Source: Vulcanimicrobiota bacterium
GTDB lineage: Bacteria; Vulcanimicrobiota; Vulcanimicrobiia; Vulcanimicrobiales; Vulcanimicrobiaceae
DNA: 64,000 bases
Direction of reading: 5' to 3'
Assembly: GCA_003140215.1 (NCBI GenBank)
Contig: PLJL01000001.1
Span: 948,390-1,012,389, forward strand
Position numbers and translations under genes: made by a program. Every line of letters starts with the position of its first letter. Position 1 is the stretch's first letter. Of this stretch, positions 1 through 64,000 are shown in pieces. The notes under the pieces are model-generated. The model ran no database searches. It was not told the origin of the DNA and worked only from the letters and a program-made list of their open reading frames with translations.

Positions 1-1
1 C

Positions 2-418
2 GTCGCGCTGGGCCGCCAGCGCACGCTGGCGCTGGCCAAGTTCGACGCGGCCGCGCGCGAGGTGATCGAGCGCTTCGACGTGCGCCCGCCCGACCCCGAC
101 GCGGTGGTGGCGCAGCTTTCGGGCGGCAACCAACAGAAAATCGTGGTGGGCCGGATGCTCGCCGACACGCCGCGGCTCGTCGTCGCCTATCAGCCCACGC
201 GCGGTATCGACGTCGGGGCCGCGGCGCTGGTGCAGTCGCGCCTCATCGAAGCGCGCAACGCCGGCGTCGGCGTGCTGCTCATCTCGTTCGAGCTCGACGA
301 GATCTTCGCGTGCGCCGATCGCGTTTTGGTGATCGCGCAGGGGCGTTTCGTCGGCGCGTTCGATCGTGCCGACATCGATCGCGGCCGCATCGGCTCGCTC
401 ATGGCGGGCCACGCATGA
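2..418 (+). CDS. Sugar/nucleoside ABC transporter ATPase, C-terminal part
   Basis: This is the 3' end of a cytoplasmic ABC ATPase that drives uptake through the two permeases that follow; the gene begins outside the window. About 138 residues are visible. They contain the signature LSGGNQQK, a Walker-B-like strand (RLVVAYQPTRGIDV), the D-loop region and the switch-region strand VLLISFELDEI. LSGGNQQK and PTRGIDVGA are typical of the duplicated-domain ATPases of ribose- and BMP-type (nucleoside/simple sugar) importers, so this is the second nucleotide-binding domain. The stop overlaps the next start as ATGA. The substrate cannot be read from this piece. A basic membrane lipoprotein receptor would be expected upstream. 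Confidence 0.9.
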   Translation, partial: VALGRQRTLALAKFDAAAREVIERFDVRPPDPDAVVAQLSGGNQQKIVVGRMLADTPRLVVAYQPTRGIDVGAAALVQSRLIEARNAGVGVLLISFELDEIFACADRVLVIAQGRFVGAFDRADIDRGRIGSLMAGHA

Positions 419-1437
419 GCGCCGCGTTGCGCACGCGTGCCGTTCGCGACCTCGCGGTCGTGATCGTGCTCGTGTTCGGTGTCGGGTCGATCGCGATGCT
501 GCTCGCGCACGTTTCGCCGCTGGTCGGTTTCAGCGCACTCTTCGACGGCGCGTTCGGCACGCGCTCCGAGCTCGCCGAGACGCTGGTGCAGACGACCAAC
601 CTGCTCTTCCCGGCGCTGGGGATCGCGGTCGCGTTCCGCGCCGGGCTGTTCAACATCGGGGCCGAGGGGCAGTTGATCCTGGGCGGCTTCGCCGCCGGTT
701 GGCTCGGCGCGCAGCTGCCGCTCCCCGGCTACCTGGCCGTTCCGATGGTGCTGCTCGCGGGGACGCTCGCCGGCGGCGCGTGGGGGGCGATCCCCGGTTT
801 CCTGCGCGCGCGCTTCGGCGCCAACGAAGTGATCGCGACGCTGATGCTCAACGTCGTCGCGTTCCTGCTCGCGACGTACCTCGTGAACGGGCCGCTGCAA
901 CAAGGCGGCGGCGGCGCGTCGGAGACCGCGGCGTTGCCCAAGGCCGCGCAGCTACCCAATCTGATCCCCGACTCGCAGTTGACATGGGCGTTCGTGCTCG
1001 CGCTGGTCCTCGCGGTCGCGCTGCGCTGGGTGCTCGCGCGAACGGTGTTCGGTTACGAGCTGCGCGCGGCCGGCGACGCACCCGAGGCCGCGAAGCGGGC
1101 CGGAATCGACCTGGGCCGCACCGCGTTCGTCGCGATGGCGATCTCGGGCGCGTTCGCCGGACTGGGCGGCGCGACGATCGTCGCGGGCGGGCTGCACCGC
1201 TTCAACACCGGGCTCTCGCAGGGGATCGGCTTCATCGCGATCGCGGTGGCGCTGGTCGGGAATCTGCATCCGTTGTGGATCGTCGTCGCCGCGTTCGCGT
1301 TCGGCGTCTTGCAGAGCGGCGCGATCGCGATGCAAGTCGACGCGGGCGTGCCCAAGGACGTCGTCTCGCTGGTCATCGGCCTGGTGATCATCGCGCTGGC
1401 CGGCCGCCGCATCGTGGCCAGCCGGAGGTCGACGTGA
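415..1437 (+). CDS. BMP-type ABC transporter permease 1
   Basis: Inner-membrane permease of 340 residues, of the branched-chain/sugar type (BPD_transp_2), pairing with the ATPase before it and the permease after it. The protein is almost wholly hydrophobic with 8-10 predicted membrane segments. It carries the family stretch FNIGAEGQLILGG near residue 80 and the coupling-loop region GDAPEAAKRAGID. The ATG at 415 overlaps the ATPase stop, which fixes the start and implies translational coupling. The family (YufP/NupP-like) imports nucleosides or simple sugars; which one is not decided here. Confidence 0.92.
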   Translation: MSAALRTRAVRDLAVVIVLVFGVGSIAMLLAHVSPLVGFSALFDGAFGTRSELAETLVQTTNLLFPALGIAVAFRAGLFNIGAEGQLILGGFAAGWLGAQLPLPGYLAVPMVLLAGTLAGGAWGAIPGFLRARFGANEVIATLMLNVVAFLLATYLVNGPLQQGGGGASETAALPKAAQLPNLIPDSQLTWAFVLALVLAVALRWVLARTVFGYELRAAGDAPEAAKRAGIDLGRTAFVAMAISGAFAGLGGATIVAGGLHRFNTGLSQGIGFIAIAVALVGNLHPLWIVVAAFAFGVLQSGAIAMQVDAGVPKDVVSLVIGLVIIALAGRRIVASRRST

Positions 1438-2309
1438 ACGCGACGCTGGCGACGATCCTCGCGATCTTGGGGCTCACGCTGGTCAAAGCGACGCCGCTGA
1501 TCTACGCGGCGCTCGGCGGCGTGCTCAGCGAACGCTCGGGCGTGGTGAACATCGGCCTCGAGGGGATTCTGATCGCCGGAGCGTTCACCGCGGTGGTGGT
1601 GAGCGGCGCGACCGGTAGCCCGCTGCTGGGCGCCCTCGCCGGGATCGTGGCGGGGATGCTCCTCGCGGCGATTCTGGCCTTTGCGGCGACGCGGCTGGGC
1701 GTCGACCAGATCGTCGCCGGCACCGGGGTCAACATCGCCGCGCTGGCCGCGGCCGCATTCGGCTTGGTGCTGGTCTACCATCAGCCCGGCGCGTCGCACG
1801 AGGTGCCGGCGTTCGGCCGCAGCGGCGAGACGGTGCTGATCGTCTTGGCGTTCGTCGCGGCGGCCGCGCTGCATTTCGTGCTGTGGCGCACGCCCTGGGG
1901 ACTGCGGGTGCGCGCCTGCGGTGAGGATCCCAGCGCCGCCGAGGCCGCCGGGATCGATGCCCTGCGGACGCGCTTCTGGGCCGTCGTGATCGGGGGCGCG
2001 ATCGCGTCGCTGGGCGGCGTGTACCTTTCCCTCGCCGAGCTCGACCTCTATTCCGATGGGATGACCGCCGGCCGCGGCTTCATCGCGCTCGCCGCGGTGA
2101 TCTTCGGCCGCTGGACCCCGCTGGGCGCGACCGGCGCGGCGCTGTTCTTCGGCTTCTTCGCGGCACTGCAGTACTCGCTCCAGCGCGCCGGCGTCCCGAC
2201 CGAGCTCATGCAAGCGCTGCCGTACCTCGCCGCGCTCGTCGCGCTGGCCGGCTTCGCCGGACGCGTGCGCGCCCCAGCCTCCGACGGCGTGCCCTACGTG
2301 CGCCCCTAG
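1434..2309 (+). CDS. BMP-type ABC transporter permease 2
   Basis: Second permease of the same importer (YufQ/NupQ-like), 291 residues, hydrophobic, with the family stretch SGVVNIGLEGILIAGAF near the N-terminus and a coupling loop GEDPSAAEAAGID. A GTG at 1434 overlaps the stop of permease 1 and has a good GGAGG at about 1423, so a longer upstream reading in this frame is rejected. ATPase, permease and permease form one transcription unit. The unit ends just before a dispersed palindromic repeat at 2314. Confidence 0.92.
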   Translation: MNATLATILAILGLTLVKATPLIYAALGGVLSERSGVVNIGLEGILIAGAFTAVVVSGATGSPLLGALAGIVAGMLLAAILAFAATRLGVDQIVAGTGVNIAALAAAAFGLVLVYHQPGASHEVPAFGRSGETVLIVLAFVAAAALHFVLWRTPWGLRVRACGEDPSAAEAAGIDALRTRFWAVVIGGAIASLGGVYLSLAELDLYSDGMTAGRGFIALAAVIFGRWTPLGATGAALFFGFFAALQYSLQRAGVPTELMQALPYLAALVALAGFAGRVRAPASDGVPYVRP

Positions 2310-2313
2310 GTCA

Positions 2314-2359
2314 TTGTCACCCTGACGAAGTCACGTGCCCGTGAGCTCCGTCGAAGGGG
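2314..2359 (+). repeat. Dispersed palindromic intergenic repeat, copy A
   Basis: The segment begins TTGTCACCCTGACG and ends CCGTCGAAGGGG. It folds as nested arms: CCCT/AGGG, GACG/CGTC and TCACG/CGTGA. A near-identical copy lies in reverse at 42499-42548 and shorter relatives at 22252 and 22385. All copies are between genes. It resembles REP/MITE-like elements; here it may also act as the end of the ABC operon transcript. Confidence 0.75.
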
Positions 2360-2360
2360 T

Positions 2361-2402
2361 GGATGTTGGCACCTTGACTTTCCGCGCCAACATCCGACAT
2401 AT
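2361..2402 (+). promoter_or_regulatory. Putative promoter with inverted-repeat operator
   Basis: A perfect 10-base inverted repeat, GGATGTTGGC (2361-2370) and GCCAACATCC (2386-2395), flanks a -35-like TTGACT (2374-2379). A weak -10-like ACATAT follows at 2397-2402 after 17 bases. Transcription would start within a few bases of the ATG at 2412, so the mRNA may be leaderless. The arms, 25 bases centre to centre, look like a repressor operator covering the -35. Seen in sequence; function inferred. Confidence 0.5.
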
Positions 2403-2411
2403 GTAACTACA

Positions 2412-3449
2412 ATGCGGGTATCGCGACGACTCGTTGCCATCGTCGTCACTCTTGCCGTTCCGTGCGCCGCCGCTTTACCCGCCGGCGCTACGCCCGTGCC
2501 CGGGCCGATGGCGGTGCTCCAAGCGCAGCTCTCGGCCTTCAGCGTGCGTCCTCCGGGACGTGTCGGGATCGTCGTCGAGGACGTCGCGACCGGGACGACG
2601 AGCGGGGTCAACGCCGGCACGGAGATGCCCGCCGCCTCGACGATCAAGATCCCGGTGATGGTGGAGGTGTTCCAGCAGCTCGGGGCCGGCTCGTTCGACC
2701 TCAACACCAAGCTGCGGCTGCGCCGCTCCGACAAAGACTGGGGATCGGGCGACCTCGCGGGGGCGCGCGTCGGTTCGAGCTACACCGTCGCCAGGCTGCT
2801 GGCGTTGATGATCGACGTCAGCGACAACACCGCGACCAACATGCTCATCCGGCGCGTCGGCCGGCAAAGAATCAACGCCACGATGATCCGCCTCGGGCTG
2901 ACCCACACCCGGCTCTCCGACTTCATCCGCACGCAAGGCAGCATGATCCGCTGGGCGCTGCGCTCGAGTCCGGCCGACATGGCGCACCTGCTCGGCGCGA
3001 TGGCCAAGGATCAGCTCATCGACCAGTGGTCGTCGCGTCAGATGATCGCGATCCTGCGTGGCCAGCACTATAATGGGCTGCTCCCGGCGCCGCTACCGGC
3101 CGGGACGTCGGTCGCGCACAAGACCGGGACGCTGCACGATACGCTCAACGACGTCGGGATCGTCTACGAAGGCGAAGCGCCGTACGTGATCGCCGTCATG
3201 ACGACCGATCTGCGCACCTTGGACTCCGGACGCCGCTTCATCCGCCACGTGTCGCGGCTGGCCTACGACGCGTTGGGCAAGTTCGCGTCGTGGCGTGAAG
3301 GCAACGGCTTCATCCCGCCCGTCGATTCCTTGCGCGCCGCGCCGACCGACGCGGCGGCGCCGCTGCCCGATCAGCAGATGTGGACGCCGCAACAGACGGC
3401 GCCGCTCGGGCCCGCACCGCCCAACCCGTCACCGCTCCCCGGCGAGTAA
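2412..3449 (+). CDS. Secreted class-A beta-lactamase-fold serine hydrolase
   Basis: Exported 345-residue protein with a signal peptide (about residues 1-26). It has the serine-acylase motifs of class A beta-lactamases: SxxK as STIK near residue 76, SDN in DVSDNTATNM, and KTG in VAHKTGTLHD. The omega-loop ExxLN motif carrying the deacylating Glu166 is not found: the stretch where it should lie reads FIRTQGSMIRW. It may therefore be a weak or non-classical beta-lactamase, or a D,D-peptidase-like enzyme. The C-terminal tail is Pro-rich and probably disordered. The promoter region upstream has an inverted-repeat operator. Confidence 0.85.
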   Translation: MRVSRRLVAIVVTLAVPCAAALPAGATPVPGPMAVLQAQLSAFSVRPPGRVGIVVEDVATGTTSGVNAGTEMPAASTIKIPVMVEVFQQLGAGSFDLNTKLRLRRSDKDWGSGDLAGARVGSSYTVARLLALMIDVSDNTATNMLIRRVGRQRINATMIRLGLTHTRLSDFIRTQGSMIRWALRSSPADMAHLLGAMAKDQLIDQWSSRQMIAILRGQHYNGLLPAPLPAGTSVAHKTGTLHDTLNDVGIVYEGEAPYVIAVMTTDLRTLDSGRRFIRHVSRLAYDALGKFASWREGNGFIPPVDSLRAAPTDAAAPLPDQQMWTPQQTAPLGPAPPNPSPLPGE

Positions 3450-3458
3450 CCCTCCGGC

Positions 3459-4406
3459 TCAGCTCGCGGCGGCGTGCGTTCCGGCGTACGTGCGCGTGAG
3501 CCAGCTGTGATACTGCGGCAGCGCTCCGCGGATCGCGCGGTCGTACGTGTCGATCATCGCGCCCGCGATCGGCCCGCGCACGCCGCCGCCGATCGGGCGG
3601 TGGTCGACCGACTCGATCCACTGGATGCCGGCCGCGCTGCCGGTGATGAACAGCTCGTCGGCGACCACCAGCTCGCTGCGGTCGAGCGCGCGCTCGACGA
3701 CGTCGAGCCCGAGCTCGTCTTTGGCCAGCGTGATGACCGCGCGGCGGGTGACGCCCTCGAGGATGTTCTGCGACGGGTCGGGCGTGTAGAGCACGCCGCG
3801 GCGGACCATGAAGACGTTCTCGGCCGAACCCTCGGACACGTGGCCTTCCGCCGACAGCATGATCGCCTCGTCGAAGCCGTTCATCACCGCTTCGCTCTTC
3901 GCGAGCGCGCTGTTCACGTAGGTTCCGGTAATCTTCGCGCGCGCCGGAGCCATCGTGTCGTCGATGCGGCGCCACGAGCTGACGCCGACCTTCAAGCCCT
4001 GGTTCGTATCGAAGTAGCGCTCGAACGGGATCGCAACCATCGCGAACGCGTCTTTCACCCCGTGCAGCCGCACGCCGATGTCTTCGTTGGCCTTGTAGGC
4101 GAAGGGCCGTACGTAGACGTCGCCTCGAAACGCGTTGCGGCGGCAGATGTCGGCGGTGAGCTCGCACAGCTGCGGCGTGGAGAGCGGCAGCTCGATCATT
4201 AGGATGCGCGCCGATTGCGCCAGCCGGTCGTAGTGATCGGCGAGCTGCAAGAGGTACAGCTCCTCCTCGCGCGCGTTCCAGAACCCGCGAATCCCCTCGA
4301 AGCAGCCGGTACCGTACTGCAGTCCGTGGGTGAGCAGCCCGACCTTCGCGTCGTCGTAGCGCGAGAGCCGGCCGTCGTGGTAGACCGTCAGGTCGCCCAG
4401 GTGCAT
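3459..4406 (-). CDS. ilvE: Branched-chain amino acid aminotransferase
   Basis: PLP-dependent fold-type IV aminotransferase, 315 residues, interconverting Val/Leu/Ile and their 2-oxo acids with glutamate/2-oxoglutarate. Recognised from the N-terminal stretch DGRLSRYDDAKVGLLTHGLQ, YGTGCFEGIRGFWN, the PLP-lysine region (VGVSSWRRIDD, AKITGTYVNSALAKSEA) and the glycine-rich MLSAEGHVSEGSAENVFMVR. The ATG at 4406 gives the normal family N-terminus; the open frame runs 41 codons further but that part is not conserved-looking. It converges with the hydrolase gene and is divergent from the chromate transporter, whose alternative ATG overlaps this start codon. Confidence 0.93.
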   Translation of the reverse strand: MHLGDLTVYHDGRLSRYDDAKVGLLTHGLQYGTGCFEGIRGFWNAREEELYLLQLADHYDRLAQSARILMIELPLSTPQLCELTADICRRNAFRGDVYVRPFAYKANEDIGVRLHGVKDAFAMVAIPFERYFDTNQGLKVGVSSWRRIDDTMAPARAKITGTYVNSALAKSEAVMNGFDEAIMLSAEGHVSEGSAENVFMVRRGVLYTPDPSQNILEGVTRRAVITLAKDELGLDVVERALDRSELVVADELFITGSAAGIQWIESVDHRPIGGGVRGPIAGAMIDTYDRAIRGALPQYHSWLTRTYAGTHAAAS

Positions 4407-4440
4407 GAAGTCGCGATCCTCCGGTGGTAAGGTGGGCGTC

Positions 4441-5607
4441 GTGCGCGAGGTGTTTACGACCTTCCTCCGCCTCGGCTCGACGTCGTTCGGCGGCCCTATC
4501 GCCCACCTCGCGTACTTCCGCCGTACCATCGTGGAGGACCGGCGCTGGCTCGACGAGGCGGCCTATGCTCGCATCGTCGCGTTTTGCTCGGTACTCCCGG
4601 GACCCACCTCGACCCAGGTAGGGATGCTGATCGGGCTCACCCGCGCCGGTCCGCTGGGGGCGTTCGCCGCCTGGCTGGGGTTCACGGCCCCGTCCGCCCT
4701 GGCGATGGCGGCGTTCGCGGCGGCGCTGGGCGGCGCGCAGCAGCACGTCGCCCCGCCCTGGTTCGGCGGGTTGCTCAACGGCCTGTTCGCAGCGGCCGCG
4801 GCCGTCGTCGCGCAGGCCGTCATCGCGCTGGCGGGCTCGCTGTGCACCGACCTGCCGACCAAGACGCTGGGCGTCGGCGCGCTGGTCGTGACGCTCGCGC
4901 TGCGGCCGTGGCCGGGATTCCAATGGGTGCCGATCCTGTTGGCCGCGGCCGCCGGCGCGGTCGCGCTGCACGCGCCGGGTCTGCGCGCCGACGGGCTGCC
5001 GTTCCGCGTGCCGCGCGGTGTCGCGGTCGCCTGCGGCGTGCTCTTCATCGCCCTCGTCGCACTCACCGCGTTGCCGAAATCGGCCACCGTCGCGTTCCTG
5101 GCCACGCTGGTTCGCGCCGGATCGCTCGTCTTTGGCGGCGGTCACGTCGTGTTGCCGCTGCTGCAGAGCATGATTCGCGACGGTTTGATCACCGCGCAAG
5201 ACTTCTTCGCCGGCTACGGCGCCGTACAGGCGATGCCCGGTCCGCTCAACACCTTCGCGACCTTCTTGGGCTACGCCAACCTTTCGCCCCTGCACGGCCC
5301 GGTGGGCGCGCTCGTCGCCACGGTTCTGATCTTCTTGCCGTCGTTCGCGCTGATCTTCGCGGTCGCGCCGGTCTGGAACCGCATCGCCGGCGCGCCGCGC
5401 GCGGCGGGTGCGATCCGCGGGGCGAACGCGGGCGTCGTCGGGCTGCTCGCCGCCACGCTCTACGATCCGGTGTTGCTTTCGCTGGGCACTGGCGCCGTCC
5501 GGGTCGGCATCGCGCTCGCCGCGTTCGCCGCGATCGCGATCTGGCGCGTCGCACCGTGGATCGTCGTGCTCATCGCTGCAGCGCTCGGGGCGCTCCTGGG
5601 AGCATAG
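4441..5607 (+). CDS. chrA: Chromate transporter, two-domain ChrA type
   Basis: Inner-membrane protein of 388 residues with two homologous CHR domains. The first begins VREVFTTFLRLGSTSFGGPIAHLAYF and contains VLPGPTSTQVGMLIG; the second contains RAGSLVFGGGHVVLPLL and QAMPGPLNTFATFLG. Long-chain ChrA proteins export chromate or related oxyanions. The GTG at 4441 follows a purine-rich GGTAAGGTGGG and gives the usual N-terminus; an ATG at 4405 would add 12 residues. No chrB regulator is adjacent, so the true substrate is uncertain. Confidence 0.9.
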   Translation: MREVFTTFLRLGSTSFGGPIAHLAYFRRTIVEDRRWLDEAAYARIVAFCSVLPGPTSTQVGMLIGLTRAGPLGAFAAWLGFTAPSALAMAAFAAALGGAQQHVAPPWFGGLLNGLFAAAAAVVAQAVIALAGSLCTDLPTKTLGVGALVVTLALRPWPGFQWVPILLAAAAGAVALHAPGLRADGLPFRVPRGVAVACGVLFIALVALTALPKSATVAFLATLVRAGSLVFGGGHVVLPLLQSMIRDGLITAQDFFAGYGAVQAMPGPLNTFATFLGYANLSPLHGPVGALVATVLIFLPSFALIFAVAPVWNRIAGAPRAAGAIRGANAGVVGLLAATLYDPVLLSLGTGAVRVGIALAAFAAIAIWRVAPWIVVLIAAALGALLGA

Positions 5608-5651
5608 CCCGATGTGCGGGAGACGCGGCACCGAACCGGAAGCGAGGCGGC

Positions 5652-7955
5652 GTGAACCAAAAGTGGATGCAGGGCTTCGCCGCAATCGTCGGTGTTCTCG
5701 TGCTGAGCGGCGTCGCGCTCGCCGCTGCCGGCGTGACGACGCTTCCGACGGGGTGGAAGATTCGTGCCGCCGACGGACCGGTCGCGACGGTCGGAACGCT
5801 GCCCACCGGGCTGGCCCTCTCGCGCGACGGCTCGCGCGTGTTCGTGCTCGAAGCTGGACACCGCAAGCCCGCGCTGCGCGTGCTCGACGCGACGACGCTG
5901 CATGAGCTGCGCAGCGTCCCGCTCAACGGGGCGTACGGCGCACCGCTGCGCGATGCCGATGGCGACGGCGTATGGGTCGCCATCGCCGGCACGTTCCAAG
6001 AATCGATCGCACACATCGACACGACGACCGGCACAGTCGACCACACGGTCTCGATGCCGGTACCGTTCTATCCCGTCGCGATCGCGCGGGCGCCCAACGG
6101 CCGGCTCGCCGTCGCCGGCGACCTCGTCGATCGCGTCGCCACGGTCGATACGGCCGCACTGCGCGTCGTCGCGACGCAGGAAGCGGGGCGCCACCCGGCT
6201 GCCGTTCAGTTCTCGCCCGACGGGAAGACGTTGTACGTCGCCGACCGCGCCTCCACGTGGGTGTCCGCTCTTGGTGCGAAGGCCGGACGCATCTTCGTCG
6301 GGCACCATCCGGTCGCACTAGCCAGCGACGGAAAGCTGCTCTACGTCGCGGTCAGCGACGATGACACCGTCGCGGTCGTCGCCCTCGCCACCAACCGCGT
6401 CGTGCAGTTCGTGCGCGTCCCGTTCGCGCGCGCCGGCGCCGTCGGGACGTCACCCAATGCGCTGACGCTGGACGGCGAGCGCCTCTACGTGAGCTGCGGC
6501 GCAGCCAACGCGGTGGCCGTCTTCCGCACCGGCCCGCACGGGCTCACGCCGCTGGGCGCGATCCCGGCCGGCTGGTATCCGACCGCCGTCGCGGTCGACC
6601 GCGCGCACGGGGCGCTCTTCATCGCCGACGGCAAGGGCGAGTCCGGACACGCCAACCCACGCTTCAACCCGACCGCCCGCACCGAGAGCGACTACATCGC
6701 CGACAACCTGGTCGGCTCGATCCGGCGGATCGCGATCCCCGACGACGCTGCGCTGCGGCGCGGACTCGTCGACGTGCGCGAGCTCGCCCAGCACGAAAGC
6801 GTTCCGGCCGATCCGGTCGTGCGGGCCGGCGGCCCGATCAAGCACGTCATCTACGTGATCAAAGAGAATCGCTCGTACGACCAGGTTCTGGGCGACGTCA
6901 GCGCGGCCGACGGTGATCCTACGCTCGTCATGTACGGCGAGAAGATCACGCCCAACCAGCATGCGATCGTGAAGCGCTTCGGCGTGTTCGACCGGTTCTT
7001 CGAGAACGCGCATGTCAGCGCCGACGGGCACAACTGGTCGGCCGCGGCGTTCGCCAACGACTACTTGGAACGCATGTGGCCGCAGAACTACGCGACCCGC
7101 CGCCCGTTCTACGACTTCGAGGACGGCGCGGAAGCGGCCGTGCCGCACGCGGGATACCTTTGGGACGAAGCGGCCAGGCGCAGCGTGTCGCTGCGCAACT
7201 ACGGCGAGTACATGACCTCCGGCCCGAGCGGACCGACCCCGGTGTCGTCGATGAACGCCGTGCTGATGAAGAACACCGATCGCAACTACGCTACCTTCGA
7301 CATGAGCGTCGAGGACATCGCGCGCTTCAACGAGTGGAAGCACGAGTTCGACGCCTTCGAAGCGTCGCGCACCCTGCCGCAACTGGAGATCGTGCGCTTT
7401 CCGCGCGACCACACGTCGGGGACGCGATCAGGGGCCGTGACGCCGCAAGGGATGGTCGCCGACAACGACCTCGCCGTCGGCAAGCTCGTCGAAGCGGTCT
7501 CGCACAGCCCGGATTGGAGCAGCACGGCGATCTTCGTGATCGAGGACGACGCTCAGAACGGGCCCGACCACGTCGACGAGCAGCGCTCCACGTTCTATCT
7601 GGCGTCACCCTACGCAGCGGGCGGGGTGCAACACGCGATGTACACGCAGGCCTCCGTACTGCGCACGATCGAGATCCTGCTCGGGATGCGGCCGCTGTCG
7701 GCTTACGATGCAGGGGCGGCGCCGCTGACGGCGGCCTTCACCGCGACGCCCAACCTCACGCCCTTCGACGCCCTGCCGGCGCAGGTCGACGTGCACGCGA
7801 AGAACGCCGCCACCGCGTATCGCGCGGCCGACAGCGCAGGGCTCAACTTCGCCGTTGCCGACGCGGTCGACGAGGCCACGCTCAACGACATCTTGTGGCA
7901 CGACGCCAAGGGCGCCAAAGCACCCCTGCCGCGCTACGGAAGCTTCGACCGCTAA
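5652..7955 (+). CDS. Exported beta-propeller/phosphoesterase fusion protein
   Basis: A 767-residue exported protein. After a signal peptide (residues 1-27) come roughly 350 residues of YVTN/WD-like propeller repeats (for example QFSPDGKTLYVADRASTWV and YPTAVAVDRAHGALFIAD). A phosphoesterase domain of the PF04185 type follows, starting KHVIYVIKENRSYDQVLGD, with HVSADGHNWSAAAFANDY and IFVIEDDAQNGPDHVD supplying the likely metal/phosphate residues. The domain family includes phospholipases C and acid phosphatases. The fused architecture is known in bacteria, but the substrate is unclear. The GTG at 5652 follows GAGGCGG and gives the signal peptide; the much longer open frame upstream is a shadow of chrA. 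Confidence 0.88.
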   Translation: MNQKWMQGFAAIVGVLVLSGVALAAAGVTTLPTGWKIRAADGPVATVGTLPTGLALSRDGSRVFVLEAGHRKPALRVLDATTLHELRSVPLNGAYGAPLRDADGDGVWVAIAGTFQESIAHIDTTTGTVDHTVSMPVPFYPVAIARAPNGRLAVAGDLVDRVATVDTAALRVVATQEAGRHPAAVQFSPDGKTLYVADRASTWVSALGAKAGRIFVGHHPVALASDGKLLYVAVSDDDTVAVVALATNRVVQFVRVPFARAGAVGTSPNALTLDGERLYVSCGAANAVAVFRTGPHGLTPLGAIPAGWYPTAVAVDRAHGALFIADGKGESGHANPRFNPTARTESDYIADNLVGSIRRIAIPDDAALRRGLVDVRELAQHESVPADPVVRAGGPIKHVIYVIKENRSYDQVLGDVSAADGDPTLVMYGEKITPNQHAIVKRFGVFDRFFENAHVSADGHNWSAAAFANDYLERMWPQNYATRRPFYDFEDGAEAAVPHAGYLWDEAARRSVSLRNYGEYMTSGPSGPTPVSSMNAVLMKNTDRNYATFDMSVEDIARFNEWKHEFDAFEASRTLPQLEIVRFPRDHTSGTRSGAVTPQGMVADNDLAVGKLVEAVSHSPDWSSTAIFVIEDDAQNGPDHVDEQRSTFYLASPYAAGGVQHAMYTQASVLRTIEILLGMRPLSAYDAGAAPLTAAFTATPNLTPFDALPAQVDVHAKNAATAYRAADSAGLNFAVADAVDEATLNDILWHDAKGAKAPLPRYGSFDR

Positions 7956-7958
7956 CGC

Positions 7959-9122
7959 GTGACGCTCGCGCTTCCGGCCGACAATCTGTGGGCGTTCGCG
8001 GCCGTCTGGCTGGCGCTCGCAACCGCAGCCGCCTTCCTTGCGCGGCGCGTCGGGCTGGCCGCCGCGCTGGTTGAGATCTTGCTCGGCGTCCTGGCGGGAA
8101 ATCTGATCGGCCTGCGGTCGAACGCCTGGGTCGACTTCATCGCCGGCTTCGGAAGCATCATGCTGACCTTCCTCGCCGGAGCGGAGATCGAGCCGACCGT
8201 CCTGCGCCGGCAGCTGCGGCCGGCCGCCGCGATCGGTGCGATCTCGTTTTTTGCGCCGTTCCTGGCCGCCATGGCGTACGCGTACTTCGTGATGCACTGG
8301 AGCGTTGACGGGTCGAAAATCGCCGGCATCGCGATGTCGACCACCTCCGTCGCGGTCGTGTACGCGGTGATGGTGGAAACCGGGCTGGCCGGCAAGGACT
8401 TCGGGCAGCTGATCCTCGCGGCGTGCTTCATCACCGATCTCGGAACCGTCGTCGCCCTGGGCCTGCTGTTTGCGAACTACAACGGGTGGCTCATCGCGCT
8501 GGTTCTCGCGATCGCGGTTGCGTTCGTGTTCGTGCCGAAGATCCTGCCGGCGGTGTTCGAGCGGACGGGACGCTGGGTCAGCGAGCCCGGAATGCGCTTG
8601 ATGTTCCTGATCATCGTCGTGCTGAGCGCGATCGCGACCGCGGCCAAGAGCGAGGGGGTCCTGCCGGCGTACTTCCTCGGGCTTGCGTGCGCGGGCTTCC
8701 TGTTCGCGACTCCGGACGTCTCGCGGCGCCTGCGCTCGATGACGATGGGCTTCTTGACGCCGTTCTACTTCCTCAAGGCGGGGACGCTCGTCTCGTTTTC
8801 GGCGGCGACCGCCGGGATCGGAGCGATCGCGGCGTTCTTCGTCGTCAAAGTCGGTGCGAAGTGTCTGGGCGTGTTTCCGGTCGCGCGCGCGTTCAACCAC
8901 GGGCCGAAGAACGCTAGCTACATCACGCTCATGATGGCAACGGGGCTGACGTTCGGGACGATCTCGAGCCTCTACGGCCTCACCCACCACTACATCGACC
9001 AGGCGCAGTACACGACGCTCGTGACGGTGGTGATCCTAACCGCAGTCGTGCCGACGATCATCGCGCAGGCGTTGTTCCATCCCAAGGAGTTCGTGGACCC
9101 CGAGGATCTCGGCGTGCCCTGA
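7959..9122 (+). CDS. CPA2-type cation/proton antiporter
   Basis: Polytopic membrane protein of 387 residues resembling the transport domain of the CPA2 Na+(K+)/H+ exchangers. Features include a first helix pair with LVEILLGVLAGNLIGL, the FLAGAEIEPTVLRRQ segment where the family has an acidic LxGLE(L)-like motif, and about 11-12 hydrophobic segments. There is no C-terminal TrkA-N domain; the protein ends shortly after the last helix with PEDLGVP. The GTG start lies 3 bases past the preceding stop, so it is probably cotranscribed with the phosphoesterase gene. Confidence 0.87.
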   Translation: MTLALPADNLWAFAAVWLALATAAAFLARRVGLAAALVEILLGVLAGNLIGLRSNAWVDFIAGFGSIMLTFLAGAEIEPTVLRRQLRPAAAIGAISFFAPFLAAMAYAYFVMHWSVDGSKIAGIAMSTTSVAVVYAVMVETGLAGKDFGQLILAACFITDLGTVVALGLLFANYNGWLIALVLAIAVAFVFVPKILPAVFERTGRWVSEPGMRLMFLIIVVLSAIATAAKSEGVLPAYFLGLACAGFLFATPDVSRRLRSMTMGFLTPFYFLKAGTLVSFSAATAGIGAIAAFFVVKVGAKCLGVFPVARAFNHGPKNASYITLMMATGLTFGTISSLYGLTHHYIDQAQYTTLVTVVILTAVVPTIIAQALFHPKEFVDPEDLGVP

Positions 9123-9132
9123 GCGCCTACAC

Positions 9133-9567
9133 CTAGCCGGCTGCTGCCGCCCGCTTTTGCGCCCAGGAGCGCAGCGCGCCGACAACGGCTCCGGTGATCA
9201 CGAAGCCGATGACGGCATAGCCCGCGTCGATCAGGATCAGCGCGACTGGCCGAGCTTCGTAACTGTAGGCGATCGTCAGCATCGCCGCTGCGATGCAAAC
9301 CCCGGTGAGGACACCCACCTGGGCGCCCTTTGCGGCGTCGGCGCGTTCGTAGTGCCACAACATGTTGTCGAAGCAGTACGCGATGAAGAGCCCGGCCACG
9401 AACGAAATCAGGTACGGCCAGTAGCCGGTCGCCGCCAACTCCAACTTTGACTTCCCCACTGCGCTGAGCCAGGTCGCGCCCAATGCGGTGTACCAGAGCG
9501 CACCGAAAAGCCAGAAGACCACCGACCCCGCGACGATGCCAAGGTAGTTCGGACGACGAGCCGTCAT
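9133..9567 (-). CDS. DUF1761 family membrane protein
   Basis: Small membrane protein of 144 residues with four hydrophobic segments. It shows the DUF1761 pattern: an N-terminal helix with VFWLFGALWYTALG, then WLSAVGKSK, a second helix FVAGLFIAYCFDNMLWHY, and two more helices. The function of the family is unknown. An AGGGAGAA ribosome site precedes the ATG. It stands alone, convergent with the antiporter gene and divergent from the OFA transporter. Confidence 0.85.
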   Translation of the reverse strand: MTARRPNYLGIVAGSVVFWLFGALWYTALGATWLSAVGKSKLELAATGYWPYLISFVAGLFIAYCFDNMLWHYERADAAKGAQVGVLTGVCIAAAMLTIAYSYEARPVALILIDAGYAVIGFVITGAVVGALRSWAQKRAAAAG

Positions 9568-9688
9568 CGAGTTCTCCCTTTCTTACACGCGGCCGAGCGG
9601 CCGCTGTCCCCCAAGCCTAGCCTCGGCGCGACGCATTGTCCAGCGCCCCGATCGCACTCCAGCCGCCCATTCGCCCCTACGGGGCAGG

Positions 9689-9731
9689 CCACCGGGCCAC
9701 CGCTTGCGTAAACGCGCAACCACCGGGCCAC
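9689..9731 (+). promoter_or_regulatory. Direct plus inverted repeat operator before OFA transporter
   Basis: Two identical 12-base direct repeats CCACCGGGCCAC (9689-9700 and 9720-9731) lie 31 bases apart, about three helical turns. Between them is an inverted repeat TTGCG (9704-9708) and CGCAA (9715-9719). It sits 35 bases upstream of the OFA transporter start, where a repressor or activator would act. No convincing -35/-10 pair was recognised around it. Seen directly; the role is inferred. Confidence 0.55.
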
Positions 9732-9765
9732 TCACGCCCGCCTCAGCGCGTAGAGGAGCTATATT

Positions 9766-11169
9766 TTGGCGTCTTTCCTCGACCGGTCGCATTCCATCGC
9801 CGGCCCCGGGTTCAGCAGGTGGCTGGTCCCCCCCGCGGCTCTCTGTATTCACCTGTGCATCGGCCAGGCGTACGCATTCAGCGTCTTCAACAAGCCGCTG
9901 GCGCAGTTGCTCTGCTCGATGCAGAGCGCGTGCCCTCCGGCGGCCGCGAAGGTCATCTCCACGACACCCGGGGACTGGTCGATCGCGAACCTCGGCTGGA
10001 TCTTCAGCCTCGCGATCGTATTCCTCGGCCTTTCGGCGGCCGTCTTCGGCCGCTGGGTCGAATCGGCCGGTCCGCGCGCGGCGATGTTCGCGGCCGCATG
10101 CCTGTTCTGTGGCGGACTGCTCGTCGCGGGACTCGGCGTGTCGCTGCACAACTTGCCGATCGTCTTCCTCGGCTACGGCGTCATCGGCGGCTGCGGCCTG
10201 GGCATCGGGTACATCTCGCCCGTCTCGACCCTGATCAAATGGTTTCCGGACCGTCCGGGCCTCGCGACCGGTACCGCGATCATGGGCTTCGGCGGGGGCG
10301 CGCTGATCGGTGCGCCGCTCGCGGTCGCGCTGATGAAGTACTACAGCTCGCCGACCTCCAACGGCGTCGCGCCGACGATGATCACGATGGCGATCGTCTA
10401 CTTCGTCGTCATGATCGTCGGACCGTTGATCGTGCGGCTCCCTGCCGCCGGCTGGCATCCCGCCGGCTGGACGGCGCCGACCGCGGAAGCGTCCTCGGCG
10501 AGAATGATCACGACCCGCAACGTCGTGGTCTCCCAGGCGATCAAAACCCCGCAGTTCTGGCTCCTCTGGGGCGTGCTGTTCTTGAACGTCACCGCCGGTA
10601 TCGGCGTCCTCGGACAAGCCTCGCTGATGATTCAGGAGATGTTCGGCGTGACGGTCGCGGCGGCGGCGGGATTCGTCGGCCTGCTCAGCCTGTTCAACAT
10701 GGGAGGCCGCATCTTCTGGGCCTCGATGTCCGACTTCATGGGTCGTAAGCGAACGTACGTGATCTTCTTCGCGCTCGGTGCGATCTTGTACGCGTCGGTT
10801 CCGACCTTCGGCCATTGGCACGCGATCGTGCTGTTCGTCCTCGCGTACGGCATCATCCTGACCATGTACGGAGGAGGCTTCTCGACGATCCCCGCCTACC
10901 TGCGCGACATGTTCGGGACGGTGCAGGTCGGCGCGATCCACGGCGTTCTGCTCACTGCGTGGTCGGCCGCCGGCATCGCGGGCCCCGTGCTCGTCAACTA
11001 CATTCGCGAATACCAGATCGCGCACGGTGTCGCAAAGGCCGACGCGTACTCGGTCACCGTGTACGTCATGGCAGGCTTGCTCATCGTCGGCTTCATCTGC
11101 AATTGGCTGGTGAAAACGGTCGACGAGCACCACTACGTGACCACCGGCGCCGCTGACGCGACGGCCTGA
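9766..11169 (+). CDS. OFA-family MFS transporter (oxalate/formate type)
   Basis: Major facilitator of 467 residues with 12 predicted membrane helices. The N-terminus (RWLVPPAALCIHLCIGQAYAFSVF) is typical of the oxalate/formate antiporter family, and LSLFNMGGRIFWASMSDFMGRKRTY matches the conserved MFS loop between helices 8 and 9. OFA proteins exchange or take up small carboxylates such as oxalate, formate or lactate. The TTG at 9766 follows a strong GAGGAG. It is followed by its tiny partner gene and faces a formate dehydrogenase operon, so formate or oxalate is a reasonable substrate guess. Confidence 0.9.
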   Translation: MASFLDRSHSIAGPGFSRWLVPPAALCIHLCIGQAYAFSVFNKPLAQLLCSMQSACPPAAAKVISTTPGDWSIANLGWIFSLAIVFLGLSAAVFGRWVESAGPRAAMFAAACLFCGGLLVAGLGVSLHNLPIVFLGYGVIGGCGLGIGYISPVSTLIKWFPDRPGLATGTAIMGFGGGALIGAPLAVALMKYYSSPTSNGVAPTMITMAIVYFVVMIVGPLIVRLPAAGWHPAGWTAPTAEASSARMITTRNVVVSQAIKTPQFWLLWGVLFLNVTAGIGVLGQASLMIQEMFGVTVAAAAGFVGLLSLFNMGGRIFWASMSDFMGRKRTYVIFFALGAILYASVPTFGHWHAIVLFVLAYGIILTMYGGGFSTIPAYLRDMFGTVQVGAIHGVLLTAWSAAGIAGPVLVNYIREYQIAHGVAKADAYSVTVYVMAGLLIVGFICNWLVKTVDEHHYVTTGAADATA

Positions 11170-11183
11170 GGAGCATACACACG

Positions 11184-11312
11184 ATGGAATCCAACGCAAC
11201 GACCGACAGCGGAAATACCGTCAAGCTGGTGCTGGCCTGGCTGTGGGTCGGAATCCCGCTCGCCTGGGGCGTCTACATGACGCTCGGAAACGCGATCAAG
11301 CTCTTCCAGTAA
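11184..11312 (+). CDS. OFA transporter small subunit
   Basis: A 42-residue single-pass membrane protein (MESNATTDSGNTVKLVLAWL, then WVGIPLAWGVYMTL, ending AIKLFQ). It starts 14 bases after the OFA transporter gene, with its ribosome site GAGGAG overlapping the transporter stop, so the two are translated together. Small proteins of this kind are known next to OFA/MFS genes and are described as MFS transporter small subunits. It is followed at once by a strong terminator. Confidence 0.85.
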   Translation: MESNATTDSGNTVKLVLAWLWVGIPLAWGVYMTLGNAIKLFQ

Positions 11313-11331
11313 CCGCATCATCGAGCCAACC

Positions 11332-11371
11332 AAAAAGAGGTCCGTGCGAGAGCACGGGCCTCTTCTTTTTT
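11332..11371. terminator. Bidirectional intrinsic terminator
   Basis: Stem GAGGTCCGTGC (11337-11347) pairs with GCACGGGCCTC (11352-11362) around a GAGA loop, with one G-T wobble. It is flanked by an A-run on the left (11332-11336) and a T-run on the right (11366-11371), so it can stop transcription from both the OFA transporter and the convergent formate dehydrogenase operon. Confidence 0.9.
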
Positions 11372-11388
11372 GTCATCCCGACGTGGTG

Positions 11389-14136
11389 TCAGAGGAGTGC
11401 CGCGCCGACCTTCTCGCCTCTGCGCAGCTTCACCGCGCAGAACTTGAACTCGGGGATCTTTCCGAACGGGTCGATCGCGTCGTTGGTCAGCAGATTCGCC
11501 GCCGCTTCGTTGTAGACGAACGGCATGAACAGCGTCCCGCGCTGGGTTCCCCGGTCGGCGCGCGCGTACGCCGTCACCGTTCCGCGCCGCGACTCCAGCG
11601 TGATGACGCCGCCCGGCTCGACGCCGAGCTTGGCGAGGTCGTCGGGGTGGACGCTGATCACCGGATCGGGCTCGAGCTCGTCGAGCACGCTGGCGCGCCG
11701 CGTCATCGAGCCGGTATGCCAATGCTCGAGTTGCCGCCCGGTGGTGAAGATGTAGGGATACTCGGAATCGGGCATCTCGTCGGCATGCGAGTAGGCCGCC
11801 GGCGCGAACAGGCCGCGGCCGCCGGCGCGCGGGAAGTCCTCGATGAAGATGACCGGTTCGCCCGGATCGCCTTCGTGCTCGAGCGGATAGGTGCACGAGC
11901 CTTCAGCCTCGAGGCGCTCCCAGGTGATCCCCGCCATGCTGGGCGTCGCCGCGCGAATCTCTTCGAACACCTCGGCCGGACCGTTGTAGTTCCAGTCCAA
12001 GCCGATGCGCCGCGCGATCTCACCGATGATCCACAGATCCTGGCGCGCGTCGCCCGGCGGATCGAGTGCTTGACGGCCGAGCTGCACGCGGCGGTCGGTG
12101 TTGGTGAACGTCCCGGTCTTCTCGGGAAACGCCGACGCCGGCAAAATCACGTCGGCATAACTCGCCGTCTCCGTGAAGAAGATATCCTGAACGACGAGAT
12201 GGTCGAGCTTGGTGAACGCTTCGCGCGCGTGCTCGACGTTCGGATCGGACATCGCGGGATTCTCGCCCATGATGTACATCCCGCGGATCTGGCCCGCGTA
12301 TGCGGCGTTGGTGATCTCGGTGACGGTCAGCCCGGCCACCGGGTCGAGCTTGACGTTCCACAGCGCTTCGAACTTGGCACGCGCCGTCGCCTTGTCGACG
12401 CGCTCGTAGTCCGGATACATCATCGGGATCAGCCCCATGTCCGAGGCGCCCTGCACGTTGTTCTGCCCGCGCAGCGGGTGCAGCCCCGTCCCGGGACGAC
12501 CGATCTGGCCGGTGACCAGCGCGAGCGAGATCAGGCAGCGCGCGTTGTCGGTGCCGTGGATGTGCTGTGAGATGCCCATGCCCCAGAAGATGATCGCCGC
12601 TTTGGCGTTGGCATAGAGGCGCGCAACCTCGCGGATCGTCTGCGCATCGACTCCGGTGACCGGCGCGACCTTCTCGGGCGAGTACTCCGCGACGTTGGCT
12701 CGCAGCGCTTCGTAGTTCTCGGTGCGGTCGCGGATGAAGTCTTGGTTCGCCAGCCCTTCCTCGATGATGACGTGCAGCAACCCGTTGAGCAGCGCGACGT
12801 CGGTGTCGCCGTTGAACTGCAGGAAGTAGGTCGCATGGCGCGCCAGGTCGCTGCGGCGCGGGTCCATCAGGATGATCTTGGTCCCGTTCTTCGCGGCGTT
12901 CTTCATGAACGTCGCGGCGACGGGATGGTTGATGGTCGGGTTGGCGCCGATGACGATTGCGACGTCGGCCAATGCGACGTCTGCGACTTGATTCGAGACC
13001 GCTCCCGACCCGACGTCCTCCAGCAATGCCGCAACCGACGAGGCATGGCACAACCGCGTGCAATGATCGACGTTGTTGGTTCCGAAGCCGGTGCGCACGA
13101 GCTTCTGGAAGAGGTACGCTTCCTCGTTGCTGCCCTTGGCGGAGCCGAAGCCCGCGAGACCCTTGGGCCCGTGCGTCTCCCGGATCGCGCGCAGCTGCGC
13201 GCCGGCGAGGTCGAGCGCTTCCTCCCACGTCGCCTCGCGAAACGTCTCCCACATGTCGTCGGGATCGATTAGCGCCGGCGTCTTGGCGACGCCGTCCTTG
13301 CGGATCATCGGCTTGGTGAGACGCTTGGGATTGTGGACGTAGTCGAAGCCGAAGCGGCCCTTCACGCACAGCCGGCTGGCATTGGACGGCCCGTCGCGGC
13401 CGTCGACGGACAAGATCTTTCCGCCCTTGATGTTGTACGTGAGCAGACAGCCTACGCCGCAATACGGGCACGCCGAATCGACCGTCTTGTCGGGCTCGAC
13501 CATGGCGACGCCGTTGGCCGGCGCCAGGGCGCCGGTCGGGCAGGCCTGCACGCACTCCCCGCAGGCGACGCACGAGCTGCTCTCCATCGGGTCGTCGAAA
13601 TCGAAGACGATCTTGGCATGCTCGCCGCGCCAGGCGTATCCGATGACGTCGTTGACCTGTTCCTCGCGGCAGGCGCGCACGCAGCGACCGCATTGGATGC
13701 ACGCGTCGAGGTTGACCGACATCGCCGGATGCGACAAATCGGGAACCGGCTGGCGGCGCTGCGGATAGCGCGGCTGCGTGACGCCGAGCTTGGCGGCCCA
13801 GACGTCGAGCTCCGAGGCTTTCTTGTACGGCGACGTCGTCTGCCCGGGCATGTCGGTGAGCAGCAACTCGGCGACCATTCGCTGCGACTTGACGGCGCGC
13901 TCGCTCGTGCTCGCCACTTTCATCCCTTCGGCGGGGCGGCGGCAGCACGACGGCGCCAGGACGCGCTCGCCCTCGATCTCGACCATGCAGACGCGGCAGT
14001 TGCCGTCGGGGCGGTAGCCGTCTTTGTAGCACAGGCGCGGAATGGCGATGCCGTGGCGGTCGGCAGCCTGCAGGATCGTCTCGTCGTCGTGCGCGGCCAG
14101 CGGCGTGCCGTCAAGCGTGAAGTTCAGCGTCGTCAT
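11389..14136 (-). CDS. fdhF: NAD-dependent formate dehydrogenase, catalytic alpha subunit
   Basis: Cytoplasmic molybdenum- or tungsten-pterin enzyme of 915 residues oxidising formate to CO2. The order is: N-terminal 2Fe-2S domain (Cys36, 47, 50, 64), a His/Cys cluster region, two 4Fe-4S ferredoxin motifs (Cys146-156 and Cys189-199), a fourth cluster (Cys223, 226, 230, 257), then the bis-MGD domains. The catalytic residue is Cys363 in DHCTRLCHASS, where selenocysteine enzymes have Sec; no in-frame TGA is involved. His364 follows as in the family. The ATG at 14136 overlaps the diaphorase stop (ATGA). The electron route is clusters to the FMN/NAD subunit encoded upstream. Confidence 0.95.
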   Translation of the reverse strand: MTTLNFTLDGTPLAAHDDETILQAADRHGIAIPRLCYKDGYRPDGNCRVCMVEIEGERVLAPSCCRRPAEGMKVASTSERAVKSQRMVAELLLTDMPGQTTSPYKKASELDVWAAKLGVTQPRYPQRRQPVPDLSHPAMSVNLDACIQCGRCVRACREEQVNDVIGYAWRGEHAKIVFDFDDPMESSSCVACGECVQACPTGALAPANGVAMVEPDKTVDSACPYCGVGCLLTYNIKGGKILSVDGRDGPSNASRLCVKGRFGFDYVHNPKRLTKPMIRKDGVAKTPALIDPDDMWETFREATWEEALDLAGAQLRAIRETHGPKGLAGFGSAKGSNEEAYLFQKLVRTGFGTNNVDHCTRLCHASSVAALLEDVGSGAVSNQVADVALADVAIVIGANPTINHPVAATFMKNAAKNGTKIILMDPRRSDLARHATYFLQFNGDTDVALLNGLLHVIIEEGLANQDFIRDRTENYEALRANVAEYSPEKVAPVTGVDAQTIREVARLYANAKAAIIFWGMGISQHIHGTDNARCLISLALVTGQIGRPGTGLHPLRGQNNVQGASDMGLIPMMYPDYERVDKATARAKFEALWNVKLDPVAGLTVTEITNAAYAGQIRGMYIMGENPAMSDPNVEHAREAFTKLDHLVVQDIFFTETASYADVILPASAFPEKTGTFTNTDRRVQLGRQALDPPGDARQDLWIIGEIARRIGLDWNYNGPAEVFEEIRAATPSMAGITWERLEAEGSCTYPLEHEGDPGEPVIFIEDFPRAGGRGLFAPAAYSHADEMPDSEYPYIFTTGRQLEHWHTGSMTRRASVLDELEPDPVISVHPDDLAKLGVEPGGVITLESRRGTVTAYARADRGTQRGTLFMPFVYNEAAANLLTNDAIDPFGKIPEFKFCAVKLRRGEKVGAALL

Positions 14137-15869
14137 TGGACCTCGTGCGGGAAGTACTTGTAGACGCACAGATACGGGTTGGGCGCGGCTTGTCCGAGAC
14201 CGCAAATCGACGCGTCCATCATGACCGTCGAGAGATCGTTGAGCAGCGGCTCGTCCCATTCGTCGCGTTCCATCAGCGCGACCGCTTTTGCGGTGCCGAC
14301 GCGGCACGGCGTGCACTGCCCGCACGACTCTTCGCGGAAGAAGCGCAGCATGTTGAGCGCCGCACTCTTGGCGCTGTCTTTGTCGGAGAGCACGATGATC
14401 GCGGCCGAGCCGATGAAGCACCCGTATTGGTTGAGGGTGTCGAAGTCCAGCGGGATGTCGCCCATCGACGCGGGCAGGATGCCACCCGACGCGCCGCCCG
14501 GAAAATAGCCGTAGAACGTCTGGCCGGGAAGCATTCCGCCGGCATACTCGTCGATGAGCTCGCGGATCGTGATCCCGGCCGGCGCCAGGTGCACGCCGGG
14601 CTTGGCAACGCGTCCGCTCACCGAGAACGAGCGCAGACCCTTGCGCCCGTTGCGGCCCTGCGAGGAAAACCACTCGGCGCCTTTTTCGACGATGTCACGC
14701 ACCCACAGGAGGGTTTCCATGTTGTGCTCGAGCGTCGGACGCCCGAAGACGCCGACCTGCGCGACGTAGGGCGGGCGCAGCCGCGGCATCCCTTTCTTGC
14801 CTTCGATCGACTCGATCATCGCCGACTCTTCGCCGCAGATGTACGCGCCCGCGCCGCGGCGCAAGTGGATCGGCGGAAGGGCAACGGGCGCACGCGCCTG
14901 CAGCGCCGCGATCTCGTCGGTGAGGATGCGCCGCGCCGCCGCGTACTCGTCGCGCAGGTAGACGTAGATGGCATCGATCCCGACCGCCCACGCAGCGACG
15001 AGCATCCCTTCGAGAAAACGGTGCGGGTCGCGCTCGAGATAGTAGCGATCCTTGAACGTGCCGGGCTCGCCCTCGTCAATGTTCACCGCCATCAAACGCG
15101 GCGCGGGCTCGGAGCGCACGATCTTCCACTTCCGCCCGGCTGGGAAGCCGGCGCCGCCCAAGCCGCGCAGTCCGGCGCTCTCCATGGTGGCGATCACGTC
15201 GTCGGCGCTGCGCTCGCCCTTCACGCAAGCCTGCAGCAACCCGTAGCCCCCCGCGGCCGTGTACGCGTCCAACCCGATGTACTCGGGGACGCGCGCCGTC
15301 AGGGCCTGGCTCTCGAGCGCGGCGTCGACGGCGGCGACCGTCGCATGGTCGATTGGATTCTGGTTGACCACCGCGACCGGGGCCGTGTCGCAACGTCCGA
15401 CGCAGGGCGCGGTGATGACGCGTACGCCGTCGCCGTACCCGCTCTGACGCAGCAGCGCGAGCAGGCTCCGGGCACCCGCCATCTCGCACGGCAAGCCGTC
15501 GCACACGCGGACCGTCACGGCGGGCGGCGCGGCCTCGTCCTCTTTCACCACGTCGAAATGGTGGTAGAACGTCGCGACCTCGAAGACCTCAGCGGGGGCT
15601 AACCGCATCTCCTCGGCGAGCGCGTTGAGATGCGCCGCCGAGATCGCGCGGTGGTGGTCCTGGATCTTGTGGAGGTGCTCGATGAGCAGGTCGCGGCGGC
15701 GCGGCTCGTCGCCCAGCAGCGCCCGGACATCTTCGAGTGCGACCGGATCGACGGGGCGGCCTCGGCCTTCGCGGCGGCGCTTCTTGCGCCGTCCTTCCGC
15801 ACCGGCGGTCGGCGTCGTCCGTGCCGCCTGTCCGACGGGCACCCCGCCGGTGATGTCGATCGTCTCCAA
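14133..15869 (-). CDS. Fused NuoE/NuoF-like diaphorase subunit of formate dehydrogenase
   Basis: A 578-residue fusion of a thioredoxin-like 2Fe-2S domain (NuoE/FdsG type, about residues 40-195, Cys in VRVCDGLPCEM and APCVGRCD) with an FMN/NAD/4Fe-4S domain (NuoF/FdsB type). The second part shows GLRGLGGAGFPAGRKW (FMN), AYICGEESAMIESIEG (NAD) and ESCGQCTPCRVG plus a later Cys for the 4Fe-4S cluster. It passes electrons from the formate dehydrogenase to NAD+. The TTG start at 15869 follows AGGGGAGA. The N-terminal 38 residues are basic and low-complexity. An fdhD/mob accessory gene is not seen nearby. Confidence 0.93.
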   Translation of the reverse strand: METIDITGGVPVGQAARTTPTAGAEGRRKKRRREGRGRPVDPVALEDVRALLGDEPRRRDLLIEHLHKIQDHHRAISAAHLNALAEEMRLAPAEVFEVATFYHHFDVVKEDEAAPPAVTVRVCDGLPCEMAGARSLLALLRQSGYGDGVRVITAPCVGRCDTAPVAVVNQNPIDHATVAAVDAALESQALTARVPEYIGLDAYTAAGGYGLLQACVKGERSADDVIATMESAGLRGLGGAGFPAGRKWKIVRSEPAPRLMAVNIDEGEPGTFKDRYYLERDPHRFLEGMLVAAWAVGIDAIYVYLRDEYAAARRILTDEIAALQARAPVALPPIHLRRGAGAYICGEESAMIESIEGKKGMPRLRPPYVAQVGVFGRPTLEHNMETLLWVRDIVEKGAEWFSSQGRNGRKGLRSFSVSGRVAKPGVHLAPAGITIRELIDEYAGGMLPGQTFYGYFPGGASGGILPASMGDIPLDFDTLNQYGCFIGSAAIIVLSDKDSAKSAALNMLRFFREESCGQCTPCRVGTAKAVALMERDEWDEPLLNDLSTVMMDASICGLGQAAPNPYLCVYKYFPHEVQ

Positions 15870-15935
15870 CCGGTCTCCCCTGAAGCTCTGGCGCCTGGTA
15901 TTTTGTACACCAGCAGGTTCGGGCCTTGCGCCGGA

Positions 15936-16187
15936 TCAGTCGCCCGGCGGCTCTCCGGGCGGTGCAAGCCCGTCGAAGCTGCCGCCCCGTTCAACGGCTT
16001 CGCGCTTGGTTAGCGGTCGCCGTTCGTCCTCCGGCGTCTCGTCCGGTTCGTGAAACGCGGTGAGCGGCCGTTCGACGGCCGGGCGCCCGACGACGTTCGC
16101 ACTCTCGGGGCCGCTCTCCGGCGGGGTCGTCCCGGTGCCGCGGTCGCTGTCGACGACCGGGTCGGGGTCGGTTGGCTGGTGCGTCAT
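15936..16187 (-). CDS. Small acidic, Pro-rich hypothetical protein
   Basis: An 83-residue open frame (start MTHQPTDPDPVVDSDRGT) that is hydrophilic, rich in Pro, Glu, Asp and Gly, and probably disordered. A GAAAGGGG lies upstream of the ATG at 16187. It has no recognisable domain. It sits between the formate dehydrogenase operon and a divergent small secreted protein. It may be real, as several similar short acidic proteins occur in this window, but evidence is limited to codon composition and the ribosome site. Confidence 0.4.
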   Translation of the reverse strand: MTHQPTDPDPVVDSDRGTGTTPPESGPESANVVGRPAVERPLTAFHEPDETPEDERRPLTKREAVERGGSFDGLAPPGEPPGD

Positions 16188-16256
16188 GAGGGCCCCTTTC
16201 CCGAACGGGTACAGCCTGTCCGTGACGCGAGCCACGCTCGACACCTTTCTTCCGTC

Positions 16257-16625
16257 ATGATCGTCGCGCTTGTGGTATCGGCGCTAGTCGGGGTGTGGAC
16301 GTGCACGTCGCCTGATCAGCCGCACACGGTGTGGGTGTACACGTTCGCGCGCAACGGCACGGGGAGCTTCACGCAGGTCAAGCCGCCTCCCGGGCAGCTC
16401 TACAGGGCCGAACACTTCACGTATCGCGACACCGATCGCGGCGTCTTCATGCAGAGCCCCGGCCACGCGCTGGTAAACGAGAACATCAGCGTTCACGGCG
16501 ACGTGCTCGAAGATCATGGCTATTATTATTACAATCCGCCCGAATGGCTCGTGCCTCCCAGCTGGAACCGCTACACGTGCCGCCGCACGACCAAGGCGCG
16601 GCCTACGCCGATTCGGCCGAGCTGA
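16257..16625 (+). CDS. Small secreted hypothetical protein
   Basis: A 122-residue protein with a short N-terminal hydrophobic stretch (MIVALVVSALVGVWTC) that could be a signal or lipoprotein-like leader. The following aromatic-rich region (HTVWVYTFARNGTGSFTQVK; DHGYYYYNPPEWLVPPSW) looks like beta structure. No family is recognised. It overlaps the 3' end of the convergent sensor kinase gene by 23 bases. Confidence 0.5.
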   Translation: MIVALVVSALVGVWTCTSPDQPHTVWVYTFARNGTGSFTQVKPPPGQLYRAEHFTYRDTDRGVFMQSPGHALVNENISVHGDVLEDHGYYYYNPPEWLVPPSWNRYTCRRTTKARPTPIRPS

Positions 16626-19359
16626 TCGGCGCGCTCGACGGGGCGGCGTTGGCGTTTTCGAGCGCTTCGTCGACGGCGCCGTAGAGGTCTTTCATCAAGA
16701 ACGGTTTGGTCAGCACCGCGTTCCAGCCGTCGATGACCGCGGGCATGCGCAGCGCCATCCGCACCAGCGGCGTGCCGTTGGCGCGCTCGAGGAAGCGCTC
16801 CGTCGGCATGTCGAGGCGATCGGCGTCGACCAGCGCCACGTCGAACTGCGTCTCGCCCAGCGCACGCAACAGCTCTTCTCCGGTTGTCGCGACGGTGACG
16901 GCGTACCCGTCGTCGCGCAACGCGTGCGCCACGTATGACCGGGCGTCGCCGTCGACGTCGAGCAGCGCGACGCTGCGCGACGCGATCGTGCGCTGCACCG
17001 CGCGCGACGGCACGAACACCCGGAACGTGGAGCCCTGTCCTTCGACCGACTTGACGTCGATCGTCCCGCCGTGCAGCTCGACGATCGACTTGGTGAGGTA
17101 GAGCCCGAAGCCGGTTCCGCCGATCCCCAGCGCGCGCGCGTTGCTGGCGCGGGCGAAGCGGCCGAACAACTTTCCGCGCTCGCCTGCGGGGATGCCGATT
17201 CCGCGGTCGCGCACCGTGAACTCCACGCCGCCTTGCCGAGCGCGTAACGCGACCTCGACCGGCTCCCCGCCGGGCGAATATTTGATCGCGTTGCCGATCA
17301 CGTTCTCGACGACCTGACGCAGCCGCGCCTCGTCGCCGTGCACGACCAAGCGCGCACCCGCGACGCGCAGATCGATCGGGCGCGTGACGCTGAAGACCCG
17401 CACCACGTCGCGTACCAACGCCGACAAGTCGACTTCGTCGAGCGCCAGCGCGAGCTCGTTCTGCTCGAGCCGCGAAAGGGCGAGCGTGTCGGTCGCCAGC
17501 GCCGCGAGCCGCATCGCGCTCGACGAGATCATCCCGAGATACTGCCGCGACTCCGCATCGAAGCGCTCGTCGTCGGCGAGGACGTCGGCAAAGCCCACGA
17601 TCGTGGTGAGCGGCCCCTTGAAATCGTGCGCCAGCATCGCGATGAGGTCGTTCTTGACCTGATTGAGTTCGACGACGGCGGCCCGCCGCGAGGCCAGCTC
17701 CTGGTACAGCTCGACGTTGCGTGCGGCGACGGCGAAGTACTGCCCCAACAGTCCTACCGCGAACACGTCGGCAGTGCTGAACGCGGCCTCGCGCTGCACG
17801 TCGAGCACGTAGGCGGTACCGCCGCCCGAGCCGGGGACGCGCACCGCGGCGCGCTGCTCGGCCTCGTCGAGCACGCACACGTCGCTGCGTGAGGCCAATG
17901 CGACGAAGGCATCGCCACGCTGGGCGTCGTCGCGCAGCGAAAGATCGGTCGTCGCCGCGAAGCCGCTGGGCGAACGCGGCGCGAACAGCGTCGCGCGGCC
18001 GTCGACGAGCTCGTGCACGCCCGAGAGCAGCGCCTCGACCAGCACGCTGGGTTCGAGCGAGGCGAACAGCGTACGCGCGATCGAGGTGATCGCCGTGAGC
18101 CGCTCGTTCTGCATGGTCAGCTGCACGCCGCGCAGCACCTGCTCGGTGATGTCGCGCTGCACCACGACGTAGTGGGTCGTGCGACCCGATTCGTCGATGA
18201 GCGGCCGCGCCGACGATTCGGTGTGATAGTGCGAGCCGTCGGCGCGGTACGAGATGTACTCGACGCGCGCCGGGCGCCCGGCCATCACTTCCTCGCGCAT
18301 CGCCACCAGCCGCGAGCGGTCGGTGCGCGGCCCGAAGAACTCGTCGACGCGGTGCCCGATCACGTCTTCGGGGCGCAGCGCACCCTTTTGGCGGATGAAC
18401 GCCTCGTTGGCGTAGACGATCGTCGCCGGCTCCGCGGGGACCGCTCCGGGCTTGGCGAGGATGATCGGATCTTGCGCCGCCTCGATCGCCGCCGACAGCA
18501 AGTTGATGCGCTGCTGCGCGCGCTCGCCCTCGGTGAGGTCGGTCGCCACGACTAGCGCGATCTCACCGCCGTGCGTCGTGACCAGTTCGATGCGCAACTC
18601 GATCGGATAGGTCGAGCCGTCCTTGCGCCGTGCCAGCGTGCGCAGGCTCAGGCGCCGGCCGGGTTGCGCGCGCAACTCCACGAGGCGCTCGTCGAGGCGG
18701 CCTTCCTTGGTCAGCGACGGGATGAGCGCGTCGAGCGGGAGCCGGCGCAATTCCTCTGCGGAATAGCCGAGATTCCGCCGCGCGGCGTCGCTGGCAAACA
18801 GTACCCGTTGTGCGGCGAGGTCGACGTGGTACAGCTCGCTCTGCGAGCTGTCCAAGAGGCGCAGCAGTGTACGCCGGGCCTCGAACTGCTCGACGAGCGC
18901 AGCGCCCAGCCCGGCCAGCGATTCCCGCTGCTGGGGCGTCAACCCGCGCGGACGGCGGTCCATCACGCACAACGTGCCGACCGCATGCCCGTCGCCCGAA
19001 TGCAGCGGGAAGCCGGCGTAGAACCGGACGTGCGCCTCGCCCGTAACCAACGGATATGCGGCGAAGCGCGCGTCCTCAGGGGCGTCGCGGACCTCGAGAA
19101 TCTCCTCGCCCAGGATGGCTTGCGAGCAGAACGCGAAGGCGCGCGGCGTCTCGCGCACTTCCAGGCCGAGCGCCGACTTGAACCACACCCGATCGCCGTC
19201 GACCAGGCTGATCAGCGCGATCGGCGTCTCGCACAGTTGTGCGGCGAGGCGAGTGAACGCATCGAAGAGATCCTCGCTCGGCGTGTCGAGGAGCTCGCAC
19301 TCGTAGAGGGCGGCGAGCCGCCGCTCCTCAGACGGAGAGGTCGGCGCGGGCGTTGACAT
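16603..19359 (-). CDS. GAF/PAS hybrid sensor histidine kinase
   Basis: Soluble-looking signalling kinase of 918 residues with no membrane helix. Domains in order: GAF (about 10-160, ETPIALISLVDGDRVWFKS), PAS, PAS (ITYRADGSHYHTESSARPL), second GAF (about 440-590), HisKA with the phospho-His in MLAHDFKGPLTT, HATPase (N-box ENVIGNAIKYSPGG, G-boxes VRDRGIGIPAG and GTGFGLYLTKS), and a C-terminal receiver-like domain with acidic pocket DVDGD, acceptor Asp in VALVDADR and the Lys of LTKPF. It likely senses small ligands or redox state. The start MSTPAPTSPSEERR at 19359 overlaps the end of polX by 32 bases; a longer frame upstream lies inside polX and is rejected. Confidence 0.9.
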   Translation of the reverse strand: MSTPAPTSPSEERRLAALYECELLDTPSEDLFDAFTRLAAQLCETPIALISLVDGDRVWFKSALGLEVRETPRAFAFCSQAILGEEILEVRDAPEDARFAAYPLVTGEAHVRFYAGFPLHSGDGHAVGTLCVMDRRPRGLTPQQRESLAGLGAALVEQFEARRTLLRLLDSSQSELYHVDLAAQRVLFASDAARRNLGYSAEELRRLPLDALIPSLTKEGRLDERLVELRAQPGRRLSLRTLARRKDGSTYPIELRIELVTTHGGEIALVVATDLTEGERAQQRINLLSAAIEAAQDPIILAKPGAVPAEPATIVYANEAFIRQKGALRPEDVIGHRVDEFFGPRTDRSRLVAMREEVMAGRPARVEYISYRADGSHYHTESSARPLIDESGRTTHYVVVQRDITEQVLRGVQLTMQNERLTAITSIARTLFASLEPSVLVEALLSGVHELVDGRATLFAPRSPSGFAATTDLSLRDDAQRGDAFVALASRSDVCVLDEAEQRAAVRVPGSGGGTAYVLDVQREAAFSTADVFAVGLLGQYFAVAARNVELYQELASRRAAVVELNQVKNDLIAMLAHDFKGPLTTIVGFADVLADDERFDAESRQYLGMISSSAMRLAALATDTLALSRLEQNELALALDEVDLSALVRDVVRVFSVTRPIDLRVAGARLVVHGDEARLRQVVENVIGNAIKYSPGGEPVEVALRARQGGVEFTVRDRGIGIPAGERGKLFGRFARASNARALGIGGTGFGLYLTKSIVELHGGTIDVKSVEGQGSTFRVFVPSRAVQRTIASRSVALLDVDGDARSYVAHALRDDGYAVTVATTGEELLRALGETQFDVALVDADRLDMPTERFLERANGTPLVRMALRMPAVIDGWNAVLTKPFLMKDLYGAVDEALENANAAPSSAPISSAESA

Positions 19360-21091
19360 CTGCGGTGCGCTTTCGCTTCGCCTCGACGAAGGCGAGGACT
19401 TCCTCCAGCGGGCGCGCGTTGAGGACTTCGCCGGCCGTGACCCAGGCCCGGCGTGCTTGCCCGACCGCGTAGGCCACGTTGTCGAGCTGCCCCACGCCGT
19501 GCGCATCGGAGTCGCAGGTGAAGGTCACGCCGAACGAACGAGCGCGGCGCGCCAGCGGGCTGGGCAAGTCCAACCGGCTGGGTTGGCCGTCGATCTCCAG
19601 CGCCGTCCCGGTGCGCGCCGCCGCCGCGAAGACGGCGTCGTGATCGAAATCGTAACCGGCGAAGGTCTCGATGTTGCGGCCGGTCGGATGGCCGATCACG
19701 TTCACGTACGGGTTCTCGATCGCGCGCAGCAAGCGAGCCGTCATCGCCTCGCGCGACTGGTTGAACGCCGAGTGCACCGAGGCGACCACGACGTCCAAAC
19801 CGGCCAGGACCGCGTCGTCGTAGTCGAGCGACCCATCGGCCCGGATGTCGACTTCCGCCGAACACAGCGTACGGATCCCGTGACGGTCGCCGAGTTCGCG
19901 CACGCGCGCGCGCTGCACGCGCAGATCCTCGGGATCGAGACCCATCCGGCCGCGTCCCCAGGAGTGATCGCTCAACGAATGATAGGCGTAGCCGCGGGCC
20001 GCACAGGCGGCGATCATCTCCTCGAGCGTGTCGCGGCCGTCGGACCACGTGCAGTGCATGTGGAAGTCGCCTTTGAGATCGGCCGCTTCGAGAACGAGCG
20101 GCAACGTACCGTCGCGTGCGGCTTCGATCTCCCCGACGCCCAAACGCATCTCGGGCGGGATGTACGCCATCCCCAGCGTTGCGTAGACTTCCTCTTCGGT
20201 GCGGCAGACGATCGTGCGACCGTCGCTCAGGTCGACGATTCCGTTCTCGCTCACCCGCAGGTTCTTGCGCACCGCGAGCTCGCGAAATTGAATGTTGTGC
20301 TCGCGCGACCCGGTGAAGTGCTGCAACAGGTTGCCGTACAGATGCGCGGGCAGCACGCGCAAATCGATCTGCAATCCGCCCGCGAGCCAGATACTGGCCT
20401 TGGTGGGACCCTCCGCCAGCACCGCTTCGGCACGTTCCCAGGCGGTGAACGTCGCGACGACCTGCGCTGCGTTGTCGGACGTGCACACGACGTCGACGTC
20501 GCCCACGGTCGGTTCCTGGCGCCGTACGCTGCCCGCGGCGGTGAGATCGCGCGCGTCGGTCCGCGCAGCGAGATAGGCCATCACTTCGCGCGCAACCGGC
20601 TGCGCGACGCCCAACGGCGTGCGCTGCGTCCGGCCCTTGTACGAGAGCACGCCGCGGCGGATGTTCTCGATCGACTTCGGGCCCAGGCGGGGCAGCTCGG
20701 CGAGCGCGCCCTCGTCGAGCGCGCGTTCCAGATCGGCTAGCGAAGCGACGCCGAGGCGCTCGAAGAGCTGCTGCGCCGTCTTCATTCCGACCCCTTGCAC
20801 GCCCAGCAGTTCCAACAGCGTCGCCGGATACTTGGCGCGCAGCTCTTCGAGGTAGGGATCGGTCCCGGTCCGCGCCAGCGTCGCGATACGGCCTGCGATC
20901 GTCTTGCCCACACCGGGCAGCTCGGTAAGCCGCGTGGGATCGGCGTCGGCGCTCAGCGGGGCGGCGTTCTCCAGGGTCTCGGCCGCGCGCTCGTAGGCCA
21001 TGAACTTGAAGAACGGCTCGCCGGCGAATTCCATGAGGATGCGAATCTCGCGCAGCCGTTGCGCGATCTCGCCGTTAGTCGGGTTCGGCAT
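19328..21091 (-). CDS. polX: DNA polymerase X with PHP exonuclease domain
   Basis: Family X DNA polymerase of 587 residues for gap-filling in base-excision repair. The N-terminal 8-kDa/HhH region (LPGVGKTIAGRIATL, LLGVQGVGMKTAQQLF, LPRLGPKSIENIRRG) is followed by the polymerase palm with GSVRRQEPTVGDVDVVC (two metal Asp) and the third Asp in LQIDLRVLP. The C-terminal PHP domain (FHMHCTWSDGRDTLEEM, SLSDHSWGRG, SVHSAF, IGHPTGR, CDSDAHGVGQLD) carries 3'-5' exonuclease metal ligands. Its gene is followed by, and overlaps, the sensor kinase gene. Confidence 0.95.
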   Translation of the reverse strand: MPNPTNGEIAQRLREIRILMEFAGEPFFKFMAYERAAETLENAAPLSADADPTRLTELPGVGKTIAGRIATLARTGTDPYLEELRAKYPATLLELLGVQGVGMKTAQQLFERLGVASLADLERALDEGALAELPRLGPKSIENIRRGVLSYKGRTQRTPLGVAQPVAREVMAYLAARTDARDLTAAGSVRRQEPTVGDVDVVCTSDNAAQVVATFTAWERAEAVLAEGPTKASIWLAGGLQIDLRVLPAHLYGNLLQHFTGSREHNIQFRELAVRKNLRVSENGIVDLSDGRTIVCRTEEEVYATLGMAYIPPEMRLGVGEIEAARDGTLPLVLEAADLKGDFHMHCTWSDGRDTLEEMIAACAARGYAYHSLSDHSWGRGRMGLDPEDLRVQRARVRELGDRHGIRTLCSAEVDIRADGSLDYDDAVLAGLDVVVASVHSAFNQSREAMTARLLRAIENPYVNVIGHPTGRNIETFAGYDFDHDAVFAAAARTGTALEIDGQPSRLDLPSPLARRARSFGVTFTCDSDAHGVGQLDNVAYAVGQARRAWVTAGEVLNARPLEEVLAFVEAKRKRTADVNARADLSV

Positions 21092-21093
21092 CT

Positions 21094-21110
21094 GAACGAG
21101 GACTTCGTTC
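21094..21110. promoter_or_regulatory. Palindrome in polX/pncB divergent spacer
   Basis: GAACGAGGACTTCGTTC is an inverted repeat with 6-base arms and a 5-base spacer, in the 41-base gap between the divergent polX and nicotinate phosphoribosyltransferase genes. It could bind a regulator of one or both. It is only distantly like the GAAC-N4-GTTC LexA box present before imuA, with the wrong spacing. Confidence 0.35.
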
Positions 21111-21132
21111 CACGTCCGCGTACGGGCGTCCC

Positions 21133-22245
21133 ATGCTGCGCACCGAGCGGCGTCGACTCGACCCGGCGATCCTCAACCTGCCGATCGAGAAGATGCGCGA
21201 CGGCTACTACTCGGACACCTACTTCAACCGGGCCCGCGAGATCCTCGAGGCCGACGGCTACCACCCGCGCGTGCGGATGCAGGTCTTCCAGCGCAACCGC
21301 GCGGTGCTGTGCGGGATCGACGAGGCGATCGCGATCCTCAAGCTGTGCAGCGGGCGACACGGCGAGGACGGCAGCTGGGACGACGGCTGGGACGGCTTGG
21401 CGGTCCGGGCGCTCTACGACGGCGATGCTATCGAGCCGTTCGAAACGGTGATGACGATCGAGGGCGATTATGCGCTGTTCGCGCACCTCGAGACGCCCTA
21501 CCTCGGCGTGTTGGCGCGGCGCACGCGCATCGCCACCAATGCGCGCGCGATCGTCGATGCTGCCGCCGGCAAGGAAGTGCTGTTCTTTCCGGCCCGCTTC
21601 GACCACCATCTGGTGCAGACCGGCGACGGCTACGCCGCGTACATCTCCGGCGCGCTGGGCGTTTCCACCGACGCAAACGCGGAGTGGTGGGGCTCGCGCG
21701 GGATGGGGACCGTGCCGCACGGGTTGATCGCGGCCTATGGCGGCGACACCGTGCTGGCCACCGAGAAGTTCGCGCAGCACATCGATCCGGCGGTGAACGT
21801 GATCGCGCTGGTGGACTTCGACAACGACTGCGTCGGCACGGCCGTCGCCGCCGCGCGCGCGCTGGGCGATCGGCTCTGGGGCGTGCGCTTGGACACCTCG
21901 GGGACGCTCGTCGACCGCAGCGTCATCCCTCAGATGGGCACGTTCGTGCCGACCGGCGTGAACGCGCAGCTCGTTCACAACGTCCGCAACGCGCTCGACG
22001 CCGGCGGCTTCGGCCACGTGAAGATCGTGGTGAGCGGCGGCTTCGACGCCGGGCGTATCCGTCGTTTCGAAGACGATCTCGTGCCGGTCGACGCCTACGC
22101 CGTGGGCAGCGCGTTCTTCAAGGGCGCCGGCTCGTTCGATTTCACCGCCGACATCGTCGCCATCGATACCGGCGAGGGCTGGCGCGAATGCCACAAAGTC
22201 GGCCGCCCCGAACTGCCGAATCCCCGCCTTTCGCCGGTGGAGTGA
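21133..22245 (+). CDS. pncB: Nicotinate phosphoribosyltransferase
   Basis: NAD-salvage enzyme of 370 residues that joins nicotinate to PRPP. Recognised from the N-terminal MRDGYYSDTYFNRAREILE, the catalytic-His region (ARFDHHLVQTGDGYAAYISG), GTVPHGLIAAYGGD, LVDFDNDCVGTA, LWGVRLDTSGTLVD and the PRPP/phosphate-binding VSGGFDAGRIRRFE and DAYAVGSAFF. It belongs to the short form of the family. It is divergent from polX across a 41-base gap with a palindrome. No other NAD gene is adjacent. Confidence 0.9.
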   Translation: MLRTERRRLDPAILNLPIEKMRDGYYSDTYFNRAREILEADGYHPRVRMQVFQRNRAVLCGIDEAIAILKLCSGRHGEDGSWDDGWDGLAVRALYDGDAIEPFETVMTIEGDYALFAHLETPYLGVLARRTRIATNARAIVDAAAGKEVLFFPARFDHHLVQTGDGYAAYISGALGVSTDANAEWWGSRGMGTVPHGLIAAYGGDTVLATEKFAQHIDPAVNVIALVDFDNDCVGTAVAAARALGDRLWGVRLDTSGTLVDRSVIPQMGTFVPTGVNAQLVHNVRNALDAGGFGHVKIVVSGGFDAGRIRRFEDDLVPVDAYAVGSAFFKGAGSFDFTADIVAIDTGEGWRECHKVGRPELPNPRLSPVE

Positions 22246-22251
22246 GCCCCT

Positions 22252-22290
22252 TTTTGTCACGCTGAGCCGTCCTGAGCCCGTCGAAGGACC
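22252..22290 (+). repeat. Dispersed intergenic repeat, copy B (variant)
   Basis: TTTTGTCACGCTGAG at one end and CCCGTCGAAGG at the other match the ends of the repeat at 2314, with a shorter and altered middle. It lies directly downstream of the pncB stop. Confidence 0.55.
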
Positions 22291-22294
22291 TCGG

Positions 22295-22404
22295 CTTTCG
22301 CTGGGACGGCCACCGCATCGCGGAAGTCTACGTCCCCGACGAAATCCTCCGCTTCCCGCACTGTTTATCCAGCGCGGCTGGCCCTTTTGTCACCCTGACA
22401 AGAA
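22295..22404 (+). pseudogene. Possible coding remnant between repeat copies
   Basis: Reading from 22295, one frame gives FRWDGHRIAEVYVPDEILRF and then PHC before running into repeat copy C and a stop, with no start codon of its own. The composition is protein-like. It may be a decayed fragment of a gene left between two repeat copies, or chance. No family is assigned. Confidence 0.25.
22385..22400 (+). repeat. Dispersed intergenic repeat, partial copy C
   Basis: TTTTGTCACCCTGACA matches the left end of the repeat at 2314 and the reverse copy at 42499-42548, then diverges. Together with copy B it brackets a possible coding remnant just downstream of the convergent PfpI gene's stop. Confidence 0.5.
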
Positions 22405-22405
22405 C

Positions 22406-22960
22406 CTAAACGGGTGCGGCCTGTGCTGCTAGCTTCTCGATGATCGCGCGGTTGAACAGCGTGAGATCGCTCGGGTTGCGTGAGGTGACCCAGTTGCCGT
22501 CGAGCACGACGGGCTGATCGCGATACAAACCGCCGGCGTTGCGGATGTCGTCGGCGATCGACGCGAACCCGGTGAGCGTGCGACCGCGCACGAGCTGAGC
22601 GGAGATCAGCACCTGCGGGCCGTGGCAGATGATGAACATCGGCTTCTTGGCCTGGTCGAACTCCTTGACGAAGCGCTGCACGTCTTTGTTGGTGCGGATG
22701 TGGTCGGGCGACTGCCCGCCCGGGATCAACAGCGCGTCGAAGTCGTCCGCGGTTACGTCGGCGACCAGCTCTTCGGCTTTTACGCTCTGGCCTTCGTCGA
22801 GCCCGCGCTTGCCGCGAATCTTCTGCAGCGCACGATCGTCCACGCCGACGATCGTCACGATCGCACCGGACTCTTCGAGCGCCCGGCGCGGCTCGATCAA
22901 CTCGGATTCCTCGAACCCGTCTCCCACCAGCGCGGCGATGCGCTTACCTTCGATTTCCAT
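22406..22960 (-). CDS. DJ-1/PfpI family protein (YhbO-like)
   Basis: Cytosolic 184-residue protein of the DJ-1/PfpI superfamily, whose members act as glyoxalase-type deglycases or proteases. The nucleophile Cys lies in MFIICHGPQVLI and the acidic partner in DGFEESELIEP; the C-terminal NWVTSRNPSDLTLFNRAII is typical of the PfpI/YhbO subgroup. It probably protects against carbonyl stress. The ATG at 22960 gives the normal family N-terminus (MEIEGKRIAALVGDGFEESE). It stands alone, flanked by repeat copies downstream. Confidence 0.92.
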   Translation of the reverse strand: MEIEGKRIAALVGDGFEESELIEPRRALEESGAIVTIVGVDDRALQKIRGKRGLDEGQSVKAEELVADVTADDFDALLIPGGQSPDHIRTNKDVQRFVKEFDQAKKPMFIICHGPQVLISAQLVRGRTLTGFASIADDIRNAGGLYRDQPVVLDGNWVTSRNPSDLTLFNRAIIEKLAAQAAPV

Positions 22961-22999
22961 AGGGGATCGGGCGTTCTGACCCGGCGGCGGCGCCGCCTG

Positions 23000-23506
23000 T
23001 CACAGCGCGCCGCCCGTCCCCTGGACCGCGGCTCGTAGCAAGTAGGCGAGCTCCACCTCCAGCTTGCCGAGCGGGTCGAGGACGGCGTCGTCGACGAGCG
23101 CCTTGAGCACCGGGTTACGCTTGGTCATGTCGCCCTCAGGGACGGCGTGACGCGGGTTGATCTCGCGCATGTAGATCCGCGCGTCGTAACGGATCTGGCC
23201 GTCGGGCAGAAAGTACAGCGGGTCGAGGCCGCCCGCATACACGCTCAACCCCAGCAACTCGGTTTGCTGGAGAAAACCGATCGGCCGCAACCGCAGCGCT
23301 CGGGCCAGCCGAGCCAGCGCAGGGACCGCCAGCCGGGCCTCGCCGGCGACGACGCGCTCGAGCAGCGCGGCGTCCAGGTCGGCGGCCGCTGCCAAGCCGG
23401 CGAGATCGAGGTCCTTGGCCGCGGCCAGCCGCGCCAGGGCCGCCCCAAAGGCCGCGCCCCCGGCGGTTCCGGTCGCCCCGTCGTAGGCCGGTTGCGCCAC
23501 GTCCAT
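23000..23506 (-). CDS. Putative XRE-like helix-turn-helix protein
   Basis: A 168-residue protein whose residues 20-80 look like an XRE-type helix-turn-helix domain (LAGLAAAADLDAALLERVV, then ALARLARALRLRPIGFLQ). A second part (SVYAGGLDPLYFLPDGQIRY, then MREINPRHAVPEGD) is of unknown fold. The start used is MDVAQPAYDG; a GTG-free extension to an ATG at 23554 would overlap the start codon of the divergent IPP isomerase gene. The divergent position suggests it could regulate that gene; this is inference only. Confidence 0.6.
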   Translation of the reverse strand: MDVAQPAYDGATGTAGGAAFGAALARLAAAKDLDLAGLAAAADLDAALLERVVAGEARLAVPALARLARALRLRPIGFLQQTELLGLSVYAGGLDPLYFLPDGQIRYDARIYMREINPRHAVPEGDMTKRNPVLKALVDDAVLDPLGKLEVELAYLLRAAVQGTGGAL

Positions 23507-23552
23507 CCCGGAAGGTGATCGCCGGTCGCGGCGCGGACGCCTCTCGCCGACC

Positions 23553-24566
23553 ATGGCGGAATCGACCGAGCAGCGCAAGTCACGCCACCTCGACGTGTGC
23601 CTGGACGAGGATGTGGCGTCGCGGCTGCCCGCGGGCTGGGACGCCGTGCGGCTGCGCCACGAGGCGCTCCCCGAGATCGCGCTGGCCGACGTCGACGTCG
23701 CCACGACGTTTCTGGGCTTCTCCTTGCGCGCGCCGCTGCTCATCTCGTCGATGACCGGCGGGACGCAGCGCGCCGCGGAGATCAATCGGCGGCTCGCGTG
23801 CGCCGCCGAGGCGGCCGGCATCGCGTTCGCGCTGGGCAGCGGCCGCGCGATGCTCGAGAACGCCGCGCTGCGCTCAACCTTCGACGTGCGCCCGGTGGCG
23901 CCCAACGTCGTGCTGTTCGCGAACCTCGGCGCCGTGCAGCTCAACTACGGGGTACGCGTCGAGGACGCGCGCCGGCTCGTCGACGTGCTCGACGCGAACG
24001 GCCTCTACTTGCACCTCAACCCGCTCCAAGAGGCGATCCAGCCCGGCGGCGACACCAACTTTCGGGCGCTCGAACCCAAGATCGCCGCGCTGTGCGCAGC
24101 GCTCGACGTTCCGGTGATCGCGAAGAGCGTCGGCTCGGGGATCGCACCCTCGACCGCGCTGCGGCTGATCGGTTGCGGCGTCGCGGCGATCGACGTCGCC
24201 GGTGCCGGCGGAACGTCGTGGGCGCGGGTCGAGGGCAAGCGCGCGGACGATGCGTCGCGCGAGCGCATCGCCGAAGCGTTCGGCGACTGGGGGTACGCCA
24301 CGCCGCGCGCGACGGCCGCGTTGCGTGCGGCGCTACCGCGCTTGCCGGTGGTGGCCAGCGGCGGGATCCGCGACGGCGTGCAGGTCGCAAAGGCACTCGC
24401 GGTCGGGGCCGACCTCGCCGGCCTGGCGCTGCCGTTCCTACGCGCCGCCGACGAATCCGACGCCGCGGTTGCCGAGCTCATCACCGAGCTGGTGACGGCG
24501 CTGCGCATCGCGGTGTTCGCCACCGGCTCGCGCACCATCGCCGACCTGCGCGACGCGTTGGCCTGA
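23553..24566 (+). CDS. fni: Type 2 isopentenyl-diphosphate isomerase
   Basis: FMN- and NADPH-dependent enzyme of 337 residues that interconverts IPP and DMAPP for isoprenoid (quinone, carotenoid) synthesis. Recognised from RKSRHLDVCLDEDV at the N-terminus, LISSMTGGTQRAAEIN, the FMN site FALGSGRAML, LHLNPLQEAIQPGGDTNF (catalytic Gln, metal Glu), VIAKSVGSGI, DVAGAGGTSWARVE and VVASGGIRDGVQVAKAL. The length is normal for the family. It stands between a divergent HTH protein and a convergent Rieske ferredoxin. Confidence 0.95.
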   Translation: MAESTEQRKSRHLDVCLDEDVASRLPAGWDAVRLRHEALPEIALADVDVATTFLGFSLRAPLLISSMTGGTQRAAEINRRLACAAEAAGIAFALGSGRAMLENAALRSTFDVRPVAPNVVLFANLGAVQLNYGVRVEDARRLVDVLDANGLYLHLNPLQEAIQPGGDTNFRALEPKIAALCAALDVPVIAKSVGSGIAPSTALRLIGCGVAAIDVAGAGGTSWARVEGKRADDASRERIAEAFGDWGYATPRATAALRAALPRLPVVASGGIRDGVQVAKALAVGADLAGLALPFLRAADESDAAVAELITELVTALRIAVFATGSRTIADLRDALA

Positions 24567-24584
24567 AGAACGCCCGGTCGCGGG

Positions 24585-24911
24585 CTAGGCCGAACGCGGC
24601 GTGCGGCTGACTTGCACTTCGTCGCGCTCGACCCGCACGTCGAACGTGTCGACCGATGCGTATTCGCCCAGCGTCATCTTGCCGTCGGTGAGTTTGAAGG
24701 TCCAGGCATGCCACGGGCACGTCACCAGCGTCCCCTCGATCCAACCTTCGGCGAGCGGACCGCCCTGATGGGGGCACGTATTGTCGAGAGCATAGAAGCG
24801 GCCCTCGACGTTGAAGAGCGCGATCTCACGATCGCCGACGACGACGGCCTTTCCGGTACCCGGCGCAACGTCGGCAACCCGCGCCACCGTGACGAAGTCG
24901 GCATCATGCAC
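24585..24911 (-). CDS. Rieske-type 2Fe-2S ferredoxin
   Basis: A 108-residue soluble Rieske protein. Cluster ligands are visible as CPHQG and CPWHAW (Cys-x-His ... Cys-x2-His) with 16 residues between. The fold is the NirD/BphF type used for electron transfer to oxygenases or nitrite reductase. The GTG at 24911 is preferred over the TTG at 24953, which would overlap the divergent next gene's start. No oxygenase partner lies nearby, so its partner is unknown. Confidence 0.88.
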   Translation of the reverse strand: MHDADFVTVARVADVAPGTGKAVVVGDREIALFNVEGRFYALDNTCPHQGGPLAEGWIEGTLVTCPWHAWTFKLTDGKMTLGEYASVDTFDVRVERDEVQVSRTPRSA

Positions 24912-24945
24912 AGCGCGACCGGTTCCGCGCGCACAGGAGGACGTC

Positions 24946-25239
24946 TTGCTCAAAGACTACCGCGACTGGCTCGAGTCCGAGCTCAAGCTCCTGGGGAACG
25001 CGAGCCATCACGCGTACTCGTTCGGTCAAGCCAACATGGCCAAGCGCGCCCTCGAACGGCTCGATGCGGAGTTGGCGCGCACGCTCTACGTGCCGCTCGA
25101 CCGTGCCGAGTCGCGCCGCGTGCTGACCGCGCTCGAAGCGCTCGGCCAGCAGGCGACCAGCTTGCCGCCCGAACTCGAAACGTTGCGTGAAGCCCTCAAG
25201 GCAGCCCTGGTCGAGGCCGGCGAGAGCTCCGACCTCTGA
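24946..25239 (+). CDS. Small helical hypothetical protein
   Basis: A 97-residue, mostly helical protein (LLKDYRDWLESELKLLGNAS, then FGQANMAKRALERLDAELAR). The TTG at 24946 has a perfect AGGAGG five bases upstream, so the longer ATG frame is rejected. No family is recognised. It is divergent from the Rieske gene and precedes the rpsO promoter. Confidence 0.7.
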   Translation: MLKDYRDWLESELKLLGNASHHAYSFGQANMAKRALERLDAELARTLYVPLDRAESRRVLTALEALGQQATSLPPELETLREALKAALVEAGESSDL

Positions 25240-25271
25240 GCGCCTCGCCGGCCGCCGCGTTCTCGATTTGC

Positions 25272-25300
25272 TTTACGGGCTGGGCCGGATTTGGTATGAT
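25272..25300 (+). promoter_or_regulatory. rpsO promoter
   Basis: A -35-like TTTACG (25272-25277) is followed after 17 bases by an extended -10, TGG-TATGAT (25292-25300). The start of transcription would fall near 25307, leaving a leader of about 60 bases before the GTG at 25368, long enough for S15 feedback control. Confidence 0.7.
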
Positions 25301-25367
25301 CCGTCGGTCGCCGCCGTGGACCCACGGAGTCTGCTGGCGCGCGAGTCGAAAGGAGTCCTAGCACCCC

Positions 25368-25637
25368 GTGCCCCTGACCAAAGAACAAAAATCGGAGCTG
25401 TCGACCAAATACGGTCGCGGCACCAACGACACCGGATCCGCGGACGTCCAGATCGCGATTCTGACCGCGTCGATCAACCAGCTCAACGAGCACCTCAAGA
25501 TCCACAAGAAGGATCACCACAGCCGCCGCGGTCTGCTCATGCAGGTCGGCCAGCGCCGGCGCCTCCTGGTCTACTTGCAGAACAAGGACCTCGAGCGCTA
25601 CCGCAAGCTCATCGCCGAACTCGGCCTGCGCAAGTAG
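25368..25637 (+). CDS. rpsO: 30S ribosomal protein S15
   Basis: Complete 89-residue S15, binding 16S rRNA at the platform. Diagnostic stretches are [39 protein letters not shown] and [13 protein letters not shown]. The GTG at 25368 follows AAAGGAGT. It is transcribed from its own strong promoter and closed by an intrinsic terminator, so unlike many genomes the downstream pnp is separated by a terminator and a reversed small gene. Confidence 0.98.
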
Positions 25638-25660
25638 CTGCGCGCAAACCATGAAACACC

Positions 25661-25698
25661 AGAATGCCGGCAGGGCGACCCGCCGGCATTCTTTCTTC
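25661..25698 (+). terminator. rpsO intrinsic terminator
   Basis: An 11-base stem AGAATGCCGGC (25661-25671) pairs perfectly with GCCGGCATTCT (25682-25692) around a 10-base loop, followed by TTCTTC. It lies 24 bases after the rpsO stop. Confidence 0.85.
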
Positions 25699-25716
25699 AC
25701 CGCTGAATGCCGCGGG

Positions 25717-26046
25717 CTACGGAGTTCCGGCGGTTGTTTCCAGCACGACGACGACCGAGCAGAGGTCGTCGAGTCGGATCGCTCGCAGCACGAGTCCGGG
25801 TAGCGGCATCGCAATCAGGTCGCACGACGATGCGCCGGCGAGCCAGGCTTGCACCGCCGTCGCGATCGGGCCGTCCAAACCACCGGACTGCTCGGCGCCG
25901 AGAGCGGCGAGCAGACGGCGTGCAGTCGGGTCGGCTGCAACGATGGTGCCGTCGCGCGTGATGAGGAGGACGAATGCTTCCGGGCCCTCGACGACGCTGA
26001 AGTTGTCCGGCGCTACGGGCCCGGGCTCGATTCGATAGGCAATCAC
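25717..26046 (-). CDS. PAS-like small hypothetical protein
   Basis: A 109-residue protein that looks like a lone PAS-type sensory fold: VLLITRDGTIVAADPTARRL is the usual PAS start, and VLRAIRLDDLCSVVVVLE the last strands. There is no output domain. The GTG at 26046 has only a weak GGAAA site. It lies reversed between rpsO and pnp, an unusual position. Its function is unknown. Confidence 0.55.
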   Translation of the reverse strand: MIAYRIEPGPVAPDNFSVVEGPEAFVLLITRDGTIVAADPTARRLLAALGAEQSGGLDGPIATAVQAWLAGASSCDLIAMPLPGLVLRAIRLDDLCSVVVVLETTAGTP

Positions 26047-26277
26047 GCCGCGACGTTTCCTTACTTGGTCACCGGCGAATGCCGGCTCTTGCAGTTGCGG
26101 TTATAGCATCGACGTGCGGCACCGAGCCATTCCTAGAAGAAGGCATTGCCGAATCGACGAGCGCCTGCTCGCGTTGCGTCGAGCGCCCGACACAAGGCCG
26201 GTTTTCCGATTCCGGCGAACCCGAGCCCGTTCACATATAACGAACGAATTGCAAAAGAACAGAAACTAGGAGTATCA

Positions 26278-28563
26278 GTGCCAGAATCCGTCTCGCTCGA
26301 GATCGGTGGCCGTCAGCTCGTGATTGAAACGGGCGAGCTTGCAAAGCAAGCGAACGGCTCCGCCCTCGTCCGCTACGGCGATCAGATCGTCGTTCTGTGC
26401 GCCGCCACGGCGTCAGAGAAACCGCGTGAGGGAATCGACTTCTTCCCCCTCACCTGCGACTACGAAGAGAAGATGTACGCAGCGGGCAAGATCCCGGGCG
26501 GCTACATCAAGCGCGAAGGCCGGCCGTCAGAGCACGGCGTGCTGAGCGCGCGACAGATCGATCGCCCCCTCCGTCCCCTATTCCCCGACGGCTTCCGTAA
26601 CGACATCCAGATCATCGCGACGGTCCTCTCGACCGATCCCGGTCTGGACAGCGACGTGATCGCCCTGTGCGCTGCCGGCGCAGCGCTCGCCGTGAGCGAC
26701 ATCCCGTTCCACAAGAACGTCGCCGCCGTCCGCGTCGGACGCGACGAGAGCGGCAACTACATCACCAACCCGACGCTCGAACAGTACGAGAGCGGCGGGA
26801 TGGAGATCGTCGTGGCCGGCACGGCCGATGCCGTGATGATGGTCGAGGGCGGCGCCAAGGAGATCTCCGAGGAGGTCTTCCTCGACGCGGTCGCCTTCGC
26901 GCACGCCGAGGTCAAGAAGATCGTCAAAGCGATCGACCAGCTCGCCAAGAAAGTCGGCAAGGCCAAGCGCGAGTATCCGTTGCTCAAGACCGACGCGGCG
27001 CTCGACGCCTGGGTGCGCAAGAACTTCCAGAAGGAAGTCGCCAAGGCGATGCGCGTCGTCGACAAGCTCGAGCGCAACGCCGCCTTCGACAAGCTCTCGC
27101 GCGAAGCCGCACTCGCGAAACTCGCCAAGAAGGGCGATGCCACGGTCCAGAGCCTGGTCGAAGATCCGAAGAACAAAGAGTTCGAGAAGATCATCAAGGC
27201 GATGGAAGAGGACGAGCTGCGCACGATGGTCGTGGACGAGAAGATCCGTCCCGACGGGCGCAAGCCCGACGAGATCCGCGCCATCTGGTCGAAGGTCCAC
27301 TACGTGCCGCGCGTCCACGGTTCCGGCGTGTTCACCCGCGGACAGACGCAGGTGTTCACCGCCGCGACGCTCGGCTCGATCAGCGACGCGCAGCGGTTGG
27401 ACGGGATCCTCGCGATCCCCAACAAGCGCTACATGCACTACTACAACTTCCCGCCGTACTCGGTCGGCGAGACGCGGCCGATGCGCGCGCCGGGCCGGCG
27501 TGAGATCGGCCACGGCCTGCTCGCGGAACGCGCGCTCGTGCCGGTGCTGCCGTCCGAGGACGACTTTCCCTACACGCTGCGCGTGATCAGCGAAGTGCTC
27601 GAGTCCAACGGATCCTCGTCGATGGCGTCGGTCTGCGGCTCGACCCTCGCGCTGCTCGACGCCGGCGTGCCGATCAAAGCGCACGTCGCGGGCGTCGCGA
27701 TGGGACTCGTGCTCAAGGGCAAGGACTACGCGATCCTCACCGACATTCAGGGACTCGAGGACGCACTCGGCGAGATGGACTTCAAGGTTGCCGGGACGAC
27801 TGAGGGGATCACCGCGATCCAGATGGACATCAAGGTCGCGGGGATCACGATCGAGATCATGCGCGAAGCGCTCAAGGAAGCGAAGAAGTCGCGCCTGTTC
27901 ATCATCGAAAAGCTCAAAGAAACGATCACCGAGCCGCGCAAGGAACTCTCGGAGTTCGCGCCGCGGATGATCGTGCTGCAGATCAGTCCCGATCTCATCA
28001 AGAACGTGATCGGACCCGGCGGTAAGGTGATCAACAAGATCGTCGCCGACTGCGGCGTGAAGATCGACATCGAGAACGACGGGCGCGTCTTCATCGCCGG
28101 CGCGAACGCTGCCGGCGCCGAGAAGGCGAAGCAGATGGTCGAAGCACTCACCAAGGAAGTGAAGCCGGGCGAGAGCTACCTCGGCACGGTCACGCGCTTG
28201 ATGAACTTCGGCGCGTTCGTCGCGATCTTGCCGGGCAAGGAAGGCCTGGTCCACATCTCGCAGCTCGCGCCGCAACGCGTCGAGCGGGTCGAGGACGTGG
28301 TGAAGCCCGGCGACCAGATCATGGTCAAGGTCATGGAGATCGACTCACAAGGCCGCATCAACCTCAGCCGCAAGGCGATGCTCGGCGGCGATGGCGGCGG
28401 TGGCGCGCCCAGCGAGGATCGCGAACCCGTCGGCGCCGGCGTGCGCGGGAACGGTCCGATGCCGCGACGTGACGCCGCTCCCAGCGGCGGTACGGGCGGC
28501 GGAGGCGGCGACCGGCCGCGCCGGCGCCGTCCCCGGCCCACCGGCGGCGGTTCGGGCGACTAA
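26278..28563 (+). CDS. pnp: Polyribonucleotide nucleotidyltransferase (PNPase)
   Basis: Phosphorolytic 3'-5' exoribonuclease of 761 residues. Two RNase PH domains (the first with GGRQLVIETGELAKQANGSA and KREGRPSEHGVLSARQIDRP; the second with IRPDGRKPDEIRAIW, FTRGQTQVFTAATLGS and FKVAGTTEGITAIQMDIKVA) flank a helical domain. They are followed by a KH domain (IGPGGKVINKIVADCGVKID) and an S1 domain (GTVTRLMNFGAFVAILPGKEGLVHIS). The Gly/Arg/Pro-rich tail of about 50 residues is probably disordered RNA-binding. The GTG at 26278 after CTAGGAGT is the true start; the upstream ATG adds a non-conserved leader. Confidence 0.98.
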   Translation: MPESVSLEIGGRQLVIETGELAKQANGSALVRYGDQIVVLCAATASEKPREGIDFFPLTCDYEEKMYAAGKIPGGYIKREGRPSEHGVLSARQIDRPLRPLFPDGFRNDIQIIATVLSTDPGLDSDVIALCAAGAALAVSDIPFHKNVAAVRVGRDESGNYITNPTLEQYESGGMEIVVAGTADAVMMVEGGAKEISEEVFLDAVAFAHAEVKKIVKAIDQLAKKVGKAKREYPLLKTDAALDAWVRKNFQKEVAKAMRVVDKLERNAAFDKLSREAALAKLAKKGDATVQSLVEDPKNKEFEKIIKAMEEDELRTMVVDEKIRPDGRKPDEIRAIWSKVHYVPRVHGSGVFTRGQTQVFTAATLGSISDAQRLDGILAIPNKRYMHYYNFPPYSVGETRPMRAPGRREIGHGLLAERALVPVLPSEDDFPYTLRVISEVLESNGSSSMASVCGSTLALLDAGVPIKAHVAGVAMGLVLKGKDYAILTDIQGLEDALGEMDFKVAGTTEGITAIQMDIKVAGITIEIMREALKEAKKSRLFIIEKLKETITEPRKELSEFAPRMIVLQISPDLIKNVIGPGGKVINKIVADCGVKIDIENDGRVFIAGANAAGAEKAKQMVEALTKEVKPGESYLGTVTRLMNFGAFVAILPGKEGLVHISQLAPQRVERVEDVVKPGDQIMVKVMEIDSQGRINLSRKAMLGGDGGGGAPSEDREPVGAGVRGNGPMPRRDAAPSGGTGGGGGDRPRRRRPRPTGGGSGD

Positions 28564-28577
28564 CCCCAGGGAACCCG

Positions 28578-28603
28578 GAGAGCCCGTCGCAAGACGGGCT
28601 CTC
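28578..28603 (+). promoter_or_regulatory. Hairpin immediately before thioredoxin-like gene
   Basis: A perfect 11-base stem GAGAGCCCGTC/GACGGGCTCTC with a GCAA tetraloop ends three bases before the ATG at 28607. There is no T-run after it. It could end the pnp message weakly, or mask the ribosome site (GGAG at 28577-28580 is in the stem) of the next gene. Confidence 0.6.
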
Positions 28604-28606
28604 ACG

Positions 28607-29164
28607 ATGTCCGGCTTGCGCACGTTCGGATTTGCTCTGCTTGCCGCGGTCGCGCTCAGCGGTGCCGCACGGCGGCCGACGACTATATTCGACCTTTCCG
28701 ACGCGGTTGGCAGGCCGGCGCCGAGCGTGCTGTTGACCACCGGCGACGGCGCCCCAGTGCCGTTGGGCACGCTGCGCGGAAAACCGACCTACGTCTTCTT
28801 GTTCGCCGGCTGGTGCGGGCCGTGCCAGGAGGCGCTGCCGTTCGTGCGCAGCGACTTTGCGAAGTACGGCGACCGCGTCCGCTTCGTCGGCGTCGACGTG
28901 CTCGAAGGAGACGACGCGGCGCACGCCGCGGTGATGCGGGCGGCGTTGCCGTTTCCGGTAGCGATCTATTCGATCGAGCAGCTCGACGCGATCATCGCGC
29001 CGGAGATTCAACTACACGCCGGTACGAAATACCGCATCCCGGCCGACTTCTTGCTCGACGCGAACGGCGTCGTGCGCTACGCGTGGCACGGCTTGGCGCT
29101 CACCGTCGAGGGCGATCCGCTCGACGTCCTGCCGTCGTACCTGGCCAAGCTCGGAATCCAGTGA
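28607..29164 (+). CDS. TlpA-like exported thioredoxin-family protein
   Basis: A 185-residue exported redox protein. The N-terminal leader (about 20 residues, FGFALLAAVALSGAA) is followed by an AhpC-TSA/redoxin fold with the active site AGWCGPCQEALPF and the cis-Pro region YRIPADFLLDANGVV. It probably reduces or exchanges disulfides in the envelope, for example in cytochrome c maturation. It lies directly behind pnp, with a hairpin against its start codon, and is followed two bases later by the acetyltransferase gene. Confidence 0.85.
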   Translation: MSGLRTFGFALLAAVALSGAARRPTTIFDLSDAVGRPAPSVLLTTGDGAPVPLGTLRGKPTYVFLFAGWCGPCQEALPFVRSDFAKYGDRVRFVGVDVLEGDDAAHAAVMRAALPFPVAIYSIEQLDAIIAPEIQLHAGTKYRIPADFLLDANGVVRYAWHGLALTVEGDPLDVLPSYLAKLGIQ

Positions 29165-29165
29165 C

Positions 29166-29669
29166 GTGACGCGGCCGGCGTGGACCCTGCGCCCCAAGGG
29201 GGAGCGCGACGCCGAAGCGGTCGTCGAGCTGCTCGCCGAGGTCGCGCGCGAAGGCCGCTGGATCGCCACGGAGTGGCCGTTCGACGTCGCCGAGCGTGTC
29301 GACGAACTGCGCGCAGCGTTGCTGGCTCGGCGCTGCGTCGGGTGGGTCGCGCTCGACGGCCGCGAACTCGTCGGCGACCTGTCGGTCTTCGACCTCGTCC
29401 AAGACGAGCCCGAGCTGGGGATGATCGTGGCCGCGTCGCACCGCGGTCGCGGGATCGGCCGCGCGTTGCTTGACAGCGCCGTTGGATGGGCCCGCGTGAA
29501 CGGGAAGACGGCGCTGCGGCTGCGCGTGTTCCCGGACAACGAGCGAGCGCGCGGACTCTATCGCGCGGCGGGTTTCGTCGACGTGGTCGTGCAGCCTCAG
29601 GCGATCGCCCGTCGGGACGGCAGCGCGCTCGACGCGATCGTCATGCGTCGCGCGCTAACCGCGGACTGA
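29166..29669 (+). CDS. GNAT family N-acetyltransferase
   Basis: A 167-residue GCN5-type acetyltransferase using acetyl-CoA. The CoA-binding motif is LGMIVAASHRGRGIGRALL (R/Q-x2-G-x-G/A), and the last helix is NERARGLYRAAGFVDV. RimI- or phosphinothricin-type relatives are common; the acceptor here is unknown. The GTG start lies one base past the thioredoxin stop, so the two are cotranscribed. Confidence 0.88.
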   Translation: MTRPAWTLRPKGERDAEAVVELLAEVAREGRWIATEWPFDVAERVDELRAALLARRCVGWVALDGRELVGDLSVFDLVQDEPELGMIVAASHRGRGIGRALLDSAVGWARVNGKTALRLRVFPDNERARGLYRAAGFVDVVVQPQAIARRDGSALDAIVMRRALTAD

Positions 29670-29675
29670 ACCATC

Positions 29676-30266
29676 GTGCACGTCGACCTCGAGACGCGCT
29701 GCGCGCATCACCGGAAGTACGGTTCGACCTTTGCCGAGTCATGGACCACCCACGACGGCACGACCATCGTCGCGGTCGGGGCGGTAGTCGGCGGAAACGA
29801 TCGCGTCGCGGTCAGCGACCTGTTGCGTGCCGGGACGCGCGCGCTGATATCGTCGCGCGCCGCACTGCACGGCGCGATCGTCGCGCTCGATCGAATCGTG
29901 CAGCACCACGCGCGCGAGCACCGTGACGACGAGCTGGCCGCTTCGATCGCCTTGCTCGCATTCGCCGCCGACGGCTATGACGTCGATTTCGTGGGCGCGG
30001 GAAACCTCGACACGTCGGTTTTCGGTGCGATCGCCGACGAGCGCAACGCGCTGCATGGGCTTTCCGCCGCGCTCGGGACCGGGGTCGTCGCACCGGATGA
30101 GGAGCCGCGCTTTGAGTGCCACCGGCTCCATCGCGACGAGCTCGTCGTCGCCAGCACGGTTCGGGTCGATCGCGGATGGTGGCCGGCCGGTGACCGCACC
30201 GCAGCCGCGCTGCTGCGGCGCAGCGACGCGCCCGAGGCGTCGGCGGCGGTGATCTCGATCGGTTGA
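29676..30266 (+). CDS. Hypothetical protein, possibly PP2C-like
   Basis: A 196-residue soluble protein. A central stretch (ELAASIALLAFAADGYDVDF, then GAGNLDTSVFGAI) resembles the second half of SpoIIE/PP2C-type phosphatases, but the usual metal-binding GDGxGHG motif is not present (the region reads VAVGAVVGGNDR). It might be a degenerate phosphatase. It follows the acetyltransferase gene by six bases in the same unit. The GTG at 29676 is used. Confidence 0.55.
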   Translation: MHVDLETRCAHHRKYGSTFAESWTTHDGTTIVAVGAVVGGNDRVAVSDLLRAGTRALISSRAALHGAIVALDRIVQHHAREHRDDELAASIALLAFAADGYDVDFVGAGNLDTSVFGAIADERNALHGLSAALGTGVVAPDEEPRFECHRLHRDELVVASTVRVDRGWWPAGDRTAAALLRRSDAPEASAAVISIG

Positions 30267-30279
30267 GGCCAGCTGCGGG

Positions 30280-30576
30280 TCAGCCGCTGGGGGCGAAGCC
30301 GCGATAGGGGATCAGCGGCACGAGCGCGTCGAGCGCCAGCATCTCGAGCACCGCCAGGGGGAGCGACCCGAGGACCGCGCGGGCCTCGTCGATCGAACCG
30401 GCTTCCAGCAGCACGACGGCGCCGGGGACGTCTTGCCGGCTCCAGATCGCGCGGAAGGTGCCCCCGGTGTAGAGCTGGCGAGCTCGCTCGGCCTCCTGCT
30501 CGAGGAGCGCCGGGGTGAACTCGGCCTCGGGGAAGCGATCGTAGTCGCGGCGGAAGAGCGCGATGAACTGAGCCAT
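30280..30576 (-). CDS. YciI/muconolactone-isomerase-like small protein
   Basis: A 98-residue protein of the ferredoxin-like dimeric alpha/beta-barrel type: MAQFIALFRRDYDRFPEAEF at the start, RAIWSRQDVPGAVVLLE as a strand pair, and SIDEARAVLGSLPLA as the second helix. Relatives include muconolactone isomerase-like and YciI proteins. It is divergent from the UbiD gene with 21 bases between start codons. No substrate is suggested by context. Confidence 0.75.
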   Translation of the reverse strand: MAQFIALFRRDYDRFPEAEFTPALLEQEAERARQLYTGGTFRAIWSRQDVPGAVVLLEAGSIDEARAVLGSLPLAVLEMLALDALVPLIPYRGFAPSG

Positions 30577-30597
30577 AGGCTGTCCAAGATTCGACGA

Positions 30598-32172
30598 ATG
30601 CCCTACGAATCGCTTGGCGCGTTCGTGCGCGCTCTGCGCGACGCCGGTGAGCTCACGACGATCGACGTCGCGGTCGACCCGCGCCTCGAGATCGCGGAGA
30701 TCACCGACCGGGTCGTCAAAGCGGGCGGCCCGGCGCTGCTGTTCCGCAACGTCCGCGGTTCGAAATTCCCCGTGTTGACGAACCAGTTCGGCACGCAGCG
30801 GCGCGCCGCGATGGCGCTCGGGGCGCGCTCGCTGCGCGAGGTCGAGGAGCGGATGCGGCGCACGATCGACCTCGCGTTGCCGCCGACGCTGGGCGGTAAG
30901 CTGGGCCGGCTGGCCGCACTCGCGGCGGCCGGCGCTTCGGCGCTGCCGCGCCGCGTGAAGCACGCGCCGTCACAACAGGTCGTGATGGACCCGCCCGACC
31001 TCACCCAGTTGCCGGTGCTGACCACCTGGCCGCTCGACGGTGGGCCGTTCATCACGCTGCCGCTCGTGTTCACCCGCGATCCCGAGACGGGCCGGCCCAA
31101 CATCGGCATGTATCGCGTGCAAGTGTACGACGCGACGACCGCGGCGATGCACTGGCAGCGCCACAAGCAGGGCCGCGCGCACGCCGCGAAATGGGGCCGG
31201 CGCATCCCGGTGACCGTCGCGGTCGGCGGCGATCCGGCGCTGACGTACGCGGCCAGCGCGCCGCTGCCGCCCGTCGTCGACGAGCTCGCCTTCGCAGGCT
31301 TTCTGCGCGGCGCGCCGGTGCGCATCGCCAAGGCGGTGTCGATCGACGCCGACGTGCCCGCCGATGCGGACTTCGTGATCGAAGGCTACGTCGACAACGA
31401 CGACCTGCGCGTCGAGGGTCCCTTCGGCGACCACACCGGCGTCTATTCGGCCGCGGACCTGTTCCCGGCGTTCCACGTCACCGCGATCACTCACCGGCGC
31501 GATGCGATCTGGGGCGCGACGGTCGTCGGTAAGCCGCCGATGGAAGACGCCTGGATGGGCAAGGCGACGGAGCGCATCTTTCTGCCGCTGCTCCAAGCGG
31601 TCGTCCCGGAGATCGTCGACTACAACCTTCCGGTCGAGGGCGGATTTCACAACCTCGTCATCGTCGCGGTCCGCAAATCGTATCCCGGCCAAGCGAAAAA
31701 AGTCATGAACGCGCTGTGGGGCCTGGGACACATGATGATGCTCACCCGTTGTATCGTGGTGGTGGATCACGACATCGACGTACACGACGTGCGCGGCGTC
31801 GTATGGTACGCGCTCAACAACATCGACGCGTCGCGCGATCTGGTCATCATGCCCGGCCCGGTCGACGACCTCGACCACGCCGGCTCGTACGAGCTCGCGC
31901 TGGGCCACAAGATCGGCATCGACGCGACGCGCAAAGGGGCCGACGAGGGCTACCAGCGCGACTGGCCGCCGGAGATCCGCATGGACGCCGAGACCCGCGC
32001 CCGGGTCAGCGCGCGCTGGAAAGAGTACGGGATCGGCGACCTCGCACGCATCGGCGTCGCCGACGACTGGTCGGGCCAGGGCGCGGCCCGGCTCGCCCGC
32101 CTCCTGGCCTCCGCCTCGAGCTCCCCGAACGACCGCCCCCCAAAGTCGGCGGCCGCCCGCTCGAAGGATTAA
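30598..32172 (+). CDS. ubiD: UbiD family decarboxylase
   Basis: Prenylated-FMN-dependent decarboxylase of 524 residues, removing the carboxylate from a polyprenylated aromatic acid in quinone synthesis. Family stretches include NQFGTQRRAAMALG, MYRVQVYDATTAAMHWQRHK, the prFMN/metal site VEGPFGDHTGVYS, VVGKPPMEDAWMGKATERIF and YNLPVEGGFHNLVIVAVRKS. The catalytic Arg-Glu-Glu environment is consistent, although residue numbers were not aligned. The UbiA prenyltransferase that normally partners it follows after the inserted Fic gene. It could serve ubiquinone- or futalosine-type menaquinone synthesis (MqnL/MqnP). Confidence 0.93.
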   Translation: MPYESLGAFVRALRDAGELTTIDVAVDPRLEIAEITDRVVKAGGPALLFRNVRGSKFPVLTNQFGTQRRAAMALGARSLREVEERMRRTIDLALPPTLGGKLGRLAALAAAGASALPRRVKHAPSQQVVMDPPDLTQLPVLTTWPLDGGPFITLPLVFTRDPETGRPNIGMYRVQVYDATTAAMHWQRHKQGRAHAAKWGRRIPVTVAVGGDPALTYAASAPLPPVVDELAFAGFLRGAPVRIAKAVSIDADVPADADFVIEGYVDNDDLRVEGPFGDHTGVYSAADLFPAFHVTAITHRRDAIWGATVVGKPPMEDAWMGKATERIFLPLLQAVVPEIVDYNLPVEGGFHNLVIVAVRKSYPGQAKKVMNALWGLGHMMMLTRCIVVVDHDIDVHDVRGVVWYALNNIDASRDLVIMPGPVDDLDHAGSYELALGHKIGIDATRKGADEGYQRDWPPEIRMDAETRARVSARWKEYGIGDLARIGVADDWSGQGAARLARLLASASSSPNDRPPKSAAARSKD

Positions 32173-32252
32173 TTGTCTTTATGACAGCCTTGCGGCAACT
32201 GGTGGACAAAACTATTGTCTTTATGCTATCGTGATGCCAAGGAAAAGACAAT
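32172..32252 (+). promoter_or_regulatory. Triple TTGTCTTT operator array before fic
   Basis: ATTGTCTTTATGACAG (32172-32187, itself with TGTC/GACA arms) and ATTGTCTTTATGCTAT (32214-32229) are direct repeats 42 bases apart, four helical turns. A reversed core, AAAGACAAT, lies at 32244-32252, touching the start codon at 32254. The region is AT-rich for this genome. Likely binding sites for an autoregulator, perhaps the winged-helix-like C-terminus of the Fic protein itself. Confidence 0.65.
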
Positions 32253-32253
32253 A

Positions 32254-33237
32254 ATGCCGAATCTGACCCTGGAGCAGCGGCTCCGCCAGTTCGACCTCGA
32301 GATGAGCGACCTTCACGATCGGTTCGGCGGCTTGCCGCCGGCCGACACGGCCCGCGCCATTTGGCACGCGATCTGGCTCGAAGAGGCCCACCACTCCACG
32401 GCACTCGAGGGTAACACCCTCGTCTTCCGTCAAGTCGAGGCGCTCCTCGGACAAGGTCGAGCAACGGGCGACAAGGAGCTGCGAGAGTACCTCGAGGTTC
32501 AGGGTTACGCCAAGGCATCACAATGGGTGTACGAGCGCGCGATCGACGTGCGCGACGACGCCGCCAAGATCGTCTCGGTCACGGAACTTCGTCACATTCA
32601 CGAGCTGATCGTCGGCGATGAATGGCTCGTCACGGAGAAACGAGCGAAGCCCGGCGCGTGGCGCGAGCTGGAAGTCGCGCGCTTTCCAAGCGGGATGCAG
32701 CCGCCCGAAAGCTTCGCGGTTCCCGCCGAGATGACGGCATTTGTCGATGCAATCGGCGCGGGACCGCCGAGCGACACGCATGCGCTCGTCTGGATCGCCG
32801 AACAGCACGCGCGCTTCGAGCGCATCCATCCGTTCGAAGACGGCAACGGCCGAGTCGGGAGATTGCTCACGAATCTGCTGCTCGTCCGCCTCCGGTACCC
32901 TCCGGCAATCATCCTGAAGGGCGACCGTTCGCGTTACCTTCAGGCGCTCGCCAAAGCAGACCAGGGCAACGCGCGGCCGCTCGCCGAATTGTTCGCAAAA
33001 GCGGCGAAGGCAAATCTCGACCGCTTCATCTATCCGTCCATTGCGGGGCCGGCGAAGCTCGTGCCGGTCACGTCGTTAGTCGCGGCTGGGCGGCCTGTGA
33101 CCGCACTCCGTGCCGCCGCAGCGCGCGGGAAACTGCCGCACCGCGTCCACCATGGTGTCCTGTACAGCTCGCGCAAATGGGTTGATGACTACTATCGAAC
33201 GAAGGATCCGCGCGGCAGAAAGCCGGCCGGCGCGTGA
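32254..33237 (+). CDS. Fic domain protein (AMP-transferase type)
   Basis: A 327-residue Fic protein that likely transfers AMP to target hydroxyls. The catalytic motif is complete: HPFEDGNGRVGR near residue 195, with the flap region before it. An N-terminal inhibitory helix motif STALEGN (S/T-x3-E-G/N, class II) can block the ATP site in cis. The last 60 residues (RPVTALRAAAARGKLPHRVH, then GVLYSSRKWVDDYY) look like an excisionase-type winged helix. The start at 32254 is overlapped upstream by three TTGTCTTT motifs. The stop overlaps the UbiA start as GTGA, so it is embedded between two quinone genes. Confidence 0.92.
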   Translation: MPNLTLEQRLRQFDLEMSDLHDRFGGLPPADTARAIWHAIWLEEAHHSTALEGNTLVFRQVEALLGQGRATGDKELREYLEVQGYAKASQWVYERAIDVRDDAAKIVSVTELRHIHELIVGDEWLVTEKRAKPGAWRELEVARFPSGMQPPESFAVPAEMTAFVDAIGAGPPSDTHALVWIAEQHARFERIHPFEDGNGRVGRLLTNLLLVRLRYPPAIILKGDRSRYLQALAKADQGNARPLAELFAKAAKANLDRFIYPSIAGPAKLVPVTSLVAAGRPVTALRAAAARGKLPHRVHHGVLYSSRKWVDDYYRTKDPRGRKPAGA

Positions 33238-34091
33238 ACGCCGTCAAGCTGTTCCTGCGGGACATTCGGGTCGAGCATACGCTGTTCGCGCTGCCGTTCG
33301 CCTACGTCGGCGCGGTGATGGCGGCGCGCGGGCTTCCGCACTGGTGGCAGCTGACCTGGATCACGCTGGCGGTGATCGGCGCGCGCACCGCGGCGATGGC
33401 CGCGAACCGGTACTTCGATCGTGACATCGACGCCGCGAACCCGCGCACCGCGCGTCGCGCCCTCGCCAGCGGGACGCTCGCGCCCGCGGCGATGCTGTGG
33501 GCGATCGGCGCCGGGCTGGCGCTGCTCGTGCTCAGCGCCGCGATGCTCAACCCGCTGTGCGTGAAGCTGCTGCCCCTGGCGGCGCTCGGCGCGGTCGGTT
33601 ATCCGCTGTGCAAACGCTTCACCTGGCTGGTCCACTTCGTGCTGGGCGCCGTCGACGGCTTCGCTCCGCTGGGCGCCTACATCGCCGTGGCCGGTACGGT
33701 GACCGTCCCCGCACTCTTGCTCTTCGCCGCGGTGACGGTGTGGGTCGCCGGGTTCGACATCCTCTACGCGCTCATGGACGTGCGTTTCGACGTCGCCAAC
33801 AACGTCCGCTCGTTCCCGCAGCGCTTCGGCGAGCGCAGCGCGCGCAGCTGGTCGGTCGCGCTGCACGTCCTCATGACGCTGGCGCTGCTCGGTGCGGGGC
33901 TCATCGCGCACCCCGGACCGCTGTATTACGCCGGCGTGGCGCTGGCGCTCGCGGTCACGCTCTACGAAGAGCGGCTCATCGCGCTGGCGACCGACGTGTT
34001 CGCGCTCAACGAGCGCGTCTTCCTCACCAACATGGGCTTCTCGGTCGCCTTCTTGGGGACGACGTTGGCGTCGTACGTCGTCGCGCAATGA
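33234..34091 (+). CDS. ubiA: UbiA family polyprenyltransferase
   Basis: Membrane prenyltransferase of 285 residues with about 8-9 helices that joins a polyprenyl chain to an aromatic ring (4-hydroxybenzoate or futalosine-pathway naphthoate). The first Asp-rich motif is NRYFDRDIDAANPRTARR and the second is YALMDVRFDVANN. The GTG overlaps the fic stop. With ubiD upstream it forms a quinone pair (UbiA/UbiD or MqnP/MqnL). Its stop overlaps the next start as ATGA. Confidence 0.93.
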   Translation: MNAVKLFLRDIRVEHTLFALPFAYVGAVMAARGLPHWWQLTWITLAVIGARTAAMAANRYFDRDIDAANPRTARRALASGTLAPAAMLWAIGAGLALLVLSAAMLNPLCVKLLPLAALGAVGYPLCKRFTWLVHFVLGAVDGFAPLGAYIAVAGTVTVPALLLFAAVTVWVAGFDILYALMDVRFDVANNVRSFPQRFGERSARSWSVALHVLMTLALLGAGLIAHPGPLYYAGVALALAVTLYEERLIALATDVFALNERVFLTNMGFSVAFLGTTLASYVVAQ

Positions 34092-35239
34092 TCCGCGCCC
34101 AATTTCTCGCCGCGCTCGGCGCCGCGGGCGCCGCCGGCTCTACCGAGGTTGCGCAGGTCACGCCGTATACGCCTTCGCTGCGGCTGGCGGTCGTCTGCCC
34201 GCAGAGCGGGCCCGACGCGCGGTTGGGACGACAGCTCGTCGACGGCGTGCGGGCGGCGGTCGACGAAGCGAACTACTCGCGCAGCTCGTTCGAGCGCGCG
34301 TTCCTCTTCGACGCCTACGACGATCACAACACCGCCGCCGACGCGGTCGTCCAGGCATCGTTCGCCACCGGTTCGCCCGACGTGATTGCGGTGATCGGAC
34401 ACCTCAGCTCGGGCGCGACGCTGGCGACGTTGCAGAGCTATGCCAACGCGCAGGTTCCGCTGCTCGTGCCGACCGTTACCGACGACCGCATCACCGCGCG
34501 CGGCTACCGCAACGTGTTCCGCCTGCCGACCAAAGACTCGGACGAGGGCAGCCTCGTCGCGGCCTACGTCATCAGCACCGGCTCGAAGGCGCCGCACGTC
34601 GTCACGCAGGACGGCGACTACGGTCCCACCGTCGCGAGCGGTTTCGTCCGCCGTGCCGGCGCGCTGCACCTCAACGCCGGCCTCACGCAGTTTTCGGTCG
34701 ACAAGCCCGACTTCGGCAAAGCCGCCGACACGATTCTTACCCACGCGCCGGACTGCATCGTCTTGGCCGGCAACGTCGACGACATGGGCGGACTGATCGG
34801 CGTCCTGCGAACGAAGGGTTTCGCCGGCCGGTTCGTCGGGACCCAGGGCTTCTTCGACGCGCAGACCATTCGAACGTATTCGAAGATCGCCGACGGTCTC
34901 GTGGTCTCATCGGCCGTTCCCTACTATCCGATGGCGCCGATCGCGATGCGTGACGTGCAGCTCTATGAGGCGCGCTACGGCCCGCTCACCCCGGTAGCGG
35001 CCTACGGCTACGCCGGCGTGCAGCTGGTTCGGCTCGCGGCGCGGCGCACCAACGCCACGACGCGTCAATCGCTGATCCGCGCGATCGCGAGCGGCGGGGC
35101 GTACGACACGGTGACCGGCTCGTACACCTTCGGTCCGACCGGCGACGTCCTCGATCCGAACTGCTACTTCTACCGGCTCAAGGACGGGAAGTTCAGCTAC
35201 GAGCGCCAAGCCCATCCCAGCGGTTTCATGCTGAAGTAG
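34088..35239 (+). CDS. Periplasmic binding protein, branched-chain amino acid type
   Basis: A 383-residue type 1 periplasmic binding protein (LivJ-like): LRLAVVCPQSGPDARLGRQL at the first strand, VDEANYSRSSF, DVIAVIGHLSSGATLATLQS, NVFRLPTKDSDEG, and CIVLAGNVDDMGGLIGVLRT in the second lobe. The N-terminal leader is short and weak (FLAALGAAGAAGS). No permease or ATPase genes are adjacent, so it may be an orphan receptor. It overlaps ubiA by ATGA, which suggests a coupled unit of fic-ubiA-receptor. Confidence 0.88.
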   Translation: MIRAQFLAALGAAGAAGSTEVAQVTPYTPSLRLAVVCPQSGPDARLGRQLVDGVRAAVDEANYSRSSFERAFLFDAYDDHNTAADAVVQASFATGSPDVIAVIGHLSSGATLATLQSYANAQVPLLVPTVTDDRITARGYRNVFRLPTKDSDEGSLVAAYVISTGSKAPHVVTQDGDYGPTVASGFVRRAGALHLNAGLTQFSVDKPDFGKAADTILTHAPDCIVLAGNVDDMGGLIGVLRTKGFAGRFVGTQGFFDAQTIRTYSKIADGLVVSSAVPYYPMAPIAMRDVQLYEARYGPLTPVAAYGYAGVQLVRLAARRTNATTRQSLIRAIASGGAYDTVTGSYTFGPTGDVLDPNCYFYRLKDGKFSYERQAHPSGFMLK

Positions 35240-35251
35240 GAGGACCCAGCG

Positions 35252-36565
35252 GTGGCGGCGGCGCTGTTCTCGGGATCCCAGTCGTTACGCGTGCGCGGCG
35301 AGCGCGTGACCTTCGTCTGGACGCTGCTCTCGCTGCCGCTCACCGTGCTGGTCCTGGGGTGGCTGCTGCAGCACCAAGTCACCTGGCAGGAGATCGCGCT
35401 GCTGCTCGTCGTCGCGATGGTCTACGTCGCCTTCGCGCGCGGGCGTCTGTTAGGCGCGGGGCTGCGCGTGCACGCCGCGCAGTTCGCTCACATCCACGCC
35501 GTCGTCGAGGAATGCGCGCGCATGGCGCGCCTTCCGATGCCGCACGTCTTCGTCCGCGACGATCCGTTCGTACCCGTGGTGGCGGTGGGCATCGGGGATC
35601 CGTACGCGATCGTCATCTCCGCGCAGTTCGTCGATCACTTTCAAGCTGACGAACTGCGCTTTCTGGTCGGCCGCGAGCTCGGACACATCGCGGCCGGCCA
35701 CACGCGCTTCACCTCGCTGCTCAGCGCGAACGGCCGCGAGACCGGCGTCATCGCCATCGCGTTCGGCGCGTGGTTGCGGCGCATCGAATACACCGCCGAC
35801 CGCATCGGCCTGCTCTGTTGCGGCTCGCTCGAAACCGCGATGCGCGCGATCGCCGTCGCGACCTTCGGTTCGGTGGGCCGCAAGGCCGACCTCGCCGCCT
35901 TCGCCGGACAGCTCAAGGAGTTGCACGCCGAACCGTCGCTGCGCATGGCCGAGTGGACGGCGTCGACGCCCTATTCGACCAACCGCATCGCGGCGCTGCA
36001 CCGCTTCGCGCGCGATCCGCTCTTTCTCGCCTGGGCGCCGCGTTTCACGGCCAATGCCTCGGCGCCGCCGGTGCCCGATGCTCGCGAGGCAGTATACGCC
36101 GGATTTTGGCGGCGCACGTGGGCGTTCCTGATCGATGTCGCCGTCATCCAGGCGATCGTGCCCGCGGCGGCGGCCGTCCAAGAGCGTGTGTTCTCGCTCA
36201 AGCAGCTCGCGGCGGATCCCGACGTCGCTCCGATCGTCAGCCGGATCGCCAAGGATCTCGGCGCCAGCAGCCACGTGCAGGTCTCCTTCGGCGGCAACCC
36301 TCTGCTGTGGTTCGTGTTCGGCGTCTACGCGATCGTGCTCGTCGCGCTCGCCGGCCAAACGGTGGGGATGATGATCTGCGACTTGCGCGTCGTGACCGCC
36401 AATCGCGACCCGCGCATCGGCTTCGTGCGCGCGCTCGGCCGATACAGCGCGCTCATCGCGAGCCTGCTAGCGATCGTCGGGTGGCTGTCGATCTTCCGCC
36501 GCGTGCAACCCTACGAGAAGTGGTCGCGAACGCGGCTCGTCAGCGGCAGCGCCGCGATCCGTTAG
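35252..36565 (+). CDS. M48-like membrane protein with degenerate zinc motif, RDD domain
   Basis: A 437-residue membrane protein. Two N-terminal helices precede an M48 (Ste24/HtpX)-like peptidase domain in which the zinc motif HExxH reads RELGH (GRELGHIAAGHTR, near residue 147), with Arg for the first metal-binding His. The third-ligand region (RRIEYTADRIGLL) is kept. The C-terminal third is an RDD domain (YAGFWRRTWAFLIDVAVIQA; VRALGRYSAL). It is probably not a normal metalloprotease. The GTG follows AGGAGG by eight bases. Confidence 0.85.
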   Translation: MAAALFSGSQSLRVRGERVTFVWTLLSLPLTVLVLGWLLQHQVTWQEIALLLVVAMVYVAFARGRLLGAGLRVHAAQFAHIHAVVEECARMARLPMPHVFVRDDPFVPVVAVGIGDPYAIVISAQFVDHFQADELRFLVGRELGHIAAGHTRFTSLLSANGRETGVIAIAFGAWLRRIEYTADRIGLLCCGSLETAMRAIAVATFGSVGRKADLAAFAGQLKELHAEPSLRMAEWTASTPYSTNRIAALHRFARDPLFLAWAPRFTANASAPPVPDAREAVYAGFWRRTWAFLIDVAVIQAIVPAAAAVQERVFSLKQLAADPDVAPIVSRIAKDLGASSHVQVSFGGNPLLWFVFGVYAIVLVALAGQTVGMMICDLRVVTANRDPRIGFVRALGRYSALIASLLAIVGWLSIFRRVQPYEKWSRTRLVSGSAAIR

Positions 36566-37509
36566 GCCTGTGCAGGCGCCGCGGACTTGGGGTCCGGCTC
36601 ACGCTTCGCGTTGGGGTCGATCTCCGCGGGCGTCACTCCGATCCGCGAGCCGTGCTTCTCGGCATAGACGCGCGTGAACTCGGCGCCGAACAGCAAGACC
36701 AGCGACGAGTAGTACACCCACAACAACAACACCAGCAGCGAGCCGGCGGCGCCGTACGCGGAGGCGACGCCGGCCCGTCCCAGATACAGCGCGATGACCG
36801 CCTGCCCGATCACGAACGCGAGCGCGGTGACCAGGGCGCCCGTCCAGACGTCGCGCCATTCGATCTTCGCATCGGGCAAGTACTTGTACATCAACGCGAA
36901 CAGCACCGCGATCACGCCCAGCGAGACGGCGAGGTTGATCGACCCCCAGACGAAGCCCGCGCCGGGGAAAGGCAGCGCGCGCGCGACATAGGTCGCGACG
37001 TATGCGATCGCAGCGTTGATCGCCGTCGTCACCAGCAGCACGAACCCGATCGCGAGCAGCATCCCGATCGAGGCCAGCCGATCGCGAACGGCGGCCCACA
37101 GCCTTTGCTTGGGCGGTTCGACGTGCCAGACGGTGTTGAGCGCGTCTTGCAGCGCGGCGAACAACCCGGCGGCGCCGAGCACTAGCGTCACCCAACCCAC
37201 GACCTGGGCGATCCCACCCTGCCGCTGGTGCCCGTAGCCGGCGGTCACCATCTGCTTCACGGTGTCGGCGGCTTCGGTGCCGGCCGAGCGCCGGATCGTC
37301 TCGAGCAATTGGTCCTCGACGAGGTTGTTGCCGTGCCCGCCGCTGCGCAGTCCCAGTACCTCGCCCACGATCGCGATGACGATCAGAAACAGCGGCGCAA
37401 CGGCGAAGATGGTCGTGTACGACAACGCCGCAGCCAGCCGCGGCGCCTTATCGGCACTGAATCCGGAGTAGGTGTCTTTGAGCATGCCGAAGTCGAGGTG
37501 CAGGGCCAT
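36562..37509 (-). CDS. YihY/virulence factor BrkB family membrane protein
   Basis: Inner-membrane protein of 315 residues with six hydrophobic segments. The family pattern is clear: a first amphipathic helix (MLKDTYSGFSADKAPRLAAA), LSYTTIFAVAPLFLIVIA, GAAGLFAALQDALNTVW, and AYGAAGSLLVLLLWVYYSSL followed by LLFGAEFTRVYAEKHG. The function of the YihY/YhjD group is not settled (a lipid/LPS-related role has been proposed). The last four bases overlap the convergent M48-like gene. Confidence 0.92.
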   Translation of the reverse strand: MALHLDFGMLKDTYSGFSADKAPRLAAALSYTTIFAVAPLFLIVIAIVGEVLGLRSGGHGNNLVEDQLLETIRRSAGTEAADTVKQMVTAGYGHQRQGGIAQVVGWVTLVLGAAGLFAALQDALNTVWHVEPPKQRLWAAVRDRLASIGMLLAIGFVLLVTTAINAAIAYVATYVARALPFPGAGFVWGSINLAVSLGVIAVLFALMYKYLPDAKIEWRDVWTGALVTALAFVIGQAVIALYLGRAGVASAYGAAGSLLVLLLWVYYSSLVLLFGAEFTRVYAEKHGSRIGVTPAEIDPNAKREPDPKSAAPAQA

Positions 37510-37595
37510 CGCCGCCGTATCGTACCCGCGTTGCGCGGCGCAAAGCGGGTATGCTACCTTCCTAGGTTCGTCAACGACACAGAAGGCGGTTTCGC

Positions 37596-38246
37596 ATGGC
37601 GGAGCACAGCGCAGCGGTCACGGTCAACGCGCCCGTCCATCAGGTCTACGGGCTCTATTCGCACTTCAACGACTATCCCAAGTTCATGACCTTCGTGAAG
37701 GAGGTCACGTATCTGGACGACGAGCACAGCCACTGGGTCGTCGACGTCACCGGCAAGCACGAGTGGGACGCCGTCAACGACGGTTGGATCCCGGACCGGC
37801 AGATCGGCTGGCGCTCGGTCGACGGGGTGAACAACAGCGGTCGCGTCCTCTTTGAACCGATCGGCACGCAGCTGACGCACGTGACGGTCGAGGTCAGCTA
37901 CGAGCCGCCGCAGGGGATTCTCGGGCAGCTCGGCGAGGTGCTCGGCGCCGGCGGCCTGTTCGAACGCCGTCTGCAACACGACCTTCAACACTTCGCCATG
38001 ATGGTCGAGCACGCGCCGCCCGGCGCGCTCGATCCCACGTCGTCGTCGTATCTCTTCCACAGCGACAGCGCCGCGGCGAAGGGTCAGACCACGCGCGACC
38101 AGGACGAGTCGATGGGGATGAGCGAGGACACCGCGCGCGTCATCAAGGGCGACGAGACCGTACCGAGCACGACCAGCGTGCTCGACGATCCGACGCTGCC
38201 GCGCGTCCCGGGGACCTCGGCGAGCGGGACGACGATGCCGAGCTAG
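37596..38246 (+). CDS. SRPBCC (START-like) family protein
   Basis: A 216-residue soluble protein. Residues 1-150 form a polyketide-cyclase/START-like hydrophobic-cavity fold (VTVNAPVHQVYGLYSHFNDYP near the start, LTHVTVEVSYEPPQGILGQL as strand and loop). The remaining 65 residues are hydrophilic and Ser/Thr/Asp-rich, probably disordered. Relatives bind lipids or quinones, or are general stress proteins. It is divergent from the YihY gene. Confidence 0.85.
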   Translation: MAEHSAAVTVNAPVHQVYGLYSHFNDYPKFMTFVKEVTYLDDEHSHWVVDVTGKHEWDAVNDGWIPDRQIGWRSVDGVNNSGRVLFEPIGTQLTHVTVEVSYEPPQGILGQLGEVLGAGGLFERRLQHDLQHFAMMVEHAPPGALDPTSSSYLFHSDSAAAKGQTTRDQDESMGMSEDTARVIKGDETVPSTTSVLDDPTLPRVPGTSASGTTMPS

Positions 38247-38389
38247 GGGGCGTCCTTTTTCGGTTCCGTTTCGTCGTGGTCGGGGCGGTCCGGGTCGAGC
38301 ACCTCGCTCGCCGCGACGTCGTCGCGCTGGGCGGGCGTCGGCTGGCGCTCTTCGGTGAGGTCGTCCTGGTAGAGGTCTTGGCGTTCCAC
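38243..38389 (-). CDS. Short acidic hypothetical protein
   Basis: A 48-residue hydrophilic open frame (from VERQDLYQDDLTEERQP to DHDETEPKKDAP), starting at a GTG at 38389. It is highly charged and probably disordered. It converges on the SRPBCC gene, overlapping its stop. Evidence is only its composition, which is like other small acidic proteins in this window. Confidence 0.3.
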   Translation of the reverse strand: MERQDLYQDDLTEERQPTPAQRDDVAASEVLDPDRPDHDETEPKKDAP

Positions 38390-38454
38390 GTTTGGTGACG
38401 TACCCCGGCACCGGCGATGGAAACTGCCGCGGCGTTGCGCGGTTCCCAACGGGC

Positions 38455-39429
38455 GTGAAAGCGATCCGTGTCGACCGCCTCGGCGGCCCCGAAGTACTCC
38501 AGCTCGCCGACGTCCCGGAGCCCGTGCCCGGCCCCGGCGAGGCCCTCGTCCGCCAGAGTGCGTGCGGCGTGAACTTCATCGACGTCTACTTCCGGACCGG
38601 GCTCTACAAGCGACCCCTGCCGTTCATCGACGGGCGCGAAGGCGTGGGCGTGGTCGCAGCGGTCGGCGACGGCGTGACCAGCGTCAAACCCGGCGATCGC
38701 GTCGCCTACGCGCAAACGCCGAACATGGGCGGCTACGCCGAGGCCAACGCCGTTCCGGCGCGCGAGCTGGTGCACGTCCCCGACGGGATCGACGACCGGG
38801 ATGCCTGCGCGGCGATGCTGCAAGGGATGACGGCCCACTACCTCGCCAGCGATACCTTCCCGCTGCGACCCGGACACGTGGCGCTGGTGCACGCCGCCGC
38901 CGGCGGCGTCGGCTCGACCCTCGTGCAGCTGGCCAAGGCGCGCGGCGCGACGGTGATCGCCACGGTCGGCACGCCCGAGAAGGCCGAGCTGGCGCGCGGC
39001 TTCGGCGCCGATCACGTGATCGTGTACGCGCAGCAAGACTTCGCCGAGGCTACGCGCGCGCTCGTCGGCGAGCACGGCGTCGACGTCGCCTACGACTCGG
39101 TCGGCAAGGACACGTGGGAGCGCAGCTTGAGCTTGCTGCGCCAACGCGGGATGCTCGTCGTGTACGGCAACTCCAGCGGACCCGTTCCGCCGATCGAACC
39201 GCAAAAGCTCGCCGGCGCCGGCTCGGTGTTCCTCACCCGGCCGACGCTCGTCGACTACATCCGCACGCCCGAGGAGCTGGCGGCGCGCGCCGGCGCCGTG
39301 TTCGAGGCGATGCGCAGCGGCGCGCTGCACATCCGCGTTGGCGCGACCTATCCGCTCGCCGCCGCGGCCGACGCGCACCGCGACCTCGAAGCCCGCAAGA
39401 CCACCGGCAAGATTCTGCTCATCCCGTAG
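38455..39429 (+). CDS. qor: Quinone oxidoreductase (zeta-crystallin type)
   Basis: NADPH-dependent medium-chain reductase of 324 residues lacking zinc-binding Cys. Signature parts: AIRVDRLGGPEVLQLADVPE, CGVNFIDVYFRTGLY, DGREGVGVVAAVGDGV, the nucleotide-binding ALVHAAAGGVGSTLVQLAK and VYGNSSGPVPP. It reduces quinones or enoyl compounds by one or two electrons. The GTG at 38455 gives the normal N-terminus VKAIRVDRLGG. Its stop overlaps the end of the convergent M16 gene. Confidence 0.92.
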   Translation: MKAIRVDRLGGPEVLQLADVPEPVPGPGEALVRQSACGVNFIDVYFRTGLYKRPLPFIDGREGVGVVAAVGDGVTSVKPGDRVAYAQTPNMGGYAEANAVPARELVHVPDGIDDRDACAAMLQGMTAHYLASDTFPLRPGHVALVHAAAGGVGSTLVQLAKARGATVIATVGTPEKAELARGFGADHVIVYAQQDFAEATRALVGEHGVDVAYDSVGKDTWERSLSLLRQRGMLVVYGNSSGPVPPIEPQKLAGAGSVFLTRPTLVDYIRTPEELAARAGAVFEAMRSGALHIRVGATYPLAAAADAHRDLEARKTTGKILLIP

Positions 39430-40816
39430 CGCTCAGCGCTTCGAGCGACAGCGAACCCAAGTCTAGGCGCTCGACCGGGATCACCCGCACGTCGGCGAAG
39501 CGCGCGCCGAGCTCGGCGACGAACTTCGATGCGTCGCCGACGAGGACGACGAAGTCGTCCGGGATCAGCGCGCGCGCGGCGAACTCGCGCACCGAACGCG
39601 CATCCACCGCGTTCACGCGGGGCGCGAAGTGGTTCAGCTCGTCGAGCGCGACATCGTAGAGCACATACTCCGAGAGCGCCGATGCAATGCCGTCGATCGT
39701 CTCGATGCCGCGGTGGAAGGCGCCGGTGAGCGTAGCTTTGCGGGTGATCAGATCGTCGTCGGTCGGCGGATCGTCGGCGAGCGACCGGATCGCCGCCAGC
39801 GTGACCTCGACGGCTTCGGCGGCACGCGTATGGTCGACCAAGGTCGAGGCCCCGAACAGTCCCGGCATCCGGCGCGCCGAGAGCGACGCGCTCGCACCGT
39901 ACGAGAGGCCGCGCTTCACGCGAATCTCTTGATTCAACCGTCCACTGTAGCCGGACAGCACGGCTGCGGCCACGGTCGCCGCGTAGTAGTCCGGCGAGCC
40001 GCGGGCGATGGTCGTCCGCCCGACCAGCAGCGCGGTGCGGCCGGCGTCGGGTTTGTCGACGACGACCAGGCGCGTGCGCGGCACCGGGATCGCGCCGTCG
40101 GGACACGCGGCGAGCGGTGCGTCGGGCGCGCGCCACGTACCCAGGACCCGTTGCGCGAGCGCGAACGCCGCCTCGACCTCGAGATCGCCGCCGATCACCA
40201 GCACCGCATCGTCGGGCCGGTAGAAGCGCTCGTGAAACCACGCGACGCGGTCGCGTCCCAGCGCCGCCAGCGTCGCGGGGGTTCCGGCCAGCGGATGGCC
40301 GTACGGCGCGCCGGCGTAGGCGACGCGTTGCGCGACCAGCCGCACCAGCGCGTTCGGGTTGGCGTACATCAGCGCGAGGTCCGAGATGGACTTGGTGCGT
40401 ACGCGGTCGACCTCGGCGGGAGCGAAGGCCGGGCGGCGCACGACCTCATCGAGCAGCGCGAACGCCGCCGGGAAGGCCGGCGTGGTCGCGCTGACGCCGA
40501 CGACCGACGCATCGAAACCCGACGCGGCATTGAGCTGCGCGCCCAGTGCGTCGACGGTCGCCGCGAGCTCGCTCGCGCCACGCGCGGTCGTCCCTTGCGT
40601 CAACAGCGCCGCGACCAGCGCCGAGAGCCCGGCTTCGTTTTCGTGCTCGGCCGCGCCGCCGCAGCGCACCACGAGCTGAGCCGAGACCAAGGGCAAATTG
40701 CGCTGCGAGAAAGCGACCACGCGCAAACCGTTGTCGAGCACGCGCTCCACAGGCGCGGGCAAGAGCGCGTCGCGCGGCGGCCCGGCGGGCGGGATCAGCA
40801 GGTCCGGCTCGTTCAC
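39419..40816 (-). CDS. M16 peptidase family, non-catalytic partner
   Basis: A 465-residue M16 (pitrilysin/processing peptidase) fold protein. The zinc motif HxxEH is absent: where it should be the sequence reads AGLSALVAALLTQGT. The C-terminal half keeps the R/Y pair region (LNQEIRVKRGLSYGAS) that shapes the substrate site. In heterodimeric M16B enzymes one subunit has zinc and the other has R/Y, and this gene overlaps by four bases the zinc-bearing subunit encoded upstream. Confidence 0.9.
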   Translation of the reverse strand: MNEPDLLIPPAGPPRDALLPAPVERVLDNGLRVVAFSQRNLPLVSAQLVVRCGGAAEHENEAGLSALVAALLTQGTTARGASELAATVDALGAQLNAASGFDASVVGVSATTPAFPAAFALLDEVVRRPAFAPAEVDRVRTKSISDLALMYANPNALVRLVAQRVAYAGAPYGHPLAGTPATLAALGRDRVAWFHERFYRPDDAVLVIGGDLEVEAAFALAQRVLGTWRAPDAPLAACPDGAIPVPRTRLVVVDKPDAGRTALLVGRTTIARGSPDYYAATVAAAVLSGYSGRLNQEIRVKRGLSYGASASLSARRMPGLFGASTLVDHTRAAEAVEVTLAAIRSLADDPPTDDDLITRKATLTGAFHRGIETIDGIASALSEYVLYDVALDELNHFAPRVNAVDARSVREFAARALIPDDFVVLVGDASKFVAELGARFADVRVIPVERLDLGSLSLEALSATG

Positions 40817-42126
40817 GCGGGGAGGTACTCCACAACGGTCCGGTTGGCGGTGCGTAAATACGTTCGCGCGACCCGCTGCACGTCGTCGGGCGTCACGGCG
40901 AGATAGCGCGCCAGATCGCCGTTCACGACCTCCGGATCGCCGCGCTCGGTCGTCGCGCGCACCAGCATGAGCGCGATTCCGTTGTTGGTCTGGTGCGAGC
41001 GCACGACGCTGCTTGCGATCTGCGTTCGGACCCGTTCGAGCTCGGCGTCGCCGGGCGGTAGGGTCGAGACGCGCTCGAGCTCGATCTCCAGCGCCGCGCG
41101 CGCGTCGGCGAGCGCGACCCCGCGCGCGCAGGTGAAGCGCACCGAGAACAGGCCCGGCTGTTCGCGCAGATCGGCCGACGCGTACGCGCTCGTCGCGAGC
41201 TGCCGGTCGTAGACGAGCGAGGCATAGAGGCGCGACGAGCGACCGTAGCCGAGCAGCGTCTCGAGCACGTCGAGCGCCGCGGCATCGGGATGCGAAGCGG
41301 CCGGGATGTGATACGCCTGCTCCAGCGCGGCGAGTGGGACGTTCGGCGCGCGGTACTCGTAGGTGCGCTGCGCGGTCTGCTCCGGCTCGACCACGCGCAC
41401 GCGCGGAATCGGCGTCGCCGGCGTGCCGATCTTCCCGAAGTAGCGACCGATCCAGCCCAGCGTCTCGTCGACATCGAGATCGCCGGCTACGACGAGCACC
41501 GCGTTGTCGGGCCGGTAGTACGTGGTGTGGAAGGCGACGACGTCTTCGAGCGACGCCGCGTTGAGCTCCGCGGGGCTACCGATCACGCCACGGCGGTACG
41601 GGTGCACTGCAAACGCCTCGCGATTGATCAGCTCGTCGAGCATGCCGTACGGTTCGGCCAGGATGCGCTGATCGTACTCGCCGATCACGACCTCGCGTTC
41701 GGTCGCGAAGTTCTGCGCGTTGACGTCGAGCGCGGCGAGCCGGTCCGCTTCGGCCCACAACAACCGCTCGAGATGGTTCGACGGGATGACTTCGTAGTAG
41801 TTCGTGATGTCTTCGGAGGTGAACGCGTTGTTGTAACCGCCGACGTCCTCAGTCAGACGGTCGATCGTCTCGGGTGCGGTCCGCGCGGTTCCCTTGAACA
41901 TGAGGTGTTCGAAGAGGTGCGCGAAGCCCGAACGATGCGGCGGATCGTCCTTCCCTCCGACACGGTACGCGATGTTGATGGCGACCGCCGGTACGCGCCG
42001 GTCGGGGGCGAGGATGACGCGCAGGCCGTTGTCGAGCGTGCGGTCGACGTAGCGAATCGGTGCGACGTCGATCGCCGAGGCGGAAATCGTGGGAAGAGCG
42101 GTCACGGGCTCTCGCTTCATCCGCAC
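40813..42126 (-). CDS. M16 peptidase, zinc-bearing catalytic subunit
   Basis: A 437-residue M16B metallopeptidase. The inverted zinc motif is intact as HLFEH (SGFAHLFEHLMFKGTA, near residue 72), with the distal Glu in ATEREVVIGEYDQR. It pairs with the non-catalytic protein encoded four bases downstream to form a peptide-degrading clamshell. No signal peptide is evident, unlike some family members. Start at GTG 42126 or ATG 42120; a GGAGG lies 15-20 bases upstream, rather far for either. Confidence 0.93.
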   Translation of the reverse strand: MRMKREPVTALPTISASAIDVAPIRYVDRTLDNGLRVILAPDRRVPAVAINIAYRVGGKDDPPHRSGFAHLFEHLMFKGTARTAPETIDRLTEDVGGYNNAFTSEDITNYYEVIPSNHLERLLWAEADRLAALDVNAQNFATEREVVIGEYDQRILAEPYGMLDELINREAFAVHPYRRGVIGSPAELNAASLEDVVAFHTTYYRPDNAVLVVAGDLDVDETLGWIGRYFGKIGTPATPIPRVRVVEPEQTAQRTYEYRAPNVPLAALEQAYHIPAASHPDAAALDVLETLLGYGRSSRLYASLVYDRQLATSAYASADLREQPGLFSVRFTCARGVALADARAALEIELERVSTLPPGDAELERVRTQIASSVVRSHQTNNGIALMLVRATTERGDPEVVNGDLARYLAVTPDDVQRVARTYLRTANRTVVEYLPA

Positions 42127-42144
42127 GCAGGGCGCGCGTACCTC

Positions 42145-42462
42145 CTATGTGCGCGACCCCGCTTGCACCGCGCGTGCGCGCTCGAGCGCGATCCGAGTCG
42201 CCTTGGACGCCGTCTCCAGCGACCGCAGCGTCTCGGAGAACGACCGTTCCAGCGTGGCGCCGGCGGCACCGAACACGCTCTCACACGCCGCCGCGGGCCC
42301 CTCGGCGCCGGTATCACCGCCGTGCGCCGAGTCGCGCGCTTCGCGTAGCGAGTCGCGCGTGGCGTCAAAAACCGCGTCCAGCGCGTCCCGGGCCGAGTCG
42401 AAGATGCCGTCGAGCGAGTCTTCGGCGGAGTCGAAGACCCCGTCCAACGCAACGTGTCGCAT
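42145..42462 (-). CDS. Amphipathic 11-residue-repeat protein
   Basis: A 105-residue, probably all-helical protein. Residues 6-38 are three tandem 11-residue repeats: LDGVFDSAEDS, LDGIFDSARDA, LDAVFDATRDS, then a partial fourth. An 11-residue period gives a long amphipathic helix, as in LEA-type and apolipoprotein-like proteins that lie on membranes. The start at MRHVALDGVF is chosen because upstream residues run into an intergenic repeat. It is divergent from imuA. Its function is unknown. Confidence 0.6.
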   Translation of the reverse strand: MRHVALDGVFDSAEDSLDGIFDSARDALDAVFDATRDSLREARDSAHGGDTGAEGPAAACESVFGAAGATLERSFSETLRSLETASKATRIALERARAVQAGSRT

Positions 42463-42498
42463 GCCCGAGGTACCCCGGTCGCAGGCCGGCTGTTTCGG

Positions 42499-42548
42499 CC
42501 CCCTTCGACGGGGCTCACGCGCACGTGACTCCGTCAGGGTGACAAAAG
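42499..42548 (-). repeat. Dispersed palindromic intergenic repeat, copy D
   Basis: In reverse orientation this reads TTTTGTCACCCTGACGGAGT and so on to CCCCGTCGAAGGGGG, matching copy A at 2314-2359 with only a few changes, and keeping the nested arms TCACG/CGTGA and GACG/CGTC. It sits between the 11-residue-repeat gene and the imuA promoter. Confidence 0.75.
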
Positions 42549-42557
42549 GAGAGGCGG

Positions 42558-42586
42558 TTGACATCGAACATACGTTCGATTAGCAT
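42558..42586 (+). promoter_or_regulatory. imuA promoter with embedded LexA box
   Basis: A -35 TTGACA (42558-42563) and a -10-like TAGCAT (42581-42586) are 17 bases apart. The spacer holds CGAACATACGTTCG (42565-42578), a close match to the Gram-positive-type SOS box (CGAAC-N4-GTTCG). LexA bound here would block the polymerase. Transcription would begin within a few bases of the ATG at 42596, so the message may be leaderless. Confidence 0.85.
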
Positions 42587-42595
42587 GAGCCTCCC

Positions 42596-43360
42596 ATGAG
42601 CGCCGACCCCGCCTTCGCGGCCCTTCGCGAGCGCCTCGACCGCCGCCACCGCGAGGCGACGGCGGTGGCGTTCGCGCGGGGGGACGAGGCGGTGGTTCGA
42701 ACCGGGCTCGACGCGCTGGATGCCGTCTTGGGCGGCGGCTTTCCGCGCGGCACGATCGGGACGCTCGAGGGCCCGCCAAGCTCCGGACGCAGCGCGCTGG
42801 CCGCGCGCTTGCTCGCGGCGGCGACGCGGCGCGGGCTGGGAGCGATCCTGGGGGTGGATCTCTTCCCGCCCGCACTCGCCGCCGCGGGGGTGCGGTTGGA
42901 GCGGTTGCTCGTCGTGCGCGTCGACGAGCCGGTGGCGCTGGCGCGCGCGGCCGACATCGTGGTGCGTTCGGGCGCGTTCACGGTGGTCGTGATCCCCACG
43001 CTGCCCGGCGGGCGCGGAACGGGCTCGGCGATGTGGACCCGACTGGCCAGCCTGACGCACCGCGCCAACGCGCTGCTCGTCGCGCTGGGCGACGAGGCCT
43101 CGGCGGAGTTACGCTACTTCGCCTCCGTGCGGCTCGAAACGGCGATCGAGCGCGTGCGCTGGAACGGCCCGTCGGGCCATCTCGGCGAGCTCGCGGGTTA
43201 CGACGTGCGCGCGGTCGTGCGCAAGCACAAACGCGCCGTCCCGGTGGGCGACGCGCTCGTGCGCTGCGATCCGTTCGAAGACCGCCCGGCGCCGGCCGAC
43301 GTGCGCGAACGTCTCATCGACGTGGGTGCGCGCCCGCACCGGCGTGAGATCGTGGGCTAG
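42596..43360 (+). CDS. imuA: ImuA-like RecA-fold protein
   Basis: A 254-residue protein with a RecA-like core: VVRTGLDALDAVLGGGFPRG, a Walker-A-like EGPPSSGRSALAARLL and a second strand VVVIPTLPGG. ImuA is the RecA-related partner of the mutagenic ImuB/DnaE2 machinery that copies across DNA damage. The LexA-box promoter directly upstream and imuB nearby support this. No SD is seen, which fits a leaderless message. Catalytic Glu of RecA is not evident, as expected for ImuA. Confidence 0.85.
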   Translation: MSADPAFAALRERLDRRHREATAVAFARGDEAVVRTGLDALDAVLGGGFPRGTIGTLEGPPSSGRSALAARLLAAATRRGLGAILGVDLFPPALAAAGVRLERLLVVRVDEPVALARAADIVVRSGAFTVVVIPTLPGGRGTGSAMWTRLASLTHRANALLVALGDEASAELRYFASVRLETAIERVRWNGPSGHLGELAGYDVRAVVRKHKRAVPVGDALVRCDPFEDRPAPADVRERLIDVGARPHRREIVG

Positions 43361-43683
43361 CGGTGCTGATGCCAGCGGTTGTGCGTGTCGAAGGAGATGC
43401 GGTCGGAGAGCCGGTTCTGCTCGCGGTTGAGCTGCCGGTACTCGCCCGCCGTGAGATGCCCGTCGTTGCGGCGCAGATCCCGCGCGCGCTGCCCCGCAAT
43501 GTGGTCGAGGCCGTTGTCGAGCCGGTGGTATTCGCCGTAGGTCAGCGAGCCGTTGCGGACGCCCGCGTTGATGCGGTGCTGCTGGTTGTCGATGCGCTGT
43601 TCGACTCGGCCGTCGGCGCTGGCCGCGAGCGGGGCGACGAGCGAGGTGAGCAGAGCGGTGGCGACGAGAGCTTTGGTGAACAT
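43357..43683 (-). CDS. Small secreted repeat protein
   Basis: A 108-residue exported protein: signal peptide (residues 1-23, ALVATALLTSLVAPLAASA), then two copies of a helical motif, NGSLTYGEYHRLDNGLDHI and DGHLTAGEYRQLNREQNRL. The G-x-LT-x-x-E-x-x-x-L pattern is seen in many small periplasmic proteins of unknown role. A GGGGAGG site precedes the ATG. It lies reversed between imuA and imuB, overlapping the end of imuA by four bases. Confidence 0.75.
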   Translation of the reverse strand: MFTKALVATALLTSLVAPLAASADGRVEQRIDNQQHRINAGVRNGSLTYGEYHRLDNGLDHIAGQRARDLRRNDGHLTAGEYRQLNREQNRLSDRISFDTHNRWHQHR

Positions 43684-43809
43684 TCGATGCCTCCCCAGAA
43701 GATGATTGCGCGCGGACGATGTCCGTGTACTGGGCGTACGCTCGCTGCAACTGAGGCATCACCCGCTTTCAGCGAACGCTCACCGCGTTCTCAGCGCAGC
43801 TTCATCTGC

Positions 43810-44283
43810 TCACGGCTTGAGCGGGCGCGGCAGCATCGAGACGCCGGCGGCCGCCGCCAGCGCAGTGGCGTCGATGGCCAACGCGCGCGCGGACGCGGAG
43901 GGGCTGGGGCACTCGAGATCGGGCGACATCGCGCCGCGATATCCGACCTGCGTCGAAGAGCCGAACGACGCGCTCTTCATGCAGTTCGGCGCCGGCAGCT
44001 TGTCGAGCGCCCCGGCCGCTGCGAGGTCGGCGAAGAAGTGCTTGATCAACGCGCCCGGGACGCGCTTGCGGATCGGCACGTCACCTTGCTGCAGCGCGGT
44101 CCAGCCGGCGGCGTACACGCGCAAGCGATATCCGGCGCGATTGGTCGAGCCCGAGTTCACGATGAGCGCCTCGCCGGACGTCTTCGGAACCCCCGGGACC
44201 GCCGACGGTGAAGGTTGGGGGATGGGCCCGTACGTGGGAATCGTCCCGATGAGGGCGACCGCAAGACCGAACGCGAGCAACAT
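43810..44283 (-). CDS. Secreted hypothetical protein
   Basis: A 157-residue protein with an N-terminal signal-like helix (MLLAFGLAVALIGTIPTYG), a Pro/Ser linker, and a compact domain with two Cys (APNCMKSASFG; DLECPSPSASA). No family is recognised. It is divergent from imuB: the two start codons are 36 bases apart. Confidence 0.6.
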   Translation of the reverse strand: MLLAFGLAVALIGTIPTYGPIPQPSPSAVPGVPKTSGEALIVNSGSTNRAGYRLRVYAAGWTALQQGDVPIRKRVPGALIKHFFADLAAAGALDKLPAPNCMKSASFGSSTQVGYRGAMSPDLECPSPSASARALAIDATALAAAAGVSMLPRPLKP

Positions 44284-44319
44284 GGTGCTGCAACGTTTCC
44301 ACCGTCGAAGAGGTGCCCG

Positions 44320-45831
44320 ATGCCGGTCGTCTGCGTCTGGATCCCGGCCTTTCGGCTCGCCGTCGCCGGCCTGACACTACGCGTCGACCTCGACGCGCCG
44401 GTGATCCTGGCCGACCGAGTCGAGCGCGGGCGCGTCGTCGACTGCACGCTCACCGCGTCGGCGCTGGGCGTGCGGCCCGGGATGACGCTGGTGCAGGCGC
44501 AAGCGGTCGCCACCGAGGCGCGCACGGTGTTCGCCGATCCGGCTGCCGGCGCGCGGGTGTGGAGCCACGTACTCGACGCGCTCGACGGCGCTTCGCCGCT
44601 GGTCGAGGACGCCGGTCTCGGCCGCGCCTTTCTGGAGATGCAGGGGGTCGCGGGAGATCCACGCGGCTGGCTGGCGGCGGCGCGCGGCGTCCTCGCGCAG
44701 GCTGGGGGCGAGGTCGCCGCGCTGCCCGTGCGCGTGGGGTTCGGGCGCAATCGCTTCGTCGCGTATGCGGCGACCTGGCGCGGCGACGGCAGCGCGTGCG
44801 AAAGCGATCCGGCGGCGTTTCTGGCGCCGCTGCCGCTGGAATTGCTCGCCCCCGAAGACGGCGTGCGCGAGCGTTTGCGGCTGCTCGGCGTGACTACCCT
44901 GGGCGAGCTTGCAGCGCTCCCGCACGGACCGTTCGTACGCCGCTTCGGGGCCGAAGCGGCGCGCTGGCACGATCTCGCGCGCGGCTGCGACGACCGTCCG
45001 CTCCAACCGCGCACGCGTGCTTTGCGCGTCGGCCGCACGCTCTACGGCGAAGGCGAGGCGAGCTCCGAGGAGCAGGTGCTGTTCGCGCTGCGCACGCTCG
45101 TCGGTTGGGTCGTCGACGATCTGTGCGCGGCGGGAAGGCGCGCGGGCCGGCTCGTGCTGCAGCTCGAGTGCGAGGACGGCTCGACGCGCGAGCTCGCGAC
45201 GCGCGTCGCGCAGCCGACAGCGGTGCCGGCGACGCTGTTCGAGCTGCTGCGCGCCCGGCTCGAAGGCGTGACGCTCGAAGCGCCGGTCGTCGGGCTGCGG
45301 CTGGCCGCCGAAGAGCTCGCCGGCGGCGGCGTCACGCTCTCGCTGTTCGCCGCGAGCGATCCCGATCCGGACGCGCTGGGCGTCGTGCTCGCGCGCCTCG
45401 ACGCCGTGTTGGGCGAAGGGAAGGCGCAGCGAGCGCGCGTCGTCGACGGATCGCGCATCGAGCGCCGTTTCGCGCTCGAACCCTTCGCGGTCGAAGCGCT
45501 CGCGACGAAAGGACCGCCCGCCGAACTGCCGGCACCCAACGCGTCGGCGACGCTGCAGCTGCGCATCGTGGAACCCCGTACGGTCGCGGTGCGCGTGCTC
45601 GACGGCGCGCCGCGCTTCGTCGGCACGCCGCCGCAGCAGGTCGTCGAGCTCGCCGGACCGTGGCGCGTCGAGGAAGGCTGGTGGGCACCGTCGACCGGCG
45701 AGGGCGCGCCGCTGGTCCGTGACGAGTACGACGTCTGCCTCGACGACGGCGCGCTGCTGCGCATCGCGCGCGAAGGTCCTGCAACGATCTCGGGCGCCGC
45801 TGCGTGGAGCGTTCGCGGCGTCTACGACTAG
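44320..45831 (+). CDS. imuB: ImuB-like Y-family polymerase homologue
   Basis: A 503-residue Y-family polymerase relative. The N-terminus MPVVCVWIPAFRLAVAG lacks the metal-binding Asp found in active DinB/UmuC enzymes, as in ImuB, which is a non-catalytic bridge between ImuA, the clamp and DnaE2. Later parts (FGRNRFVAYAATW; LRLLGVTTLGELAALPHGPF; FGAEAARWHDLARGCDDRPL) match the thumb and little-finger regions. The ATG at 44320 follows GAAGAGGTG. No dnaE2 follows. It probably belongs to the SOS response with imuA, although two reversed genes separate them. Confidence 0.88.
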   Translation: MPVVCVWIPAFRLAVAGLTLRVDLDAPVILADRVERGRVVDCTLTASALGVRPGMTLVQAQAVATEARTVFADPAAGARVWSHVLDALDGASPLVEDAGLGRAFLEMQGVAGDPRGWLAAARGVLAQAGGEVAALPVRVGFGRNRFVAYAATWRGDGSACESDPAAFLAPLPLELLAPEDGVRERLRLLGVTTLGELAALPHGPFVRRFGAEAARWHDLARGCDDRPLQPRTRALRVGRTLYGEGEASSEEQVLFALRTLVGWVVDDLCAAGRRAGRLVLQLECEDGSTRELATRVAQPTAVPATLFELLRARLEGVTLEAPVVGLRLAAEELAGGGVTLSLFAASDPDPDALGVVLARLDAVLGEGKAQRARVVDGSRIERRFALEPFAVEALATKGPPAELPAPNASATLQLRIVEPRTVAVRVLDGAPRFVGTPPQQVVELAGPWRVEEGWWAPSTGEGAPLVRDEYDVCLDDGALLRIAREGPATISGAAAWSVRGVYD

Positions 45832-45886
45832 AGGGAAGGTCGCCTGCCTTGGTGCACGATCCAGACACGGCGCGTGAGGGTGTACG

Positions 45887-47809
45887 ATGGCTCAGGACGA
45901 CGACGACAACGGCGATCCCGGTCGCGAGAACGACGTCAAACCCGGCGGGGACGCGAAAGACGGCGCGGGCACTGCGGCGGATGCGTTCGCCGCCGCACTC
46001 GTGCTCAAAGCCGCAGAACGCGATCGGGTGCTTCGCCGCAAGGCGGCGGGCTATCTCGAGACGCTGAGCACCCTCGTCCACGCGCAGACGCGTCTCGTTG
46101 AGAGACAGGTCGAACACTACGATGACGACCGAAAGACTTCACGTTCTGCCACGCGACGCAGGCACGTCCTGGACTGGCTGAAAGCCGCGTATCAAGCCGC
46201 GATCACGCTTGCTTCATTTGCCTTAGCCGTGATCATCGTCGTTATGCTGGTAGAAGCACACCGTTCGCAGGCCACTATTATGAACGCTTTCAGCAGTTCG
46301 CCCGAACTGGCTAACCGTGGCCTCACGGGCAACGTCGTTGCCTCAGCCGTCCTCGATAGGCTCCAAGAGATGCAGAGCAAAGCGCGATTGCTCGATCGGA
46401 AGAACACGCATCGGGTCGTAAGCGCATCGGCGGCCGACATCAAGATTCAAGTTCCGCAGACCGGCATTTCGATCGGAGAATTAAAACGGCTCTTGCATTC
46501 ACAGCTGGGACATGATGTGTACATCGACGGCGACCTCGTCCAGGGAAACGGAGACGACATAACCCTGACAGTGCGCGCAGGGGACGTGCCGGCCAAGACG
46601 ATTCCGGGGAAAATCACCCGCGTTCGTGAGCTGGCGTCGCAGGCTGCCGAGTATATCTATCGAACTGAACGCCCCCCGGAGTACGCGATCTTCCTGGTGA
46701 GTACCAACCGATACGGAGATGCAGAAAAGTACCTACGGCGTGCAGTGGCGAGCGCCGGCAACGACGACGACCGCGCCAGCCTCGCGAACATCCTTGGAAA
46801 CGCATATCTCAATGAGAACAAACCGAAGCTTGCTGACAACGAGTTTCGGCTCGCGATGTCGCTCAAGCCGCCGAACTGGGTAGCGTGGGCGAATCTCATC
46901 AATTCGCTGTCGACTGAGAACGAAGAGGATGCCCTCAAAGAGAGTCTACGATTCTTGCATGAGGCGAACACCGTCCCCAAGGATAGCCGACCGCAAGAAC
47001 GCAGCTACGATGCCCCGGCGCTCATGACGCGAGACTTTCTGCGCGCGTCGCACGCGATGCTCGACGATGCTGCATACAACAACGGGGCGGGCGCGAATGC
47101 CAGTATCGACAGCCCATTTATCGCGGACACCTATGCAGCCTTGCACAACTACGCGAAGTCAAAGCGCTACCTCGATCAAAGCGATCCGGACAATCAGCTA
47201 ACCCAGGCTGAGCTTCTCTTGGTGCAGGCCTATGCGGCCTTGGACCAAGGCCATGCCCAAGCGGCTCTTGCTCCAATACTGTCACTACAGAAGCTCTGGA
47301 AGAAATCCGCTGAATTGCAATCCGTAGACAACGACGCACCGTGCGTAGTTGGCCTTGTGCAAGGACTTACCGGCCGCCTTACTGATTCAGAGGCTACGTT
47401 CGCCGCCGCCGGCCGGTGGGTGCGCTGCTATGGCATGCACGGCGACGTGCTCGCAAACGCCGGCGACTTTCGCGGTGCGGAAAGAATCTGGGCGGAAGGC
47501 TTGCGGCTCGTACCCGATTGTCCGGTCATCTACCTCCACCGCGGCCTGGCGAACTTGAAGCGTGGGAGTCTCGATCGGGCCGAAGTGGACTTTGCTGCGG
47601 CAAACCGCATTGCTCCACAGTTCGCCGATCCGCTCAAGGCTTGGGGAGACGTGCTCGCTCGAAAGCGGCGCTGGTCAGACGCGCGGGCGAAGTATGAGGC
47701 GGCACTTCAGCTCGCGCCCGATTGGCTTCAGTTGCGTAGTGCCCGAGACGCCGTGGCCAAGAACGTCGCTCCGCCGGTCGAAGCGTTCACACATTGGGCG
47801 TTCGAATGA
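45887..47809 (+). CDS. Single-pass membrane protein with C-terminal TPR domain
   Basis: A 640-residue protein. The first 110 residues are acidic and then basic (cytoplasmic), followed by one membrane helix (AAITLASFALAVIIVVMLVE). A linker then leads into a small alpha/beta domain with VYIDGDLVQGNGDDITLTVR, and about 350 residues of TPR-like helices (ALANILGNAYLNENKPKLAD style; PVIYLHRGLANLKRGSLDRA). The family is not recognised. GC is clearly lower than in neighbours and Asn/Lys codons are more common, suggesting more recent acquisition. GAGGGTG precedes the ATG. Confidence 0.8.
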   Translation: MAQDDDDNGDPGRENDVKPGGDAKDGAGTAADAFAAALVLKAAERDRVLRRKAAGYLETLSTLVHAQTRLVERQVEHYDDDRKTSRSATRRRHVLDWLKAAYQAAITLASFALAVIIVVMLVEAHRSQATIMNAFSSSPELANRGLTGNVVASAVLDRLQEMQSKARLLDRKNTHRVVSASAADIKIQVPQTGISIGELKRLLHSQLGHDVYIDGDLVQGNGDDITLTVRAGDVPAKTIPGKITRVRELASQAAEYIYRTERPPEYAIFLVSTNRYGDAEKYLRRAVASAGNDDDRASLANILGNAYLNENKPKLADNEFRLAMSLKPPNWVAWANLINSLSTENEEDALKESLRFLHEANTVPKDSRPQERSYDAPALMTRDFLRASHAMLDDAAYNNGAGANASIDSPFIADTYAALHNYAKSKRYLDQSDPDNQLTQAELLLVQAYAALDQGHAQAALAPILSLQKLWKKSAELQSVDNDAPCVVGLVQGLTGRLTDSEATFAAAGRWVRCYGMHGDVLANAGDFRGAERIWAEGLRLVPDCPVIYLHRGLANLKRGSLDRAEVDFAAANRIAPQFADPLKAWGDVLARKRRWSDARAKYEAALQLAPDWLQLRSARDAVAKNVAPPVEAFTHWAFE

Positions 47810-47915
47810 ACGAACGCGTCGCCACGGATCGAGCACGCCGGGATCCTTCCGCCGGCTATTAGCAGGCCGGCAGCGCTCGCAGGCGCGCGCGCGCCGATGC
47901 GGGTACAGTGTGGCG

Positions 47916-48362
47916 ATGGAACCCGTGGACCCGCACGACGAGGACCTCGACGACGAGGATGAGGAGGACGACGACGCTCCGCCGCAGTTCTATCTCACCA
48001 CGTTCATCCCCAGGCCGGCCTGGTACGACTTGGACTCCGACGAAGCGACCGCGTTCTTACAGAACCGCGTCGCGCAGCTCAACGAATCCTTCGTCGAAGA
48101 AGACGAGGGCGTGATCTGGGCCTATCGCTATCACGTCATGGAACGCGCGCGCGAGGTCGACGCGGTCGTCCTGTTGTGGATGATCACCTCGGACGAAGCG
48201 CTCGAGACGCTCGAAAGCACGCTGCGCCGCTCCGACGTCAACGAATACTTCGACTGGAGCGTGATCGGCGGCCCGCAGAACAACGCCCCGCAAGACATCC
48301 TGGGCGCTTTTCTCGGCACGCTGATCCCCGACGTCGAGCACCCCAGCCCGAGCGAGAACTAG
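47916..48362 (+). CDS. Small protein, DUF6616/YciI-like fold
   Basis: A 148-residue soluble protein. The first 22 residues are almost all Asp/Glu. The rest (FYLTTFIPRPAWYDLDSDEA, WAYRYHVMERAREVDAVVLLW, DVNEYFDWSVIGG) resembles small dimeric alpha/beta-barrel proteins of the DUF6616 kind; this is a tentative match from memory. It ends one base before the convergent aldo/keto reductase gene. Confidence 0.65.
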   Translation: MEPVDPHDEDLDDEDEEDDDAPPQFYLTTFIPRPAWYDLDSDEATAFLQNRVAQLNESFVEEDEGVIWAYRYHVMERAREVDAVVLLWMITSDEALETLESTLRRSDVNEYFDWSVIGGPQNNAPQDILGAFLGTLIPDVEHPSPSEN

Positions 48363-48363
48363 C

Positions 48364-49338
48364 CTACGACGTATACGGCTCCGAAGGCGCGACCGGCGCG
48401 AGGATCTCGTCGAGCTGCGCGAAGATCGCCGGATCGACGTCGAGGTCGGCGGCGGCGACGTTGTCGTCGACCTGCTCGGGGCGCGTCGCGCCGACGATGA
48501 CCGACGACACGACGTCGTCGCGCAGGCACCACGCCAGCGCGAGCTGCGCGAGCGTGCACCCGGCGCGTTGCGCCAGCGGCACGAGGCGCTGCACGGCGTC
48601 GAGCACCCGCTGAGTGAAGTAGTCTTCCATCATCTCTTTGGCGCGGCCGGCCGCGCGCGTCCCGGCCGGCGGGTTCGCGGCATCCGTGTACTTGCCGGTG
48701 AGGATCCCCATCGCCAGCGGCGACCAGACGACGTTGCCCAACCCGTATTGCCGGCAGGTCGGCAGGACGCGCTGTTCGATCCGCCGCCACAGCGCGCTGT
48801 ACTGCGGCTGATTCGACACCGGCTCGGCCCAGCCGCGCGCGCGGGCGAGGTTCACCGCCGCGGCGATCTGGTCGGCGTTCCACTCGCTCACGCCCCAGTA
48901 GAGCGTCTTGCCGCTGCGCACCAGGTCATCCATCGCCTGCACGGTCTCCTCGAGCGGGGTCGTGACGTCGTAGCGGTGGCACTGGTAGAGATCGACGTAG
49001 TCGACGCCGAGCCGCTGCAGCGACGCGTCCATCTGCTCGCGGATGTGCTTGCGCGAGAGGCCTCGATCGTTCGAGCCGTCGCCCATCGGAAAATAGACCT
49101 TGGTCGCGAGCACGATCGAGGCGCGCGCAAAGTCGCGGATCGCGCGCCCGACAACCTGCTCGGCGCGGCCGCGCGCGTAGACGTTCGCGGTGTCGAAGAA
49201 GGTCACGCCGCGCTCGTACGCGCGCTTGATGCAGGCTTGGGCCGCGTCCTCCTCAACGCTGCTGCCGTACGTCAGCCACGAGCCCAGCCCGACCGATGAG
49301 AGTTTGACGCCCCAGCGCCCGAGGTTTCGATATCGCAC
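48364..49338 (-). CDS. Aldo/keto reductase
   Basis: NADPH-dependent (beta/alpha)8-barrel reductase of 324 residues, of the Kv-beta/YghZ-like group. The catalytic tetrad is complete: Asp and Tyr in FFDTANVYARGRAEQ, Lys in IVLATKVYF, His in LYQCHRYDV. The cofactor-binding end is SSVIVGATRPEQVDDNV. The GTG at 49338 gives the standard start VRYRNLGRWGVKLSSVGLG; upstream codons are a shadow of the divergent gene. Confidence 0.93.
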   Translation of the reverse strand: MRYRNLGRWGVKLSSVGLGSWLTYGSSVEEDAAQACIKRAYERGVTFFDTANVYARGRAEQVVGRAIRDFARASIVLATKVYFPMGDGSNDRGLSRKHIREQMDASLQRLGVDYVDLYQCHRYDVTTPLEETVQAMDDLVRSGKTLYWGVSEWNADQIAAAVNLARARGWAEPVSNQPQYSALWRRIEQRVLPTCRQYGLGNVVWSPLAMGILTGKYTDAANPPAGTRAAGRAKEMMEDYFTQRVLDAVQRLVPLAQRAGCTLAQLALAWCLRDDVVSSVIVGATRPEQVDDNVAAADLDVDPAIFAQLDEILAPVAPSEPYTS

Positions 49339-49404
49339 GACGGGTCGTACACGCTCGGCAGCGGCGCTCCTTTCGATCCGGCGGTAAGTGGGAACGAACC
49401 GGGC

Positions 49405-49575
49405 ATGAACGATCGTGAACTGCGCGAGGACGGCGGCCTGGACAATCCGGGGGCGGACGAGGTCGATATCGGCCGCGACGACCGCGAGCTGCCGCTCAAC
49501 GAGAACGACGCGGACCCGACGGCCGGCGGCTCCGATATCGGCGGCCGTGCCGGCGATCCCGAAGGATCGCGCTGA
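49405..49575 (+). CDS. Short acidic protein upstream of lipid kinase
   Basis: A 56-residue hydrophilic protein (MNDRELREDGGLDNPGADEV through NENDADPTAGGSDIGGRAG), rich in Asp, Gly and Asn and probably disordered. Its TGA overlaps the inferred CTG start of the lipid kinase as CTGA, the same kind of overlap used by known gene pairs here, which supports it being translated. Confidence 0.5.
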   Translation: MNDRELREDGGLDNPGADEVDIGRDDRELPLNENDADPTAGGSDIGGRAGDPEGSR

Positions 49576-50489
49576 TCGCCCCGCCCGACCCCGCGACACG
49601 CGAGCTCGTCGTCGTCGTCAACCGCCACTCGCGCCACACCGATAGCGCCATCGACCAAGCGCGCGCTGCTATGGCCGCTCGCGGCCTGCACGTCGCGGCG
49701 TTCCACGTCGAAGACGACGCGGAAGCCTGCCGGCGCCGGATCAAGCGTGCGGTGAAAGACGGCGCGGCCGAGATCGTCGTGGGCGGCGGGGACGGGACGA
49801 TGACGCGCGCCGTCGACGCGCTCGCGAACCGCCGCAGCGTCATGGGGCTGCTCCCGTTCGGAACCGGCAACAGCTTCGCGCAGTCGCTCGGCATCCCCAC
49901 CGGCGACCTCGACGCCGCGGTCGGCGTCATCGCACACGGCCACGCCGAGCGCGTCGATCTGGGCGTCGTGAACGGCACGCACTTTGCGAATTTCGCGACG
50001 ATCGGGCTATCGTCGGAGATCGCCAACGCGACGCCGCGCCTGCTCAAGAAGTTCACCGGAGCCGTCGCCTATGCGCTGGCCGGGATCCGGCCGATCCTGA
50101 CGCACCGGGCGTTCCGCGCGCGCATCCGCTGGAAAGGCGGCCGCCTGGACGTGCGCACGCAGGACATCATCGTCGCCAACGGCCGTTTCTTCGGCAACAC
50201 GCCCGTGACGCCGGACGCGACGATCGTCGACGGCCGCCTGCATCTCTTCACCGCCGACGGGGCGTCCGCGTTCGACGCGCTGCGCACGTTCGTCGCGCTC
50301 GGCCGCGGGCTGCAGGCGGCGCTGCCGGACGCGCACGTCGTGACGGCGCGCGCGTTCACGATCCGCGCGCGCGAACGCCAACCGATCGCAATCGACGGCG
50401 ACTTGTTGGCGCGGACACCCGCGCGCTTCACGGTGGCCCGTCAGGCACTGCGCGTGTTCGTTCCGGAGACCGGCGTTGCGCACGGCTAG
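49572..50489 (+). CDS. Diacylglycerol/lipid kinase family protein (1)
   Basis: A 305-residue ATP-dependent lipid kinase of the DagK/YegS family. The glycine-rich nucleotide loop is EIVVGGGDGTMTRAVDAL, followed by LLPFGTGNSFAQSLGIP and, later, the second-domain stretch NFATIGLSSEIAN. The first strand ELVVVVNRHSRHTD begins before any ATG, GTG or TTG in this frame; the nearest ATG (49671) would delete it. A CTG at 49572, five bases after AAGGA and overlapping the previous stop, is the best start. It overlaps the PAP2 gene by 14 bases. Confidence 0.88.
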   Translation: MIAPPDPATRELVVVVNRHSRHTDSAIDQARAAMAARGLHVAAFHVEDDAEACRRRIKRAVKDGAAEIVVGGGDGTMTRAVDALANRRSVMGLLPFGTGNSFAQSLGIPTGDLDAAVGVIAHGHAERVDLGVVNGTHFANFATIGLSSEIANATPRLLKKFTGAVAYALAGIRPILTHRAFRARIRWKGGRLDVRTQDIIVANGRFFGNTPVTPDATIVDGRLHLFTADGASAFDALRTFVALGRGLQAALPDAHVVTARAFTIRARERQPIAIDGDLLARTPARFTVARQALRVFVPETGVAHG

Positions 50490-51108
50490 CCCGCTCGAAT
50501 TGCGCCTGTGGATCGTGGCCCTCGCCTGCCTGTGCGCGACGCTCGCCATCGGCGCGTTGGTCGCGTCGCGTCCGCCGACTCGGCTCGACGTCGAAGCCGG
50601 AGCGCTGCGCGGCACCGCCGTACCGCTGGCGCTCTTCTTCACCGGGCTCGGGCGCTGGCCGGTACTGCTCGCGCTCGGCCTTGTCGCCGCAGCCGTCGCG
50701 TACAAGCTCCGAGCCGGGCTGACCGCCGTCGCGGTGCTGTACAGCGCGCAGGTGCTCTCGCAGGGTGTCAACGCGCTGCTCAAGCTGCTCTTTCACCGCC
50801 ATCGCCCCGACGCGTGGCTCCAGATCAAAGAAGTCGATCTGTCGTTTCCCAGCGGCCACGCGGTGACGGCGGTCGTGTTCTTCGTCGGCTTCGCGCTCTT
50901 GGCGTGGCACGCGCCGTTGCCGCGACCGCTCGCGGCCGCCATCGTCGTCGCGCTCGGCATCTGCGCCGCCGGCATCCCCTGGTCGCGCCTGGCGCTGAGC
51001 GCGCACTATCTCACCGACGTGATCGCCGGCCTGCTGCTCGGCACGGCGTTCCTGTGCGCCGCGCTGGCGGTGATCCTGCGCAGCGGCGCCGCTACTGCCC
51101 TTCGATGA
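50476..51108 (+). CDS. PAP2 family membrane phosphatase
   Basis: A 210-residue membrane phosphatase with about six helices that probably dephosphorylates lipid phosphates such as phosphatidate or undecaprenyl diphosphate. All three motifs are present: KLLFHRHRP, PSGHAV, and SRLALSAHYLTDVIAG (catalytic His and Asp). The TTG at 50476 overlaps the end of the lipid kinase gene, so kinase and phosphatase of the same lipid type may be coupled. The 3' end overlaps the convergent hydrolase. Confidence 0.9.
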   Translation: MRTASPLELRLWIVALACLCATLAIGALVASRPPTRLDVEAGALRGTAVPLALFFTGLGRWPVLLALGLVAAAVAYKLRAGLTAVAVLYSAQVLSQGVNALLKLLFHRHRPDAWLQIKEVDLSFPSGHAVTAVVFFVGFALLAWHAPLPRPLAAAIVVALGICAAGIPWSRLALSAHYLTDVIAGLLLGTAFLCAALAVILRSGAATALR

Positions 51109-51949
51109 GGTCGATCAGCGCGGGATAGACGAGCTCGGGCTGTGCCTGCGGGATCGCGGGCTCGAGGATGTCGTGAATCGCCGGCAGCCCCTGCAGCACG
51201 ACGTGCTCGACCTCGACGCCCAGCGGCCGCAAGGCGTCGAAGCGGCGCGCGGCGTGAGGGTTGTTGACCACCGGATCGTTGGCATTGAGCACCAGCACGG
51301 CGCGCCGCGCGTGAGGACCGAGCGGCGCTTGCGCGAGCTCCGTGGAGATGCGCAACGATTCACCCAGCGAGCGCGTCGCGAAGCGCGGGTACCCGTGCGG
51401 CGGCGGCTGCGCTTCCTTCTCGCGCGGGTCCCACCAGCCAAAAACGTTGGGCGCGGCGCGCAGCAGCCCGCCCAGCGCGTCGTTGAGGCCGGCGCGCAGC
51501 TCGCGCAAACCGCAAAACGGTGCGACGCCGATCCCCACGTCGATGCGGGTGCGCGCGGCGAGCCAGCCCGCAAGCGTCGCGCCGACCGAGATCCCGGCGA
51601 CGACGACGCGCTCGCCGCACAGCGCCGCGATCAGCACGGCCTGCAACGCGGCCGCTTCGAGATCGCGTGCTCGCAGCGCGGCAATCGCATCGGTCATGCG
51701 GTCGCGATAGCCGTGGTAGGGCATCCGCAGTACGATCACCGCATGCCCGCGCGCGTACAGCTCACGTGCGAGGCGATCGTATTGCGGCGGGGAGTTAGTG
51801 AGGCCGTGCAACAGCACGACCGCCGTCGGCAGGACCTCGTCGCCGATCCACCAGCGCGTACCGTGCTGAGGGTCGATCGCCGCATCCGCCCGCTCCTGCG
51901 CCGCGATGGCATCGAGCAGCGTGCGGGCTTGGCCGATCCGGTCGTTCAC
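51092..51949 (-). CDS. Alpha/beta hydrolase
   Basis: A 285-residue alpha/beta hydrolase. The oxyanion loop is VVLLHGLTNSPPQYDRLA, the nucleophile elbow GISVGA (VVVAGISVGATLAGW), and the late acid/His region NANDPVVNNPHAARR and LPAIHDILEPAIP. It could be an esterase or lipase. The GTG at 51949 shares one base with the stop of the YqeG-like gene upstream, so the two are coupled. Confidence 0.9.
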   Translation of the reverse strand: MNDRIGQARTLLDAIAAQERADAAIDPQHGTRWWIGDEVLPTAVVLLHGLTNSPPQYDRLARELYARGHAVIVLRMPYHGYRDRMTDAIAALRARDLEAAALQAVLIAALCGERVVVAGISVGATLAGWLAARTRIDVGIGVAPFCGLRELRAGLNDALGGLLRAAPNVFGWWDPREKEAQPPPHGYPRFATRSLGESLRISTELAQAPLGPHARRAVLVLNANDPVVNNPHAARRFDALRPLGVEVEHVVLQGLPAIHDILEPAIPQAQPELVYPALIDLIEGQ

Positions 51950-52443
51950 TACGCGCGCGGCACGCCGCGCAGCACGATGCGCTCGAGCCAGCGCAGCGGG
52001 CGCGTGTTCCAAGGGTCGAAACGCACCAGCGGATCGACCAGGATGACCTCCAGCCCCGCCAGCTTCGCACCGAGCACGTCGGTGAAGAGCTGATCGCCGA
52101 TCACCACGGCTTCATCGGCGCGCAGCTCCAGCACCGCCAGCGCGCGCCGAAAACCGTACGGAAGCGGCTTGCGCGCCCGGGGGATGCACGGCACGCCGAG
52201 GTCTTGCGCGATCTTCGACGCCCAGGGCGTGCCGTTGTTGGTCAAGACCGCGACACGCACGCCGGCTTCCTTCGCTTGAAGCACCCACGCCGCATCCTCT
52301 TCGAGCGGAACGAGGGTGCGGAAGCCGACCAGCGTGTTGTCGAGGTCGACGATCGCGCCCCGGATCCCGCGCGCGCGCAGTGCGTGAGGATCGATCTGCG
52401 TGATGCGCGTCGCCCAGTGCGACGGCCGAAAGAAAGCCAGCAT
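51949..52443 (-). CDS. YqeG-type HAD phosphatase
   Basis: A 164-residue HAD-superfamily (subfamily IIIA) phosphatase. The nucleophile motif is IVDLDNTLVGF (DxDxT), motif II is AVLTNNGTPWAS, and the acidic end is AVVIGDQLFTDVLGAK. YqeG relatives are phosphatidylglycerophosphate phosphatase-like or ribosome-linked in some bacteria. It shares one base with the upstream lipid kinase stop (taATG) and with the hydrolase start, forming a three-gene unit. Confidence 0.92.
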   Translation of the reverse strand: MLAFFRPSHWATRITQIDPHALRARGIRGAIVDLDNTLVGFRTLVPLEEDAAWVLQAKEAGVRVAVLTNNGTPWASKIAQDLGVPCIPRARKPLPYGFRRALAVLELRADEAVVIGDQLFTDVLGAKLAGLEVILVDPLVRFDPWNTRPLRWLERIVLRGVPRA

Positions 52444-53342
52444 TAGCGGATCTCAGATACCCGGTCGGCCGGGACGAGTACCGTGACCCCGCCCTTGACG
52501 ATCGTGAACTCCGCGGGGAGGCGGGTGGCCTCTTCGCTGTCGGCGGTTACCCGGTGCGCGTGACCGTGGACGGAGCGGACCACGAAACGCGTCCCGCGCA
52601 CCGCCATGACCTCGGGAGAATGCTGGAACCGGCGCAGCGCAACGGATGCGAGCAACGCGAGCGTATGCCACACGCCGCGCGCATCGATCGAGTAGAGCCA
52701 CAGCTTGCCGTCCTCGAGGCTGCCCTCGGGATTCTCGACGACCCCGCCGAAGCGGTAGCTGTTGGCGACGGTCAATTGCAACGTCCGTACGACCCGCTTC
52801 CCGCCATCGTCGGACTCGATCTCCAAGTGCATCGGGCGCGCCCAGCGCAGCGCGCGCAACGTCGTCCACGGAACCGCGAGCATTCCCAAGCGCCGCTTCA
52901 CTTCGCCGGTCTGCATGCGCGTCACCCGCGTCGACAAGCCGACCGATGCTTCGTTGAGGTAGTGCACGCCGTTGACGCATCCGACGTCGAGCGGTAGCGG
53001 CACGCCGTCGTCGACGAGCGCCGCGACCGCTTCGGGGTCGGCCGGGATCCCCAGCGTGCGGGCCAGCTCGTTGAACGTGCCCAGCGGGAGCACCGCCAGC
53101 GGGAGCTTCGTCTCGACCAAGCCGTCGAGCGCGCCCAGCAGCGTCCCGTCGCCGCCGCCGACGCAGACCACGTCGACCTGCTCGCGGTGCGCGACGATCG
53201 CCTCGGACAGCCCGCCGCTCGCGTCGAGGTCGATCACCGTCACCTCGTGCCCGCGCGCACGCAGCGCCGCCGCGGCTTGCGCCTGCGCGGTGCGCCCGCG
53301 CCGGGCGCGCGCATTCACGGCGAGGAGCACGCGGCGAGCCAT
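52443..53342 (-). CDS. Diacylglycerol/lipid kinase family protein (2)
   Basis: A 299-residue DagK/YegS-family lipid kinase, separate from the one at 49572. It begins MARRVLLAVNARARRGRTAQ, has VDVVCVGGGDGTLLGALDGL and LPLGTFNELARTLGIP, and a second beta-rich domain with YLNEASVGLSTRVT. In LPLGTFNEL the usual Asn of GTxN is kept. It is the first gene of the unit kinase, YqeG, hydrolase. The much longer open frame is a shadow of the divergent PhzF gene. Confidence 0.9.
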   Translation of the reverse strand: MARRVLLAVNARARRGRTAQAQAAAALRARGHEVTVIDLDASGGLSEAIVAHREQVDVVCVGGGDGTLLGALDGLVETKLPLAVLPLGTFNELARTLGIPADPEAVAALVDDGVPLPLDVGCVNGVHYLNEASVGLSTRVTRMQTGEVKRRLGMLAVPWTTLRALRWARPMHLEIESDDGGKRVVRTLQLTVANSYRFGGVVENPEGSLEDGKLWLYSIDARGVWHTLALLASVALRRFQHSPEVMAVRGTRFVVRSVHGHAHRVTADSEEATRLPAEFTIVKGGVTVLVPADRVSEIR

Positions 53343-53399
53343 ACCAGCGTTCGTACCCGCCGGGCGGCGGGCGAACCTCGCTCGGCGAAGTCCGCGCGC

Positions 53400-54284
53400 A
53401 TGGCACGGCAGTTGAAGATCGTCTGGATCGATGCGTTCACCACCACCCCGCTGGCGGGAAATGCCTGCGCGGTGGTGCTCGATGCGCGCGGACTCGACGA
53501 CGCGACCATGCAGGCGATCGCGCGCGAGACCAACCTCTCCGAGACGAGCTTCGTGTTCCCCGGCGACGGTGAGGCGGATTTCGTGGTGCGCTACTGGACC
53601 CCCAACGGCGAGATCCCGCTCGCCGGCCATCCCACCATCGCGACGACGCACGCACTGCACGAGAGCGGCGCGATCCCGGCCGGGCATCAGGTCGTTCGCC
53701 TGCGGATGCCCGCGGCGCTCGTCCCGGTGACGGTCCGCCCGGGCGCACCGACGACCTACGCGATGTCGCAGCCACCGCCGGCATTCGGCGCGACGTTGCC
53801 GCGCGCTACCGCGGCGGCGGCGTTGGGGCTGCGCGAGGACGATCTGCTCGCGGGCGTGACGCCGCAGACGGTGAGCACCGGAACGCCGCAGCTCATGATC
53901 GCGCTGGCGTCGATCGCCGCACTCGACCGCGTCGAGGCGAACCGGCACGCACTGTTTCCGCACGACGGCCACGAGTGGTTCTCCGTGCACGTCTTCGCCC
54001 GGGTCGAACGCGACGACGACGTCAAGCTCGCGTCGCGGCACTTCGCCGACTTCGGCGACATCAAAGAGGATCCGTTCACCGGCTCGGCGACCGGCGGGAT
54101 GGCCGCATACTGCGCGCGCTACGACATCGTACGCGAGCGCACGTACGCCGTCGAGCAAGGGATGCACGTCCATCGCCCCGGACGCGGGCAGGTTGAGGTG
54201 GGTGGCGATCCCCCGCACGACATCGGCCGCATCGTCGTCGCCGGCCCGGCGGTCACCGTCATGCACGCCATCATGACAGTTTGA
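53400..54284 (+). CDS. PhzF family isomerase-like protein
   Basis: A 294-residue protein of the PhzF/diaminopimelate-epimerase fold. The N-terminal WIDAFTTTPLAGNACAVVLD and the catalytic Glu in ETNLSETSFVFP are clear, as is WTPNGEIPLAGHPTIATTHA. The C-terminal half repeats the fold with DPFTGSATGGMAAY. Members isomerise or epimerise small metabolites; the substrate here is unknown. It is divergent from the lipid kinase by 57 bases. Confidence 0.92.
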   Translation: MARQLKIVWIDAFTTTPLAGNACAVVLDARGLDDATMQAIARETNLSETSFVFPGDGEADFVVRYWTPNGEIPLAGHPTIATTHALHESGAIPAGHQVVRLRMPAALVPVTVRPGAPTTYAMSQPPPAFGATLPRATAAAALGLREDDLLAGVTPQTVSTGTPQLMIALASIAALDRVEANRHALFPHDGHEWFSVHVFARVERDDDVKLASRHFADFGDIKEDPFTGSATGGMAAYCARYDIVRERTYAVEQGMHVHRPGRGQVEVGGDPPHDIGRIVVAGPAVTVMHAIMTV

Positions 54285-54297
54285 CGGCCGCGGTGCG

Positions 54298-55056
54298 GTG
54301 AGACGAATCCTCGTTCCGTACCATCACGCCGAGCCGTTGCCGCGCCTGGCCGACGCGTTCGCCGCCGACGACGCGGTGGTCGTGTCGAAAGGGCCGGCCG
54401 GCGCGATGCTCGAGCGCCTCTATGACGGCGTCGCTGCGCGCGTCGCGGCGAACGCCGAGCCGGTCGTCGTGGCGAGCGGCGATTGCACGACCGCGCTCGC
54501 CGTCGTCGCCGGCCTGCAGCGGCGCGGCATCGCGCCCGCCGTCATCTGGCTCGACGCGCACGGCGACTTCAACACGCCGCGCACGACGCGGAGCGGCTAC
54601 CTGGGCGGAATGGCGCTCGCGCTCCTGGTCGGCCGGGCCGGCACATCGTTCACGCGGTCGATCGGTCTGCAACCCGTCGCCGAGGCGGACTGTCTGCTCG
54701 CGGGCGCGCGCGATCTCGACCCGGCGGAGCGCGATCTTCTGGATGGTTCGGCGGTGCGCACCATCACCGATGTCGCGAGCTTGGCCGACGCGCCGCTGCC
54801 CGCGCCGCCGTGGTACGTTCATCTCGACGTTGACGTCATCGACCCGGATGAGCTGCCGCCGCTGCGCTTCCCCGCACCTGGCGGACCCGGCATACACACC
54901 GTCGCGGCGGCTTTGCACGCTCTCGCGCGACGCGGGACGATCGCGGCGCTGGGCTTGGCGTGCACCTTCAAGCCGGAAGTGTTCGGACAACCGGATGCGC
55001 TCGCAACGGTGCTGCCGCTGGTCGAGGCGGCGCTCGGCTCGGCCTCGCAGCCGTAG
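54298..55056 (+). CDS. Arginase-superfamily protein with altered metal site
   Basis: A 252-residue ureohydrolase-fold protein. The two later metal motifs are kept: WLDAHGDFNTP (DAHxD) and VHLDVDVIDPDELP (DxDxxDP). The first motif, normally GGDHS with a manganese-binding His, reads SGDCTTA, so Cys replaces His. It is shorter than true arginases (about 300). It may bind one metal or have another activity. The GTG start lies 13 bases after the PhzF stop, so the two are probably cotranscribed. Confidence 0.85.
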   Translation: MRRILVPYHHAEPLPRLADAFAADDAVVVSKGPAGAMLERLYDGVAARVAANAEPVVVASGDCTTALAVVAGLQRRGIAPAVIWLDAHGDFNTPRTTRSGYLGGMALALLVGRAGTSFTRSIGLQPVAEADCLLAGARDLDPAERDLLDGSAVRTITDVASLADAPLPAPPWYVHLDVDVIDPDELPPLRFPAPGGPGIHTVAAALHALARRGTIAALGLACTFKPEVFGQPDALATVLPLVEAALGSASQP

Positions 55057-55114
55057 GCGCGGACGATCGCCGCGGGCGCACCCAAATGGAGTGCTCGGCG
55101 GTTATGGAGAGGCT

Positions 55115-55918
55115 ATGTCCGTTCACAGCCCTGGAGCGACGCGCTCGCTCGCCCGCGTCATCCCCGCCGCAGCCACGCTCGAAGGCGGCGGCTTCTTGGT
55201 CCATCGCCCGCTTCCGACGCGCAGCGTCGAACAGGTCGATCCGTTTCTCTTGCTCGACGAGATGGGGCCGCTGGAGCACGCACCGGGCGAGGCGCAAGGC
55301 GCGCCCGATCATCCGCATCAGGGCTTCGAACTCATCACCTACCTGTTGGCGGGCGAGATGGAGCATCTCGACTCACACGGCAACCACGGGGCCCTGCGCC
55401 CGGGCGACGCCCAGTACATGCTTGGCGGCGCCGGGCTCGTCCACTCCGAGATGCCCAGCGAGGCGTTCTTGCGCAGCGGCGGGCGGCGGCACGGCTTTCA
55501 GATCTGGGTCAACCTGTCGCGCACTGACAAAGCGCTTGCGCCGCGCTACAAGGACGTGCGCGCCGCAGATATCCCCGTCGCGCACCCGGCGGACGGCGTC
55601 ACGGCGCGGGTGATCGCCGGCGACGTCTTCGGCCTGCAGGGGCCGGTGCACACGGCAACGCCGTGGAGCTACGTTCACGTCACGCTCGCACCGGGCGCGC
55701 GTGTCGAGCAGGCGGTGCCGGCGGGCTGGACCGCGACCGCGTACGTCTTCGACGGCGCCGGACGCATCGGTTCACGCGAGGTGCGGCGCGGCGACTACGC
55801 CGTTTTCGCCGCCGACGGCGCCACGATCGCGCTGGAAAACACCGGCGAGCAGGTGCTCGAAGCGCTGCTGCTGTGCGCGCGTCCCGTCAACGAGCCGATG
55901 GTGCGCTATCCGGAATAG
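55115..55918 (+). CDS. Pirin family protein
   Basis: A 267-residue bicupin of the pirin family. The N-terminal cupin carries the metal site: DHPHQGFELITYLLAGEMEH and HSEMPS (three His and a Glu). The second cupin starts near ARVIAGDVFGLQGPVH. Bacterial pirins include quercetin 2,3-dioxygenase-like enzymes and redox-linked regulators. The ATG at 55115 follows GGAGAGG. It is the last gene before the low-GC island. Confidence 0.93.
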   Translation: MSVHSPGATRSLARVIPAAATLEGGGFLVHRPLPTRSVEQVDPFLLLDEMGPLEHAPGEAQGAPDHPHQGFELITYLLAGEMEHLDSHGNHGALRPGDAQYMLGGAGLVHSEMPSEAFLRSGGRRHGFQIWVNLSRTDKALAPRYKDVRAADIPVAHPADGVTARVIAGDVFGLQGPVHTATPWSYVHVTLAPGARVEQAVPAGWTATAYVFDGAGRIGSREVRRGDYAVFAADGATIALENTGEQVLEALLLCARPVNEPMVRYPE

Positions 55919-55979
55919 TCCCTAGACTCTACCGGAACTGGACCATCCGCCGCAGAAAGCCTTAATTAACAGGGCCGCA

Positions 55980-57158
55980 ATGCGGCTTCCCACGGAGGAT
56001 TCTGAGAGCCCCATGGCCGTCTCTCTATTCTTTTGTTCCGAGGGGTTCACGATCGGCGGCGAACCCTATCCTGACCTGCCTCTCTTCCTCGACACGACGA
56101 CCATGAGCGTCCACTTCCTCCCGACCGAGTGGATGATTCATCTGGCGGTATACAACGGTCGAACACGCTCGGCCCACACGTGGCGCGGCTATGCTTACGA
56201 CCTGGCCCAGTGGCTTCGGTTTTGCGAGGATCGCGTCTGGAATTGGCGATCGCCGATGGAAGAGCATCTCGCTCATTTCCGGAACTCGCTTGAGAAGCAT
56301 CCTGCACGATACAAACGCAAGACGATCGCGAAGAAGATGGTCGTCCTCTGCTCTTTCTACGAGTGGGCGGCGGCAGCCGGCTACGTCAAGACATTGCCGG
56401 TGAGCTTCGCGGCAACTGTGCGCACGACATCGAATCGGACATTACTTGCACACTTAGAACAGCGCAGGATCACTCACCGTCGCGTGTTAGTGCCGCGAAC
56501 CTCCACATCCGAGCGCATCCCACGCTTCTTCGCGGTCTCCGAACGACAACGATTCTTGGCCGGACTTGGCGATCGGGACCGATTAATCGTCCTGTGGGCG
56601 CTCTACACCGGCGCGCGCGAGCATGAACTGTGTGCGCTTGAGGTCGATCAGATTCCACCTCAGAGCCACTACCGATCGGGAAAACTCTATCGTTTGCCGC
56701 TACGCGTTACGAAGGGTAATGTCCCCGGTGACCTCTACGTGCCAACATTCTTGCTTGACGAAACATACCGCTATATGAAGCTCTTCACGCGGCGGTCCGT
56801 GGCACGGGCTGCTGAGCGCCGCGGCAAGTCAGTTTCTAATGCGATTTTCCTGTCCCGATACGGCAACGGTCTGAAGCCCGACTCGCTCTATCGCAATTTC
56901 AAGAAGGCACTCGCCAGCGCGGGCATCGTTGACGGAACGTTCCACGATTTAAGACATACCTACGCGATTACGATGCTCGATAGGCTCATGCTCGCAGCAC
57001 GGACGCCCGAGGCGCGAGTGCGCAACCCGCTCTTGGCTCTCAAAATACTGATGCGCCACGCAAGCCTATCATCCACGGAGATTTACTTGCGCGCTCGAGA
57101 GATGTACTTCGACGATATCGAACACGACTCGTACGAGGTCCCTGATGTCGCGGCGTAA
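55980..57158 (+). CDS. Tyrosine recombinase 1 (TnpA-like)
   Basis: A 392-residue tyrosine recombinase with all catalytic residues: Arg213 (TGAREHEL), Lys245 (RVTKGN), His322/Arg325 (HDLRHTY), His360 (MRHASLS) and nucleophile Tyr369 (TEIYLRA). The N-terminal 60-170 region is a SAM-like core-binding domain. It matches the TnpA position of Tn554-type elements. The start is uncertain: the ATG at 55980 lies inside a GCCGCA-A-TGCGGC palindrome, and an ATG at 56013 preceded by GAGAG is possible. Its last 14 bases overlap the next gene. Confidence 0.9.
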   Translation: MRLPTEDSESPMAVSLFFCSEGFTIGGEPYPDLPLFLDTTTMSVHFLPTEWMIHLAVYNGRTRSAHTWRGYAYDLAQWLRFCEDRVWNWRSPMEEHLAHFRNSLEKHPARYKRKTIAKKMVVLCSFYEWAAAAGYVKTLPVSFAATVRTTSNRTLLAHLEQRRITHRRVLVPRTSTSERIPRFFAVSERQRFLAGLGDRDRLIVLWALYTGAREHELCALEVDQIPPQSHYRSGKLYRLPLRVTKGNVPGDLYVPTFLLDETYRYMKLFTRRSVARAAERRGKSVSNAIFLSRYGNGLKPDSLYRNFKKALASAGIVDGTFHDLRHTYAITMLDRLMLAARTPEARVRNPLLALKILMRHASLSSTEIYLRAREMYFDDIEHDSYEVPDVAA

Positions 57159-58776
57159 GAATGAAGAAGATGTCGGGTACGGCGACTCCCTCGACTGGGA
57201 GTACAAGACTCGCCGGCTCGCAGATGCGACCGTGCGCTTCGACGACTGTGGCAACCGCACGGTCGCCGTTGAGATTGTGAACGCGGCGAAGCGCCTATTT
57301 TTTCATTCGCCACCGAATTCGGTCGAAAGCGCGATCGCTAACGTGCGCGTATTGCTTCAGGCTGTTACCAAACCCGCCGTGGGATCTACCTCGGTTCAGG
57401 GCTGGAATGATGCCTTGATCTCGTCTCTGCGCCAGCGGGCGACTGGCACGAGCTCGCGTCATACTCGATATAAGCTGTGTTCGCTGATCCTTCGCGAGAT
57501 CGCTCGCGAGCGTGGTGAAGCCGTCGTGCTGCGGAACCCATTCCCTATGGGCGAAAAGACCCTCCCCCTGGCTGATCCTGAATCAGTTCGGAAGACTCTG
57601 CTTTGCGCTCGTCGCGATGTCGCTCGCTTTTGGAGCCGCTTCACCGCCGATGACTCTCACGAGGACTGGGCGATCATCGAGCGCGCGCGCGACCTCGCGC
57701 GGCGAAACGGCGGCTTCCTGCCGCACTTCGAGGACACTGCTCCGCTTAGGCACGAGTTTGTCAGATGGATTCAGTGGCTCAACTACCATCGCCCGGAACC
57801 CATCGGACGACGAACGCTCGAGCCGTACTGTTATGCCACGCCTCGCGCTTTGCTGGCTATTATTATTTTGATCGTACACCGACTTGCCGGGAACGTCGAC
57901 TCGGTCGTCTCACTTCGGCGAGACTGCCTGAGGGAAATCCCCGACCCGGTTTACGGGTCCCGGTTCATACTGACGATGGCGAAACCGCGAGCGAGGCGCG
58001 ATCTTCAGTACCGCTTATTGGACTCGGGACGTCTTAGCGTCCCTTCATTGATCCGCATGGCGCTAGCGCTAACCGAGCCCCTCGTGCCCCTGGCCGATCA
58101 GAGCCACCGGCATCTTCTGTTCCTGACGAGCACCCATCGGGGGCAATCCCTTCCGTTCTTGCTCGTATCAAAGCACTTCAAAGCGTACCTCGAAGCCGCG
58201 AATATCTCCCCGCCCTTTACGCTCCAAAGCGTCAGGCCAACTCAGATCGTCAAGACGTATACCGACACCGGCGATCCGTTTCGGGCAAAACATGAGGCGA
58301 AGCACGCTAACCTATCTCAGACGATGGGTTATCTTCGACGACACGAGGTCGCTCAATTTGATGAGTCCATCATCGCTGACACTCAGGACGATATGTTTCA
58401 CCGCGAGATCCGCGCCGCAGACTCGGCATCGCCGGAACACCACGCCGACGCCGTTCTTCCGAGCCATACTTGTCTCGACCCCGCACACCCGGAACACGCC
58501 GATGTCGAGAATGGACTTTGCATGAATCTCCTATGGCCGCTGAACGACAGGCATTTTGTGATGCCGTTGGAGCCTAAGCCGGTCGCCTTCCTACTCCGCG
58601 ACTACGCCGCTTTGAAAGAGGCGCAGCGCACGGTTTCGTCCGATCGCTTCAATGCGCTCTACCGAACGAAGATGTTGTTGATCGAGCAGCAATACCTGCC
58701 GCAGATTACCGAATCCCTAGCGGACACGGCACGAGCCCTCGTCCCGTCACTCCCAGCCGCGCTCACCCTGTCATGA
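57145..58776 (+). CDS. Degenerate tyrosine-recombinase-like protein (middle gene)
   Basis: A 543-residue protein that aligns by eye to the recombinase fold but has lost key residues. The box I Arg position reads Asn250 (LAGNVDSVVSLRRD), and box II has Arg364 but not the preceding His (QSVRPTQIVKTY). His387 and a Tyr at 396 (KHANLSQTMGYLRR) remain. A Cys/His-containing region (HTCLDPAHPEHADVENGLCM) may bind zinc. It probably serves as a structural or DNA-binding partner to the two intact recombinases. Overlaps are 14 bases before and four bases (ATGA) after. Confidence 0.8.
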   Translation: MSRRKNEEDVGYGDSLDWEYKTRRLADATVRFDDCGNRTVAVEIVNAAKRLFFHSPPNSVESAIANVRVLLQAVTKPAVGSTSVQGWNDALISSLRQRATGTSSRHTRYKLCSLILREIARERGEAVVLRNPFPMGEKTLPLADPESVRKTLLCARRDVARFWSRFTADDSHEDWAIIERARDLARRNGGFLPHFEDTAPLRHEFVRWIQWLNYHRPEPIGRRTLEPYCYATPRALLAIIILIVHRLAGNVDSVVSLRRDCLREIPDPVYGSRFILTMAKPRARRDLQYRLLDSGRLSVPSLIRMALALTEPLVPLADQSHRHLLFLTSTHRGQSLPFLLVSKHFKAYLEAANISPPFTLQSVRPTQIVKTYTDTGDPFRAKHEAKHANLSQTMGYLRRHEVAQFDESIIADTQDDMFHREIRAADSASPEHHADAVLPSHTCLDPAHPEHADVENGLCMNLLWPLNDRHFVMPLEPKPVAFLLRDYAALKEAQRTVSSDRFNALYRTKMLLIEQQYLPQITESLADTARALVPSLPAALTLS

Positions 58777-60602
58777 GTAGCGCTCTTGTGGCGACGGATC
58801 GCCCTCACTCGTTCCAGGTTTCATCACGCAGCTCTTTCGGCGACTCTGTGTGGCATCTCGATATCGCCGCCGGACACGCCCGGAAGTCTCATGCATCAAT
58901 CGATTGGCGCATTCCACTTCGCGACGGATCGTTCCTAACGGATGCGCAGCACTCCCGATGCCTGGCGAGCTGTAAGTCGTTGCTAGTCCTTTTGTCAGAG
59001 GGAAAAGGGAACTCCGGCATTCCGCATCGCCGCAGCTCGCTTGTTCGGAAGTACGAATCGCTTCGCGCGCTTCTCTCTTGGTTGCCGGCGACACCGCATG
59101 TGACATTGTCTCATTTGAACGAAGAACGACTTGCGAGCTACTGCAGGTCGCTGCGTACGCGGCGCGCGAAGGTACGCGGTACCGCAGGTAAGTACGTGCC
59201 GCACGCACGTCGGCTCTCCGAAAGCTCGATTCGCCACCTGCTTCAAATCACAGTCGACTTGGCCTTCGTCCGTGAGCTGCTGCCCGATGCGCCGCAGATC
59301 TCCGTCTTCGAAGCGCAGCGACTGGCATTCGCCTCCGCTTTGTCCACGCACGGATCGACACCGCGTATACCGGACGCCAAATTCGAAGCGCTTATGCAAG
59401 CGTCAATGTACTGGTTGGCCACCGTGGCACCACCTGTCCTAGCACGCGATGCGGACCTCCGAACCATCCGGCGTCAGTGCAGTAAGAATAACCTTCATCG
59501 TCATTATCAGAAATACTATGACGACGCCGACCGAGTGGATGTCGTTCGGATCGGAGACGCCGACCACGATATCGCGCGACTTAAGCGCAAGCAACTACTC
59601 TCGTGGCTCAACTTTACGCAAACGGCATGCTACGCCATTATTGCGGGCTTCACGGGAATGAGAGTAAGCGAGATCTTCTCGCTCCGAAAAGGCTGTCTCA
59701 CGACGAAACCCGTCGCGGAACATGCGCATCCGCTCCTGATCCTCAACGGTATACTCTTGAAGACCGCCGCCCAGGCCGACGGCGAAGCTGCCTCGTGGAT
59801 CGCCGGGTGGGACGATGGCGAGAACCCTGTCCGAGTCGCCGTCCGAATTCTCGAGGCGATTCAGGAACGCTATCCGCAGGACGTCGGCGAACAGCTATTC
59901 GCGGCGATCCGTGAAAACCGGGTCAGTAAGACCGCGGGCCGGTCGGGACACTCTATGTCGCGTCAAGTTAACCGATTCGCCCGCCTCAATGGCATTGTCG
60001 AATGGCAGTTCGCGGCACATCAGTTCCGCAAGACCTTCGCTCGCTTCGTTTCGCTCAAGTCGCCCAACGCTGTGCTGGCTCTGCAGCGCCATTTCAAGCA
60101 CGTTAGTCGTGCGATGACGGAACACTACCTGAGCTATGACGATGGGCTGCTTGACGAGGTCATCGAGCAGTCCTTCGACCTCGACCTAGAGACGCTCGAC
60201 AGGGTTCTCGCCGCCGACAGCCTGGGCGGGCTCAAAGGCGAAGCAATTCTGCTCCGAAATCAAGCGTTCCGGGGCGAGGCCGGGGAAGAGGAGCGCCGGG
60301 CATATATTGAATCAATTCGCAACGATCCGCTCTTCGTTATGCTACGGCATGAGTATGGGATTTGCTTCTATGAGGCCGAGCAGGCCGCATGCGGCGGTCG
60401 GCGTGTCAAGATCGGGCTAGAAACTTGCGTCGACTGCCGCAACTTCGTCGCTGGTCCCGAGCACGCTGCATATTGGCGCGAGCGGTACCGCGCGCTCGCG
60501 GGTGATCATCGAGCGGTGCAGGCGCTGGGTCAAGCGAGCGAAGTCCTCGATCAACAACTGCGGACCGCATCAAAGGTGCTTCATGCCATCGACAAAGCCT
60601 GA
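58773..60602 (+). CDS. Tyrosine recombinase 3 (TnpB-like, large)
   Basis: A 609-residue tyrosine recombinase, close to the length of Tn554 TnpB (about 630). Catalytic residues are complete: Arg297 (TGMRVSEIF), Lys330 (ILLKTA), His416/Arg419 (AHQFRKTF), His443 (FKHVSRA) and Tyr452 (EHYLSY). The C-terminal 150 residues are extra and contain a Cys cluster (ACGGRRVKIGLETCVDC) likely to bind zinc, a typical TnpB trait. Its ATG overlaps the stop of the middle gene. Confidence 0.9.
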   Translation: MSSALVATDRPHSFQVSSRSSFGDSVWHLDIAAGHARKSHASIDWRIPLRDGSFLTDAQHSRCLASCKSLLVLLSEGKGNSGIPHRRSSLVRKYESLRALLSWLPATPHVTLSHLNEERLASYCRSLRTRRAKVRGTAGKYVPHARRLSESSIRHLLQITVDLAFVRELLPDAPQISVFEAQRLAFASALSTHGSTPRIPDAKFEALMQASMYWLATVAPPVLARDADLRTIRRQCSKNNLHRHYQKYYDDADRVDVVRIGDADHDIARLKRKQLLSWLNFTQTACYAIIAGFTGMRVSEIFSLRKGCLTTKPVAEHAHPLLILNGILLKTAAQADGEAASWIAGWDDGENPVRVAVRILEAIQERYPQDVGEQLFAAIRENRVSKTAGRSGHSMSRQVNRFARLNGIVEWQFAAHQFRKTFARFVSLKSPNAVLALQRHFKHVSRAMTEHYLSYDDGLLDEVIEQSFDLDLETLDRVLAADSLGGLKGEAILLRNQAFRGEAGEEERRAYIESIRNDPLFVMLRHEYGICFYEAEQAACGGRRVKIGLETCVDCRNFVAGPEHAAYWRERYRALAGDHRAVQALGQASEVLDQQLRTASKVLHAIDKA

Positions 60603-61035
60603 CGGACGCAATCTACGCAAGAAGCAGACCCGCACGAAGATCCTACAAGCGATTTCTCGTTTGAGCAATGGAACGGCCGTCCACCCACTCCACATCGGTG
60701 TCCGCGTTCGCATCACAAAAGAAGCGGTCGCGCGCGAAGCCGGCGTCAGCAGCGCTACGATCTATCGCTTTCCCGATCTGTGCACGTCCCTTTCCGCATT
60801 GTCCTCGACCACAGACCAGCGTATCAGACCTTCGGAACAGCGGCGCAAGGCACTGCAAGACCGCATTGCCGATCTTGAGCGGATGCTGAACGGCGCACTG
60901 AGCGAAACGGTTCGGCTCACGCGTGAACTCGTGAAGTACGACCCGACGCTCGGAGTAAGGGCGCCCATCTCCCTTGATCAACGTCGCCGAAAGAAGAGCA
61001 ATGTCACCGCGACCTTGAAAAGGAACTCGCGGTAA
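60583..61035 (+). CDS. Small HTH/coiled-coil protein (TnpC-like, DUF6262-type)
   Basis: A 150-residue basic protein: a helix-turn-helix (ITKEAVAREAGVSSATIYRF, about residues 47-66), then a predicted coiled coil (RRKALQDRIADLERMLNGAL, then SETVRLTRELV), and a basic tail. Size, order and architecture fit Tn554 TnpC, which helps set recombination direction and efficiency. The ATG at 60583 lies 20 bases inside the preceding recombinase gene; the longer GTG start at 60502 is less likely. Confidence 0.85.
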   Translation: MPSTKPDGRNLRKKQTRTKILQAISRLSNGTAVHPLHIGVRVRITKEAVAREAGVSSATIYRFPDLCTSLSALSSTTDQRIRPSEQRRKALQDRIADLERMLNGALSETVRLTRELVKYDPTLGVRAPISLDQRRRKKSNVTATLKRNSR

Positions 61036-61082
61036 CCACCGCATCGTCCGACTCGTGACCCCCTTCAGAGCAGGCTAGATGT

Positions 61083-61832
61083 TCATCGCAGGATGCCGGA
61101 AGGCGGTGCTTGACCCCCCGGGCCGCAGCCCTCGAATTTTGGCTGCCGATCACCGTGAGGATCGAGATATTCGATCGCATCGACACACGGAGGCGTCCCG
61201 GACGTGTTCGGCTCGCGGACGACATTAAAGTCGTAATTGTGAAACCCGAGTCGCAGTCGATAACGCCCTGGCGGGAATTCAAAGGAGGGGGTGGGTGAAC
61301 GATAGAGCACCATGTCGCTCGCCGTTCCGTATGGCCCGGATCTGAGCGGATATCCCGTACGTAGGACAGTCCAGTATGATCCGCGGTATCGCGAGGCTCT
61401 CTGAAATTCCAAACTTTGTAACGTCTCCGGGTTGACCCGCCGTTCCGGTGTAACCGTGCGGTCGACAAATGCACGGATGCGAGGAACGATGTATACGAAT
61501 GCATCGTGCGGCGAGCCCAGCGCCACGGCGCGGTCGTACACCACGAACGAAAGCCGACCCGGCTTAACGTATATCTGCGCTCGGTCATGGATAATGCTAC
61601 CGTCGCCCGGCGTGCTCTGGTCGGCGATCCTGTCTCCAGGCCCTCGCTCGACAAAGGCCTCGGGAATCTCAAGCAATTGTCCGTTGGTTAGGACGTAGAC
61701 TCCATAGAATGGTGGAGGCTGCTGCGAGAGACTCGGCGAGGCATCGCTGGCGACCATGAAGGCCGCAGCGAGTATCGTAGCGATCGGCCGTCGAAGCGCT
61801 TCAATGGCCATTCGCAAGAGGTGGTACGGCAC
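61083..61832 (-). CDS. Exported hypothetical protein (island cargo)
   Basis: A 249-residue protein with a signal peptide (IEALRRPIATILAAAFMVAS) and a beta-rich mature part (LSFVVYDRAVALGSPHDAFV; PPGRYRLRLGFHNYDFNVV) ending in a Pro/Gly tail with two Cys. The family is not recognised. Start is the GTG at 61832 or the ATG at 61811, which gives a neater signal peptide. It converges on the recombinase operon with 47 bases between stops. Confidence 0.65.
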   Translation of the reverse strand: MPYHLLRMAIEALRRPIATILAAAFMVASDASPSLSQQPPPFYGVYVLTNGQLLEIPEAFVERGPGDRIADQSTPGDGSIIHDRAQIYVKPGRLSFVVYDRAVALGSPHDAFVYIVPRIRAFVDRTVTPERRVNPETLQSLEFQRASRYRGSYWTVLRTGYPLRSGPYGTASDMVLYRSPTPSFEFPPGRYRLRLGFHNYDFNVVREPNTSGTPPCVDAIEYLDPHGDRQPKFEGCGPGGQAPPSGILR

Positions 61833-61840
61833 TCATGATA

Positions 61841-62032
61841 TCACCCTTTGGTCTTTCGTTTTGTGCCCGGTTTAGGGCCGCACTTCGCGCCCACCGACCC
61901 TGAGGGCGGAACGCGATTTTTCCCACCATCGTCGGTCGTGATTTTGGCCTTCGGGTCGCGCGCCATGGCCGAGACAAAGTTCTCAAAAGTATCAGCGGCT
62001 GCGTTGGCTGCTTCGCCCTTCGCCTCTGCCAT
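61841..62032 (-). CDS. Small Lys-rich hypothetical protein (island cargo)
   Basis: A 63-residue basic protein, MAEAKGEAANAAADTFENFV followed by ARDPKAKITTDDGGKNRVPP and a Lys/Gly-rich tail. It ends nine bases before the next cargo gene starts. A 123-codon frame at 61801-62172 overlaps it; that frame's first 42 codons also look protein-like, so a frameshifted or overlapping gene is possible. Neither belongs to a family I recognise. Confidence 0.45.
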   Translation of the reverse strand: MAEAKGEAANAAADTFENFVSAMARDPKAKITTDDGGKNRVPPSGSVGAKCGPKPGTKRKTKG

Positions 62033-62310
62033 CGTGAAGAGGCCCTTTCTTGGCCGTACTCGTCGTAATCCTCTCCGCGCCGACCAAAGAATGGCGGTTG
62101 GTCCCGAGGTCCCTCGAGGACGTCGCTATCCAGGCGCATGCCATTGGGCAGCGGGTTTTTCTTGTTCGCCAACGGTGGAAACAGAACCGAAGGTCTGCGT
62201 ATTTCCTGTCCAAAAAACCGGCGGGCCCGTCCGTGAACGGAGCGGAACGCGACGCGATTCTTTAAGCGATTGTACTCGGCAAGGAGAGCCCGACCTTCTT
62301 GGTAGTTTCG

Positions 62311-62751
62311 TTACAGGACCCACGCACGCAACTGAATGTCGTTGAGGAGTCGACGCTTGTCCGCACCCGGCCGAAGGCGATTGGCGACCGAGCGCGCGGA
62401 CAACAAGAAACCCCGCGCCTCGTCCTTCAGACCCGCTGAGATTGCGGCTTGTGCCGCTATCACCAAGAAGCCGCCTTCCATCGCGCGCGTACCGTTTCTC
62501 TCATTCGGCGTCATCTGCGGGTCGCCGTCGTCGTCGTCGGCCACGGTGGCCCATGCTTCTGCCGCGGCCTGACAATAGGCGATGGCGTGGCCCCAATTGC
62601 GAACGTCCATCGCGTTCCAGCACGATTTCTGCACTCGCTTCGCTTGGTTCAAGTGCGCCCATTGCTGGCGCAGGTCATCGGCCTTCACGGTCGTGGAGAG
62701 GACGCCGAAAGCGAGCAGCACGCCGGATGCTGCAGCGAACACGTGTCGCAT
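62311..62751 (-). CDS. Exported helical hypothetical protein (island cargo)
   Basis: A 146-residue protein with a signal peptide (MRHVFAAASGVLLAFGVLST) and a helical mature part resembling TPR-like helices (NWGHAIAYCQAAAEAWATVA, then DEARGFLLSARSVANRL), with an Asp-rich loop and two Cys (KSCWNAM, AIAYCQ). Its ATG shares one base with the stop of the upstream cargo gene (tgATG), so the two are coupled. The ending LLSARSVANRL is reminiscent of the protein at 63207, so the two may be distant paralogues. Confidence 0.65.
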   Translation of the reverse strand: MRHVFAAASGVLLAFGVLSTTVKADDLRQQWAHLNQAKRVQKSCWNAMDVRNWGHAIAYCQAAAEAWATVADDDDGDPQMTPNERNGTRAMEGGFLVIAAQAAISAGLKDEARGFLLSARSVANRLRPGADKRRLLNDIQLRAWVL

Positions 62752-63158
62752 CAAGGCCCACTGGCTCGGTTCGACCCGGATAGCATGTAACAGTCTTTTC
62801 CGCCCGCGCGGACGTGCTCGACGGGCGGTTTGCTCTCCACGACGCTGAAGCGCTGACCCTTCACGATGTGTGTCCCGTGCGTCGCCATCTCGGCCGCGAA
62901 TCCGCCAGGGTCCTGGTCCGCAATGGCGCTCGTTGCCCGTTCCAGCGACTCGGCGCTGTCGAAACACGGAATGTCGTCCTTCGCAACTTCCGTTCCGCCC
63001 GATGCCCCGCTTGTGCCATAGTTATCATCCCTGGTCCACGTAGTCCGCAATGTAAGGTTCGGCGCCTCTGCGTGCCGAGCGGAGTACACGCCGTATCCTA
63101 CCGCGCCGAGGATTCCGAGCACAAGGACCAGCAGGACGAGTTTCGCTTCCTGAGCCAT
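62751..63158 (-). CDS. Membrane-anchored hypothetical protein (island cargo)
   Basis: A 135-residue protein with one N-terminal helix (KLVLLVLVLGILGAVGYGVY) and an extracytoplasmic domain with two Cys (DDIPCFDSAES; GKDCYMLSG) that could form a disulfide. A strong ribosome site (AGGAGA repeated) precedes the ATG at 63158. No family is recognised. It is translationally coupled to the downstream cargo gene. Confidence 0.65.
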   Translation of the reverse strand: MAQEAKLVLLVLVLGILGAVGYGVYSARHAEAPNLTLRTTWTRDDNYGTSGASGGTEVAKDDIPCFDSAESLERATSAIADQDPGGFAAEMATHGTHIVKGQRFSVVESKPPVEHVRAGGKDCYMLSGSNRASGP

Positions 63159-63206
63159 TCTCCTAGTCTCCTTGCGGCGAGCTACAATGCGACGAACGAA
63201 CGCCGC

Positions 63207-63782
63207 TCATGGCGGAGCATTGTGAAAGCACTGACCGCTACCGTTGAATTGATAACGCGCCAGGAAGTTGTTCAACGTTAGTTGTGATGCGTCGAGAGAA
63301 GGCAGGGACATGCCCAAGCGGGACGCAACCGCACGTGCATTCTGAATGATTTGAGCATACCGCGGGGGCGACCCGCGAATGCTCCGCACTGCGGCGAGGC
63401 CGACCCACGCATTTGCTACGTCGGACCTCGCGACGTTCCGATGCTCGGGTGGGCATTGTGTCCTTGCATTGTCTGGAGCAGCGTTGAGTTCCAGCGTAGA
63501 ATGCACGATGCTGAGCGCGGCGCTTACCGCAAGCACGCGCGCGACGACGTCTCGGTCATTGCACGACGCCGCGCGCGCGGCATGAGCGGCGTTAGCACCG
63601 GCGCCATACGCCGCGATCGCGCCCCGCGGATCGTCATGCTTGAACAGACGATCCTCGAACCTCGCGTACGCCGCGTAGCTTGTTGCGGCGGATGCTGCTG
63701 CCGAGGAGCAAGCCGCCGACGCACCACTTCGAAGTGAAATGAAGAGAGCGGCGGCTAGGAGCAGTTGCGTAAAGACCCGCAC
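63207..63782 (-). CDS. Exported Ala-rich hypothetical protein (island cargo)
   Basis: A 191-residue protein with a clear signal peptide (FTQLLLAAALFISLRSGASA, followed by AC). The mature part is Ala-rich and helical with TPR-like spacing (DDPRGAIAAYGAGANAAHAA; SDVANAWVGLAAVRSIRG; IIQNARAVASRLGM), and four Cys in all. It is the first gene of the minus-strand cargo set. The GTG at 63782 follows GAAGAG. Confidence 0.65.
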   Translation of the reverse strand: MRVFTQLLLAAALFISLRSGASAACSSAAASAATSYAAYARFEDRLFKHDDPRGAIAAYGAGANAAHAARAASCNDRDVVARVLAVSAALSIVHSTLELNAAPDNARTQCPPEHRNVARSDVANAWVGLAAVRSIRGSPPRYAQIIQNARAVASRLGMSLPSLDASQLTLNNFLARYQFNGSGQCFHNAPP

Positions 63783-63963
63783 ACCGCACTCTTCGCTGCG
63801 CGCGCCGCAAAACCCGGCGACCTCGGCTTTTAGCGACAGCCTTCAAACGTCGCATCGACATTCCCGTGGGCCGACGCTTAGCTACCGATTTTCCTAGCGC
63901 GCACCGATCTGGAAGGTTCGAGTGACGCGGAAGCGGGGAACCGGTGACGATCCTCTGTGCTGC

Positions 63964-64000
63964 TCAGCCCGGGTCCTTCGGCAGGCCGGGAATCTCGAGC
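63964..64000 (-). CDS. Possible 3' end of a gene running in from the right
   Basis: The last 37 bases, read in reverse, encode LEIPGLPKDPG and then a TGA. The composition returns to the GC-rich host style. This may be the C-terminus of a host gene convergent with the island, but 11 codons are too few to name or be sure of it. Confidence 0.3.
   Translation of the reverse strand, partial: LEIPGLPKDPG

Follow-up and report, generated by a model that had tools for sequence, protein, structure and literature searches.

What kind of mobile element is served by a run of three overlapping tyrosine-recombinase-family genes and a small fourth gene? This is the question raised by a locus in the 64,000-nucleotide stretch of DNA analysed here (the window), which comes from a Candidatus Eremiobacterota genome. 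A preliminary description had proposed a Tn554-like module with an extra recombinase, combining traits of both Tn554 and RIT elements and possibly representing a distinct lineage. We find that the four genes, termed A-B-C-D, very probably form an operon that serves recombination in a site-specific mobile genomic island of 13.4 kb, which has entered a pirin gene at its 3' end. This island belongs with two kinds of elements already described: the strand-biased circularizing integrative elements (SEs), with the genes intA-tfp-intB-srap (PMC10214605), and the genomic islands with three integrases (GInts), with the genes ginABCD (PMC5385486). The module is largely explained by these papers of 2017 and 2023 (GInt/SE).

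The four-gene module and its relatives

The module lies on the forward strand and comprises the following genes: A (55980..57158; 392 aa), an IntA/GinA-like tyrosine recombinase with a complete R-K-H-R-H-Y set; B (57145..58776; 543 aa), a degenerate tyrosine recombinase that has lost Arg I and His II and kept K280, R364, H387 and Y396; C (58773..60602; 609 aa), a large IntB-like tyrosine recombinase with a complete R-K-H-R-H-Y set and a conserved Cys-rich C-terminal part; and D (60583..61035; 150 aa), a Srap/GinD/TnpC-like accessory protein with an HTH and a coiled coil. The successive overlaps A/B, B/C and C/D measure 14, 4 and 20 bases; these values and the gene sizes are exactly those first claimed. 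Since long ORFs are cheap in G+C-rich DNA, it is the homologues and not ORF length that show the genes to be real. A matches Phage_integrase (4.7e-14) and a SAM-like core-binding domain, C matches Phage_integrase weakly (2.6e-5), and B alone gave no match in the family search. D shows weak HTH matches only, together with a weak DUF6262-like signal (E 0.078). The host genome contains a single copy of A-B-C-D.

Strong matches to B, C and D occur in the same three of the 149 genomes of the phylum (the window genome and two others, G124 and G033), with a few weak C or D matches in other genomes. The three modules occupy three different sites: the pirin gene (window), a DNA ligase gene (G124, Candidatus Eremiobacterota bacterium isolate RYN_345, contig C251 = JAQBPK010000269.1) and a radical-SAM gene (G033). 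Outside the phylum, colinear modules with the same gene sizes are found on plasmids of Alpha-, Beta- and Gammaproteobacteria, and Mycobacterium branderi has all four genes in the same order (locus coordinates 740-6520). In all-against-all BLAST comparisons each of the four proteins pairs with its own counterparts (A with A, through to D with D), the window B being connected to the SE and to those modules that we presume to be GInts via intermediate sequences only. The trees of A and C recover mostly the same groups. In both, the three modules from Eremiobacterota cluster as a separate clade (100/100); the further groups are Novosphingobium/Mesorhizobium/Ancylobacter/Paraburkholderia (with Methylomonas inside it in the C tree), P. 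aeruginosa/Cupriavidus, PaeT/PaeM/Kpn/Bvi, Psj2/pNL1/Mbr and SE/EcC, the last of which may be joined by a long-branch effect.

The recurrence at other loci and the matching A and C trees indicate that the operon travels as a unit, and that its middle gene is neither recent nor decayed. Hence, the expectation that the four genes would co-occur in the same order at unrelated loci is borne out on proteobacterial plasmids, in Mycobacterium and at the three sites in the phylum. The possibilities that they never occur together elsewhere, or that B is a recent insertion or a decayed duplicate, can be set aside, B being integral across the modules. Three recombinase-fold proteins and an HTH/coiled-coil accessory protein thus make up a conserved transposition module, as had been suggested.

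Other searches had narrower yields. A scan of genome contigs with C alone recovered no relatives, and the scan with the phylum trio recovered, besides the host phylum, a single Oscillospiraceae integrase that is unrelated; B had no match among phage records, and neither did a P. aeruginosa module in E. coli genomes searched at the DNA level. Among the individual loci, Mycolicibacterium aubagnense has at least B-C-D (locus coordinates 1727-6055); the phylum of the mycobacterial modules is not named as a host in the SE and GInt papers. The four-gene module of an E. coli IncC plasmid adjoins a FosG gene (locus coordinates 1234-7421), and that of a P. aeruginosa plasmid adjoins a mercury-resistance operon (locus coordinates 2595-11485).

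Catalytic residues and the middle protein

The complete catalytic sets originally assigned to A and C hold up across their homologues. In A, the residues R213/K245/H322/R325/H360/Y369 fall in invariant columns of the alignment; the same holds for R297/K330/R419/H443/Y452 of C, and two relatives have Arg in place of H416. Across the compared modules nearly all A and C proteins keep the full set, the exceptions being a Leu for His II in one A and an Arg for His II in two C proteins.

Profile-profile comparisons link B to C (E=1.1e-17) and to A (E=2.9e-8), and a profile comparison links it to XerA in the PDB (4.3e-8). Judged by these profiles, B is a real gene of the tyrosine-recombinase fold. 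An AlphaFold model of B built from two sequences reached a pLDDT of 45 and a pTM of 0.30 and was discarded. We compared the B proteins of 20 modules, including the SE Tfp and the middle proteins of the presumed GInts. All 20 lack Arg I and His II, in a region where the alignment of these divergent proteins is uncertain, while the Lys (K280) and the Tyr nucleophile (Y396), present in 20/20, and Arg II, present in 19/20, stand in well-aligned blocks.

What might a recombinase-like protein of this composition do? Loss of Arg I normally abolishes the activity of tyrosine recombinases, and we favor a view in which B would be a structural DNA-binding subunit of the same synapse as A and C, perhaps with residual or complemented activity. 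It is also conceivable, though we consider it rather unlikely, that B is catalytic itself, with A or C supplying Arg I and His II across the synapse to complement its own Tyr, Lys and Arg II: the persistence of these three residues despite the loss of the other two speaks for such an arrangement, whereas the general behavior of the family upon loss of Arg I speaks against it, and the retained residues may be structural.

The residue pattern, with the same two residues lost everywhere and the tyrosine kept, appears to go beyond the published accounts. Tfp has been described as lacking the RHRY motif (PMC10214605), whereas the B proteins compared here keep Lys, Tyr and mostly Arg II. In GInts, the first Arg has been described as missing in GinC, the product of gene 3 (PMC5385486); here it is missing in gene 2, and this is also the case in the presumed-GInt plasmid modules of P. 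aeruginosa and Cupriavidus.

The island, its ends and the pirin target

The target is a pirin gene (55115..55918, forward strand) with Pirin and Pirin_C domains, whose last 32 codons have been replaced by Pro-Glu-stop. Pirin homology ends at 55909, and the missing 32-codon tail restarts at ~69284 (in window coordinates, outside the window). The locus is present in all ten other genomes of the genus, and in 9/9 congeners examined the gene is uninterrupted, with a conserved ..RYGPFVMN.. tail of 32 codons. Headed by A-B-C-D, with the start of the A gene ~70 bp inside the left end, the island extends to about 69283, beyond the window end, and has a G+C content of 60% as against ~70% in its flanks.

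The left end (attL; 55895..55917) consists of host CCGATG, the spacer GTGCGC and the end motif TATCCGGAATA, the spacer being identical to that of the empty sites of the congeners, which have the majority form CCGATGGTGCGCTACGGCCC. The right-end inverted-repeat partner is TATCCGGAGTA (69265-69275, outside the window), and the right junction reads TACTCCGGATA-AATGCGGC-TACGG. The end motifs are inverted repeats that match at 10/11 positions exactly at the junctions, a level reached by 5/1500 random pairs; the only direct repeats around the junctions are TGCGCTA / TGCGGCTA. Inverted end repeats are found in the G124 element as well. The attR spacer AATGCGGC differs from the host sites, as seen in one insertion only. 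The same right spacer is common to the window (69276-69283) and G033 (about 12858) elements, despite their different targets. Further inside, a subterminal repeat CTGGACCATCCGCCGC (55938..55953) has a 15/16 copy near the right end (69174-69189), and a similar motif, CTGGACCAT, lies near the right end of the G124 element: this repeat is a possible recombinase-binding site.

An alternative to a mobile island is that the module was once mobile and that the island is now fixed and inactive. The single copy in the genome and the small number of genomes of the phylum with a module would agree with this, but there is no damage to the four ORFs, the catalytic residues or either end, and the unbroken pirin gene of the congeners suggests a recent insertion. 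We therefore regard such a dead remnant as improbable and favor the reading of a probably mobile island.

Cargo begins directly after D, at 61083, with a gene for a hypothetical protein (61083..61811, reverse strand) which is not a copy of pirin. This is followed on the reverse strand by three small hypothetical proteins (62311-62751, 62751-63158 and 63207-63782) and a PD-T4-7-like anti-phage protein (63964-64923, extending past the window end at 64000; PADLOC E 7.9e-38). An N6/N4 DNA methylase fused to a Mrr-like restriction domain (66481-68313) lies outside the window in the same island. The anti-phage protein and the DNA methylase fit a picture of such islands as carriers of defence genes.

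Relationship to described elements and a proposed mechanism

With the SEs, for which the element on pAQU1 served as the reference sequence, the window module shares several features: the gene order, the full motif in genes 1 and 3 only, the HTH/coiled-coil gene 4, inverted end repeats, a host-derived left spacer and a foreign right spacer. The differences are as follows: its end repeat (10/11) is shorter than the imperfect inverted repeats of 13-19 bp reported for SEs (PMC10214605); BLASTP of B against the SE Tfp at 1e-2 gave no match; the module falls outside the SE branch in both the A and C trees; and its host is Ca. Eremiobacterota and not a gammaproteobacterium. D matches the SE Srap with an E of 5e-5 and the Cupriavidus D with 4e-8. 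The GInts are likewise comparable in having a four-gene operon at the left end, with three recombinase-like genes and a small HLH/HTH gene, cargo straight after gene 4 and site-specific insertion in a protein gene, here pirin. Their flanks have imperfect direct repeats of 10-17 bp. The window A, C and D resemble those of the P. aeruginosa and Cupriavidus plasmid modules, which are presumed, and not named, GInts. As the module has the gene order and end logic of the SEs but lies outside their sequence cluster and host range, we assign it, on sequence grounds, to a separate lineage of the SE/GInt kind and not to a new class. The distinct lineage first suspected is thus upheld by the Eremiobacterota clade, though only inside a kind already described (PMC10214605, PMC5385486), and there is no call for a hybrid of Tn554 and RIT. 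We found no earlier report in the literature of SE/GInt machinery in Eremiobacterota.

Could the element nevertheless be a Tn554-family transposon that acquired an extra recombinase? The two share one ordinary and one large recombinase, a small accessory protein and a foreign right-hand spacer. DUF6262 presumably stands for TnpC, and a DUF6262-like signal is weakly present in D (0.078) and in the D proteins of relatives (0.0011 in the SE Srap); a search of the host's own genome with this family came back empty. However, Tn554 has tnpA, tnpB and tnpC only, and is set apart here by its description as having no counterpart of B. Colinear modules from several phyla have the middle gene in the identical position, and it is thus not a late gain in the window element. 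Further, the target of Tn554 is radC, not pirin. We consider this origin very improbable: the third recombinase-fold gene is integral to the SE/GInt-kind module across phyla. RIT elements total about 3.5 kb and have three overlapping genes for short recombinases, all of them with a putative catalytic motif, and no fourth gene (PMC3414803). The three overlapping recombinase-family genes recall the window module; by this description, however, the latter differs in that A-C span 4.6 kb, B is without Arg I and His II, and D is present. Three-gene modules of pCHQ1 and pNL1 were considered as RIT elements and rejected, their proteins (463, 595 and 741 aa) being far too large.

All four GInt genes are experimentally essential for excision and integration (PMC5385486), and knock-outs of intA, intB and srap stop circle formation by an SE (PMC10214605). 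By analogy with these experiments, the window island would be mobile in a strand-biased manner. A and C would perform strand exchange with B in its proposed structural role, and D would promote synapsis or direction, like TnpC, Srap and GinD. The circle would form by recombination of attL with attR; upon integration, the attL spacer would be taken from the target and the attR spacer brought by the circle. As the attL spacer GTGCGC is that of the host and the attR spacer is not, the window island fits the circle-borne right spacer of the SE/Tn554 model.

Replacement copies of target genes in sister elements

In at least five sister elements a host gene is split in a conserved motif, and a diverged but full-length version of it lies beside the recombinase operon. 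In G124 the interrupted gene is that of an ATP-dependent DNA ligase, with its halves at C251 10759 and 29764; the break falls in ..DKYD|G.., which we take to be the active-site lysine motif of the ligase, and a full ligase ORF starts at the D stop codon. In DNA identity to the congener G122, the element copy (about 78%) is more diverged than the host halves (about 84%). On the same contig (29764-42497), the final ~545 bases of the ligase gene recur 11.2 kb beyond the right ligase half, which may reflect a further insertion or a duplication. In G033, where two contigs share a 141-base end, the host radical-SAM protein is represented by residues 1-38 on the left (79% identical to G034) and 32-294 on the right (83%), and a complete copy of 295 aa (68%) begins 4 bases after D. 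This element measures 10.4 kb (C37; joint 2390-12864); its cargo, assigned by eye, includes an Nramp-type metal transporter, a porin-like protein and an MgtC-like protein.

In Mesorhizobium and Novosphingobium, an antisense ArdC-like zincin gene is split near its HExxH motif and a full zincin copy overlaps the end of D, the element of about 6.2 kb consisting of the module and the copy. On pNL1, an ArdC-like gene is interrupted at residue 235 by a module of three genes that lacks D, and C is followed by a full copy; on UT26S pCHQ1 the right half of an ArdC-like gene is seen. The large D-less modules of three genes on Sphingomonadaceae plasmids (locus coordinates 784-7128 and 225-6569) are followed directly by a full ArdC-like gene, with the host's own copy split. 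Bradyrhizobium betae and Ancylobacter have a DUF736 gene that was probably interrupted around codon 14, the left piece being short, and a full DUF736 copy follows D. The remaining loci of the 28 checked, including the window, had no such copy within the flanks examined.

The literature offers one precedent that we could find for a general rule of this kind: Tn552-II, a Tn554-like element with two recombinases and TnpC, has a target-gene-like gene (tgl) after tnpABC, for which its authors suggest target rescue (PMC12486829). Its target differs, being a plasmid CDS/yolD-like gene, and the window element is without such a copy. A duplicated target gene is noted, but not discussed, in the GInt paper (PMC5385486). 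The replacement copies in the sister elements appear to go beyond the published SE/GInt accounts. We lean towards the interpretation that a "break and replace" habit is common to recombinase-trio elements of different phyla: they would hit conserved, often active-site codons and carry a full-length diverged copy of the target beside the operon, with the window element as a member of the superfamily whose tolerant insertion site, a 3' end, makes a copy unnecessary.

Implications

The analysis adds an uncultured phylum to the hosts of the four-gene recombination machinery, with the ends defined exactly and empty sites for comparison, and unites SEs, presumed GInts and the modules of Alphaproteobacteria in one colinear superfamily. 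The view of the middle protein changes as well: its catalytic motif is not simply absent, but the same two residues are missing everywhere and the tyrosine is kept. Why a reaction with four strand cleavages should call for three different recombinases is a question that this pattern in B opens to point mutation. The replacement copies point to a way in which such islands could afford to have conserved genes as targets, reminiscent of the choice of active-site codons by inteins and homing elements. If "break and replace" is true, insertion would cost the host little and the target would be found in many hosts.
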